Positions 1 to 45,975 of a stretch of DNA of 45,975 nucleotides are shown in pieces; the stretch's first letter is position 1, and each line of letters begins with the position of its first letter. Source of the DNA: a virus. The notes below the pieces were generated by a model. That model ran no database searches and had not been told where the DNA came from. It saw nothing but the letters and a program-made list of their open reading frames with translations. The DNA lies in the IMG/VR virus record IMGVR_UViG_3300008110_000098, positions 1 to 45,975 of that record; one strand, written 5' to 3'. Both the position numbers and the translations under genes were made by a program.

Positions 1-1989
1 TTGTAAAGTATCTTCGCATGAATAAACCGTAATAGTGACTATGACATATGAAGTGCCCAAAGAATTTGTAACGGCAATAGTTACAGTGTATACACCTTCT
101 GTAGTGGCTTTACCAGATATGATGCCACCTTGGCTTAATTTAAGTCCGGGCGGCAAAGTACCTTGATACAAACTAAAAGTCGGATATGGAGAACCACTTG
201 CGGTAATCTGGTAACTTTCATACTCACAAGTAGTGAAAATAGGATATAATTCATTTCCACCGGGTATATCTATGTCTGGAGCACCATCGTCTCCTCCGCC
301 TCCACCACCACCTCCATCTCCTCCACCACCACCACCACCACCACCTCCATCTCCTCCATCTGGCAGGCAAGTTGTGCTTACACTATAGGAAACTCTTATG
401 CAAACTTTGTCAATATTTACTACTTGTCCTTGTGCTCCTGTGAGCAAATACACTTTCCAAAAACCATCTGTCAGTGGTTCATCGATGAAGGCAGATAATT
501 TGGTGCCATAAGGAGGATCTGGAGCGGGGCTGCGCAAGTAAGCATATCCAGATCCTCTTGTGTTTTGGAATCCGTTAGCACTTGGTAAATATGTGCCATT
601 GCCCGGTAAAATTGGATAAATTGTTTGTGTTGCGCTGTCGGAGAAAGTGAAAGTAATTTTATTTGTAAGAGTTTTTTTGGTTGCCCCTGATCCCATCAGC
701 AAAACATTTTTGCCAGAAGGACTCTCTACAAGCATTTTTATCCAGCCGTAATCATATGTGTTTCCCAGCTGGAAACCATGCACGTTAACCGTGACATTGG
801 TGATTCTAGCTTGAGTTTGTGCGTCACAGCATTTTGTCAATGTAAAGTAAGGAAATGCTCCAGCCAATCCAGTTATTGAGCTTTCTTCCAAAATCATTTC
901 TGGAGTACATGTTATGCATAGATTTGAATCAATTAGATCAATGTCCGTATCAATACTAGTTGGTGTAATAATAATTTCGCTTGGCAAAACTGCATTAGAT
1001 GGCAAGAAATCTATGTTGCTGGGAATGTATATTGGCGTAAATGGAATTCTGCTGGGAATATTTAAATCATCTATCACAATGACTGATGGAACTACTATAG
1101 GTCCAAAACTTGCATCAACGCATGGCAAAACGAAAGTAGGCTGAGGAATTTGATCAGGTACAATGTTTGGAACATCGACTCCGTCATCAAGATTGGAATC
1201 TGTAGGAAAAGAAGGGATTGGAATTTCAAATGGCTGTGGTGCTGTAGCTCCCAAAGGCTGATTGCCCTCTTGTCTAATCAATCCGCTTATAGCCTGTTCA
1301 CAATTAGGATTTGTTACTGTGACTATAGGATCTATAACAGAATTTGGTGCATAAGTATGCACTCCAACTCTATCTGTGCTATTTGTTTCTCCATCGCCAA
1401 AATCTATAACGAAAGTATAGTTATCTCCAATAATATCAAGGGAATATTCTATTGTAGTTCCAAGAATATTGCTTTTTGATATTGTCGTATAATTAAAATT
1501 CACATCTGGGCATGCAAAATCGTCAACTATAGGGAGTAATGAGTTTACGCTACGTATTCTCCAGTCTAGTGTTGTTTTATCCGTGGTATTTTGGAAACCG
1601 ACAAAACTTTCCAAGTTTACAACTGATCTTGCAAGTTGATTGTGATGTTCAGCTAATACATATCCTCTTACATACGTCCCGGCACTATAAAAAACGGGTT
1701 TGTTGCCACCCATATTTCTAATGCAATTTAGTAAAGTTGATATCTTGTTGGTTTCAGCGTCTTTGGCAACGCTGGCATAGTAAATAAGTTCTCCATTTAT
1801 ATTAACAAATCCATTTTCAGCCCATATTTCTTCTTTGTTTCCAGCTACAGGGTTAATGTAAATAGTCGTATTGTATGGATCCAAATCCGCAGACAAAGTT
1901 GTCTCGGCAGTGTTGAAAACCTTGTACAAGGTTACATCAGAATCAAGGCCTTTTGGATAGTTTGTTAGTGGCGGATAAGACAATCCCAA
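1..1989 (-). CDS. Tail fibre/adhesin with P-domain, 3' end outside window (partial)
   Basis: Open reading frame of 663 codons that runs off the left edge, so the C terminus is missing. The start is TTG at 1989, preceded by AAAAGGTG. The same leader and TTG start occur in the 3,048-aa paralogue upstream. Residues 1-160 form the module shared with the next three fibre proteins (LYKV, GELIYY, EHHNQLARSVVNLESFVG). About 185-225 is PKD-like (FGDG). About 280-356 is a run of P-S-x-I repeats. About 393-540 resembles the P/Homo B domain of proprotein convertases (ESPSGKNVLLMGSG, later LSAF and DGFWKVYL). About 541-568 is a Gly/Asp-only linker, and 573-656 is a putative Ig domain of the He_PIG type (GTLPPGLKLSQGGIISGKA). 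It is probably a virion adhesin attached through the shared module. Receptor and full length are unknown. Confidence 0.75.
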   Translation of the reverse strand, partial: MGLSYPPLTNYPKGLDSDVTLYKVFNTAETTLSADLDPYNTTIYINPVAGNKEEIWAENGFVNINGELIYYASVAKDAETNKISTLLNCIRNMGGNKPVFYSAGTYVRGYVLAEHHNQLARSVVNLESFVGFQNTTDKTTLDWRIRSVNSLLPIVDDFACPDVNFNYTTISKSNILGTTIEYSLDIIGDNYTFVIDFGDGETNSTDRVGVHTYAPNSVIDPIVTVTNPNCEQAISGLIRQEGNQPLGATAPQPFEIPIPSFPTDSNLDDGVDVPNIVPDQIPQPTFVLPCVDASFGPIVVPSVIVIDDLNIPSRIPFTPIYIPSNIDFLPSNAVLPSEIIITPTSIDTDIDLIDSNLCITCTPEMILEESSITGLAGAFPYFTLTKCCDAQTQARITNVTVNVHGFQLGNTYDYGWIKMLVESPSGKNVLLMGSGATKKTLTNKITFTFSDSATQTIYPILPGNGTYLPSANGFQNTRGSGYAYLRSPAPDPPYGTKLSAFIDEPLTDGFWKVYLLTGAQGQVVNIDKVCIRVSYSVSTTCLPDGGDGGGGGGGGGGDGGGGGGGGDDGAPDIDIPGGNELYPIFTTCEYESYQITASGSPYPTFSLYQGTLPPGLKLSQGGIISGKATTEGVYTVTIAVTNSLGTSYVIVTITVYSCEDTLQ

Positions 1990-2010
1990 TTTTTACACCT
2001 TTTCTCGCAT

Positions 2011-2019
2011 TTATTTATC
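2011..2019 (-). promoter_or_regulatory. Late-promoter-like octamer GATAAATA before the partial fibre gene
   Basis: The minus strand reads GATAAATAA here, 22 nt upstream of the TTG start at 1989. AAAAGGTG lies between them as ribosome binding site. It resembles the T4 late -10 octamer TATAAATA and matches the element at 35796-35804 in sequence and spacing. Functional use is inferred. Confidence 0.4.
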
Positions 2020-2032
2020 CTCTATAATTGAG

Positions 2033-5000
2033 TTATTCATCAATCAACTCATTTTTATCAATATTAATTTGAGAGTCATTTGAAATAATTTTTAATTTAT
2101 TATCATTTTTCAGGCTATTATTGGCCATATTGGTTGGATCTTGGTATTCAATTTCAGAAATTTCCTTAGTATTTTCAATATTTTCAGGGACATTTTTGTC
2201 TACTTCCTCAGAAATATTGTCTGGCTTAACTGATAATATTTCATGAGTCTCTGGCGTATAATTCACATTTTGAGATGACTCAATTTTTTGTCCTTCAAGT
2301 TGTGGCAGAGTATTTGTGACTTCCATATTGATAAGTTTTGGCAAACCGATACCATCTTGATTTCCATAAGCCTTATATTTCATATCATAAATACTTGCAT
2401 CTTTGTATGATTTAAATGGACCAGCAATATAAATCCTAGCTGGCATACTTTCAAGACACACAATAGCGGTTGTATTGTTTTTACTTTTGACAATATAAAA
2501 GTCAAGTTCTTGTTGATTGGATTCATCGTCATAAGAAAAAGGTCTTGTGCAATTATTGGCTATGACCACGTTGTTTGAACAAGAATAATCAGGCACAGAA
2601 GGTATGCATGGTCTTACACAGCTGCTATAATCAAGATTCCATTTTCTTGTGTTGTCTGGATAGCTGATCTTACAACTCCAAATTGAATAACCATAGCAAG
2701 AGTCGCTCTTGCAACAGTCTTTAATGCAAGATTCTGCGCTATCGTATTCTCCAGTTATATCCTGAACACAAACTTTCTTATTACCAGTTGATACACAACT
2801 ATATTTTTCATTAAAATTGTCTGTTGTAATTGGTCTATTAGTCGTAAGATTAATGCCATATTTAGTAGAAACATTCATCGCAAAAGATCCGCCAGACTTG
2901 GGGCTGCTGGGATTGCAACTAGTTGTTACCGTTTGTGCTGCGCCTGTAGGAGGATTGACTGGCCCATAGCAATTGCAAGTAGTGCATGTATCTGAAGTTC
3001 TCACCCAAGCATATACTCCGGTCCCTGCTCCGACATAGGGAATTTCAAATGACGTGTAGCTACAGGAACCCGTGCATCCTGAGGTTGCAGGAGTAGCTGG
3101 CACAGGTGGTGGTCCGGGTAGTAACGGATCGCAGCTAGTTGAAGTTGTTTGGTTGTCTGCTGTGGGAATAGATTTGGGACTTGGACAATCGCAATTACCA
3201 GTGCAATACTTTCCGGCTAACCTCCATCCGTAAAGGTAGTGTGCTGGAACGCTATTTGTTGCAGCTATAATTTGTGAAAACCAATCGCATGTTCCACCGC
3301 ATCCACTTGGTGTAGGCGTAGGGGTAGGAGTCGGGCTGGGAGGAGAAGGCGGTGGAGGTGTAGGTACTGGTGATGGGACTGGAGTCGGTGTCGGTGTCGG
3401 AGAAGGCGCAGATGCTGGACTACTAGTAGGGGATGATGTAGGGCTGCTACTTGGGGATGATCCAGCCACACAAGACGTTGTGGTGACTTGTCCCTCAAAC
3501 ACTCCGCTAAATAAAGGATAATTACATGTGCAACCCACTGCGCATGGGACAGTGAGTGTCCATCCTAGAGAAATAAAACTCCATGTGTATGAACAACTGC
3601 CGCTACAACCACTTGGCGATGGAGGTGTTGGCCCCGGTGACGGTGGTGTTGGTCCCGGTGGTGATGGAGGTGTTGGCCCCGGTGGTGATGGAGGTGTTGG
3701 CCCCGGTGACGGTGGTGTGGGAGAAGGTGATGGTGATGGCGTAGGTGTAGGTGATGGTGATGGTGATGGCGTAGGTGTGGGTGATGGAGGACTTGGCACT
3801 GGAGGCCAAACACTTTCCAAATAACATGCTTTCCTATAATCATTTACACTATCAATTTCAGGGCAAGCCTGATCTACTGCAATTTTAATTGTATACCAAC
3901 CACGATCAATAGGCCCAAGCTGCCAGCCTAGTTCGAATTCGCTTCCTGTAGTTGGTAAGTCGCAGCCATCTTGAGGCAATCCTACATAAGCTCCAGCATC
4001 AAAATTAGGATACAAGTTTGACAAGATATATCCATCGTAAAGATTGTTATATTCCAAATCAGATACGTCATCCGCATAAGAGCCGAAATAAAATCTCACT
4101 AAACCTGCTTTATCTTGTGTGTTTTTCCAATAAAAAATATAAGAAATATCTTGTGTTTTGAAATTTTGACCGTCTGCATAAATTTGGTAGTATTGTAACT
4201 TTAACTTTTCAGAGTTTTGATTATATGGCTCATCACTCATAGTGGCATAGTTGTAATAAAGCTTATCTGATGGTGTGCCAGAAGATTTGTTTTGTTTCCA
4301 ACTCCAAACATCGTTTATTACAGGATCGCTACAGAAAATATTGAAATCTGGAGCAGCCCCTACTAATTCCTCATTAGGATATGTAAGTGCGGCACTAGAT
4401 GCCATGCTAATATTATCTCTGTTCCATCGAAATATTTCTGTGTAGGAAACAGTAGAGCCTGTATTGCCTCCGGAAATATATGTCTTGCAAATGTTGTCAG
4501 ACAATGTAGACATTTTCTTACGGGCAGCGGCAAGAAGTAATACCATAGATGAGCTTACTGTCTGAGTCGCATAAGCTATGACATCAGTAGTATTATACAA
4601 AGTGCTTCCACTGTTGCCGCCCATGAAGTATCCCGAAAGCCTACCTGATATTCCCGCTAGATTAGCCTTGGTATTTGAGAGCGTGCCAGATAAAAGCGAT
4701 GTCGTTTCTGTGCTTAAGTTGAAAGCATCAATAGAATCACTGTAAGATCCGTTATAACCGCCTCCAATGTATCCAAATAGAAATTCTGGATCGTATGATA
4801 CAGCTAGTTGAGATCTGGCGGCAGACAAGCTGCCTGTGCCTAAAACATTAAAACTGTCAGTTGGTCCAGTTCGCTGAATAATATTTAAATAACTTCTTGG
4901 CGCATCTGGCGGCATATTTGCGTAACGTAAATTACCATATCCGCCAAAAACATAACCCTGAGCAGTGCCTATGGATTTATTTGCTGGCATTGCAGCAGCA

Positions 5001-8000
5001 TTGACTACATTATAAGGCAGAAATTGTGAAGTATAAACTATTGAAAAACTTTCAAACCAAAAATAAGCATGCATGGCGCTGAAGGTATTTTCAGAAACAT
5101 TGCCTCCCACAAATACGGCTGTATCTCCTCTGGAAAAGCTAGACATGCCAGATCTTCCAAGACCAGAGCTAGAAACTACTGCTGTAGCATCGGCAAAAAA
5201 TATTGTTTGATATAATTTATCTGTATTGGTTTCAGCTGCGCTTCCAGTCATTACACCAGACTGGTATTTTCTGCTTGAATTCCACAGGACATTTTGTCTG
5301 CAAATTCTTGATATGCCTGTTGGAGAAAATTTGGCTGCGCTTAAATCTGCACTTGATTGAAGATAAGTTGAAGCAGTGCCAAAAGATGTTGCTTCAGTAG
5401 TTGAAATTATTGCGCTGCCATTGTAGCCGCCACAGTAATATCCCTTGGTAAATCGTTCGCTAGCAGCCGCAAAGTTTCTTCTTGGAACATCAAGATTGTA
5501 GCTCGAATCCAATGAAAAAGTTTCTGTTGCGTAATTAAGTATATTTACTGTCTTAATTGCGGCGCTTCCAGAGTTTCCTCCGCTAATAAATCCTGTTTCC
5601 ATACCGCTTAATCCAGCAGGGTATAGACGATCAACACTTAGCTGTATGAAAAGTGCGGAATTAATGTCGTTAATATATGACATTCTGTTGACACCGGCTG
5701 TGCCGCTCTTTGCGCTGTAATAGAAGCCTTTCTCCTCTGTGCCATCGATTGCTGCTCTTAAAACTTCGCCAGACAAAAGGGTTGCACTATTTATAAGACC
5801 GGTGACATCTATTGAGTAAGTCAGTTTTATCGTCGGATTAGCCAGTAAGTAACCCTTGTTTACGCCCGATGAAAGTGCTGTGCATCCTGTGTCGGCAGAA
5901 GTATAGCCAGTTATGTTTATTGTGGTTTGCGCTGTTGTTACATCTGTGCTATAGGTTATTTTGTCTGTTACAGTACTGGTGCTAACGCCAGCATAACCAT
6001 TTATTACATAACCTTTTTCGACATTGCCTGAACAACCGTAAGAACCATATCTTGAAGCTGTAAGATTTGCGGAACTTAATGTTAATCTTGTGTCAGTATC
6101 AAAAAGTATTTTGTCAGTAGTGGCAAGAGATTGTGGCGTGCCTATGATAGATGTAGCGCCGCCTGATATGTAACCGCCATTGCTTGAAAGAGCTACATTC
6201 ATCGGGCTTAATGCTGCCAAAGTACTTCTGGCTTGTGTAAGAGATGCTGTTAGTGAGGCTTCTATTGTTTCAGAAAAATAATTTAATTTTTCTGTTGTGT
6301 CATAAACGGTGTTGTCATCTACTTGGCCACCTGTAATGTATCCTTTAGATGTTCTTTCTGTAACTCCAGCAGCGTTATATCTTTTTTGCAACAAGTATGC
6401 TGTTGCAAGAGCAGATATTGTTTCTGATGAATATGCAAATTTTTCTGTTGTTGATGAAACAGCTGTTGACTTACCACCCAAGAAATAACCACTGTCGAAA
6501 TTTCCATCTATACCAGTAAGCAACTCCCTGCCTTCAGTTAATACAGCGCTCAATGAGTAGATTGTATCGAGCAAACTATTCAATTTTTCTATAGATGTGG
6601 TGATTGATCCTGTATTGCCTCCAGCTATATAGCCAAAACCAGCGATGCCATTATAGGCTCCAATAGCAGCCATGCTAGAATTTGCCGCATTAAGAGTTTT
6701 TGATCCGGTATATGATGATGTCAAGGTATTTGTCACATCAGTAGCGTAAGTTATTTTGTCAACAGTATTTAAAGGTGGCCCATTCATCCCACCAAGGAAA
6801 TATCCTTTGGATCTGCCTTCGGAAAATGACGATAGCAAATATCTTGGTCCAGTGAGACTGCTACTGTAGCTTGATGATAAAGTTTCGGTGTAATAAGTTA
6901 ATTTATCTGTAGCTGATGTATAATTGCCAGAAAAACCTCCTGCCACATATCCTTTATAAAAAGTACCAGAGCAACCAATCATTCCAATTTTTGACGTTTC
7001 TAAATTTGCTGTAGTAGCCGCAGTTGTAGTGTCTGTGCTATAAGTGATTTTATCAGCAGTTTTTACATATTTTATATTAGTGCCATCGGCAGTCATACCA
7101 CCCATGACATAACCCGTCAAACCACCGCTTATTGTTGGAGTGCAAACAACTACATTGGCGGGATTTATCAAGTCGGCCTTTATGGCTCCGACAAAGGAGT
7201 TTCCAGCAGTGACTTCCACCCATTTAAAACCATTGACTCCTACTGTTTGAATAGGAGAACTTCTGTTTATCAAACTATTATTGCCAAATTGACCATTTGA
7301 GTTTTTACCCCAACTCCAGATAGTGCCGTCTAGCTTAATTGCGTTAGTAAATGATGCACCGCATCGAGCTTTTTGCCAGCTGTTTCCAAAAGCTATGGTT
7401 TGAATAGGGCTGCTGGCATCACGTAAACTATTTGTGCCGAGTTGCCCATAATCATTGTTGCCCCAAACCCACATCGTATTGTCTGACTTGATGGCAGCCA
7501 TGTGATCTAGGCCGCATCTTATAGAAGACCAGTTCGAACCAAAAGCCGCAGTTTGGACTGGGCTGCTCTTGTGAAGAATATTTTTTTGGCCTAGTTGTCC
7601 ATTAGTATTTTTGCCCCAAGTCCACAAAGTGCTATCTTTTTTGATAGCTGCCGTAAAGTTATAACCAGTGGCAACTTCTTGCCAATCAGTGCCGTATGTA
7701 ATGGTTTGTATAGGAGAGCTTCTATGAATCAAATCATCAGTGCCTAGTTGTCCAAAATCGTTTCTCCCCCACATCCAAAGACTGCCATCGGTTTTTATTG
7801 CTGCTGTATGATGGCCTCCTAGCGATATTTTCGACCATGAGGATCCAAAAGCCGTTGTTTGAATTGGTGAGCTTCTATGAGTTAAGTTGTTTGTGCCAAG
7901 TTGGCCGAAGTCATTCTTGCCCCAAACCCACAATGTACCATCAGATTTAATACCAGCTGTGTGGAAATCTCCACTGGCTGCGCTTAGCCAGCTTGTTCCA

Positions 8001-11000
8001 TAAGCTATGGTTTGAACAGGAGAGCTTTGACTTTCATCAGCATTATTTCCAAGTTGTCCGTTTGTGTTATTGCCCCATGTCCAAAACGTTCCGTCAGCCC
8101 TGCAAGCGGAAAAATGCTCTTTGCCTGCCGATATACTAATCCAATCATCGCCGCCAGAGAAAATTGCAACTGGAACTTTTTTGTCTTCTGTAGTATCGTC
8201 TCCAATTTGACCGTATGCGTTGGCTCCCCACAACCAAAGATTAATTCCATAAGTTGGAGGAGGAAAAGGTGTTGGCGTTGGAGATGGAGGAGAAGGTGGA
8301 GACGGCGGATTTTCGTCAATTAATGCATAAGAAGTGTACGCACTGTTTTCTATAGCTCTAAATTTGTTTGGTGGAATTACTGTATTGTCGTAATAATTCC
8401 TGCCAAGGTTAGAATCATTTCCTAATTGGCCATAATAATTTCCACCAGTGTAATAAGCACTGGCAGGATCCCCTACAGCCTTAATACCTGTATAATTAAC
8501 TCCGCAGGTTACATCTAGACTCGTAGAAACAACAGATCCAACAAGAACTTGAACTGGAGAAGACCTGCTTACATAATCTGATAAACCCAACTGACCATAA
8601 CTGTTATTTCCCCACGCCCAAACAGTATTATTATCTCTAACAGCAACTGTGTGCCCTCTTCCGGGTTGTTCAAGTCCGGTAAAACCAGAAGCGGAAACAT
8701 CTAGCCAATTTATAGATGGAGCAAATATTATTACTGGAGAACTTTTGTGAACAGCTGTTAAATCACCTAGTTCGCCACCATCATTTCTACCCCAAGTCCA
8801 AAGATTGCTGTTGGAATCAATAGCTGCAACATGATAAGGGCCACAGGCTACTTTACTCCAGTTTACAGCAGCTATGACTTGAACAGGAGAACTTCTATGT
8901 AATACAGAACTGTCTCCTAATTGTCCAAAAGTATTCTGCCCCCACGTCCACATGCTACCATCAGTTTTTATTGCAGCGGAAAAATATTCTGCTGCTGCAA
9001 TAAATGACCAATCAGAACCATAAGCGATAGTTTGTACTGGAGAACTATGAAGTTTTGGATAACCGGATGCATCCTCATTTGTACCTAAAACACCAAAATC
9101 ATTTCTACCCCAAACCCATAAAGTGCCATCTGTTTTTAAAGAAACTGCGTGCGTTCTGCCACCGACTACAGATTGCCAGTTTTCTCCACCTCCATAAATC
9201 TGAATTGCAGAACTGCGCTTTGTTAACAACAGGCCATCTATTCCCATGACAGATTGCGATCCCCAAATCCATAATGTTCCATCTATCTTTATTGCAGCAG
9301 ATATATTTCGTCCTAAAGAAGCCCAATCTGTTCCTCCGATATACGACTGTACAGGGCTGCTTTTTGGCACATCTGTATTATCTCCTAATTCTCCAAATGT
9401 GTTGTATCCCCAAGCATATAAACTATATCCGCTAGATGGTGTCGGGGTAGGTGTGGGAGACGGAGGCGATGGTGGACTTGGCGGCGAAGGAGAAGGAGAA
9501 GGAGAAGGGGAAGGGGAAGGGGGCATGGGCACGGGAGAAGGCGGAACTTCACAGTTTGTAGTCGCTGTGTAGCTTATTTTCATGCAAGCTTTGCCTATGG
9601 TTACAAATGTATCACTTGAACCAGAAACAACCCATACTTTCCAATCACCTTTTGTTATTTCTTCATCTTGAAAAACTGATAAAGTAGTGCCATATGGTGG
9701 TGCAGGTGCAGGAGCTAAAAGAACAGCACGACCGGCATTTCTTAAATTCTGATTGAAGTTTGGAGAAGGTTTGTATACTCCAGAGCCAGAAATTTTGGGG
9801 TAAACAAAATTAGTTGCAGTATCGTCAAAAGTTAGTGTAACAATATCAGTAAGTCCAGCTGTGGTAGTACCGCTACCCATGAGCAAACAAGTATTACCGT
9901 TAGGACTTTCCAATAAAACCTTTATATATCCGTAATCAGTAGTGCCATTTATAGAAAAATCATGCAAAGTCACTCTTAAATTGTTGATAATTGAACTGGT
10001 GCTCGTTGCGGTATCAGGAGCACAAGTTTGATTTTCTGCTTTGGCTGGATACATTACAGCGATGCCACGTTCTAGCGAAAATTCTGGCGTACATGTGACA
10101 ACATAATTGCTGTAATCTAGATTTAAATCTGTGCTAATAGAAGCTGGAGTTATATTAATTGAACTTGGAAGATCTGGAAAATTACCGATGTCTATTATGC
10201 TTGGTAAATTAGGAACGTCCTCAAAAATGATTGCACTTGGTATTTTAAGTGGTGGATCAAGTGTTATAGAAGAGGGAACTACTATGGGTCCAAAGGGTCC
10301 AATGTCAAAACAGGGAAACACAATTGGAGGTACCTGAATTTCCAAATCCAAATCAGTTTGAGTATTGATAAAGAAATCTGGGAAACTCCCAAGGGTCGGA
10401 ATTACAATATCGGTGCCTAGTCCAACATTTGTTTGAAGCAAAGGATTAGCTTCTGGTTGATTTCTCTGTATGGCACTTACAATTTGATCACAATTAGCTG
10501 TGTTAACGTTTACAACAGGATCTATAGTGGTATTTGGAGCATAAAGATGTGTTCCAGTAAGATCACTTGAAGTTGATTGCCCGTCACCAAAATCTAGTGT
10601 GAATTCATAATCTGCGCCAGTTATCTCCAATGTATATTCTATGGTTGTTCCATTTACAAGATCTTGATTAACAACGTAATAATAAAATTCTATATTTATA
10701 CATCCGAAATCATCAGTAAGCTGCGCTTCTGATGCAATAGTCCTTATTCTCCAGTCTAAAGTTTTTTTGTCGGTGCTATTGATCTGGCCAACGAAATTTT
10801 CAACATTTACAACGCTTCTTGCCAACTGGTTGTGATGATCTGAAATAATGAATCCACGAATATTGGTGCCAGCCGGATTGAATTTTGGAGCATTTCCTCC
10901 AAGATTGCGAATACAGTTGTTTAACTGATTGACCTTGTTTGTGATAGCTTCTTTTGACACAGAATTGTAATAAATTAACTCGCCGCTAACGTTTGCAAAT

Positions 11001-11179
11001 CCATTGTCTGGCCAAATTTCTGCTTTGTCGCTGCCTACAGGCACAATTGGAAAAGAAGTTGCCCAAGCCTCCACAGCCTCAGATAATATTGATTCTGATG
11101 TGTTATAAACTTTATAAAGTGTATAATCGCTGTCTATTGCTTTCGGATATACAATCTTTGGAGGGTAAGGAACTGCCAA
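2033..11179 (-). CDS. Giant 3,048-aa tail fibre/adhesin with RCC1 and kelch-like propellers
   Basis: Largest gene in the window. It starts with TTG at 11179 behind AAAAGGTG, 15 nt after the preceding stop. Approximate order: shared fibre module (1-160); PKD-like FGDG segment (180-225); P-S-x-I repeats (246-360); P/Homo B-like domain (390-540); Pro-Ser linker; seven RCC1 repeats (583-950); Pro-rich linker; seven more RCC1 repeats (978-1330), with the motif W-x-W-G-x-N-x-x-G-Q-L-G and SSPVQ/SSPIQ between strands; about 18 kelch-like repeats of roughly 50 aa starting GY-x-x-GG (1347-2270); a unique domain (2283-2450); Pro-rich linkers with three Cys-rich modules beginning SGCxGxC (2522-2753); a further Cys-rich segment (2766-2900); and a charged low-complexity tail. 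The domain make-up is typical of extracellular binding proteins, so it is probably a long multi-propeller fibre that contacts the host surface. No catalytic motif was recognised. Confidence 0.8.
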   Translation of the reverse strand: MAVPYPPKIVYPKAIDSDYTLYKVYNTSESILSEAVEAWATSFPIVPVGSDKAEIWPDNGFANVSGELIYYNSVSKEAITNKVNQLNNCIRNLGGNAPKFNPAGTNIRGFIISDHHNQLARSVVNVENFVGQINSTDKKTLDWRIRTIASEAQLTDDFGCINIEFYYYVVNQDLVNGTTIEYTLEITGADYEFTLDFGDGQSTSSDLTGTHLYAPNTTIDPVVNVNTANCDQIVSAIQRNQPEANPLLQTNVGLGTDIVIPTLGSFPDFFINTQTDLDLEIQVPPIVFPCFDIGPFGPIVVPSSITLDPPLKIPSAIIFEDVPNLPSIIDIGNFPDLPSSINITPASISTDLNLDYSNYVVTCTPEFSLERGIAVMYPAKAENQTCAPDTATSTSSIINNLRVTLHDFSINGTTDYGYIKVLLESPNGNTCLLMGSGTTTAGLTDIVTLTFDDTATNFVYPKISGSGVYKPSPNFNQNLRNAGRAVLLAPAPAPPYGTTLSVFQDEEITKGDWKVWVVSGSSDTFVTIGKACMKISYTATTNCEVPPSPVPMPPSPSPSPSPSPSPPSPPSPPSPTPTPTPSSGYSLYAWGYNTFGELGDNTDVPKSSPVQSYIGGTDWASLGRNISAAIKIDGTLWIWGSQSVMGIDGLLLTKRSSAIQIYGGGENWQSVVGGRTHAVSLKTDGTLWVWGRNDFGVLGTNEDASGYPKLHSSPVQTIAYGSDWSFIAAAEYFSAAIKTDGSMWTWGQNTFGQLGDSSVLHRSSPVQVIAAVNWSKVACGPYHVAAIDSNSNLWTWGRNDGGELGDLTAVHKSSPVIIFAPSINWLDVSASGFTGLEQPGRGHTVAVRDNNTVWAWGNNSYGQLGLSDYVSRSSPVQVLVGSVVSTSLDVTCGVNYTGIKAVGDPASAYYTGGNYYGQLGNDSNLGRNYYDNTVIPPNKFRAIENSAYTSYALIDENPPSPPSPPSPTPTPFPPPTYGINLWLWGANAYGQIGDDTTEDKKVPVAIFSGGDDWISISAGKEHFSACRADGTFWTWGNNTNGQLGNNADESQSSPVQTIAYGTSWLSAASGDFHTAGIKSDGTLWVWGKNDFGQLGTNNLTHRSSPIQTTAFGSSWSKISLGGHHTAAIKTDGSLWMWGRNDFGQLGTDDLIHRSSPIQTITYGTDWQEVATGYNFTAAIKKDSTLWTWGKNTNGQLGQKNILHKSSPVQTAAFGSNWSSIRCGLDHMAAIKSDNTMWVWGNNDYGQLGTNSLRDASSPIQTIAFGNSWQKARCGASFTNAIKLDGTIWSWGKNSNGQFGNNSLINRSSPIQTVGVNGFKWVEVTAGNSFVGAIKADLINPANVVVCTPTISGGLTGYVMGGMTADGTNIKYVKTADKITYSTDTTTAATTANLETSKIGMIGCSGTFYKGYVAGGFSGNYTSATDKLTYYTETLSSSYSSSLTGPRYLLSSFSEGRSKGYFLGGMNGPPLNTVDKITYATDVTNTLTSSYTGSKTLNAANSSMAAIGAYNGIAGFGYIAGGNTGSITTSIEKLNSLLDTIYSLSAVLTEGRELLTGIDGNFDSGYFLGGKSTAVSSTTEKFAYSSETISALATAYLLQKRYNAAGVTERTSKGYITGGQVDDNTVYDTTEKLNYFSETIEASLTASLTQARSTLAALSPMNVALSSNGGYISGGATSIIGTPQSLATTDKILFDTDTRLTLSSANLTASRYGSYGCSGNVEKGYVINGYAGVSTSTVTDKITYSTDVTTAQTTINITGYTSADTGCTALSSGVNKGYLLANPTIKLTYSIDVTGLINSATLLSGEVLRAAIDGTEEKGFYYSAKSGTAGVNRMSYINDINSALFIQLSVDRLYPAGLSGMETGFISGGNSGSAAIKTVNILNYATETFSLDSSYNLDVPRRNFAAASERFTKGYYCGGYNGSAIISTTEATSFGTASTYLQSSADLSAAKFSPTGISRICRQNVLWNSSRKYQSGVMTGSAAETNTDKLYQTIFFADATAVVSSSGLGRSGMSSFSRGDTAVFVGGNVSENTFSAMHAYFWFESFSIVYTSQFLPYNVVNAAAMPANKSIGTAQGYVFGGYGNLRYANMPPDAPRSYLNIIQRTGPTDSFNVLGTGSLSAARSQLAVSYDPEFLFGYIGGGYNGSYSDSIDAFNLSTETTSLLSGTLSNTKANLAGISGRLSGYFMGGNSGSTLYNTTDVIAYATQTVSSSMVLLLAAARKKMSTLSDNICKTYISGGNTGSTVSYTEIFRWNRDNISMASSAALTYPNEELVGAAPDFNIFCSDPVINDVWSWKQNKSSGTPSDKLYYNYATMSDEPYNQNSEKLKLQYYQIYADGQNFKTQDISYIFYWKNTQDKAGLVRFYFGSYADDVSDLEYNNLYDGYILSNLYPNFDAGAYVGLPQDGCDLPTTGSEFELGWQLGPIDRGWYTIKIAVDQACPEIDSVNDYRKACYLESVWPPVPSPPSPTPTPSPSPSPTPTPSPSPSPTPPSPGPTPPSPPGPTPPSPPGPTPPSPGPTPPSPSGCSGSCSYTWSFISLGWTLTVPCAVGCTCNYPLFSGVFEGQVTTTSCVAGSSPSSSPTSSPTSSPASAPSPTPTPTPVPSPVPTPPPPSPPSPTPTPTPTPSGCGGTCDWFSQIIAATNSVPAHYLYGWRLAGKYCTGNCDCPSPKSIPTADNQTTSTSCDPLLPGPPPVPATPATSGCTGSCSYTSFEIPYVGAGTGVYAWVRTSDTCTTCNCYGPVNPPTGAAQTVTTSCNPSSPKSGGSFAMNVSTKYGINLTTNRPITTDNFNEKYSCVSTGNKKVCVQDITGEYDSAESCIKDCCKSDSCYGYSIWSCKISYPDNTRKWNLDYSSCVRPCIPSVPDYSCSNNVVIANNCTRPFSYDDESNQQELDFYIVKSKNNTTAIVCLESMPARIYIAGPFKSYKDASIYDMKYKAYGNQDGIGLPKLINMEVTNTLPQLEGQKIESSQNVNYTPETHEILSVKPDNISEEVDKNVPENIENTKEISEIEYQDPTNMANNSLKNDNKLKIISNDSQINIDKNELIDE
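3613..3800. repeat. GC-rich minisatellite encoding Pro/Ser/Gly linker
   Basis: Tandem degenerate units of the type GGTGATGGAGGTGTTGGCCC, followed by shorter GGTGATGGTGATGG units, lie inside the giant fibre gene. On the coding strand they read as PTPPSPG, PSPTPTP and similar Pro-rich linker. They are much richer in GC than their surroundings. Shorter relatives lie near 3300-3420, 8260-8310 and 9440-9550. Such repeats can change length by slippage. Confidence 0.7.
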
Positions 11180-11194
11180 TTTTTACACCTTTTA

Positions 11195-13486
11195 TTAGTA
11201 GTTACCAAAGATCCATTGATTTCCAGTCGGCCTTTCTGGCATTTTTGTGAAAGTCAAATCTATGTCATTGAACTTTATGAATGAATTAGGGCTGTAATCA
11301 AAACTTAAGTAGGCATTATCTGCATTATCTGTTGTGCCTAGTAATGTGTTTGTTTCATCATCGCTGTTTTGCACGGTGGAATCTTGCAAATTTCTAAATG
11401 ATACGGAGTTGTAACCGGGACCACCTGTTTTCCAGACAGCAGCAGTTGGATCATAAGCCGAAACAGCACCTGTATTGTTGAAGAAAAACAAACTGCTTTT
11501 TAAATTAAGCAAAACGCCTTCATATTTTGTTGGCCCAAGAATATCTTGAAGTTTTTTAAAGCCACCTACAATATCAGTACCATCTTCATAAGTAGCATAA
11601 AAAGATTTATATCTAAATGAAGAACCTACTCCGTCATTTTTTAATATATATCCAGCCCGATCTCTCCAAGCAGTTCTATATGCACTAAAATAACCATAAA
11701 TTTCTTCTCCAGATGCATTGAACAATGCTGCATTGCTTTGCAATTGTGAGGCTAACCCTATGTAATCTGTAGAAGTGAAAGTGGAGTTTATAGATGTGTT
11801 GTTAATTAAGTTGTGTTTAAGCAATTGTTGATTAGTGAGAGACAATCCAGCAGGTTTTGGATTGCTTGGAGTGTAAGCTATGTTGCCAAACATAAAGTAT
11901 GTAATGTTGCTGTAGTTGAGAGCCACCCAGTTCCAAGGTCTTGCAAAACTTGTGAATGCGGAATATGTTTCCGAAAAACCACTATATTCAACAGCATTAA
12001 TTTGCTCGGTAGTTGACAAAGCTGATGCTGATCTTCCAGTTGCATAGTGTATAATAGCTGTTCCGCCAACGCCTGACGGATTTCCGGCTCTGACGCTAAA
12101 ATTTGTATTTCTTTTAAATTCCCGCACCATTTGAGTTGAATTAGTTTGGTTTTCAAGGAATGAATAATCTACAACATAGCTGCTAAAATAAGAATTTTGT
12201 TTATTTTTAAAAGTTTCACTTATAGTACCCATTTCACTTGCTTGAATCAAGCTTGAGCTTGTTCCGACAAAAGTAAAGAGGTATAAATTGTTTCTTTCTA
12301 CAACATCAATTGTGCCAGAATCTATAGTCTGACTGCCAACTATCAACTGGTCAAATGTGGTTATTCTATAAGCTTCTGTTTCTGTGTCTACACGCAAAAC
12401 AACATCATAAATGCCTCCTACAGAGTATAATGCTCTTGTGCTAGTGCTGTTTGCATGAGCCAAGTTATCGGCTAAAGACCATGTGTATGTCAAAATAGGA
12501 TCAATAGGATTGCCAGAACTGTCAACTTCTTCACCTGAATAAGTCTTACCGGTTGCTGGATTTATGCCGTCCGGAATATCTATGCTGATAAGCAAATTCA
12601 CAGGGGTTTTAAATTGACCGTTTACAACAGCTTGCCCTGATGCTGGTATTATTCTTACGTATGCGACATCAGGAGCAGGATATTTTACATTAATCATATT
12701 AGTGAAATAAATAATGTCTTCACCATATTTGTTTACTGATCTCAAAGTAACCGTAAAATTACCGGGCCTAGTGTAGGTTTTTTGAATGCTTCCACCATCA
12801 GGATCTTCAACAATAACATTAATTTCTTGGCTTGGCACGACAGATTCTTCTACAATGTATGATATGTTGCTACTTGTGTTATCTCCAAAATCCCAAAAAT
12901 ATTGAATAGTATTATTCGGAAGTGTTTCTCCCATGCGAACACTTTGATTCAAAAATTCGACTGTAAGTGGAGCTACTCCAATCGTTTTATCTACAGAAAA
13001 CCACGCTTTTGGCTTGAATGCAACACTTAAGAGATAATTTGTGCGTTGTTCAATATTGCTATCGGGATCCAATGGTCTTAGTGCTATCTCGCCCTCTATG
13101 CCTATGTAGTTTTCCATTGCTATTACGGCATTTTTAATATTATTGTGATGTTCAGCCATAACATTCATAAAAACATATGTCACATTTGCCGGTTTGTAGC
13201 TATCAGTAAATCCAGATAACATCGTCAAATCAGTGAATGAATTGTCTGTTCTGCTGCCATAATAAAAACTAAGTGCTCTAACTTCTGGATCACTACATTG
13301 TTCTGTCAAGGTAATTAAACCTGTAGCTGGAAATAGCGCCATTTTTTCAGCATTTGTCTCGACCACAATAGTAGTGTCGCCGGGATTGTAGTCTGCTATA
13401 AGTTGCAGATATGCGCTATCTTTTACAACATATAAATTTGTATCTGTGTCGTATGATGTTGGAAAAGTAATTGTTGGAATTGCCAT
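11195..13486 (-). CDS. Tail fibre/structural protein with shared N-module and PKD domain
   Basis: 763 aa. The ATG at 13486 overlaps the upstream stop as TAATG. Residues 1-150 carry the shared module (TNLYVVKD, then SFYYGSRTDNSFTDL and EHHNNIKNAVIAMENYIG). A PKD domain follows at about 160-270 (KAWFSVDKTIGVAPLTVEF, then YFWDFGDNTSS). A second Ig-like part at about 300-400 contains TYTWSLADN and GGIYDVVLRVDTE. The C-terminal 350 residues are not recognised. Its position between two other proteins with the same N-module, downstream of the baseplate genes, supports a virion fibre or fibre-connector role. Confidence 0.65.
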   Translation of the reverse strand: MAIPTITFPTSYDTDTNLYVVKDSAYLQLIADYNPGDTTIVVETNAEKMALFPATGLITLTEQCSDPEVRALSFYYGSRTDNSFTDLTMLSGFTDSYKPANVTYVFMNVMAEHHNNIKNAVIAMENYIGIEGEIALRPLDPDSNIEQRTNYLLSVAFKPKAWFSVDKTIGVAPLTVEFLNQSVRMGETLPNNTIQYFWDFGDNTSSNISYIVEESVVPSQEINVIVEDPDGGSIQKTYTRPGNFTVTLRSVNKYGEDIIYFTNMINVKYPAPDVAYVRIIPASGQAVVNGQFKTPVNLLISIDIPDGINPATGKTYSGEEVDSSGNPIDPILTYTWSLADNLAHANSTSTRALYSVGGIYDVVLRVDTETEAYRITTFDQLIVGSQTIDSGTIDVVERNNLYLFTFVGTSSSLIQASEMGTISETFKNKQNSYFSSYVVDYSFLENQTNSTQMVREFKRNTNFSVRAGNPSGVGGTAIIHYATGRSASALSTTEQINAVEYSGFSETYSAFTSFARPWNWVALNYSNITYFMFGNIAYTPSNPKPAGLSLTNQQLLKHNLINNTSINSTFTSTDYIGLASQLQSNAALFNASGEEIYGYFSAYRTAWRDRAGYILKNDGVGSSFRYKSFYATYEDGTDIVGGFKKLQDILGPTKYEGVLLNLKSSLFFFNNTGAVSAYDPTAAVWKTGGPGYNSVSFRNLQDSTVQNSDDETNTLLGTTDNADNAYLSFDYSPNSFIKFNDIDLTFTKMPERPTGNQWIFGNY

Positions 13487-14508
13487 TAAAGCACCGTTAT
13501 AGCGTCATTAAGAATCGTCCTGAAAGTTCTATCTCCTTGTAGAGTCAACAACAAAGAAGGTTTATATGATCCCTTTTTTTGATATTGATGCGTTGCTACA
13601 TGCACGTTTGGATCAATTTCGAATGACGATGCTCCGTCATCAAATTGCCAAAGTCTATTCACTATTTCGCCTTGGGTTTGATCTACGAAGGTGAATGTGG
13701 TCGGCTGCAAGCCATTTGCTTGTGCATATTCAACTGAGTAGCCAGTATAAGGAGTGGGATAGAAAAATGGTGTGACAAAATTATTTGCTATTTGTATGTA
13801 ATTTCTTTTTGTAGCAAAACCTTGTGCCCCAAGAGTTGTGATAATTCTAAGTTGAACTGTATATGTGCCTTCGTTCAAATAAGTATGAGTTGGATTTTTT
13901 TCAATGGAAGTTGAACCATCGCCAAAATCCCAAAAATATCTTGTCGCTATTGGTGTGCTAAAATCATGAAAGGTTACAGTAAGTGGTGCTGTACCTTTTA
14001 ATGGATAGGCTCTAAATATTGGTTTTGGAGAATAAAATCTTGATTCTTGTAATTTAAGCAACCCATTAAGAGTATCTGTGTTTGTCTCGTCTGTAACGCC
14101 AAGATAGTTTTCAAGATTTAGAACTGCATCTTTTACTGAATTGTGATGTTCAGCCATTACGCCTGCATCGGCTGATGTGCCCATTGGCCAAACGGACTGT
14201 CGTGTGTTGCAAAATCCTCTCAACAAGTCTTGAAAAGTATTTCTAGTTTTTTTGTAATAATAAATTAATTCAGAAGTGAAGTTTTTTTTGTCTGGAAGAT
14301 GCAGTCTTAATATTCCCTGCTCTGGAAAAGCCGATGTATCCTCAACAACTATAATTTGACCACCGTAATTCAAGGATTGAGTCAATACTGTCTTTGCCAA
14401 GTTTTTGGCTTCATATAAATTGCCGTAGCTGTCTATTGCTTCCGGGTATAGAGATAGATCTCCTGATAAATATCCGGCATCATAAGATGTAAGTTTTGCT
14501 TCTACCAT
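13486..14508 (-). CDS. Structural protein with shared fibre module and two PKD domains
   Basis: 340 aa, ATG at 14508 with TAGGAAA ahead of it. The N-terminal 150 residues are the shared fibre module in perhaps its plainest form (YPEAIDSYGNLYEAKN, SELIYYYKK, EHHNSVKDAVLNLENYLG). A textbook PKD domain lies at about 163-240 (AYPLKGTAPLTVTFHDFS, YFWDFGDGS, YLNEGTYTVQLRI). A second degenerate one reaches the C terminus (FTFVDQTQ, LWQFDDGASS, YQKKGSYKPSLLL). PKD domains are beta-sandwich spacers of surface proteins. As the shortest paralogue it may be the first fibre segment to contact the baseplate; that is inference. Confidence 0.65.
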   Translation of the reverse strand: MVEAKLTSYDAGYLSGDLSLYPEAIDSYGNLYEAKNLAKTVLTQSLNYGGQIIVVEDTSAFPEQGILRLHLPDKKNFTSELIYYYKKTRNTFQDLLRGFCNTRQSVWPMGTSADAGVMAEHHNSVKDAVLNLENYLGVTDETNTDTLNGLLKLQESRFYSPKPIFRAYPLKGTAPLTVTFHDFSTPIATRYFWDFGDGSTSIEKNPTHTYLNEGTYTVQLRIITTLGAQGFATKRNYIQIANNFVTPFFYPTPYTGYSVEYAQANGLQPTTFTFVDQTQGEIVNRLWQFDDGASSFEIDPNVHVATHQYQKKGSYKPSLLLTLQGDRTFRTILNDAITVL

Positions 14509-14512
14509 TTTC

Positions 14513-15172
14513 CTACTTGTTCGTGTTCAAAAGTTTTCTGCTTATATTACCCAAAGCATTTTGCAACTGGATTTTTGCCACACTTTCGTTTGGCATAGCC
14601 AAAACCGATTTTACCAACTCGGAATTAATCGGCTGATTTAACATGGCTGTCAGATTCAATTCAGCGTGAAATTTGGAGTTCCAAAATTCCAACTGTGCAT
14701 TTGGATCATTTATATCTACGAACGACTTGTCATTAATTATCTCGTTCAAGAGACTTAAAAACTTGGCTGTTTCACCAAGCACATCATTTTTTCTGGCAAT
14801 AGTTTTTTGAATTGAATTTTCAATAGATTGCACTTTTCTTGTTTGTTTTTTTATTTCTATTTTGTGTTTTTCTTGTTTTATTTCCGCCAAAACAACATCT
14901 TCTTGATCTGATGCTACATCCGGCGATCTGTATTGCAGTTCTTTTAAACTAAGTTCTTCAAAAGCTAAATTGTCTTGCAAATCAATAAGGTCTGCGTCTA
15001 GTGCTTTTACTGTATCTTTTCTGGTTTGAAGTTCTCTGATGCACTGCCACATTTTGCCGTAAATCGAGCATTCTTTGCCGATTATGAAATGTTCAATTTG
15101 AAAATCAGTGTGTCTTTGAGGCAGATTGTATTTTTCACACACTTCAAATAAACTTTTTTCGATTTCACTCAT
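14513..15172 (-). CDS. Coiled-coil protein of the fibre operon, function unknown
   Basis: 219 aa. The ATG at 15172 overlaps the upstream stop as ATGA, so it is likely translationally coupled to the glycosyltransferase-like gene. Residues about 55-140 are rich in E, K, Q and L with heptad spacing and look coiled-coil. The rest is soluble and contains two conserved-looking Cys (CEKYNLP and CSIYGKMWQC). There is no signal peptide or membrane segment. A fibre-assembly chaperone or a small structural protein would fit this position, but no family was recognised. Confidence 0.5.
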   Translation of the reverse strand: MSEIEKSLFEVCEKYNLPQRHTDFQIEHFIIGKECSIYGKMWQCIRELQTRKDTVKALDADLIDLQDNLAFEELSLKELQYRSPDVASDQEDVVLAEIKQEKHKIEIKKQTRKVQSIENSIQKTIARKNDVLGETAKFLSLLNEIINDKSFVDINDPNAQLEFWNSKFHAELNLTAMLNQPINSELVKSVLAMPNESVAKIQLQNALGNISRKLLNTNK

Positions 15173-15702
15173 AAAATAATCGCCCCTACAATCGCTTTAA
15201 ATTTGCAGCCTTTTGCCATAGCTTTATCGGCCCAAATTAATTTAGTTAACTTTAGGGGATTTCCAGAGCCAAATTCGCCAACTGATTGGAAGAAATTTTT
15301 ATTAATTAAAATGCCATTCATGGACCCATCTACAAAGTTCCAAATCCGATCAACAACTGGGAAAAGAACATCACTCTCATGATCGGCATATCTTGAAAGC
15401 TTTAAATCCATGTCTTTTCTAAGACTTGTGCCTGCAAAAACCATATAAGCCCAGTCTCCTAGGCAATTTTCAATACCCGTGTCAAACAAAGAAGTGACAC
15501 AATTGCCGCCATTCATAACTGGTAAATCAGTAATATTGAGTTCTTCCAAATCAACAGTTTTACCATCAGGAATTACAACTAAAACAGGATATTTTTTGCT
15601 CAACAAACCCGCACTAAAATAAGTTTTGCGTATCTCGGCCACATCGCCAGTAAAAGAAACAATTACAACACAAAGATTCAGGTCTTTGGTTTCATAATAC
15701 AT
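15169..15702 (-). CDS. Glycosyltransferase-like (GT-A, family 2-like) protein
   Basis: 177 aa, ATG at 15702, six bases after the previous stop, with GGGAT as a weak ribosome site. The N terminus (LCVVIVSFTGDVAEI, then KYPVLVVIPDG) looks like the first beta-alpha-beta unit of a family 2 glycosyltransferase. The central ENCLGDWAYMVFAGTSLRKD lies where the D-x-D strand would be, but the acidic motif is replaced by AGT. SDVLFPVVD and MNGILINKNFFQSVGEFG resemble the acceptor-side part of that fold. The protein is short for the family (usually over 230 aa). It may be a degenerate or non-catalytic GT fold, or modify virion glycans. The assignment is by motif memory only. Confidence 0.45.
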   Translation of the reverse strand: MYYETKDLNLCVVIVSFTGDVAEIRKTYFSAGLLSKKYPVLVVIPDGKTVDLEELNITDLPVMNGGNCVTSLFDTGIENCLGDWAYMVFAGTSLRKDMDLKLSRYADHESDVLFPVVDRIWNFVDGSMNGILINKNFFQSVGEFGSGNPLKLTKLIWADKAMAKGCKFKAIVGAIIL

Positions 15703-15707
15703 TGGTT

Positions 15708-16490
15708 TTATCCCAGCGGTACCTCGAAATCAATCTTTATGATATCATTGATTGTAATTGCGTTCAATAAGGAAAAGCCCAATCCATCTTCATTTTCAGT
15801 AAAGCTGTTAAGCTGCCAAGATGACAAAGGTGAGGAGGTTGGAGCATAAACAGTAGTATCTTGAAAAATTCTCACTCCATTGATGAAAACTTTCAACGAA
15901 CCAGTTGTGAAAGCAGTAGTCAAATTAGTTAGATAGTCTTTATAGTTTGAGGTTAAAGCGGCTGCTACTGGAGTAATATTATCAAAATGCTGATGTGCAT
16001 TTGTCAAACCAACAGTGACATCTGCTCGTAATTTTTGACCAGCCGATAAAGTCCATTCAATAGTAGTAGATGGCTCAAGTGTAACGACACCATCAGTAAC
16101 ATATGTAATAGCAGAAGGTCCATCAATTCCTATAGAAAGATTATTTGCTTCTTGTGCTATCAAACTCAATTTGTCACGCTCTGAAAGCGTCATTCTTACG
16201 TAATCTACGCCATCGTATGCGCCATCCGTATGATACCCAATATTATGCAATGCTGTATCAACAGCAGTTGTTTTCAAATTGCCATTGGATTGTAACGATT
16301 GATTCAATCTATTCGCCAAAGTACCGGCTGTACCAACAGATTGACGTAAAAGCTCAGAGTTGATATCAACAGCATTATTAATCATATCTTCTCTTTGGAT
16401 TATCGCTTCCAAAGGCAGATTATCATAAAAATAATGATATGGTTGATTTGATTGATACTGTGGTATGGTAATCAAGTCTATATTTGGCAT
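15708..16490 (-). CDS. Virion structural protein, baseplate/fibre region
   Basis: 260 aa with a strong ribosome site, AAGGTGA, seven bases before the ATG at 16490. The sequence is non-enzymatic in character: an N-terminal extended part (YHYFYDNLPLEAIIQREDMIN), an alpha-helical stretch to about residue 110, then a beta-rich C-terminal half (TIEWTLSAGQKLRADVTVGL, SLKVFINGVRIFQDTTVYA, NDIIKIDFEVPLG) typical of tail-fibre or fibre-attachment proteins. It lies between two other small tail proteins in a coupled operon. A baseplate-to-fibre connector is plausible, but no specific homologue was recognised. Confidence 0.5.
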   Translation of the reverse strand: MPNIDLITIPQYQSNQPYHYFYDNLPLEAIIQREDMINNAVDINSELLRQSVGTAGTLANRLNQSLQSNGNLKTTAVDTALHNIGYHTDGAYDGVDYVRMTLSERDKLSLIAQEANNLSIGIDGPSAITYVTDGVVTLEPSTTIEWTLSAGQKLRADVTVGLTNAHQHFDNITPVAAALTSNYKDYLTNLTTAFTTGSLKVFINGVRIFQDTTVYAPTSSPLSSWQLNSFTENEDGLGFSLLNAITINDIIKIDFEVPLG

Positions 16491-16527
16491 ATTAGGTCAC
16501 CTTATTGTCAATGAAATATATAGCAGA

Positions 16528-17004
16528 TTAAACCATAGAAACAGTCCAGTTCCAAGTAATACTCATGGATGATGTTTTCGCCAAATCAGCAAATGTTACC
16601 ATGCTATACAAAGAACCGTCATTTAAAACCAATGCCATTTCATTCAAGCTGAAACCATTGGCATCATCATATCCCAAAACAGAAGTGAAAATAGCTTGTG
16701 TGCTATTATTGGGATTAATTTGCCCAATAACAGATTTACTAGCTCTTGTTGCTCCGTAAAGTCCGGTGGCATTAACGTCAACCAAGAGTACTTGCCCTCC
16801 AGATGTGCCTCCATCACCAAATATCATTCTTGTGACGTAAAGATTTGTATAACTACTAGGAACATTATTTGTCAATGTCTTTACGAGGGCTTCTCTACCA
16901 GTACGCATGATTGTGTTTGGAAATGCCAAATCAATTTTGCTACCGTCTTTAAAATTTACACAAGCATCTACAAATCCTCGGGTCGATAAAATGCTATTCA
17001 TCAT
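16528..17004 (-). CDS. Small tail-fibre-like/baseplate periphery protein
   Basis: 158 aa. The upstream stop and this start overlap (TTATGATG). ATG at 17004 or at 17001 is possible, and 17001 has the better distance to GGGAG. The C-terminal part (NGFSLNEMALVLNDG, SLYSMVTFADLAKTSS, MSITWNWTVSMV) has the pattern of small phage tail-fibre N-domains in which an 'E-x-A-L-x-x-x-x-G-x-L' strand is followed by 'F/Y-x-x-x-x-K-T'. Directly downstream of the gpI-like wedge gene, the place where P2- and T4-like phages often put fibre-attachment genes. Confidence 0.5.
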   Translation of the reverse strand: MMNSILSTRGFVDACVNFKDGSKIDLAFPNTIMRTGREALVKTLTNNVPSSYTNLYVTRMIFGDGGTSGGQVLLVDVNATGLYGATRASKSVIGQINPNNSTQAIFTSVLGYDDANGFSLNEMALVLNDGSLYSMVTFADLAKTSSMSITWNWTVSMV

Positions 17005-20000
17005 AATGCTCCCTTTTGTTGCACACCATCTTTATATTGTATTACAAATCCTATAGATTCAGTTGATTTTATATTGTCAACTGGTCCAGTACCTTCGTCG
17101 TTGTTTTGTGCCATCATCATTGGAGTAACATACTCGATGGTTTTGTTGATTATGTCTTGCCCATTTCTGCTCAAATCCACAAGTTGCTCCCCGAACAGCA
17201 ATGCTGTTTCTTTAACAAATCTATAAAGAGTATAACTGACACTTGTGCCAGTTTGGGTTCCCAAATCCAAGAATTTACCACCTATTCTTAGACATCCTGA
17301 CCCGTCAACCACTGTGTCTATAAAATAGTAATTAACTCCATTGATGACTAATATATAATTCTCTTTAAAATTGTTGTCTTCAAAAAAGTAGGTATCGGGA
17401 TCATCAAAAGTTGGCCAACCACCGGGCTTCAGGACTTTCATTCCTTCATACGCAAGTTTTCCAACTTCCTCCTCTACAAGCCTTTGCAGAATTTTTCCAC
17501 TATCAGTCACTGTGCCATCAACCCAGTCGCTTACCAAGAACGATTGTGTATCACCCTCTATAAATGAATAGAATGCATACTGGGATGAATCCGTGTCACG
17601 ATAAAAATAAGTATTTGGCTTCAAAACATTTCTTACATCGCCTATACCCAAGCTGGAAGGCACTGTGACTTTGCCTAAATCTTTAACTGAATACACGGCA
17701 GTATTACTTGTGTATATGGCAGAAGAAGTTCCGTTTAATAGGATGTATTCTACATCCGTGGCATCTGAATTGCTCAACGTACCATCATCATCCAATTCAA
17801 TTATATTGTTAACAAAATTTTTGATGTCATAGGTCATACCAGTTGCAACTAAAGTAACTTGCCAAGGACTAGATGCATATCCCTGTGCCACATCCCATAA
17901 GCTCTTAATGTCAAAAAAAGATAAATCTGTAGAATCGTCTGTAATGACATGTTCGTTCGCTTGTACAATATTGAAACCAGTATCTGCAAAAGTAATATTA
18001 GATAACTTAAAACTAAATTCAGCCACACTAATAGGGTCTGTTATTGTTTCCACTACCCTGATGTTGTTTACAAAAGGCGTTTCCACGGTGTATTCTCCAG
18101 CGTAAACTGATGGAGATAAAATTTCCAAAAGAGTAGATGTAGAAGTAGTTGATAATCCAATTCTTTCAAAATTTACATTCTGAGAATATAAATTGACGTA
18201 TTCATTGAAGCCAGTTGTAGTTCCACTAGCATAAGAAGACATTGTGGCAAGAGAATTTCTTAAAACAGCATTGCTTTGTAAGCCTAAAAACATAGCCCTG
18301 TTAAAAACTGTTTGCGCCATTCCTGCAATCATGCTGTCTTCCTGAACATATCTAATATGTACATCATATTCCTCTATTGGAGGCAACACAAAATCCTCAA
18401 ACTCACCTTGAAAATTCAAAGTATGCAGAGTCGCATGAAAAGGAGTGTAATCGGCAATAATTTCTTGACACTCAGCAAGTCTGTTATTTGACAAATCTTT
18501 AATATCTACATCAAGAGCATAATAAGCACTAGCAGATGATCTGCAAGGATCCACGAATGATTTATCAATATCGCAAGGCAGTGTGCTATCACGCAAAGAT
18601 CCATTGTACTCTTCCATGTTGTATACATTTTCAGAATATGGGAAGGATGTTCTTATTTTGCCAAAATTGATATCTGGCACAAAAGGATTTTGCGCACTAA
18701 CCACAATATCAAACAAAATATCATCAGCAGAAATGAGTCGAGTATTCCAATCCTTCGGAGGGTATTCAATCAATCTATCATCTCTTGTGTCTGCTAAGGG
18801 TAATTGCTTGATGTATTCATACAAGAAGGCTTGTTCAGATGAAGCAAAAGCCTTCGTTTGATAGGTTATTCTTATGACATCACCCGGTGCAAGTGTGTTG
18901 CCAAACCAAGTCATTGTGCTTGTTCCGGAAGATGTGGTTATACTTATTGTCGCCAAGTCCAACATGCTCCAATTGCTTGTAGCAGTTCTATAGTGTAACT
19001 CGAAATAAGTGCTATTGACCGGCAAGGATACATAAGTCAAAACAAAAGTATTTGTATCTGTAAAATTAAATGTCTCTGTATAAACATAATCACTGCCAGT
19101 TTGCCAGAATTGTGTAAATTTAAGCAATCTTATGCCAGCGTCTCCCAAAGCTTGCTCAAGACCATTTAAAGTGCCTTTTCTTTTAAATACAGGCACGGCT
19201 TTTTTTATTTGTCTGCGCCAAAGAGTAATATCTGTCGAGCGTAACCTTAAACCAAAGAAATTTGCCAAGTATCCCAACAAAGGCTCTTGTGTTGCATTGG
19301 CATCGACGATGTCTATAAGCTGATTTGCCAAGTTTTCAAGCTCTGTGAATCCCTCTGCAACTGCTTCGTTGAACTTGCTTAAAGTTTGTATGCTTAAATC
19401 GTCTTTTGCATAAACTTGCTTGTACATATCTGGCAAATATCTTTCAAGCAACTTGATGTATTTTTGTGATTTAGTTATGTGCGCAGGATTGGCAACATCA
19501 TTTGCAATATTACTTCTAACATAAAAGTGAAGATATTCAGATATAGAGCTTCCACTTATATTTGGCTGATAAGTGTAGCAAATGTAAAAGTCGCCCTCTC
19601 TTATATTTCCATTAGGACTCCAAATGAACTTGAAGTATCCATACTGAATTTCAGATCCAGCATCAACAATCTTCTCGACTATTGCGTTGGTATTAGCTCC
19701 TCCTCTTATCCATAAAGGATCTGTGGGTGTGCCTTCATTGAAAATTATGTTGGCTTCTGAATAAAAATTCGGGTTTTCAATGGTGCTGCTTGTTAAAACA
19801 TCTTGAAGTCTTTGTGCGTTAGCTATGTTGATTTCGCTTGGATTTTCACACGCCAATTGCTTTGCTTCCTGATAAGCAGTCTGTTGTTCTATTCCAAAAC
19901 TATCAACCAAAGTCAAATTGTTTTTTAAATTGCTTAGGTCTCTTACAATAAAATAAATTTTTATATTTATAATTTTAAAAGGATCATCATTAAAACAGCC

Positions 20001-20078
20001 GTTGGCATCCGGCATGTACATGTCGAATTCAATCTGATCAGTAACTTTGGGATTTTCGTAATATTTCTTAAGCGCCAT
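17001..20078 (-). CDS. Baseplate wedge protein with P2 gpI-like domain
   Basis: 1,025 aa, ATG at 20078 behind GGGGAAA, nine bases after the gp6 stop. Residues about 205-315 resemble tail protein I of P2-like phages: KYIKLLERYLPDMYK, TQEPLLGYLANFFGLRLRS, then LWRRQIKKAVPVFKRKGT and LNGLEQAL. gpI binds the J/gp6-like wedge and positions fibres. The flanking N-terminal 200 residues and the long beta-rich C terminus, which contains repeated DPDTYFFED and KPNTYFYRD segments, are additions. In T4 the counterpart next to gp6 would be gp7, also about 1,000 aa, so this gene probably fills that role. Confidence 0.65.
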   Translation of the reverse strand: MALKKYYENPKVTDQIEFDMYMPDANGCFNDDPFKIINIKIYFIVRDLSNLKNNLTLVDSFGIEQQTAYQEAKQLACENPSEINIANAQRLQDVLTSSTIENPNFYSEANIIFNEGTPTDPLWIRGGANTNAIVEKIVDAGSEIQYGYFKFIWSPNGNIREGDFYICYTYQPNISGSSISEYLHFYVRSNIANDVANPAHITKSQKYIKLLERYLPDMYKQVYAKDDLSIQTLSKFNEAVAEGFTELENLANQLIDIVDANATQEPLLGYLANFFGLRLRSTDITLWRRQIKKAVPVFKRKGTLNGLEQALGDAGIRLLKFTQFWQTGSDYVYTETFNFTDTNTFVLTYVSLPVNSTYFELHYRTATSNWSMLDLATISITTSSGTSTMTWFGNTLAPGDVIRITYQTKAFASSEQAFLYEYIKQLPLADTRDDRLIEYPPKDWNTRLISADDILFDIVVSAQNPFVPDINFGKIRTSFPYSENVYNMEEYNGSLRDSTLPCDIDKSFVDPCRSSASAYYALDVDIKDLSNNRLAECQEIIADYTPFHATLHTLNFQGEFEDFVLPPIEEYDVHIRYVQEDSMIAGMAQTVFNRAMFLGLQSNAVLRNSLATMSSYASGTTTGFNEYVNLYSQNVNFERIGLSTTSTSTLLEILSPSVYAGEYTVETPFVNNIRVVETITDPISVAEFSFKLSNITFADTGFNIVQANEHVITDDSTDLSFFDIKSLWDVAQGYASSPWQVTLVATGMTYDIKNFVNNIIELDDDGTLSNSDATDVEYILLNGTSSAIYTSNTAVYSVKDLGKVTVPSSLGIGDVRNVLKPNTYFYRDTDSSQYAFYSFIEGDTQSFLVSDWVDGTVTDSGKILQRLVEEEVGKLAYEGMKVLKPGGWPTFDDPDTYFFEDNNFKENYILVINGVNYYFIDTVVDGSGCLRIGGKFLDLGTQTGTSVSYTLYRFVKETALLFGEQLVDLSRNGQDIINKTIEYVTPMMMAQNNDEGTGPVDNIKSTESIGFVIQYKDGVQQKGAL

Positions 20079-20087
20079 TTTTCCCCA

Positions 20088-21641
20088 TTACTCGTATGTG
20101 AATTCAATATTTGTAGCGTCAGGTCTTATTATTTCGTAATATTTAGCGGCCACCACACGACCACTATTATTAGGATCAGCTGTAGTCAAGCTAACTTCAT
20201 ACCTGTACGGCTCTGTAACGGAGGACAAACCCTTTATCACATCTGTATCTCTTAAAGTTTGTCCATAATCCCAATTTACAAGGTTGAAAAATATAGCCAT
20301 ATTTCTTTCAATCTTTGCCCTTATGTCGTCTTCAAAAGTGCGATAATATTTGTCCAAAATTACATCAATAGAAACTGTGCATCCAATAATTACCCCATCA
20401 CGCACGCACAAGAAATCTGTAAGCATTTTTCTATCGTTCATATATTCGATAAGTTCAGCTTTAAACTCAGAACTTGCTGTTTGCAAACCATCAGATCCAG
20501 ATTTGGCCAATACAAACAAATCAATGATATTTGCAGCGCAACCACCATGTCTCAAAATAGCAGATGCTTTTCCCATTACTCCGTTATAAGGAGTTACAAA
20601 AATATCCGCCAGATTCTTGTAGTCAGAGCCGCTCACCGCACGATCTTGAGATTTATTATAAACCGGCAATTTTCGTCTTATATCCTCAGCAGTGTCTCCG
20701 TTATAACCAAATTCACCTTTCGTATAATTTGTAAATGCTACAGGGACAGTGGCAGCCTCTCCTTCAACATTAATGACCGAGTTGTAATTAACAAAGTTTG
20801 TAACGATATTGCCAATAGTACCACCACCGACTCTGTATGTCACAGTAATTACAGATCCATTTGCTGGAGATATTCCAGCCCTATTGTTGCCAAATACAAC
20901 AAATGCTGAGTAATCGGAATTGTACTCTACTCTAAATTCTTTTCTCGGCTGACTGTCAGTGAAAAAATCAACTTTCTCCCACTTCAAACCATCCACCATG
21001 ACTCTTACCGAATCAAGAAGCACAGGTCTATAACTCAGCAAAAATGATTGGTTAATATCGCCAGTGCCCAAAAAATCTTCTGAAAATGTTTGACCTTCCA
21101 ATCCTACTATGTTGGAATTTACTATTGTTCCAGCACTTATCACTATATCCTGATCATAAATCGGCCTATTATAAACATCTGCTGGAAATAACTCATAATT
21201 AATGACTTGATCATTATTTACTATTTGAATATCATATGGCGTTGGAATTATAAGATCTATTACTTGAGTCGCATCTATTCTGGCACTCCACAGACATTTT
21301 GAAGCTATGGGCGGTTGCGGATTCATACCAACCAACTTGGCAAGCCTAAATGCGTTTTCCGTTTCAGTTACAGTATCGATAAAGACTTCGTTTGCTATTT
21401 GGTCTATTTTGAAAGATAAAGTATCTGCGATGAAAGCCCAATTTTCAATTAGCATTATTGCCAAGCTTGATTCAACAAAATCGTTGAAATCACTTCCAAA
21501 TTTGTCCCTTGTAAAAGATATAAGTCTGGCTTTCATGGACCAGAAATCTTGATTGGTATAATTAAGATTTACAGGACTCGGCCTGTTTTGTATATTTGTT
21601 TGCTTATAGGGCGTTAAATTGAACGGACATTGATCAGCCAT
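20088..21641 (-). CDS. Baseplate wedge protein, gp6/J-like
   Basis: 517 aa; the ATG at 21641 overlaps the gp25 stop as TAATG. The pattern is that of T4 gp6 and Baseplate_J proteins: an N-terminal helical part (NYTNQDFWSMKARLISFTRDKFG, then LIENWAFIADTLSFKIDQIANEVFIDTV), a central domain with VRVMVDGLKWEKVDFFTD and FVVFGNNRAGISPANGS, the segment AVSGSDYKNLADIFVTPYNGVMGKA typical of J, and a C terminus with TLRDTDVIKGLSSV. The gp6 ring forms the inner wedge of the baseplate together with gp25 and gp53. Gene order gp25-gp6-wedge supports the call. Confidence 0.88.
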   Translation of the reverse strand: MADQCPFNLTPYKQTNIQNRPSPVNLNYTNQDFWSMKARLISFTRDKFGSDFNDFVESSLAIMLIENWAFIADTLSFKIDQIANEVFIDTVTETENAFRLAKLVGMNPQPPIASKCLWSARIDATQVIDLIIPTPYDIQIVNNDQVINYELFPADVYNRPIYDQDIVISAGTIVNSNIVGLEGQTFSEDFLGTGDINQSFLLSYRPVLLDSVRVMVDGLKWEKVDFFTDSQPRKEFRVEYNSDYSAFVVFGNNRAGISPANGSVITVTYRVGGGTIGNIVTNFVNYNSVINVEGEAATVPVAFTNYTKGEFGYNGDTAEDIRRKLPVYNKSQDRAVSGSDYKNLADIFVTPYNGVMGKASAILRHGGCAANIIDLFVLAKSGSDGLQTASSEFKAELIEYMNDRKMLTDFLCVRDGVIIGCTVSIDVILDKYYRTFEDDIRAKIERNMAIFFNLVNWDYGQTLRDTDVIKGLSSVTEPYRYEVSLTTADPNNSGRVVAAKYYEIIRPDATNIEFTYE

Positions 21642-22063
21642 TATTCACCACCATTGATCGGTAACTGTAGGGTTAATGTATCTACTGCTTGCACATTGTC
21701 TGGTACTGCAAATCTAATTTTTATGTAAAGTATGTGCTCACTTTGGGTTTTATCGTCTGAATCTGCCAAATCTGCGTTCGTTCCAGAATTTTCAACAACT
21801 AGTTCCAGTATGGTTACCCTAGGTTCCCAATCTTTAATTGCCTCGATAATAAGTTGTCTTGCGGATTTTGCCAACAAATCATTGTTTTGTTCAAACAGTA
21901 ATCTTCGCAATGGCACTCCAAAAGTTGGCAACATTACCCTTTCGCCGGGATTAGTCAGTAGCAACTGCAACAAGTCACCTTTTATAGCGGTTGTTCCAGT
22001 TGTTGTTTTCAAAAGACCCAATGGATTTTTTACTATTGGATAAGGAGCGCCTAATATTTGCAT
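21641..22063 (-). CDS. Baseplate wedge protein gp25/W (GPW_gp25 family)
   Basis: 140 aa, the usual size for gp25. ATG at 22063 follows AAAGGTAT. Family signature: IKGDLLQLLLTNPGERVMLPTFG, VPLRRLLFEQN, then IIEAIKDWEPRVTI with the conserved E-P-R, and a C-terminal beta strand (YIKIRFAVPDN). gp25 forms the core bundle with gp6 and nucleates sheath attachment in T4. Older literature called it a lysozyme-like protein, but the family is structural. Confidence 0.92.
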   Translation of the reverse strand: MQILGAPYPIVKNPLGLLKTTTGTTAIKGDLLQLLLTNPGERVMLPTFGVPLRRLLFEQNNDLLAKSARQLIIEAIKDWEPRVTILELVVENSGTNADLADSDDKTQSEHILYIKIRFAVPDNVQAVDTLTLQLPINGGE

Positions 22064-22111
22064 TTTATACCTTTATATTATATAGCAGTTAAAACGCATC
22101 ATTAAATCACA

Positions 22112-24220
22112 TTATTTTACTTTCAATACGCCTTTTTCCCCCACTCCTATATTTGGCCTTAAATTATAAATAGATGCTGTAGCTGCACTTTTTGAACAGC
22201 TGGCGTATACCCTGTCACTTATTTTAAGTTTTCCTTCCGCAAAAACCACGACTGGGAAAACTCCCGGAGCCTTTTCCTTGGGTTTAGTACTTCCGGGATC
22301 TTTTTTTTGCTCATAATCCTTACCGGCCAGTATGTAAGCCCTGTCATCCGAAACATTCATAAATCTTTCATTTTGCTGATATTGCATATTTTTCACAATA
22401 TAATAACTATTTTTAGAAACAGACGTTACCTGATTTGCAGGATTATCTTTTGATCCAATAACTTGATTAATCGAATCCGTGGCTGCCAAAATTAATGCAC
22501 CACCAGCCCTTAAGATTACTTGGCCGGGACCACTGGCCTTTTCCTGCATGATTAAATAATGTGGACCTTTTTTATCTAAATTAGTTTTTTGTGGAGCCAT
22601 TAAGGTTATTCTTTGTTGTGCGGTTTTCTCCTGAGAATCTGTATCGCTAAATAACAACATAAGACCATAACCAGACCTTATTCTTAAAAATCCCTTAGTA
22701 GCCTTGGCTACAGGTACACTACCATCTCTACGCTCTCTTAATTCCCTGTCATTGCCACCATCGCTCAATACTATTTCATGCAAACTTGTGCTAGTTATGC
22801 TAATTCCTTGTTTTGCAGTGGCAACTCTTTTGCCATATCCCCCGGAGAATGCACTGTTGATTGATGTGTTTGCAGAAAGTACAACTTCTGTATCGTCACA
22901 TAAGAATATTTGATTTCCCAAAGCTGATTTAAGTTTGACACCATTGTCTTCGCCCCTGATATGTACTTTTGCAGGACTTCCTAGTCTGCCTGTGGGTTTT
23001 TCAGTATCGTTCATTTCTATGACATGACCTGTGCATGATTTGAAATAAATCTTACCCATATACCTGTTTGTACAACCGAAATCAAATGGCTGCATGCTTC
23101 TTTCCCACCTAATTAATCCAGATGGAGCTTCAACAGAATCGTCCATGACCATAGTGTGACCACTTATTGACAAAAGCTGTATGCCAGTTTGGGGCAAATC
23201 ACATCGATTGTTTTGTGGAGTACGTGGCCCCGAATAAGGTCGGCACTCACTTGCCTGTTTGAAGTAACGATTTGCTCCACCCAATGTTTTTTTGTTAGGT
23301 GCGACTGACGATGATGATATTCCCAATACTCCACTATTGGCTGCGTTCACTATATTTACATCATTGCCAGCCCCAGATCTTCTGCAAACTTTGGCTTTTG
23401 TATTTACTTCATAGTCTTCATAACAATCAGTTGAAGAACGTATCCCATTACATGCTGGATTAGCCCATTCTCCACCATGATGTAGATGATCATCTTTCAT
23501 TATCATCCAGTTGCCGCAACCCGACATAATTTCGAATCTCTTCCATTTTCTTGCACATCTTGTGCTTCCATCCACCATCTTTATCATGTGCTTTTCTGGA
23601 GTTTTGAAACCATAAATGTTTGGATAACTGTCGGTGGGCTGCACTTGTGCTCCACTAGCTCCTCTAGTAGCTTCGAAACTTTCACGACTTCCTCCAAAAT
23701 CATAAACGTTATAACTTTCGGTATTCCAAGGTGGCAGCACTTGATTTGGATTGCCCACAAGATATCCGCCTCTTCGACCAGCATAAATTTGATCAAATTC
23801 TGGGACACTAACTCCAAAGCCACTTCTCGTTCTTGACCAAGTTGTACCAAGGTAATATGGCACGCTACGATTGCCTCCCTCAAATGCGAACATAACAGTG
23901 CTGCCAGCTGGAGGCACCCATGATAAACCTGAATCATCAAAGCCTCCCAAAGCTGAAATTGGAAAGGCCCACGGCAAACCTTGGATGTCTATGTCGGTGC
24001 TATGAAACAAAGGACACCAAATTTGAATTCTATTTTGCGCCATATAATCTCTGGTGCTAACACATAATGCTGTGTATATTCCAAATGCAGCAGCATTTTG
24101 TTTTAGCTTCTTGCCACCATCTTGTTCATTGGTCCTTGATATTTTTTGATTTCCGTATTCTCCACCAAGCAAAGATTCAAGCTTGTTTATTCTATTGGCT
24201 AAATCATTTATAACTGACAT
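22112..24220 (-). CDS. Central spike/hub protein, gp5-like, without lysozyme domain
   Basis: 702 aa; ATG at 24220 behind an excellent ribosome site, AAAGGTGAT. Residues about 46-128 form a gp5-type OB fold (FGIYTALCVSTRDYMAQNRI, then LPWAFPISALGG, WVPPAGSTVMFAFEGGNRS, PYYLGTTW). There is no segment resembling the T4 gp5 lysozyme domain. Instead, several 'G-H-x-I/M-x-M/L-x-D' units follow (HMIKMVDGS, GHTMVMDDS, GHVIEMNDTE, NQIFLCDDTE, HEIVLSDGG), the repeat of the gp5C/VgrG trimeric needle. It forms the membrane-piercing tip of the tail tube, on the hub encoded just upstream. Confidence 0.8.
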   Translation of the reverse strand: MSVINDLANRINKLESLLGGEYGNQKISRTNEQDGGKKLKQNAAAFGIYTALCVSTRDYMAQNRIQIWCPLFHSTDIDIQGLPWAFPISALGGFDDSGLSWVPPAGSTVMFAFEGGNRSVPYYLGTTWSRTRSGFGVSVPEFDQIYAGRRGGYLVGNPNQVLPPWNTESYNVYDFGGSRESFEATRGASGAQVQPTDSYPNIYGFKTPEKHMIKMVDGSTRCARKWKRFEIMSGCGNWMIMKDDHLHHGGEWANPACNGIRSSTDCYEDYEVNTKAKVCRRSGAGNDVNIVNAANSGVLGISSSSVAPNKKTLGGANRYFKQASECRPYSGPRTPQNNRCDLPQTGIQLLSISGHTMVMDDSVEAPSGLIRWERSMQPFDFGCTNRYMGKIYFKSCTGHVIEMNDTEKPTGRLGSPAKVHIRGEDNGVKLKSALGNQIFLCDDTEVVLSANTSINSAFSGGYGKRVATAKQGISITSTSLHEIVLSDGGNDRELRERRDGSVPVAKATKGFLRIRSGYGLMLLFSDTDSQEKTAQQRITLMAPQKTNLDKKGPHYLIMQEKASGPGQVILRAGGALILAATDSINQVIGSKDNPANQVTSVSKNSYYIVKNMQYQQNERFMNVSDDRAYILAGKDYEQKKDPGSTKPKEKAPGVFPVVVFAEGKLKISDRVYASCSKSAATASIYNLRPNIGVGEKGVLKVK

Positions 24221-24233
24221 AAATCACCTTTTA

Positions 24234-25748
24234 TTATTGGTTTGGCGGTACAGAACTTATCTTTAAAGTAGTCGTGTACTTTGCATCTTCGCCTATTTGA
24301 TGGCTAACAGATTTAATCATGTAGTTAGTTTTAGAAAATGTTTGATTTACTGTTGGGAAGGCCAGCCAGTCACAATCAAAACCATTTGACTTAATAGCAG
24401 GAGGATTAAGATAGATTATAGAAATAAATTTGCCAACATAGTTTACGCCAATGTAGGTGGGGTCACCTTGTATCACAAGATCGGCTTCTAAAACAGAAGT
24501 AGTTTCAATTGCTTTGGTTGCTGCGGCGTTGGCTCCTAGAGCCACAGTCTCTTTATCGCCTGCCTCTGCGGGAGCACGCCAGTTAAGATTGTTTACTGGC
24601 ACTTGTACTTGGGTTTGTACGCCTGTATTATTTGTTTTGAATTGTCTTCCAGTCTGATCGTCGCCACATGCTCGGGTTTTAATTACTTTTGTACTCAGAC
24701 CGCCTTGCATACCGGCACCTAGGGGAGAATTTGCAACAAATTCAATTTTGGGGTCAAAACTTATTACAGGACTACAATCTCCACCATTTACGATATATGT
24801 CTTAAAAATAGTAGTGCCAGATTGTGCTTGACATGTCGAACCATTAAACAAACACTCATCTTGATTACTTTCCATTATTATGATATTAGGTTCTATAAGG
24901 TGGGGAGTGCTCATGAAAAACATGCCCCTGAAACGGTCAGTAGTCAGTGAATTTGTCCACTGCCTAATTGCTGTCAAAGGATCTGTCCTGTCTGGGTTCC
25001 AAACTGATTTAGGCCCGTCAAAGCCTCCATCTGACTGCAAAAAACCAAATTTACTTATAACATCATTAGGATTTCTTCTATAAAATAATGTTTTTGGTTG
25101 TCTAAGTTTCAAAGTTCTTTGTTTGCAATTTCTATCAGGTCTTATGGCTGCGTCTGTGGCATCTTTAAATTTAATTCTACTAGTTTGACTGCCTATAGGC
25201 TCTGCCATTCTTGTTTGGGATGCAGTGGCACTCATGTCCTTAATTGTGACCGAATATTTCCACAAACCGTTAGCATTTTCAGCGGTTATTTTATCGACAA
25301 TGCTGCCTACTAAAAATCCCCTTGGGTGAGAAGTAACAGTATTATCTAATATTGGACTTCTTCCAACTTCTGCAACACCATATTTGTAGATCTCTCCGTT
25401 GCAAGATTGTATTAACCAACCAAATTCAATAAGGACGTACTTTTCCGCATCACCAATTGAGCAAGCGTCAGTTGTCAACAACTGTAAAAATGTGCCAAAA
25501 TCACCTCCAGTGGTATCAATTAATTCTATAACAAAGCCCCAACCGTCACTGCCACCATAACTAAAAGATTTTATGAAAACCGAGTTGTTTGAACTGGGAG
25601 AAGATTTGTTGCCAACGGTGATTTGCTTGCCATTTATGTTCAATATCATATTTACAAAACCGGATAATGTTGCTCCCGGCAGAGGCTTAGCCAAAGGAGC
25701 ACACAGATATGGTCTGGCTAGCGCTGGTAGATTGCAAACTCTTGCCAT
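24234..25748 (-). CDS. Baseplate hub protein, gp27/gpD-like
   Basis: 504 aa; the ATG at 25748 follows AAGGATC. The N-terminal part reads as a hub fold (LNINGKQITVGN, FIKSFSYGGSDGWGFVIELIDTTGGDFGTFL, then EKYVLIEFGWLI and VGSIVDKITAENANGLWKYSVTIKDMS), and the C terminus has FISIIYLNPPAIKSN and KTNYMIKSVSHQIG. The 'new-coordinate shift then translated field' layout is that of late control protein D/gp27, which caps the tube and carries the spike. It lies directly between gp53-like and spike genes, the expected place. Assignment rests on context and general pattern more than on one diagnostic motif. Confidence 0.6.
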   Translation of the reverse strand: MARVCNLPALARPYLCAPLAKPLPGATLSGFVNMILNINGKQITVGNKSSPSSNNSVFIKSFSYGGSDGWGFVIELIDTTGGDFGTFLQLLTTDACSIGDAEKYVLIEFGWLIQSCNGEIYKYGVAEVGRSPILDNTVTSHPRGFLVGSIVDKITAENANGLWKYSVTIKDMSATASQTRMAEPIGSQTSRIKFKDATDAAIRPDRNCKQRTLKLRQPKTLFYRRNPNDVISKFGFLQSDGGFDGPKSVWNPDRTDPLTAIRQWTNSLTTDRFRGMFFMSTPHLIEPNIIIMESNQDECLFNGSTCQAQSGTTIFKTYIVNGGDCSPVISFDPKIEFVANSPLGAGMQGGLSTKVIKTRACGDDQTGRQFKTNNTGVQTQVQVPVNNLNWRAPAEAGDKETVALGANAAATKAIETTSVLEADLVIQGDPTYIGVNYVGKFISIIYLNPPAIKSNGFDCDWLAFPTVNQTFSKTNYMIKSVSHQIGEDAKYTTTLKISSVPPNQ

Positions 25749-25756
25749 TGTGATCC

Positions 25757-26083
25757 TTATGCAAAATTGTTGGGTAAACGCAGTGTTTTGCCAGCTGTGA
25801 AATCGGCTATGTCATATATGCTGTTGAATTCCATTATTTTCCACCAATAATCTGGAGTAAAATATATTTTTTGTGATACTAAATCTGGACGGTATTCAAC
25901 AGCTGTCGTAATAATCATGAACTTGTCTTCTTCGCTTTCAACCATGTCTTTTCTTTTGTAGGTCGTGAAGGTTATTTTGCGGTCATCTCCATAATAAATT
26001 ACAGATGAATTAGTGTACCTGCTTGTAAAGTTGACATATATTTCAGAGTTGATTTGCGCCGCTTTTTCAATGAAATTAGCCAT
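25757..26083 (-). CDS. gp53-like/LysM-type baseplate protein
   Basis: 108 aa; ATG at 26083 with TTGGAG seven bases upstream, one base after the previous stop. The C-terminal part, AVEYRPDLVSQKIYFTPDYWWKIMEFNSIYDIADFTAGKTLRLPN in separate pieces, has the LysM-like signature of tail protein X/gp53: 'RPD-L-S-x-K-x-Y-x-T-P-D-Y-W-W-x-I-M-x-x-N', then 'D-F-x-x-G-K-x-x-R-x-P'. In T4, gp53 clamps neighbouring wedges together around the hub. Small hub-clamp proteins of contractile injection systems look the same. Confidence 0.75.
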   Translation of the reverse strand: MANFIEKAAQINSEIYVNFTSRYTNSSVIYYGDDRKITFTTYKRKDMVESEEDKFMIITTAVEYRPDLVSQKIYFTPDYWWKIMEFNSIYDIADFTAGKTLRLPNNFA

Positions 26084-26614
26084 TTATACTCCAAAAGTAA
26101 TTATTCTCTCTGCTCCGGGAAGATTTCCAGAGTCATATACAACATTGAAACTCATATCTACGTCGAACTGATATGGTATGTAGCCTATGTCGGACCAAGG
26201 CACATCATTTGGAAATTTTACACTGTAACTCTCCAAAACCACACAAAGTTCGTAATCTCCAAGCAATCTGCCACATTTTATTTTACATATAGGAGGAGGC
26301 AAATATGGCAAGTTACTTACCAAAGACCTTGGATACGTGGCAGCTTCTATTAATCTCAAAGCTCTAAGATTATCAAGCAACTTGGTTTCATTTTCTGCTA
26401 TAAAATGAGCAGTCCAGCTTATTTTTCTATCTCCGCTGTTGGAAAATGTTTTTGTAGGCATTGAACGACCTACGCCAGTCTCGGAAGCATAGCTTGCATC
26501 ATGCTGATCGGAAAGTTCCGGCAAATTGTTCATGAATATGCGAACGCCGCCAATACTGATGTAGCAATCTTGCAGATACAGCAGCTGCCCTGTGTTAGTT
26601 GTGGCTAGACTCAT
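26084..26614 (-). CDS. Tube-proximal baseplate protein (tube initiator-like)
   Basis: 176 aa; ATG at 26614 with AGAGGTAT. It lies between tape measure and gp53-like genes, where T4-like and injection-system operons place tube initiator or tube-like proteins (gp48/gp54/Afp7-type). The sequence is beta-rich with no enzyme motifs. Recognisable blocks are YLQDCYISIGGVRIFMNNLPE, KTFSNSGDRKISWTAHFIAEN, IKCGRLLGDYELCVVLESYSVKFP and FDVDMSFNVVYDSGNLPGAE. The whole suggests a tube-fold protein that connects hub and tail tube. The exact T4 counterpart is uncertain. Confidence 0.55.
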   Translation of the reverse strand: MSLATTNTGQLLYLQDCYISIGGVRIFMNNLPELSDQHDASYASETGVGRSMPTKTFSNSGDRKISWTAHFIAENETKLLDNLRALRLIEAATYPRSLVSNLPYLPPPICKIKCGRLLGDYELCVVLESYSVKFPNDVPWSDIGYIPYQFDVDMSFNVVYDSGNLPGAERIITFGV

Positions 26615-26625
26615 TTATACCTCTA

Positions 26626-29600
26626 CTATAGATTAGTTACCCCGACCGCACTGCTTTCAGAGTATCTGCCAGTGGCCAATCTAAACATATTGCCAGCGTT
26701 CGTGGTTATATTGGCTGGCGTAATGCTTGCTGGAGGCGCTCCACCTTGTGCCGGGGATAGAGCCGCAAGAATCTGCTGCAACAGCCCTTTCATTTGTTCG
26801 TTTACACTAAGCTCCTTTGCAGCGTTGTCATTGAGTTCTGAAAGTTCTGCGCTGTTAATATTGGTTGGCACTGGTGCTGTTGCTGCTTGCATCTCAAGTC
26901 TCTGTTGAACTTCAGTTGCCATGTTTGTCATCGGAGGAGCAGTTGCAGCAACCTGCGTAGATGTTGGGACAGCACCGCCCGTAACATTGAGAGCCATGTT
27001 GTTTGCAGCAACATTTGCCATGCTTGCACCAGCAGCCTTATTCAGGGTGCCATCGATGCTGGCCGCTACATTTCCCAAATCAACACCTGAGAGATTGCCA
27101 CTTACACCTTTTATTTTTTCCAATCCATTTTTTATATTTGCTCCCATTTCTTCCATATTCATGGCGGCGAGATTACCACCAATAGTGTTTATCTTCTGCA
27201 TACTTGCCAAAATGTTCTCTAATGCTCCAGCCATTAATTGGAAATAATTGTTGAGAGCGACCAAATCTCCAGCTGATTTGCTCATAACAAACATAACGCC
27301 TTGCAAAGCATTTGGATCAAACGATGATGAGACAAATTTGCTTATAGAACTCATGGAATTCATATTTGTCGTTAAGGCAATTATTTCGGATGGCAACATT
27401 GTTAGCAATTCGTTGGTTGCTTTGAGAGCTTCTGCTGCAATTTTTACATCTCTCGGATTTCCAATATTTTCAAATATGGGAGTGATTATGCCTTCGTCCA
27501 CAAACTTGAATATATTGGCGAATTGCGGACCAACCTCGTTTATAAGTTCCTGCACATTTTCCAATCTGCTTGTAGCAGGCCCAAATAAACCGCCTTTTTT
27601 TACCAAAGGCTTTATATTCTTGCTGATGCCATTGACCACATCGGGTAGCAAAGGCAGCATCTTTGCTACTCCTTCCAAAGCCTCAGCTGCAATTTTAACA
27701 TCTCTAGGATTGCCAATGTTTTCAAATATTGGGGTTATAATTGCCACGTCAACAAATTTGCATAGATCAGCAAAAGTACTACCAATATCATTGGCAGCCT
27801 TTTTGGCATTATCTATTTTGGTTGTTCCAGACCACCAGCTTGGCTTGGTCAAAGGAGCTATGTGCTTGCTGATACCGTTTATGGCATCTGGTATCAACGG
27901 CAGCATCTTTGCAACGCCTTCCAATGCTTCAGCAGCAATTTTAACATCTCTAGGGTTTCCAATATTATCAAATATAGGCGTAATAATTGCCCCATCTATA
28001 AATTTAAATACTCCTCCAAGTTTTCCGCCAATTTCTTCAATTGTTTTTTCTACATTATCCATCTTTGACAATCCAGACCACCATCCCTTTTTCAAAAGAG
28101 GTTGCAAGTTATCTGAAACGCCGCTTATTACATTTGGCAAAACATCTATTACTTTGGCAACACCTTCAAGAGCTTCTGCTGCCATTTTTACATCTCTAGG
28201 ATTTCCTATATTTGCAAATACAGGATCAACAATTGCTTCTTCAACGAATCTTAGAATTGAAGGTATTGTTTTTTTCATTTCTGGCAGCGCATCGTTTATA
28301 TCGTCTGCCACAGAATTAAACCACAAAAAGCCATCAAACAAAGGTGCTATTTCATTTGCCAAAGTATTTATTACAGATGCGATTGAAGAGAATATTGGAG
28401 GCAAAGCCGACAATGTGTCTTGGGCCTTTTGCAGCATGGCTGGAGGCGGCATCAAAAGCACTGGAAGTAGTATGCCTTCATAAATGAAAGTCGTTATTCC
28501 ATAAAAACTTTCTTTTATCTGAGGCATGGCTTCAAGAATATCGTCGGCCACCGAATCAAAGAATAAAAATCCGTCAAACAGAGGCAAAATTTCGTTGGCA
28601 AAGGTTTGCAATGTACTGGCTATGTTTCTAAAAATACCTTCCATCATGGTGATAGATGTGTTGATAGTTTCAAGTGTATCAGTGCTAAGACCCATGTCTT
28701 CCAAATGTCGGCCAAACAAACCTATTTCATAAGCCAAAAGTCCAAATGTAAGCATGCCAGCGCTAAATGCGCCTATGCCCAACAGAATCAAGGGTATCGT
28801 CCACCACAACCATGTTGTCAATTCGCCAAGTATTGCCAAGCCAGCCAAAGCAGGTATCATTTTGTATGCAATTAAACCAATAGTATCAACCAAAGCCACA
28901 AATAATTGTCCGGCATATAATACAGAATCAAGATCCAAACCTATGCCTTCTGCTGATTCTAAGACGTATTTTATTAGAATAGCACCAAGATCAAAAATAG
29001 CTGGTGCCAATATCATTAGTGCAGCCCCACCAAGAAGAGCCATAGCTGCTGCCCCATATGCAACTGCCGCCAATGATCCCAGTAAGAAAAGACCGCCAAG
29101 AGCGGCAATGGTGTAAAGAGCAATCTGTCCAGCAGTCCAAATTACAGCAGAGAAAAGCTCTCCTATTTCATAAGCTTTGGCAGCATCGATTTCAAACATC
29201 CCAGCAAGACCATCAATCATGCTCAATAAAGCTAATCCCAACAAAGCTACTGCTGGTGCTAAAACAAGAAGTGCTGCCGCCCCTAAAGCCATGTATCCAG
29301 CTATAGCCTGTGTTGCACCACTGGCCAAAAAGCCCAGAGCATAGAGACCGCCCATAGCTGCCATTACGCCAAGAGCTATGGCAGCAGTAACTCCAATAAT
29401 TGCGGCTGTCATATAGCCAATTTCTATTGCTTTATTGAAATCTATGCCAAATGCCCATCCCATCAATTCAATTATTTTCAACACAGCCAAACCTAGCAAA
29501 ACCATAGCTGGTGCAAGAATCAACAGTGCGGCACCACCCTTAACTATTTGCCCAACTTTGCTCTTGGCTTGATCCAGAATTGGTGCAAATTCAATTAACT

Positions 29601-32600
29601 TAGGCAAAGTCTCTTGTACTGCTGCTGCTATTGCGGCAACTACTCCAAGAACTGCTGCTATATTAGCTCCAGTTTCTGCCGCAGTCTTTATATCCATTCC
29701 AGCCATATCGGACATGGTTTTAATGACAAATATTGTTGCCAATGCAAGTGCAGATAAACCAATAGCCAAAGCAGATAATTTAATTCCAACTTTGGCACCT
29801 TCCTGCCAATTTAATTTTTCAAGCTCGCCTTTCATATCTGCCAGAACTTTGTAACCAGCAATAGTTGCCGCAAATATGGCGGCTGTAGCTCCAAGTACAA
29901 TACCAATAGTTGCCGCCGTCTGCGCTGCTGTTGCCATATCCAAGCCGGTAAACTTGAACACCTGATTCATTACGGCCATGACTGCTGTAGCTACTGCAAC
30001 TAAACCTGCCGCCATAACAGCTAGCAAAGGTCCGTATTCCATCAATGCATCGCCAGCTTGTTCCAAAACACTTGCGTCTTTCAAGAAATCTAGTAGTCCA
30101 CCACTTGGAGCAGCAACTTCTCCAGCAGCTTCGCCAGCTGGAGCTTTCGTAGATCCTAAAGCCTCATCCGCTGACTTTTCGGCAGCGCTCATTTCCTTTT
30201 TGCTAACTTGCAAAATAGCTCTGACTATTCTTTTGGTTTCAAGTTTCCATGCATCGTAAAAATGGTCCTCCATTTTTACAGTTACCATGTTGTCCTTAAC
30301 GGTTTTGCTGACTATATTCATTTGCTCAAGAAGCAATTCAAGAGCAGCTTGTGCATTATCAGTAGCAATTGCTTTTGGAGTTGGTGCTGGAGGAGCTTTT
30401 GAAGCTGCCGAAGATGCTGCTGCCTCTTTTGCAGCCTCATCGCCAGCAGCTGCACTAGTCTTTTCTGCAAGATCCCCGCCTGCACTTGGCATACCACCTG
30501 CGGCCTTCATGCCTCCTAAATATTTTTCCATGATATCTTCAACTCCGAAAGCAGAAGATATTGTGGCTTTGCCTGTTTCGTAAAGAGTAGAAAGTATTTT
30601 ACCAAAACCGGTATTTTCTTCTCCTTGTTGCATGCTAGCTTTAAAAAATCCTGCTATGGAAGCAAAAGCGGGGCCAAGTTTTTGAGATAAATCTCCAAGA
30701 CTTAAAAATCCTTCTGCCGCAACTGAGCCAAAAGCCGCCGCCATCATGCCGGTATTTCCGACAATATCGGTTAAACTTGCAATCGCTTGTCCACTGTACT
30801 TGCTAAAATTATCGTTTATTTCTCTAGCTGTTTGTTCAACTTTACTCATGGGATCAAGAGCAGCTTGTTGTGCTGTTTCCATTTCCTGATTTCCCTTAGT
30901 AATCTTGGCCGTAATTTCTTTCAAAGCAGTAGGATCTTTCAAAGCCTTGGTTATTTCATCTGAACTTATTTCTAATTTGGCTTTACCGGCTTTTGTCAAA
31001 CCTTCATTCACATTTTCTATAGCTGATGTTAAAGCTGTTTTGGCAGCACTAGCGGAACTTCTGAAATCGCCTCCCAAAGCTTTAATATCAGATTCAAATT
31101 CAGATTTTCTATCTCCAAATTTTCTTAAAGCTTGGTTCATATCTTTGGCCCCTTTGGATGCTTCTTCCAAAGCCGCCAAAGCTCCAACTGATGCTTCTAT
31201 TTTTGCTTTGCGCTCTTTCTCTGCAAGAGCCAATCTTTCTTCCGTGCTTAGACTCTTTTTTCTTTCCTTGTTAATTTCTGCCATCTTGTCGGCAAGAGTA
31301 GATTCCTGTTCTTTTAAAGCTTTGATTTGATTTTGAAATTCGCCTAATTCCATACCAAATGCAGATTTAAGCTGAATGTTAAGTTGCATCTTGCTTTCAT
31401 CAGAGAGATTGTCAATTGCCTCGGCACTTTCTACGCCAAATGTCCTTAATATGTTATCAAAGCCTTTTCTCAAATCTTTTATGCCGCTTCTACTTCTAAG
31501 CAATATGCCTTTTTGTAATTCTCCAACTTTTCCAACCGAAGCAGCAGCGTTATATAATAGATTTTTGGTTTCGTCGCTGGCAGAAAGCAATAAGGTCGAG
31601 CTACTAGAGGCTGCTTTTAGCAATTCTGCTGCCTGATCGCCTACGCCAAATTTTTCAGAGCTTGCCAAAATAGATGTGACATTTTTAGCTGCTGCGCTAG
31701 TCAGTGTTGCTGCGGCAATCATAGCCTTATTAATTTGTTGTGCGCTATCTACAGCTTTTTTGAGTTGATCTCCCGTAATGCCTGCGCTTTTAGCAGCCGC
31801 TTTCATGCCGTTTGCCATATCGCTGATTTGATTTACTGTCATGCCTCCAGCAATATTCATTTCCCTGAAAGTTTCATCAAAGGCATTTGCTTCCAAACCC
31901 AACTGTTTAGCTGTTTGCAGCTGTGTTACCGAAAGAGCCTTGGCTACTTTTTGATCCTTGATACCCTTGCTCACGTTTGCAAGATATTGTTTTTGCAAAT
32001 CAACCCTGCCAAAACCAGTTAAATATGCTGAATTTTCAAGCTTAGTAAATTCTTTTTGCAAACCTCTAGTTTCACTAGTTATGCCAGCGACTTGATAGGC
32101 AACAGCACGACTATCTTTGAGAAATTTTACTTGTTCAGTTACTATGCCTCCAAAAGCTTGTTCAGCTAGACTCCCTTTTTCTCCAAGACCAAAAAGACTT
32201 TGTTGCACACCCATGTTAAAATCGTTGACGAGTCTTAGAGTTCTAGTTCCCAAACCTTCAAGTTCGTAATTTGTACTACCACTTATGTCTGAAGCAGTTT
32301 GGGCAAGAGATGCACTGCCTTTGTTGTAGGCTTTAGTAATATCTTTAATTTGTTCAATAGAAATAGACGAAGTGTCCATGCCTGCTTTTATCATTGCCTT
32401 TTCAAGCATCTTCGGATCAAGAGCAACATCTACGCTTGAACTTGTTGTTGTAGTTTCAGTGGTTTTTTTCTGCTCCATTGCGGCTTCAGCAGCCACATCT
32501 ATTGGCGTTTTGTTGTATACTTCTTTGATGATTTGCCCAAGCAACTTATGAGTGCCTACGTCTGCCACATACAAACTGCCTGCTGTCGTAGCATGTTTGT

Positions 32601-32937
32601 GAAGTTCTTTAATATACTTTTCAGTGCTAGTTACGGCCTCTGTGGCCCCTGCGCCCAGACCGGGCTTTTCTTTATCCCCGGATTTGGCGTTCGCCAACCT
32701 TACTACATCCCCAAGATATTTTTTTGTTTCTTCGAGTTCCTTGGCCATGTTTGAATTTAATTTGTCAAGGAGTTCCACAACCTCTTTAAGCTTCTCATCC
32801 GAAACAGCTTTGCCATCTCCAACTTTTGTTGCTGCGCCAACTTTGCCTTGCATGAGCGATGAAAGCATGGCCTTGATGTCGGCCATAGATTGAGCGCCCA
32901 TTTCAACTGTTCTACCTAGTGAATCTTCAATCGCCAT
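26626..32937 (-). CDS. Tail tape measure protein
   Basis: 2,103 aa; ATG at 32937, last gene before the tube-proximal gene. The N-terminal 900 residues are mostly charged alpha-helix and coiled coil (E/K/A/Q-rich), with a low-complexity Ala/Pro/Glu stretch near 900-960. The middle, about 970-1450, contains many long Ala/Leu/Val/Ile-rich hydrophobic segments (for example LAVMAAGLVAVATAVMAVMN) able to cross a membrane. The C-terminal part carries a tandem repeat around NIGNPRDVK-x-AAEAL. This layout (helical rod, hydrophobic region, largest gene of the tail operon upstream of hub genes) is diagnostic. It sets tail length and is ejected with DNA. Confidence 0.92.
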   Translation of the reverse strand: MAIEDSLGRTVEMGAQSMADIKAMLSSLMQGKVGAATKVGDGKAVSDEKLKEVVELLDKLNSNMAKELEETKKYLGDVVRLANAKSGDKEKPGLGAGATEAVTSTEKYIKELHKHATTAGSLYVADVGTHKLLGQIIKEVYNKTPIDVAAEAAMEQKKTTETTTTSSSVDVALDPKMLEKAMIKAGMDTSSISIEQIKDITKAYNKGSASLAQTASDISGSTNYELEGLGTRTLRLVNDFNMGVQQSLFGLGEKGSLAEQAFGGIVTEQVKFLKDSRAVAYQVAGITSETRGLQKEFTKLENSAYLTGFGRVDLQKQYLANVSKGIKDQKVAKALSVTQLQTAKQLGLEANAFDETFREMNIAGGMTVNQISDMANGMKAAAKSAGITGDQLKKAVDSAQQINKAMIAAATLTSAAAKNVTSILASSEKFGVGDQAAELLKAASSSSTLLLSASDETKNLLYNAAASVGKVGELQKGILLRSRSGIKDLRKGFDNILRTFGVESAEAIDNLSDESKMQLNIQLKSAFGMELGEFQNQIKALKEQESTLADKMAEINKERKKSLSTEERLALAEKERKAKIEASVGALAALEEASKGAKDMNQALRKFGDRKSEFESDIKALGGDFRSSASAAKTALTSAIENVNEGLTKAGKAKLEISSDEITKALKDPTALKEITAKITKGNQEMETAQQAALDPMSKVEQTAREINDNFSKYSGQAIASLTDIVGNTGMMAAAFGSVAAEGFLSLGDLSQKLGPAFASIAGFFKASMQQGEENTGFGKILSTLYETGKATISSAFGVEDIMEKYLGGMKAAGGMPSAGGDLAEKTSAAAGDEAAKEAAASSAASKAPPAPTPKAIATDNAQAALELLLEQMNIVSKTVKDNMVTVKMEDHFYDAWKLETKRIVRAILQVSKKEMSAAEKSADEALGSTKAPAGEAAGEVAAPSGGLLDFLKDASVLEQAGDALMEYGPLLAVMAAGLVAVATAVMAVMNQVFKFTGLDMATAAQTAATIGIVLGATAAIFAATIAGYKVLADMKGELEKLNWQEGAKVGIKLSALAIGLSALALATIFVIKTMSDMAGMDIKTAAETGANIAAVLGVVAAIAAAVQETLPKLIEFAPILDQAKSKVGQIVKGGAALLILAPAMVLLGLAVLKIIELMGWAFGIDFNKAIEIGYMTAAIIGVTAAIALGVMAAMGGLYALGFLASGATQAIAGYMALGAAALLVLAPAVALLGLALLSMIDGLAGMFEIDAAKAYEIGELFSAVIWTAGQIALYTIAALGGLFLLGSLAAVAYGAAAMALLGGAALMILAPAIFDLGAILIKYVLESAEGIGLDLDSVLYAGQLFVALVDTIGLIAYKMIPALAGLAILGELTTWLWWTIPLILLGIGAFSAGMLTFGLLAYEIGLFGRHLEDMGLSTDTLETINTSITMMEGIFRNIASTLQTFANEILPLFDGFLFFDSVADDILEAMPQIKESFYGITTFIYEGILLPVLLMPPPAMLQKAQDTLSALPPIFSSIASVINTLANEIAPLFDGFLWFNSVADDINDALPEMKKTIPSILRFVEEAIVDPVFANIGNPRDVKMAAEALEGVAKVIDVLPNVISGVSDNLQPLLKKGWWSGLSKMDNVEKTIEEIGGKLGGVFKFIDGAIITPIFDNIGNPRDVKIAAEALEGVAKMLPLIPDAINGISKHIAPLTKPSWWSGTTKIDNAKKAANDIGSTFADLCKFVDVAIITPIFENIGNPRDVKIAAEALEGVAKMLPLLPDVVNGISKNIKPLVKKGGLFGPATSRLENVQELINEVGPQFANIFKFVDEGIITPIFENIGNPRDVKIAAEALKATNELLTMLPSEIIALTTNMNSMSSISKFVSSSFDPNALQGVMFVMSKSAGDLVALNNYFQLMAGALENILASMQKINTIGGNLAAMNMEEMGANIKNGLEKIKGVSGNLSGVDLGNVAASIDGTLNKAAGASMANVAANNMALNVTGGAVPTSTQVAATAPPMTNMATEVQQRLEMQAATAPVPTNINSAELSELNDNAAKELSVNEQMKGLLQQILAALSPAQGGAPPASITPANITTNAGNMFRLATGRYSESSAVGVTNL
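27440..28216 (-). repeat. Four tandem ~80-aa repeats in tape measure C-terminal part
   Basis: The peptide N-I-G-N-P-R-D-V-K-x-A-A-E-A-L recurs four times, near 28200, 27960, 27720 and 27460, about 240, 240 and 258 nt apart. Between copies there are similar segments: LPDVVNGISKNIKPL-like, WWSG-like in two of them, and IITPIFENIGNP. Two more distant copies lie upstream (LFDGFLFFDSVADDI and LFDGFLWFNSVADDI). The nucleotide copies still look alike, which suggests fairly recent duplication. Confidence 0.8.
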
Positions 32938-32948
32938 ATTCTCACTTG

Positions 32949-33440
32949 TTATACATTAGGTTGATTTACTATTTTGTTTAGCTGTGTTGCGATATCGGTT
33001 CTTATAGCTTCAAGCTCTTGTGGATCCAAAGCTCTAACAGAACCCATAGCATTCAAGATATATTCACAGTCAAGCATTTGGAGACGACTGACCGCTATTC
33101 TTTTATACCTACGAAACGCTGTAACTATATACTTGTCGTCCTTTATATTACGATAAGAAAAAAAGCGGTTATTACATGCATTCATGCCTTTTACTTGCAG
33201 CATTCTTTTGATTGTCGGGAAATTGAGATAATGAAGATTTATACCTCTTAAATATTCTGGCATTACATCTGTAAGAAGTACTAATGGTGTCTGATCATGT
33301 CCGGGTTTTGCAAGCTGGTATCTAAACATGACCAATGACCCTTTGCCCAAAGTTCGTACTGGAGGGCCAAATTTGCCACCGGCCCTTTTTATTACAGCTT
33401 CTTCAGGATTGGTAAACAGTCTTGATAAATCGATTGCCAT
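32949..33440 (-). CDS. Conserved phage virion protein, 'GINLHYL' type
   Basis: 163 aa from ATG 33440. A GTG 21 bases upstream (33461) is also possible, but the minus strand there reads CATAAATA, which looks like a late promoter rather than coding leader. The central segment (TPLVLLTDVMPEYLRGINLHYLNFPTIKRML) matches, from memory, a protein common in T4-like environmental phages: 'P-L-V-L ... G-x-N-L-H-Y-L'. Homologues have been labelled virion structural or DNA end protector without strong proof. The rest is basic (KRAGGKFGPP, FRRYKRIAVSRLQ). First gene of the tail operon, next to the tape measure gene. Confidence 0.5.
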   Translation of the reverse strand: MAIDLSRLFTNPEEAVIKRAGGKFGPPVRTLGKGSLVMFRYQLAKPGHDQTPLVLLTDVMPEYLRGINLHYLNFPTIKRMLQVKGMNACNNRFFSYRNIKDDKYIVTAFRRYKRIAVSRLQMLDCEYILNAMGSVRALDPQELEAIRTDIATQLNKIVNQPNV

Positions 33441-33476
33441 TGATATATTTATGTTTTTCACACCAGTAAAAAAATA

Positions 33477-33505
33477 TTGAGTTGGTTTGTCAGATTGTGT
33501 GTAAT
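33477..33505 (+). promoter_or_regulatory. Sigma70-like promoter for the 140-aa gene
   Basis: TTGAGT (33477-33482), a 17-base spacer, then TGTAAT (33500-33505) preceded by ATTGTG. It lies 28 bases before the ATG at 33533, which has a strong AAAGGAG site. The same composite element occurs on the minus strand at 39117-39145. Confidence 0.5.
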
Positions 33506-33532
33506 AGGGTGTAAGGTCAAAGGAGAACTCAA

Positions 33533-33955
33533 ATGAAGATGCACAAAAGTTGGACGGGAATGGATCTTAAATCTTTTGCGACCACTCACGGGTACTGCCC
33601 GCTGTGTGCCAGCTACCATGATCTTCACACTTATGGACAACTTATTTACTGCACCTTAAATGATGTTGAACTGACTGGATGGGATTTGAATTTGTACAAC
33701 AAACTTGCTACAGAGCCTGAATCTGTTGATATCAATGGCTACAATTCTATTAAGGATAGATTGATTCAACGCAAGCTTGTTAGGACATTGCCTTTAATTA
33801 TTGAAAGACGGGCCGATTTGTTGCAAAAAATCCAAATGGAAAACCAAAAGCAAAAGGTTCAGGTAGTCGAAAAGATTGTGGAAGTACCTGCACCAAGACA
33901 AAGACCCAGAAAAGGCGATTGGAATGCTATAGCAGATTATATGGGCTTGCGTTAA
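33533..33955 (+). CDS. Small zinc-ribbon-like protein, unknown function
   Basis: 140 aa, one of the few plus-strand genes among the structural genes. Very strong ribosome site (AAAGGAG, nine bases ahead of ATG). The N-terminal part has GYCPLCASYHDLHTYGQLIYC, a Cys-x2-Cys ... His ... Cys arrangement that could bind zinc. Residues about 90-120 look coiled-coil (LLQKIQMENQKQKVQVVEKIVEV), followed by a basic PRQRPRKGDWN patch and a short C-terminal helix. The gene has its own sigma70-like promoter, so it may be expressed earlier than its late neighbours. Its 3' end overlaps the convergent gene by three bases with no terminator. Confidence 0.6.
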   Translation: MKMHKSWTGMDLKSFATTHGYCPLCASYHDLHTYGQLIYCTLNDVELTGWDLNLYNKLATEPESVDINGYNSIKDRLIQRKLVRTLPLIIERRADLLQKIQMENQKQKVQVVEKIVEVPAPRQRPRKGDWNAIADYMGLR

Positions 33956-34470
33956 TTTCCTTTTGAGTAGATTTTGGTTGCGTAATCAGTGCCTGTGGTA
34001 TTGATGACAATTCCATCACTTGTGGAATCCTTGTCCTCAATATCACTTAGCTGTACTTTTACCAATTCTTCTTCTGCTTTTTTAGATTTTATAAAATAAG
34101 TCCTTAGTTCTTGGGCCATTTTTCTGAGGCATTCTTTCACAGGTTTGTTTTTGTCTTGTTTATCGTCTCCAAACTCTAGCATCATATCATCAAACATATC
34201 TTGAACGTTGAAACTGTATGATTCTCCGTATGGTTCTGTGTCTACCTTTTTTTGCGGTCTAAAAGCGAGTGTGTCTCCAAAGATATAAAATCTTACTCCT
34301 TCGAAAGTGCTAATTTTTGGAAGAGCATAAACAAAAATGTGCGGATCATCTTCTGCCAAAACAAAGTCTTTGACAAGAAACCCGCCTTGTTCCAAGGCTC
34401 GTTTAAGCACTCTTAATCTTTTGACTGCCAAATCATCTGTTCTGTTGATGTATTCAAGAAATGTAATCAT
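33952..34470 (-). CDS. Unknown protein with capsid-targeting-like leader
   Basis: 172 aa using ATG 34470, which overlaps the upstream stop as ATGA. A longer frame starts at 34512, but it would overlap the upstream gene by 46 bases, so 34470 is preferred. It begins MITFLEYINR, matching the leader seen in other genes of this window. The middle (HIFVYALPKISTFEGVRFYIFGDTLAFRPQ) is a plausible small alpha/beta domain. The C-terminal half is acidic and helical (NVQDMFDDMMLEFGDD, then KSKKAEEELVKV). No family was recognised. Confidence 0.55.
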   Translation of the reverse strand: MITFLEYINRTDDLAVKRLRVLKRALEQGGFLVKDFVLAEDDPHIFVYALPKISTFEGVRFYIFGDTLAFRPQKKVDTEPYGESYSFNVQDMFDDMMLEFGDDKQDKNKPVKECLRKMAQELRTYFIKSKKAEEELVKVQLSDIEDKDSTSDGIVINTTGTDYATKIYSKGN

Positions 34471-35777
34471 GCGCAATTCCTTAGAATTAATTCGGTTGAA
34501 GATGGAACGCACCTGACCAAATTCTGGATGTCACTTGGATTGCCAGCGTATGGTATTTCCTTGACAATCATTCCAGTAAAGGATGATGCAGCCTCTTTCA
34601 GAATTTCAAGATTGGCTGTCAGGAACAACATGCCATCTTTTCTTGCTATAAATTCCATTTCCTTAGTGACGGGTTTGCCATTTTCATCAAGCTTGCCTGT
34701 ATCTTTTTCATACATTATCTTAATGTCTTCCAAAGACACAAGATTGCCCTCGCCATCATACATGGCTTCTGAATTTTCGTTTACAGATGTTTTAACTATC
34801 AACTTACCTTTTGTATATGCGTCTCTTAGAGCATTGGAAAAATCAAAACCTACAAAGTAGACAGTGCCGTCTTGTGCTGCAACATTAACGACGAAGCCTC
34901 TCATCTTATAATTATCGGCTATACTTTCCAGTATAATTCTTTTTCTTAGAACATCTTTTTCTTCTGGACTGCCTTCATCTAGTCTTTGTTGTTCGGGTTC
35001 GGAAAGATATCTTTCTGGATCATCGGTAGTCAGACACCATTTGCCAATATCTATCAATCCAAATTTTGAGTTAAATCTTGTTGATATTCTTATGGAGTAT
35101 TCTCTTTGGTTGAAAACAAGATCTTCATTTTGACCACCACTTCCAACCTGCACTGCGCCAAGCAAAGCAGCCACGTATTTTCTATGCATGTCGGCTTTTG
35201 AGCTAAAAAGTCCCAAGAGTTTAATAAAAATGTTGCTTAATTCTGGCATAGGCTGAAGTGCTGTAAAGAGGTTTTGTACCAGAGTAATGCTAGGATTATT
35301 TTGATCTAATTGATCTCTTATTGCTTTTCGAATGGTTTGAGAAGCTTTATCAATGTTGGCATTTTGTCGTAAAAACAAAATTTGCAAATTATCTTCTACA
35401 AATTTTCTGGGATAGGTATCCAAATCGGTGTTACGAATATTTTGTATCATTTCAATCAATTGATTGACATCGCCTTTGATGGATTCTTTAAAAAACTTGC
35501 CTTTCCATTGTTCAAAGTCCATGTTTTCTTGTTCTTCAGGCATATCTGGAGCAACAGGATCTGCGACTGATGGTTTACCCATATCTGGCACTGGGGCATT
35601 CATGGGATTCGTATTTGGAGCGGGTTGTTGCAATGGTGCAGCGGGCGCACCACCTCCGGAAAGGCCGGGGGGTTGAGAATCTGTCGGAGGACCGCCAGCC
35701 AAAGGATCTGGAGCCGAGGCCAGCACGTCTTCTTCTTTAATCAACCAGTCACTTAGGTTTGTCCAATTGCGGCTCAT
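34467..35777 (-). CDS. Unknown, probably structural protein with Pro/Ala-rich N-terminal region
   Basis: 436 aa. ATG at 35777 lies inside the end of the upstream gene (29-base overlap), with AAAAGGTG as ribosome site. After NLSDWLIKEE, residues about 20-80 are Pro/Ala/Gly-rich and surely disordered. The helical part 85-200 (FEQWKGKFFKESIKGDVNQLIEMIQNIRN) is followed by a mixed domain (VFNQREYSIRISTRFNSKFGLIDIGKW, GFVVNVAAQDGTVYFVGFDFSNAL) and ends near MIVKEIPYAGNPSDIQNLVRCVPSS. No enzyme motif was recognised. Position and coupling to the neighbours suggest a head or internal virion protein. Confidence 0.5.
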   Translation of the reverse strand: MSRNWTNLSDWLIKEEDVLASAPDPLAGGPPTDSQPPGLSGGGAPAAPLQQPAPNTNPMNAPVPDMGKPSVADPVAPDMPEEQENMDFEQWKGKFFKESIKGDVNQLIEMIQNIRNTDLDTYPRKFVEDNLQILFLRQNANIDKASQTIRKAIRDQLDQNNPSITLVQNLFTALQPMPELSNIFIKLLGLFSSKADMHRKYVAALLGAVQVGSGGQNEDLVFNQREYSIRISTRFNSKFGLIDIGKWCLTTDDPERYLSEPEQQRLDEGSPEEKDVLRKRIILESIADNYKMRGFVVNVAAQDGTVYFVGFDFSNALRDAYTKGKLIVKTSVNENSEAMYDGEGNLVSLEDIKIMYEKDTGKLDENGKPVTKEMEFIARKDGMLFLTANLEILKEAASSFTGMIVKEIPYAGNPSDIQNLVRCVPSSTELILRNCA

Positions 35778-36189
35778 TTTGCACCTTTTTAATCTTATTT
35801 ATCGTTTCGAGTATTGCTCTCTTGTCTGTTATATGTATGTGGTTGGTTTGATTAGCTTGCAGTTTCGCTGCGGTTTTTTCTTTAAGTCTTAGAGTTGTCA
35901 TCAAATCAGCTATTTTAGCTTTCTTGTCAGCAATATCTGTCTTTGCTTTGACAAGATTGACCACTGCTTCTTTTGATGCCGAACTACTATCTCCTTCGTT
36001 CATCACCATTTCCACAAAATTATTGAGCAATGCATTGATTTCATTTCTATCGCCCCGCAAATCATCAAGAATTTCTGTATATATGTTCTGCAAATCTTGA
36101 TCAGTAATTGGGCATTGGGAATTTTGTGCCGGTGCAGCCACCACATTCATGGTTGGTACAGGCAAATCTGTAATTTCTTCTGTGCTCAT
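35749..36189 (-). CDS. Helical protein, possibly small terminase-like
   Basis: 146 aa; ATG at 36189. Helical throughout: NIYTEILDDLRGDRNEINALLNNFVEMVMNEGD, then SSASKEAVVNLVKAKTDIADKKAKIADLMTTLRLKEK and a C-terminal HITDKRAILETINKIKK. The 'S-A-S-K-E-A-x-V-N-L-V-K-x-K ... K-x-K-I-A-D-L-M-T' block reminds me of proteins labelled small terminase (gp16) in T4-like environmental phages, but I could not verify this. It is the first gene of the minus run, behind a perfect TATAAATA, so it is expressed late. Confidence 0.45.
   Translation of the reverse strand: MSTEEITDLPVPTMNVVAAPAQNSQCPITDQDLQNIYTEILDDLRGDRNEINALLNNFVEMVMNEGDSSSASKEAVVNLVKAKTDIADKKAKIADLMTTLRLKEKTAAKLQANQTNHIHITDKRAILETINKIKKVQNEPQLDKPK
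35796..35804 (-). promoter_or_regulatory. Late-promoter-like GATAAATAA before the 436-aa gene
   Basis: The minus strand reads GATAAATAA, 19 bases upstream of ATG 35777, with AAAAGGTG in between. It has the same architecture as the element at 2011-2019. It lies inside the coding sequence of the preceding gene. Confidence 0.4.
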
Positions 36190-36220
36190 AATACCTAAAT
36201 TAGTTTTACAACTTACTTTA

Positions 36221-36228
36221 TATTTATA
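36221..36228 (-). promoter_or_regulatory. T4-type late promoter octamer TATAAATA
   Basis: A perfect match to the T4 late -10 consensus TATAAATA on the minus strand, 32 bases upstream of the ATG at 36189. It lies in a short divergent intergenic region. The plus gene on the other side has its own TAAATA (36239-36244). Late use is inferred from the consensus. Confidence 0.6.
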
Positions 36229-36249
36229 TTGCTTTCAATAAATACTTTC

Positions 36250-36801
36250 ATGACACCTCCCAAAAATAATAAAAATGCAAGTTCGTCTGAAATCAGCAAC
36301 ATTGCAAGTTTTTACAATGAAATGTCATCAAGCCTGAAGGAGCTTGTAAAAAGCACAGCTACCCTTGAGGAAAAACTTAAGACTTTAGTAGAAACACAAG
36401 ATGAATTCACTGACAAAATAGAAGAATTGATGCAGTCCTATAACAATTTGCTCGGCAGAATCATTTCTGTTGAATCTAAAGACTTGGATCGATTGCAAAA
36501 AGACATTAACGACAACTCAAACAGAATAACAATCATAGAGCATGATGTAGAAATCATCGATGATTTAGCAGAACTCGCAAATAAACACGCAAATATCATA
36601 TCCCTCTTGGAAAACAGTTCCAAAGAATTTAAGGATAAACTCAAGGAAAGAAGTAAAACCATACACGAATTGGTTTTGAAAATAGAAAGACTAAGTCTTC
36701 ACAAGAACAGTACCGAAAAACTTATTGATACTCTATTTAAAGTTGGAACTAGCATAACTATTGCATACATAATTTATTGGCTCAAGATTGGCAACAGCTG
36801 A
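36250..36801 (+). CDS. Coiled-coil protein with C-terminal membrane anchor
   Basis: 183 aa from ATG 36250. There is no ribosome site, but TAAATA ends exactly five bases before the ATG. Residues about 20-155 are almost entirely heptad-like helix (SSLKELVKSTATLEEKLKTLVE, NRITIIEHDVEIIDDLAELANKH, and others). The last 20 residues (VGTSITIAYIIYWLKIGNS) form one membrane segment ending close to the C terminus, a tail-anchor arrangement. Such rod-plus-tail proteins resemble spanins or membrane-tethered coiled coils, but there is no lipobox or signal peptide. Function unknown. The next gene starts eight bases after its stop. Confidence 0.6.
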   Translation: MTPPKNNKNASSSEISNIASFYNEMSSSLKELVKSTATLEEKLKTLVETQDEFTDKIEELMQSYNNLLGRIISVESKDLDRLQKDINDNSNRITIIEHDVEIIDDLAELANKHANIISLLENSSKEFKDKLKERSKTIHELVLKIERLSLHKNSTEKLIDTLFKVGTSITIAYIIYWLKIGNS

Positions 36802-36808
36802 GGATTAC

Positions 36809-38245
36809 ATGGAACAAGAAGAAATCAAAAACGACATCGTTTCTAAAGTCAGGCTAAAAGACTCCGATGACAACGGAGAATTTCGGCCTTTCATGGTGAA
36901 TTACAAATCTAATCCAGCCCTTAAAAACATCATCAAAGCTTTTAATCAATCAAATCAAATAAAACTTGGGTATTCCACAATAGCAAAAGACAAGGGTGTC
37001 ATTGAACCCACAATGAAAAAGAAAAATCTCTTTCTTACTGGCGGCGCTCTTCGTGATCATCTGAAAAACAAAACTTTTCATAATTACGATTGCGTTACAG
37101 ATGCTTCGCCCGACGAAATAAGAAAGGTAATGGAATCGGAAATATTAAATTTGCAAGAAGTAAGACCAGATACGCATGATCTTGAAATTCTGCATAATTC
37201 AAAATACAAAAAATTGCCAGAAAGAGCACAAAGAAAAAACTGCTTCTACGCCTCAAGGTGGGATGAAGAAAACAATGAGATTGAACTTACAGCTGAAATA
37301 GATGGACAAAAAGTTTTCATAACGCCTTTTTCTACACACGTGAAAGACAGGATGATCAGTCCACCAAAGAGAATGTTCGCTACAACTATGGAAGATGATG
37401 CGAAAACAAGAGATCTGACAATGAATTCTCTTTATTTGAAATTAAAAAATGACGATGGAGAAAATTCAGAACTAATGGACCCTGAAGGTGGCATTCATGA
37501 TCTTAAAAAAGGAAAAATTGAATTCGTAGGCAATGCCAAGCGCACCATAGCAAAAGATCCATATATTGGCTTCAGAATTTGCCTGCTGGCAGCCAGATAT
37601 AGTCCAAACAATAAAGTGACAGATGACATGGCAGGCTTACTTCGCAGCGCTGAAAACTTTAACCCAGATCCCAAGATTGTAAAAAGAATATTGCTTGCTG
37701 GAATTAACAATGTCGATGTGCCAGTATTTTATTTCTTGAAGAATCTTGATAAGTGCGATCTAATGCGATTTGTATTTCCTAATCTAAAAGTTGCCGACCC
37801 CATGATGGAACTGCCAAACAACAAAATTTTGACCATAGCATATCTTCTGCACAAAAACGATGTCGATACCGTTAAGAACGTGCTAATGGCTAATGGGTAT
37901 TCTCACTTAGATGTTGACAACATATGCAATTTGATCAAACTATCACACTTTGCAAACAGCAGTGTTGCCAACCCAGATTTAATTTATGACATGTTCACCA
38001 AACCATTGCATGTGAGCAGTTCTCAAATTAAGGAATTTCTTAAATTGTTTGGAAAGCAAAGTGTCTTTGAGAAAATTTTTGGTGGAAAACTTGATGATAT
38101 ATTAAAAAAATATGTTGAAACCGAAACATCAAGACAAGTGAATCCCCTGTATGTCAAACATATGGGTAAAAATTTAAGACCTGATGAACTAGAAGACGCA
38201 AGAAAAAAACTTTTCCATCACAAAATCAAAGAACTAATGGCGTAG
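36809..38245 (+). CDS. tRNA nucleotidyltransferase/poly(A) polymerase family protein
   Basis: 478 aa from ATG 36809 with GAGG six bases upstream; a TTG at 36788 is less likely. Class II CCA-adding enzyme head: LFLTGGALRDHL (78-83 = GGALRD), then HNYDCVTDASPDEI, later EDDAKTRDLTMNSLYLKL, DPEGGIHDLKKGKIEFVG and AKDPYIGFRICLLAARY. The family adds CCA to tRNA 3' ends or polyadenylates RNA. The catalytic D-x-D is N-Y-D here (N92, Y93, D94), so the first metal ligand is changed. The protein may be inactive, use another acidic residue, or have a new role. Followed by a terminator. Confidence 0.75.
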   Translation: MEQEEIKNDIVSKVRLKDSDDNGEFRPFMVNYKSNPALKNIIKAFNQSNQIKLGYSTIAKDKGVIEPTMKKKNLFLTGGALRDHLKNKTFHNYDCVTDASPDEIRKVMESEILNLQEVRPDTHDLEILHNSKYKKLPERAQRKNCFYASRWDEENNEIELTAEIDGQKVFITPFSTHVKDRMISPPKRMFATTMEDDAKTRDLTMNSLYLKLKNDDGENSELMDPEGGIHDLKKGKIEFVGNAKRTIAKDPYIGFRICLLAARYSPNNKVTDDMAGLLRSAENFNPDPKIVKRILLAGINNVDVPVFYFLKNLDKCDLMRFVFPNLKVADPMMELPNNKILTIAYLLHKNDVDTVKNVLMANGYSHLDVDNICNLIKLSHFANSSVANPDLIYDMFTKPLHVSSSQIKEFLKLFGKQSVFEKIFGGKLDDILKKYVETETSRQVNPLYVKHMGKNLRPDELEDARKKLFHHKIKELMA

Positions 38246-38246
38246 T

Positions 38247-38262
38247 GTGTGACTTTGCACAC
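38247..38262 (-). repeat. Short hairpin repeat, copy 1
   Basis: GTGTGACTTTGCACAC, a 5-bp stem with six-base loop. On the minus strand it reads GTGTGCAAAGTCACAC. It lies two bases after the CCA-family stop codon. Other copies are at 38375-38390 and 39084-39099. This copy and the third are followed by AACCGAAGTCAAC and eight A's. Confidence 0.5.
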
Positions 38263-38283
38263 ATTGCTTAAACCGAAGTCAAC

Positions 38284-38321
38284 AAAAAAAAGCTGGACTA
38301 AAAATTAGTCCAGCTTTTTTT
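38284..38321. terminator. Intrinsic terminator after the CCA-family gene
   Basis: Ten-bp perfect stem GCTGGACTAA / TTAGTCCAGC with a three-base loop, flanked by eight A's on the left and seven T's on the right. It ends plus-strand transcription of the nucleotidyltransferase gene and could also work on the minus strand. Confidence 0.85.
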
Positions 38322-38374
38322 AACAATCAGTATGGCAACGAACTGATATTTTTGTTAAAATTATACAAAGTATT

Positions 38375-38390
38375 GTGTGCGAAATCACGC
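38375..38390 (+). promoter_or_regulatory. Hairpin repeat in the ClpP-like gene leader
   Basis: GTGTGCGAAATCACGC can form a five-pair stem (one G-U) around CGAAAT. It lies 15 bases before the ATG, next to the GGAG ribosome site at 38394-38397. It matches the minus-strand reading of the repeats at 38247 and 39084, with a change that keeps the pairing. It may be a translational operator or part of a promoter. Confidence 0.35.
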
Positions 38391-38404
38391 CTTGGAGTTT
38401 TTGC

Positions 38405-39043
38405 ATGAAGAGTTTTCACAGAATCGACCCGAAAATTCGTTGCAAGTTTGAAAATTTGCATCTGGATGGAATCACCCCAATAAGACTGAATCAAGCATTT
38501 AATTATGAAATGGTCGAAGCTTTTCACGAAGATTTCAATGAACTTTTAGACAAAGACCCCAAATTTGTTCCAGTCATTATCGATTCATACGGAGGAGATG
38601 TTTATTGCCTGCTTGAATTAGTATCACTTATGCTTTCATCGCCAGTACCTGTTGCGACAATATGCAATGGGAAAGCCATGAGTTGTGGTGCCATGTTATT
38701 CATGTTTGGCAGCGAGGGATTGCGATTTATGTCTGAACATGCCACACTTATGATTCACGAAGTTAGCTCATTTAATTTTGGTAAGGTTGAAGAAATTAAA
38801 TCTAATGCAAAAGAAGTTGATCGGTTGAATGCAAAAATTTTTCAAATGGCAGCAAAACATATTGGACATAAAGAAAATTATTTTCTTGATTTACTTCACG
38901 CAACCAATCATTCAGAATTGTATCTTACTGCAAAAGATGCCAAAAAACACAACATTTGCAATCATGTAGGTGTGCCACAACTTGTTACAGAAATAAAAGT
39001 TACACAAACTCTCACCATAAATAACAAAGAAATTCCTATTTGA
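38405..39043 (+). CDS. ClpP-like serine protease
   Basis: 212 aa from ATG 38405, with GGAG seven bases upstream; a GTG at 38375 lacks such a site. ClpP/crotonase-like fold: IIDSYGGDVYCLLELV (substrate-strand motif), CNGKAMSCGAMLFMFGS with nucleophile S93, ATLMIHEVSS with H118. At the third triad position ClpP has Asp followed by 'x-F-L-S-A-x-E-A'; here E171 stands there (ELYLTAKDAKKH). Length is typical of ClpP. Phage ClpP-like proteins may process prohead proteins or act with host ATPases. No ATPase partner is in this window. Confidence 0.85.
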   Translation: MKSFHRIDPKIRCKFENLHLDGITPIRLNQAFNYEMVEAFHEDFNELLDKDPKFVPVIIDSYGGDVYCLLELVSLMLSSPVPVATICNGKAMSCGAMLFMFGSEGLRFMSEHATLMIHEVSSFNFGKVEEIKSNAKEVDRLNAKIFQMAAKHIGHKENYFLDLLHATNHSELYLTAKDAKKHNICNHVGVPQLVTEIKVTQTLTINNKEIPI

Positions 39044-39083
39044 CTTTATTAATCTAATCCAAAAACATAATAGTTACGCTTTA

Positions 39084-39099
39084 GTGTGACTTTGCACAC
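39084..39099 (-). repeat. Short hairpin repeat, copy 3
   Basis: The same GTGTGACTTTGCACAC as at 38247, 41 bases after the ClpP-like stop. It is followed after about 30 extra bases by the shared AACCGAAGTCAAC and eight A's. Confidence 0.5.
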
Positions 39100-39116
39100 A
39101 TTCACTTACAACAACT

Positions 39117-39145
39117 ATTACACACAATGTTAGAACCGAAGTCAA
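39117..39145 (-). promoter_or_regulatory. Sigma70-like promoter facing the ClpP-like gene
   Basis: On the minus strand: TTGACT (39145-39140), 17 bases, TGTAAT (39122-39117), with ATTGTG just before the -10. It closely matches the promoter at 33477. It points left, antisense to the ClpP-like gene, so it may make an antisense RNA or may be a displaced copy. Confidence 0.4.
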
Positions 39146-39146
39146 C

Positions 39147-39173
39147 AAAAAAAAGATTAAATTATCAAGCATT
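39147..39173. repeat. 27-base direct repeat, copy 1
   Basis: Perfectly identical to 40149-40175: eight A's, then GATTAAATTATCAAGCATT. The second copy contains the start of the 45-aa membrane peptide gene on the minus strand; this first copy lies in an intergenic region. Confidence 0.8.
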
Positions 39174-39175
39174 AA

Positions 39176-39183
39176 CATAAATA
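39176..39183 (+). promoter_or_regulatory. Late-promoter-like CATAAATA before the 176-aa gene
   Basis: CATAAATA lies 21 bases before ATG 39205, with AGAGG as ribosome site in between. The spacing is like that of the other leadered late genes. Confidence 0.4.
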
Positions 39184-39204
39184 CATCTGAAATCAGAGGT
39201 ATTT

Positions 39205-39735
39205 ATGAGCAACAAAAATGAAAGCCATCATAGTGGCAGCTATATGGTGCGAAGAAATCTACACACCCTATATAAAAACTGCAAAGAACTTCTTCAAATG
39301 ATTAGTGAAAATGATGAAATAGAAAGTTGGATGGAGCATAAAGTTTCTGTTGCCAAAGCAGCTATTAGCGATGTAAAAGATGCTTTCACATATGACAAAG
39401 AAGAGGGAGATGATGCTGATGGCGGCGTAGACATCACTATTTTGCGTGGTGATGATCACCATAACCACGATGACATGGGCCTAAAAAAGATGCTTGGTGG
39501 TGGCTGTGGATCCAACGAAAATAAATTCTATCTTGGATCTGGAGCTATTAACGAGAAAAAGCTGCTCGTTACCAACAATAGCAACATGAAAGTTATGGTC
39601 GAATCTGTTGAGAAAATAGGCAACATGATTAGAATTACCACAAAATCAGGCAAATCATACGAGTACATGCCTCATTTTGGAACCGAACTTGAGTTGATGC
39701 GTGCAGATGGATATGGAATTAAAATTGTCAATTAA
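39205..39735 (+). CDS. Conserved phage protein, possible virion component
   Basis: 176 aa; AGAGG site before ATG. The N-terminal helical part (SYMVRRNLHTLYKNCKELLQMI, ENDEIESWMEHKVSVAKAAISDVKDAF) matches a small domain I remember from many T4-like environmental phage proteins, function unknown. Next comes an acidic, His-containing stretch (DDHHNHDDMG) that could bind metal, a Gly-rich turn (MLGGGCGSNENKFYLGSG), and a C-terminal beta domain (MKVMVESVEKIGNMIRITTKSGKSYEYMPHFG). It ends 18 bases before the bidirectional terminator. Confidence 0.55.
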   Translation: MSNKNESHHSGSYMVRRNLHTLYKNCKELLQMISENDEIESWMEHKVSVAKAAISDVKDAFTYDKEEGDDADGGVDITILRGDDHHNHDDMGLKKMLGGGCGSNENKFYLGSGAINEKKLLVTNNSNMKVMVESVEKIGNMIRITTKSGKSYEYMPHFGTELELMRADGYGIKIVN

Positions 39736-39753
39736 AAATACGTTTTAAACTTT

Positions 39754-39788
39754 AAAAATAAAGCCAGCTTATGCTGGCTTTATTTTTT
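39754..39788. terminator. Bidirectional intrinsic terminator
   Basis: Perfect 15-bp inverted repeat, AAAAATAAAGCCAGC (39754-39768) and GCTGGCTTTATTTTT (39773-39787), with loop TTAT. It lies between two convergent genes and overlaps the last codons of the cupin gene. It serves both strands. Confidence 0.9.
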
Positions 39789-40044
39789 CTATCATGATTA
39801 CCAGTCTGGTTGTGCCTTTTATTACTCTATGCCACAATCCCATCGGTATCGAAAATGTTTCTTTTATTGGCACTGGCAATTTATTATCTTCTTGATACTT
39901 CCAGTCATTATCGTTAAGAGGTGTGATGATGCGATCTTCATAATCTCTATGCCATTTCAGATCATCAATATCTGCATCTGGTTCAAATATCCTTATCACA
40001 CAATTTTCATGGGTGATTTCTTTATAAGGTTTAATATCACTCAC
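39769..40044 (-). CDS. Small cupin-like protein
   Basis: 91 aa from GTG 40044, overlapping the stop of the preceding peptide gene by eight bases. The pattern LKWHRDYEDRIITPL, DWKYQEDNKLP, FSIPMGLWHRVIKGTTRLVIMI has two His-containing strands (WHRDYEDR and LWHRVIKG) spaced as in single-domain cupins. Similar 'WHRDxEDR...WHRVIxG' proteins occur in other large phages. A metal-binding oxygenase or isomerase role is possible but unproven. Last gene of the accessory minus operon, ending in the terminator. Confidence 0.6.
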   Translation of the reverse strand: MSDIKPYKEITHENCVIRIFEPDADIDDLKWHRDYEDRIITPLNDNDWKYQEDNKLPVPIKETFSIPMGLWHRVIKGTTRLVIMIEKIKPA

Positions 40045-40174
40045 TTTTTGGTGTCATCCAACTTTTTATTTTAAAAACAAGTAGTTCATATAGTGCTTTT
40101 ACCCAAGCAGGCTGCGGCAATATATTCCAACCAACAATTAAACCACATAAAAAAAAGATTAAATTATCAAGCAT
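40037..40174 (-). CDS. 45-aa single-pass membrane peptide
   Basis: ATG at 40174 behind AGGAG, starting two bases after the stop of the 267-aa gene. The peptide begins MLDNLIFFLCGLIVGWNILP and ends in a short polar tail. One membrane segment covers about residues 4-20. 'LIFFLxGLxxGWNxLPQPAWVK' is, from memory, a small peptide recurring in T4-like environmental phages. Its first 27 bases are duplicated at 39147. Possible roles are holin-like or membrane-protein modulation; nothing more can be said. Confidence 0.6.
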   Translation of the reverse strand: MLDNLIFFLCGLIVGWNILPQPAWVKALYELLVFKIKSWMTPKSE

Positions 40175-40175
40175 T
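40149..40175. repeat. 27-base direct repeat, copy 2
   Basis: Identical to 39147-39173 and 1,002 bases from it. It covers the first eight codons of the 45-aa membrane peptide gene. Confidence 0.8.
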
Positions 40176-40979
40176 TTATTCTCCTGTGTCATTTATAACG
40201 TGATACAATACAGGCTCATACTTATGTTTATCTCGCAGTTTTTTCATAATATGCAAGTTCAAATCCAAATCGTCAAAAATTGCAGGTAAGTATGAGTCAA
40301 CACCTAACCCCTTTACCAGATTCCCATTAGACTGCAAAACAGAATAGATTACCCTGTCTTTATTAGGCATGTAAGTTTCAATCGCTACTAAGTCCGAATT
40401 TTCATCCAAAAAATCATTGATATTATCAACATCATCCGTTTCTTTAATGTAATCCATTATAGATTGATTTTTTGCTAAAGCATCATGCACGACATCAGCT
40501 TTAAATGGTATTTTCATGGCAACATCTACCCTATCGCCATATTTTCTATACACATCCCAAGAACCCATCCAACTGTACGCTTGGTTTGACTTGATAACCG
40601 AACGAGGATCTATATTTTGTTTCAAAATAACAAAAAAAGAAGGCTTGGTCGGGTCATATGGAATTTCTAACTTAGGTATACCACGCAAACTCGCTTTTTC
40701 ATATTTGTCAAGCAACTGTAATATGGCAGTATTTTTTACCCGAATAAAATAATCACTATTAGCTTTGTACTTCAACCAGTAAGACAACTTTTCTAAATCT
40801 TTTTTATCTAGGTTACCTTCTTGCATGCAGTCAATAATCATTCTTACTGGTAAATACTTAGCATCATTCGACAAGGATGTGTTTTTTATATTTTCTTTAA
40901 ATTGATTTATAAGCGCCAGTACTTCTGAATGTTCACACCCAAAAGAAATACTTTCAAAGAATTGCTTGAAAGTTACCAT
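40176..40979 (-). CDS. Unknown 267-aa protein with capsid-targeting-like leader
   Basis: ATG at 40979 overlaps the previous gene by seven bases. It begins MVTFKQFFES, one of the shared leaders. Residues 20-110 are helical (SEVLALINQFKENIKN, LPVRMIIDCMQEGN). From 115 on there is a mixed domain (KPSFFVILKQNIDPRSVIKS, YSWMGSWDVYRKYGDRVDVAMKIPFKADVVHDAL, then DLVAIETYMPNKDRVIYSVL). The order of a strand, a S/G-containing turn and a late E resembles ADP-ribosyltransferases only faintly, so I do not call it. Third gene of a likely co-packaged set. Confidence 0.5.
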   Translation of the reverse strand: MVTFKQFFESISFGCEHSEVLALINQFKENIKNTSLSNDAKYLPVRMIIDCMQEGNLDKKDLEKLSYWLKYKANSDYFIRVKNTAILQLLDKYEKASLRGIPKLEIPYDPTKPSFFVILKQNIDPRSVIKSNQAYSWMGSWDVYRKYGDRVDVAMKIPFKADVVHDALAKNQSIMDYIKETDDVDNINDFLDENSDLVAIETYMPNKDRVIYSVLQSNGNLVKGLGVDSYLPAIFDDLDLNLHIMKKLRDKHKYEPVLYHVINDTGE

Positions 40980-41527
40980 GATGCCGAACTCGATAGTCCA
41001 ACTTGTTTGGCATATCTACCGATACGGCAAGCCCAGTAGCCCGGTTTTGTTTTGTCATTTTTTAGATGACATTTATGTCTAGCTCTGAAGCTTTTAGCTC
41101 TGGCTGGACTGTAGTTTTTCACAGATAAATTAGGATCCCCAAAACCTATCTTCTTGGCAACAACACGACCTTCTGCATTTTTTCTTCCAGAATTGACATA
41201 AACAGTATATTTCTTGTTACCGCCAGAGGCTCTTCTTGGAGAATCTAAGGGAACACTTTTGCCCTGATAGATTCCAGTTCTGCCTGCCTCGGTCATCAAA
41301 ATAAATTCATCATTCTCGTTTACTTCAATCAAACCTTGTTCATGCAAAGTCCTCATTTCATTTACAAGTTCCATCCACGCATCAGATCCCAGTCTAAAAA
41401 CAGTGTTGCTAAGACTAAGATTGTTTTCCATGTGATATTGCAAGTGTTCAGATAGTTGAATATTTTCAGTCAAAACCTTTATTGGTCTTGAACCCTCCAT
41501 CATTTCATAAAAACCAAAGTCTTCCAT
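40973..41527 (-). CDS. Conserved phage protein with 'FGDPN/FRARHxC' domain
   Basis: 184 aa from ATG 41527, whose A is shared with the upstream stop (TGATG). The N-terminal half is helical and of unknown role. The C-terminal domain, about 105-178, reads KKYTVYVNSG, IGFGDPNLSVKNYSPARAKSFRARHKC and KPGYWACRIG, a compact basic domain with two Cys that recurs in many large phages (from memory). Its K/R content and Cys/His spacing would suit nucleic-acid or metal binding. It begins MEDFGFYEMMEG, which has aromatic residues at positions 4 and 7 like the leader but lacks the rest. Confidence 0.6.
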   Translation of the reverse strand: MEDFGFYEMMEGSRPIKVLTENIQLSEHLQYHMENNLSLSNTVFRLGSDAWMELVNEMRTLHEQGLIEVNENDEFILMTEAGRTGIYQGKSVPLDSPRRASGGNKKYTVYVNSGRKNAEGRVVAKKIGFGDPNLSVKNYSPARAKSFRARHKCHLKNDKTKPGYWACRIGRYAKQVGLSSSASW

Positions 41528-41697
41528 CACGCCCCCTTGTATTTGCCACCACGTTTTTTCCTTTTGCAGTAGTTTTTTTGACTAAAACCTTTTGGGTTGC
41601 TGCAATTTATTGATTTTTTGTATTTCATACTCCAGCGGCTCTTCATGCCCATCCTAGGCTGGTTATATTCGTTCAGCCACTGAAAAAAAGTTTGCAT
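41527..41697 (-). CDS. 56-aa basic peptide with capsid-targeting-like leader
   Basis: Too short for usual gene finding, but clear by context: ATG at 41697 with TAAATA four bases upstream, stop overlapping the next ATG. It starts MQTFFQWLNE, then turns strongly basic: KSRWSMKYKKSINCSNPKGF and SQKNYCKRKKRGGKYK. The two Cys with 'INCSNPKGFSQK' look conserved in small proteins of other T4-like phages (from memory). A DNA-condensing internal head peptide would fit the leader, size and charge; this is inference. Confidence 0.6.
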   Translation of the reverse strand: MQTFFQWLNEYNQPRMGMKSRWSMKYKKSINCSNPKGFSQKNYCKRKKRGGKYKGA

Positions 41698-41704
41698 CCT
41701 ATAT

Positions 41705-41986
41705 TTAGTAGTTTATGGGCAAATATTTGGTTTCGTCACTTTCAATATATTCCAAAACAAAAAGATTCTCTCCATAACTTATATGCTTTTTAACGATAAT
41801 CATTTGATTGTCGTGGATTTTCCGATGATGATTCGCACACACACATATGCAATTCCTGCTGTCATATACACCGCCTTTACGCCCCTCAAATATCCTGTGG
41901 ACATCCAGTACAGCATAATCTTTTTCATCGCAAAAAGCACACTTGCCAGCAAATTTTTTAAATGCTTTTTTACTTCGTATTAACAT
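41705..41986 (-). CDS. HNH endonuclease
   Basis: 93 aa from ATG 41986, sharing a base with the SpeD-like stop (TGATG). Complete HNH signature: CAFCDEKD (zinc Cys pair), VLDVHRIFEGRKGG (general-base H), then SRNCICVCANHHRKIHDNQ, with a Cys pair and the last H of the beta-beta-alpha-metal motif. Free-standing HNH proteins in phages are homing endonucleases or packaging nucleases. No intron or intein is visible here, and it is well embedded in the operon. Confidence 0.85.
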   Translation of the reverse strand: MLIRSKKAFKKFAGKCAFCDEKDYAVLDVHRIFEGRKGGVYDSRNCICVCANHHRKIHDNQMIIVKKHISYGENLFVLEYIESDETKYLPINY

Positions 41987-42360
41987 CAATCCATTATATG
42001 CATTTTGATATTGTTGCGATCAAGAACCAAATGATCCATGTTGACTACGGTCATAGTGTCATCAACATACTTTAGAACGTCTTTTACTTCAAAATCCTTA
42101 CATGAGTAAACATCCATCCTAATATAAGGTTGAGGCACATTTGACCAAACATGAATGCTTGCATGACTTGTTTCAATAACTACTGTCCCTGTAACTCCTT
42201 CGTTGCCCGGTGTATCACAAAATTTTGCGACTGGTTCTATAAGAATCTTCATATCAATTAGTTCAACTAATTTTCTAAACCACTCAACACATTTTTGCTC
42301 GTCCACCAATGGGTTTGCCACTTCTGCGTTGATTATTAGATGCTTATGATACTTGTCCAT
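41986..42360 (-). CDS. speD: S-adenosylmethionine decarboxylase-like (SpeD family) protein
   Basis: 124 aa from ATG 42360, with GAAAGG seven bases upstream; a longer in-frame start would add unrelated sequence. SpeD blocks: KHLIINAEVANP, VIETSHASIHVWSNVPQPYIRMDVYSCKDF, VLKYVDD. Bacterial SpeD is cleaved between Glu and Ser in E-S-H to create the pyruvoyl group; here the residue before S-H is Thr. His, His and the catalytic-type Cys (MDVYSC) are in place. The family makes decarboxylated SAM for spermidine, and phage polyamines help DNA packing. Speculative: possibly a non-processed variant. Confidence 0.75.
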   Translation of the reverse strand: MDKYHKHLIINAEVANPLVDEQKCVEWFRKLVELIDMKILIEPVAKFCDTPGNEGVTGTVVIETSHASIHVWSNVPQPYIRMDVYSCKDFEVKDVLKYVDDTMTVVNMDHLVLDRNNIKMHIMD

Positions 42361-42462
42361 TTTCAACCTTTCAATTTTGCAAAAAAAGTATCTATTAAGA
42401 AAGTATAAAATGTAAAAATTTATTATTTTTATTCTATTATTATTACAAAACATGGAGACCGA

Positions 42463-43359
42463 ATGAACAAGCACATACTAGTTCAAAAACTTGCCTTGAT
42501 TAAGAGATTGTGCGATGAAATAGGCAACGAACTTGGACAAGATTTAAATGACATGGTAGTTACAAAAAATTTACAAGATATAAATGAGAATTTCAACAAA
42601 CTCAAAGACATGTTGTTTTCTTCTGCTTGGCCAAAAGCAGTGCCCAACGAATTAATGTGTGACGAAAGTAGCGAAAAAGATAAAATGGATAGAGCAAATG
42701 GCATTTTGAGTGTTTTTGTTACTGAACTTGTAGAGGGCAAAAATGTTTTAGACTTTGGCACAGGGGAAGGCCATCTGCCTTATGCTGCACACAAGGCGGG
42801 AGCCAGAGTCTCAGTCGGATACGACATGGCTGCTGATTTTAAACTAAAATCAGCCGACACGTTGCTTTACACTAACATGTGGCACGAAGTTGTCGCAAAT
42901 GGACCATATGACGTTATTGTGCTATTTGATGTTATTGATCATCTGGAATATGAAACGCCAGTCAATGTGTTTTTGAATCTGAAAACAATTTTGAAAAGAA
43001 ACGGCAAAATTTATGTCAGATATCATCCATTTATTTCAAAACATGGGTCACACATGTATAAAAAAATAAATAAAGCTTTCCCACATTTGGTTTTTACAGA
43101 CACAGAAATGCAGTTGATTATGCCAGATCACGTGCCGATGAGCAACATCACTGTTTTACATCCAATAAAAACTTATGAAGAATATGCCAATAATTCTGGA
43201 TTCAAAGTTGTTCAGGAAAAAATTACAAGAACAAAAATAGATGATTTTTTCAAAAACGATCTTGTATCCAAAAGAATCTGCGAACTCACTGGTTCGCAAG
43301 TTCTCCCAGAAAGTCAAATGGAAATTGAATTTGTTGACCATGTGCTTTCTGTAATTTAA
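42463..43359 (+). CDS. SAM-dependent class I methyltransferase
   Basis: 298 aa; ATG at 42463 with GGAGA five bases upstream, divergent from the SpeD-like gene. Motif I is NVLDFGTGEGHLPYA (about 94-108), the acidic ribose-binding end of strand 2 is VGYDMAAD, and motif IV-like is PYDVIVLFDVIDHLE (138-152). Then comes YVRYHPFISKHGSHMYKKIN, reminiscent of sugar or small-molecule O-methyltransferases. The N-terminal 85 residues are helical and extra. Substrate unknown. It shares SAM with the neighbouring SpeD-like product. Confidence 0.8.
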   Translation: MNKHILVQKLALIKRLCDEIGNELGQDLNDMVVTKNLQDINENFNKLKDMLFSSAWPKAVPNELMCDESSEKDKMDRANGILSVFVTELVEGKNVLDFGTGEGHLPYAAHKAGARVSVGYDMAADFKLKSADTLLYTNMWHEVVANGPYDVIVLFDVIDHLEYETPVNVFLNLKTILKRNGKIYVRYHPFISKHGSHMYKKINKAFPHLVFTDTEMQLIMPDHVPMSNITVLHPIKTYEEYANNSGFKVVQEKITRTKIDDFFKNDLVSKRICELTGSQVLPESQMEIEFVDHVLSVI

Positions 43360-43387
43360 AAACCAGTCAGCATGTCTAAATACAGAC

Positions 43388-44005
43388 ATGAATTTTAAAC
43401 ATTGGTTTATTGAAAACGCAACACTTGGCACCGAACTTGTAGATGAGAGCCAAATAGACTCTGTTTACAACAAAGCTAAATATGCCGTAAAGTTAGTGCA
43501 AATGTATGATATGACTTTGCCACAAAAAGACAGGCTTTTACCAAACATAAGCATGATAGCTAATTTGTCATTGAGACCAGATGTATTCGGATTATTCAAT
43601 TCAAAAGAGAACAAAAAAGTCATATCGGCAGCTGCTGCTGAAAAAATAAAATTTAAATTCAACCCAGAAACTCTTAAAGACACGCCAATAGAAAAAATAC
43701 CGGAAGTTATAATAAGGAAATATGTTCCCGACCTAAATCCCAATGATATTCAGCAGTCTGATGTTATCCACGTGGATGTTAGAAATATACTTAAAAGATT
43801 TGGAGACTCCGCTGAAGCAATCATTCAAATTGCAAGCACAATAGTACACGAATGCACTCATGAAAAAGAGAGAGAAGAAACTGGAAGCACCAAAGATGGC
43901 CCCGGCACAGCGGTTGAAATAGCCGAAGAAAAGTTCAGAAAATGGGTTGAAAAAAACAAATCAATGATAGCACAAAGAATACCTCAAATTGGAATCAGTG
44001 TTTAA
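43388..44005 (+). CDS. Putative HExxH metallopeptidase with capsid-targeting-like leader
   Basis: 205 aa from ATG 43388. There is no ribosome site; TAAATA ends five bases before the ATG. It starts MNFKHWFIEN, a one-residue-shorter form of the shared leader. Zinc-protease motif: IIQIASTIVHECTHEKE, with H154, E155 and H158. A third ligand could be E177, E180 or E181 in AVEIAEEKF. The segment HVDVRNILKRF resembles the edge strand of such folds. No family name was recognised. Convergent with the next gene, 11-base overlap of ends. Confidence 0.6.
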   Translation: MNFKHWFIENATLGTELVDESQIDSVYNKAKYAVKLVQMYDMTLPQKDRLLPNISMIANLSLRPDVFGLFNSKENKKVISAAAAEKIKFKFNPETLKDTPIEKIPEVIIRKYVPDLNPNDIQQSDVIHVDVRNILKRFGDSAEAIIQIASTIVHECTHEKEREETGSTKDGPGTAVEIAEEKFRKWVEKNKSMIAQRIPQIGISV

Positions 44006-44564
44006 TATCAGATTTTGGTAACAAAATTTTATAAATCGAATTGGCTATTTGTTTAATCTTTTCGTTATCGCTGTTTTTCATTATGCTTGAAATAGTTTCA
44101 AGGTAAAAATAGGAAGTTGATAACGTCTTTGTCAATAAAGCAACTAATACATCTTGATCTTTTACCCCAAGCCCTTTTGTAAATGCCATAGCTGATGGTA
44201 CGGCAATCATCGGATTCATTAATCCTAATTTTGAAAGTTCTGCTAGACTTGATAGAACTTCACTCCAACTTGATATTTTTTTGGGATGTCTACTCAAGTT
44301 GTACACAGCTTTCAAAAAATTGATCTTTGCTTTGAAAGTCGGCACAGTTAGCAACAAACTTTTTTTAAAACCTATCAACTTGTCAATTTTATTTAAAGTT
44401 TTAAAAACCTTATCGCCCATGACACTTGTGACATCCATGACCTTGTCATATTTTTCTGTAGCTAGTCCCAAAGACTCCAAAGCATCCCGAATATCGCCAT
44501 GCGCTTGATACAAAGCCATATCAGCATAACCGTATTCCCTGATATATTGCGCAAAAGTTTTCAT
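43995..44564 (-). CDS. Helical unknown protein with capsid-targeting-like leader
   Basis: 189 aa from ATG 44564. An upstream in-frame start would read through the opposite gene's 5' end and the inverted repeat, so 44564 is preferred. It begins MKTFAQYIREYGYA, the closest match to the T4 capsid-targeting sequence. The rest is alpha-helical with moderately hydrophobic segments (LIGFKKSLLLTVPTFKAKINFLKAVYNL; GLMNPMIAVPSAMAFTKGLG). It may bind membranes or form a bundle. Not recognised. Its promoter core is one half of the divergent inverted repeat. Confidence 0.6.
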   Translation of the reverse strand: MKTFAQYIREYGYADMALYQAHGDIRDALESLGLATEKYDKVMDVTSVMGDKVFKTLNKIDKLIGFKKSLLLTVPTFKAKINFLKAVYNLSRHPKKISSWSEVLSSLAELSKLGLMNPMIAVPSAMAFTKGLGVKDQDVLVALLTKTLSTSYFYLETISSIMKNSDNEKIKQIANSIYKILLPKSDIKH

Positions 44565-44566
44565 GC

Positions 44567-44593
44567 TTTTATTTACCACTCTAGTAAATAAAA
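44567..44593. promoter_or_regulatory. Divergent late promoter formed by a 10-bp inverted repeat
   Basis: TTTTATTTAC (44567-44576), seven bases, GTAAATAAAA (44584-44593): a perfect inverted repeat exactly between two divergent start codons. On each strand it presents TAAATA five bases before an ATG (44564 minus, 44596 plus). This fits a symmetric bidirectional promoter with leaderless mRNAs, or a terminator-like hairpin at both ends. Confidence 0.45.
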
Positions 44594-44595
44594 AC

Positions 44596-45276
44596 ATGGA
44601 AAAAAACATGTATGAACCCGGACCCTTGTATTCTCGAAGACATGAATTGACTGAAATGTTAAAAAACATTCCTTTGAAAACTGGAGATATAGTTTTTAGC
44701 GCATCTGATGTTGCTGGTCCATTTGGCATACCTTTTTCTAAGCTCATTCAAACATTTACAAAATCAAAATACAGCCATGCTACAACCATTTTGGTAGAAA
44801 GCGAAGATGTGTACGCCATCGATGTGTCAGATCATGGCACAAGAAAACTTAGGCTAATTGATTGGTTTGATGATTGGTACATGGATGATTTTTGTGTTTT
44901 CAGATTAAGACATCCTACTAAAGATCATGAAGAAAATATAAAAAAAAATGTATACAAGTTTTTGGAATTGGATCCACACTATGATTTTAATTTTGTCGAT
45001 GACAAAGCTTTTTATTGCACTGAAGCCGTAAGTTACATTTACAAAGAATCGGGAATTAATTTAGGTGGCGCTTACACAATAAAACAAATTTTGCCAACTT
45101 GGTTTTATTACATTGTTGTGATTGGATCTTATATCACTAAGATTTTTACCAATTCATCTTTGCCATCAAATGTGCCAATAACAATCGTGGGCAACGACAA
45201 AAAAGGCATGATTGCATCACCTTATATTTACGAAATATTTAGATATGAAGGCAAATTAGACATGTATTTCTGCTAA
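44596..45276 (+). CDS. NlpC/P60-like (YiiX-type) cysteine peptidase
   Basis: 226 aa from ATG 44596; TAAATA lies five bases upstream. An ATG at 44563 in frame would overlap the opposite start. Permuted papain-like fold: LKTGDIVFSA, SKYSHATTILVESEDVYAIDVSDHG with H61, then KAFYCTEAVSYIYK with nucleophile C141. YiiX/LRAT-like enzymes cleave amides or lipid-linked acyl groups, and phage members may cut cell-wall peptides or host lipids. Near the C terminus, WFYYIVVIGSYITKIF is hydrophobic and could touch a membrane. No signal peptide. Confidence 0.75.
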   Translation: MEKNMYEPGPLYSRRHELTEMLKNIPLKTGDIVFSASDVAGPFGIPFSKLIQTFTKSKYSHATTILVESEDVYAIDVSDHGTRKLRLIDWFDDWYMDDFCVFRLRHPTKDHEENIKKNVYKFLELDPHYDFNFVDDKAFYCTEAVSYIYKESGINLGGAYTIKQILPTWFYYIVVIGSYITKIFTNSSLPSNVPITIVGNDKKGMIASPYIYEIFRYEGKLDMYFC

Positions 45277-45313
45277 GCAAGGTCTTTTATCTCAAGCCAA
45301 TTTCTGAATTGTA

Positions 45314-45937
45314 TCATACTACCTTAGCCATTTTAACGCCTTTGTCTAAAGCTTCTCCTACAGTCATGGTCGTGCCTATCCACTCCGCTGGAAAATCAGA
45401 ATCATCAATGCCTGTATCCACAGGTTCTCCCGGATGGAACGTAAACAATACCTCTTTGTCAGTATTTGGATATTTGCCAAGAATTGCCACTGTAATGTCA
45501 GTAGCCTCGCCACGCTTGCCAGCAATGGTTGGGTATGGTCTGCCAGTATTTTTAGGATCAGAAAAAGTTATTTTATCATTATTGTCTATCTCTTTTGATC
45601 TTAAAGCTTTGATTAGATCAATGATACCAAGTCTGCCTGTCAAATCGTATGTTACAAAACCTTCAGCCTCTGGTTTTATTGATGGATGACTGTAATGATC
45701 CCACTCAGCCGATAAGATTTTTGATTCCAATTCATCAGGGGACATGTCGTACACAGACCCTGCTGCCATTGAATCTTTCAAAGATCTTTGCCTGAATACT
45801 TTGTAATAATATCCCGAATCAATTTCCTTTAAATTTCTTAAAGCTTGCCTGACTCTGTCTGTCGGCTCAATATCGTCAACCTTAACTTCAATTGCCTCGC
45901 CTTCCATCTCAAGCAAATATTGTTGAAAACTTTTCAT
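45314..45937 (-). CDS. Unknown protein with capsid-targeting-like leader
   Basis: 207 aa from ATG 45937, with TTGGAG nine bases upstream; a TTG at 45949 lies inside that ribosome site and is rejected. It begins MKSFQQYLLE, followed by an acidic linker (MEGEAIEVKVDDIEP). The C-terminal domain (SGYYYKVFRQRS, KITFSDPKNTGRPYPTIAG, KRGEATDITVAILGK, EVLFTFHPGEPVD, TTMTVGEALDKGVKMAKVV) looks like a compact conserved beta-rich domain; I recall similar 'FTFHPGEPV' domains in bacteria but know no function. Confidence 0.55.
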   Translation of the reverse strand: MKSFQQYLLEMEGEAIEVKVDDIEPTDRVRQALRNLKEIDSGYYYKVFRQRSLKDSMAAGSVYDMSPDELESKILSAEWDHYSHPSIKPEAEGFVTYDLTGRLGIIDLIKALRSKEIDNNDKITFSDPKNTGRPYPTIAGKRGEATDITVAILGKYPNTDKEVLFTFHPGEPVDTGIDDSDFPAEWIGTTMTVGEALDKGVKMAKVV

Positions 45938-45975
45938 TATAAACTCCAAGATTTTTTATATAATATATAATAATA

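Follow-up and report, generated by a model that had tools for sequence, protein, structure and literature searches.

In phage T4 the internal proteins IPI, IPII and IPIII and the Alt protein carry a capsid-targeting sequence (CTS; Mullaney and Black) and are processed by gp21. For IPIII it has been established that residues 4 and 7 determine targeting and residues 8 and 10 processing, and that Asp at position 10 leaves targeting intact while processing is blocked; proteins fused to the CTS are packaged and delivered, and the CTS was proposed to serve T4-like phages for incorporating varied proteins (PMC9026906). Head packaging of ADP-ribosyltransferases (ARTs), NADAR and Nudix proteins was predicted via fusion or neighbourhood (Iyer et al. 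2022, PMC9503650), and the inner-body and ejection proteins of phiKZ/SPN3US have propeptides that are removed by the prohead protease (PMC5694885). Capsid targeting itself is already known; new here are its scale, the types of cargo and the promoter arrangement. In the non-subscription literature searched on the capsid targeting sequence and phage, nothing was found on metagenomic huge phages.

The window, that is, the whole stretch analysed, is an IMG/VR virus record of 45,975 bp with T4-type genes for tail and baseplate (gp6- and gp25-like) and a mixed block made up of small genes; it is a fragment from a giant T4-like phage. The fragment is without the head module, there is no gp21 gene in the window, and the head genes are known from relatives. 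Two relatives are collinear with it, the uncultured phage LR756511 (595 kb, gp6-like protein 43% identical) and an IMG/VR contig of 298.6 kb, here called G004 (gp6-like protein 54% identical). Since LR756511 was reached via the baseplate protein, its leaders are independent evidence; G004 and the other IMG/VR contigs were reached by a box-plus-leader DNA pattern search, and because the pattern included the leader, its presence in them is not. Megablast of the window's 33-46 kb part against a phage collection gave no match. Gene calls were made by a simple in-house script, and the sequences are metagenome assemblies.

The first-pass annotation of this DNA had reported six leader starts, all of which are present at the coordinates and on the strands that it gave. 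Together with a probable seventh, they are as follows (genes are named below by start position).

45314..45937, minus strand: leader protein, MKSFQQYLLE then MEGE..., 207 aa; profile score 14.9
43995..44564, minus strand: leader protein, MKTFAQYIRE then YGYAD..., 189 aa, helical; profile score 10.3
43388..44005, plus strand: leader protein, MNFKHWFIE then NATLGT..., 205 aa; profile score 11.6
41527..41697, minus strand: leader protein, MQTFFQWLNE then YN..., 56 aa, Lys/Arg-rich; profile score 14.1
40176..40979, minus strand: leader protein, MVTFKQFFES..., 267 aa; profile score 16.8
33952..34470, minus strand: leader protein, MITFLEYINR..., 172 aa; profile score 9.1
36788..38245, plus strand: tRNA nucleotidyltransferase (CCA-adding/PolyA_pol) with a probable leader, start TTG, MATAEDYMEQEE; profile score 10.0

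Aromatic residues at leader positions 4 and 7 are the rule (3 and 6 in 43388). The mature parts are indeed unrelated, the best E among the window's leader proteins being 0.08 and not significant. Because the starts of 34470, 44564, 45937 and 40979 fall at an ATG within a longer mechanical ORF or in an operon overlap, their exact positions are deduced; ortholog alignments back the starts of 34470, 44564 and 43388. The 44564 ortholog in L089 (42% identity) has the leader, and the predicted structure of 44564 (pLDDT 43) has no resolved fold. Protein 43388 has a HECTHE motif and is a putative zincin-like metalloprotease; its model is moderate (pLDDT 67), with low confidence over residues 1-26, the leader, and a domain from about residue 27, and its best PDB match is a zincin-like metalloprotease, none of the PDB matches being significant. 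Gene 41697 heads an apparent late operon reaching 39769, inside which lies 40979, overlapping the end of 40973-41530; a distant ortholog of leader protein 40979 in L089 (E 1e-6) also has a leader. Gene 34470, with no E at position 10, is conserved, with synteny, near the tape measure gene, and leaders are present on the LR756511 and G004 orthologs too. In the probable seventh leader protein, 36788, Ala replaces the first aromatic residue, and the orthologs in LR756511 and G004 have clear leaders with the starts MRTTFLEFMGLKE and ATNFREYILLREMDE; the assignment is less certain than the other six because the start is TTG.

A ten-column leader profile, trained on LR756511 and G004 only and applied with a threshold of 9, scores the six window leaders at 9.1-16.8, a level reached by 3 of 3,278 internal ATGs in the window, LR756511 and G004. 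Six of the window's 35 gene starts score as leader-like; in a binomial test 7 of 35 gives p ~4e-15, and with six counted the leaders still exceed chance by a wide margin, a count that is not fully blind since the six had been chosen before scoring. The consensus first proposed, M-x-[T/S]-F-x-[Q/E]-[Y/F/W]-[I/L]-x-E, proved slightly too strict: its F-x-x-[W/F/Y] core is near-constant, and the position of E varies. In a comparison across phages, with Tyr additionally permitted at the first aromatic position and the threshold kept at 9, leader genes number 56 of 1015 in LR756511 (4.1 expected) and 32 of 325 in G004 (0.5 expected). T4 has five matches against 1.5 expected, those at annotated starts being ipI, ipII, ipIII and 61.1, so that four clear leader starts in T4 stand against ~56 and 32 in the relatives. 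P-SSM2 has four matches (none expected), including an annotated cytidyltransferase and two hypothetical genes adjoining a virion structural gene, and PSSM2_114, 115 and 194 are among its leader genes; KVP40 has four (0.9 expected) and phiKZ none (2.4 expected). An exact MKT-type codon pattern found no match in cyanophages or KVP40; this pattern is too narrow, whereas a few are found by the profile. Thus the leader is widespread in the lineage of the window and rare elsewhere. The leaders had been taken for one cluster, which does not hold in the relatives, where they are scattered genome-wide. The phiKZ/SPN3US system is alike in that giant phages pack many proteins with their DNA, as is inferred here, and different in that its propeptides are mostly much longer and phiKZ has no leader genes by the profile.

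The reading of these leaders as T4-like capsid-targeting sequences is supported by several lines of evidence. The profile recovers ipI, ipII and ipIII of T4, and the near-constant aromatic pair coincides with the targeting residues of T4 IPIII; the leader chemistry, M-K-T-[F/Y]-x-[E/Q]-[F/W/Y]-[I/L], and the unrelated basic mature parts are those of the T4 internal proteins, one difference being that Trp is here the preferred second aromatic. As in T4, a gp21-type protease and a gp55-type sigma factor accompany the leaders, here in the relatives: LR756511 encodes gp21 (PF03420, 7e-28) and a paralog together with gp23, portal and terminase, G004 has a gp21-type protease (2e-25), both have a gp55-like late sigma factor, and gp21 is above the cut-off in 5 of 13 further contigs found by leader patterns. 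Early/replication genes do not share the tag: it occurs in 0 of 11 orthologs of T4 rIIA, dda, dam, 41, uvsX, 46 and 47 in LR756511 and G004. The shared leader is therefore very probably a T4-type CTS placed on a greatly expanded cargo.

What this cargo does is less settled. The 82 strong leader proteins form 75 sequence families and are basic, with a net charge per residue of +0.026 vs -0.008. Domains found in the relatives include ART-PolyVal, NADAR, the tRNA-ligase phosphodiesterase (CPD) and PolyA_pol (CCA-adding enzyme), as well as HAD_SAK_1 (an RNA-repair-type HAD), C39 protease, CAP, the kinases AAA_33 and AAA_18, S-adenosylmethionine decarboxylase, RF-1 and GNAT; weak matches are CxxCxxCC and an Arr-like ART whose start is a leader variant, and many leader proteins have no recognisable domain. 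These domains are of host-takeover or RNA-repair types, and among them are kinds that injected effectors would be expected to have; we lean towards an effector role for the tagged cargo. The tagged ART-like proteins of the relatives have a counterpart in T4 Alt, an ADP-ribosyltransferase; RNA-repair enzymes, NADAR, the C39 protease and the metalloprotease set the cargo apart from that of T4. ART, NADAR and 2H phosphodiesterase domain types are shared with the polyvalent proteins and MuF/portal-fused effectors, for which packaging was inferred from fusion to, or neighbourhood with, head proteins (PMC9503650), whereas here separate proteins bear a short leader as a direct tag. Untagged members of the cargo classes also occur, namely SpeD in the window and, in both LR756511 and G004, members of the RF-1 family, as would suit a tag subject to gain and loss; the untagged RF-1-family proteins likewise qualify the idea of an RNA-repair kit.

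The leader could be a CTS and the cargo nevertheless consist mainly of structural or DNA-condensing core proteins rather than injected effectors. The net basic charge, the many members without a recognisable domain and the additional effect of T4 IPIII on head assembly (PMC9026906) would suit such a cargo, and the 34470-type tagged genes, conserved beside tail genes, may be structural rather than effectors. However, several of the cargo proteins are predicted enzymes with host-directed or repair activities, and T4 IPI and IPIII act in the host cell (PMC9026906; PMC9391042), so that we consider a mainly structural cargo unlikely.

Targeting is better supported than processing, since only about half of the leader proteins have a clear hydrophobic-x-E site. 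Such sites peak at F+4/F+6, the T4 register (13 vs 1.5 expected), and again at F+6/F+8 (13 vs 1.5 expected), where 7 of 13 have S, G or A at P1'. Four window leaders, those of 41697, 43388, 44564 and 45937, have a T4-register site, that of 45937 being L8-x-E10. A check of the leaders for a P1' preference for A/G/S gave none overall. The suggestion that the cleavage rules may differ from those of T4 is thus borne out insofar as P1' is not restricted to A/G/S, but hydrophobic-x-E is still enriched, in two registers. The absence of a clear gp21-type site from half of the leaders, and the position of 34470 and its orthologs next to the tape measure and other tail genes, could also be read as docking on some hub other than the prohead core, for instance a component of the tail or baseplate, the transcription machinery or a replication compartment. 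This is improbable, given that the profile picks out the three internal head proteins of T4, that the near-constant residues match those used for T4 targeting, and that a gp21-type protease co-occurs.

As the pattern behind the profile training demanded the aromatic residues, ortholog alignment gives the unbiased view of them. Searched directly against IMG/VR, neither 45937 nor the window metalloprotease by itself gave any relatives; an alignment query found five metalloprotease loci there. Every metalloprotease ortholog inspected has a leader. Leader residues M, F, K and W are kept in every aligned member of these orthologs, which are 39-54% identical to 43388, and in LR756511 the ortholog shows W and F at the aromatic positions. 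Leader codons vary synonymously (TTT 27, TTC 14; Leu, Thr and Lys codons mixed), therefore selection acts on the peptide.

The promoter arrangement is a further feature of many of these genes. A T4-late-type box (TAnATA) starting 8-15 nt upstream is found before 47 of the 82 strong leader genes vs 64 of 1,240 other genes (Fisher p 2e-33), and in most boxed leader genes the start of the box lies 10 or 11 nt ahead of the ATG, leaving a gap of 4-5 nt. A Shine-Dalgarno sequence precedes 2 of the 47 boxed and 25 of the 35 unboxed leader genes, a contrast partly forced because the box fills the Shine-Dalgarno position. T4 late promoters have TATAAATA at -13 to -6, and transcription would therefore start at or next to the boxed ATG, which predicts a leaderless mRNA; in T4 itself the distance from late promoter to ATG is mostly 13-34 nt. 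Leaderless phage transcripts were reported to be common (PMC5312081), and no description of their pairing with a CTS was found in the non-subscription literature searched. The tightly fixed box-ATG spacing might suggest that the shared start is a nucleic-acid signal, a promoter or leaderless translation-initiation element with the peptide likeness as a by-product, but this is hardly credible and we rejected it, as orthologs keep the peptide despite different DNA, synonymous codons are varied, and 35 of the 82 leader genes have the same peptide unboxed, mostly with a Shine-Dalgarno sequence.

The scheme that we infer from these data runs from leaderless transcription through packaging and cleavage to injection and effector roles. 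In it, a lineage of huge T4-superfamily phages would have placed the CTS on dozens of unrelated proteins, made late and in many cases from their own T4-type late promoter, which, directly adjoining the start codon, would give a leaderless mRNA. The aromatic pair of the leader would dock the protein on the prohead scaffold core, a gp21-type protease would trim the proteins whose hydrophobic-x-E site is suitable, and, injected with the DNA, the cargo would act against host defence, in RNA repair and in redirecting the host. In its broadest form, which we hold to be evenly balanced between acceptance and doubt, the CTS would be a general export tag with ~30-60 different proteins per genome packed into the head and injected, comprising across the lineage RNA-repair and translation-rescue proteins (CCA-adding enzyme, phosphodiesterase, HAD phosphatase, kinase, RF-1 factor) and ADP-ribose-related enzymes, many of them expressed from leaderless late-promoter-plus-leader cassettes attachable to new genes. 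If so, a short tag would make it possible to read directly from DNA which proteins uncultured giant phages inject, yielding candidate anti-defence proteins for testing, and enzymes such as tRNA nucleotidyltransferase would be at work ahead of all phage gene expression. Confirmation of the leaderless late-promoter cassette would point to one-step recruitment of unrelated genes as head cargo.

In the window the box is present at 41697 (CTAAATATAGG-ATG), 43388 (CTAAATACAGAC-ATG) and 44564 (GGTAAATAAAAGC-ATG), and 45937 has a Shine-Dalgarno sequence, GGAG, without an adjacent late box. One of the boxed genes shares its upstream region with a neighbour.

44564..44596, no strand assigned: short intergenic stretch with an inverted repeat and TAAATA boxes in both orientations

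The divergent partner of 44564 is a C92 peptidase gene at 44596 on the plus strand; the two have this inverted-repeat promoter region in common, with a TAAATA box 5 nt before each ATG.

The S-adenosylmethionine decarboxylase-like protein of the window lacks the capsid-targeting-like leader:

41986-42474, minus strand: S-adenosylmethionine decarboxylase-like protein, no leader

Its homolog in the collinear 298.6-kb contig G004 (106232, plus strand; AdoMet_dc, 2e-21) carries one, MKTFEEWKSGKNE. Leader starts were also scored in two reference phages:

T4 (NC_000866) 18966-19130, minus strand: gene 61.1, uncharacterised, start MKTFKEFIKED, score 15.4
P-SSM2 (NC_006883) 158143-159417: PSSM2_194, cyanophage cytidyltransferase, start MKSFSQFLTET, score 15.5

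With this strong leader score, the gene 61.1 product is a candidate for an unrecognised T4 internal protein.

Two protease genes of the window and a gp21-type (T4-type prohead protease) paralog of the uncultured phage LR756511 are as follows:

44563-45276, plus strand: C92 permuted papain-like (YaeF/YiiX) peptidase (Pfam, 4e-11)
38375-39043, plus strand: ClpP-like serine protease, 38-48% conserved in LR756511 and G004
LR756511 242240-243133, minus strand: second gp21-type protease paralog (PF03420, 3.5e-9)

The C92 gene, divergent to leader gene 44564, probably starts at 44596; it has a late-type box and no leader. PHROGs labels relatives of the ClpP-like protein as head maturation protease, although gp21 is a separate gene in both LR756511 and G004. 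The second paralog lies outside the head module.

Further features are:

40973-41530, minus strand: phrog_7595 protein, motif FGDPN...FRARHKC...YWAC
39769-40044, minus strand: WHRD-motif protein, similar in appearance to the preceding
2033-11179, minus strand: tail-fibre-like protein, 3,048 aa
LR756511 531014-533587, minus strand: portal protein, 857 aa, portal homology limited to 345-730

Members of the marine phage family phrog_7595 occur in phages of Pelagibacter, Roseobacter, Methylophilales and Flavobacterium. In Flavobacterium phage immuto, as in the window, the phrog_7595 protein is followed by a similar-looking WHRD-motif protein. The portal sequence resembles an intein start from about residue 100 (CVAGDTLIS...). 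The tail-fibre-like protein contains Pro-Ser tracts and several repeat types, and a related partial gene extends past the window start.
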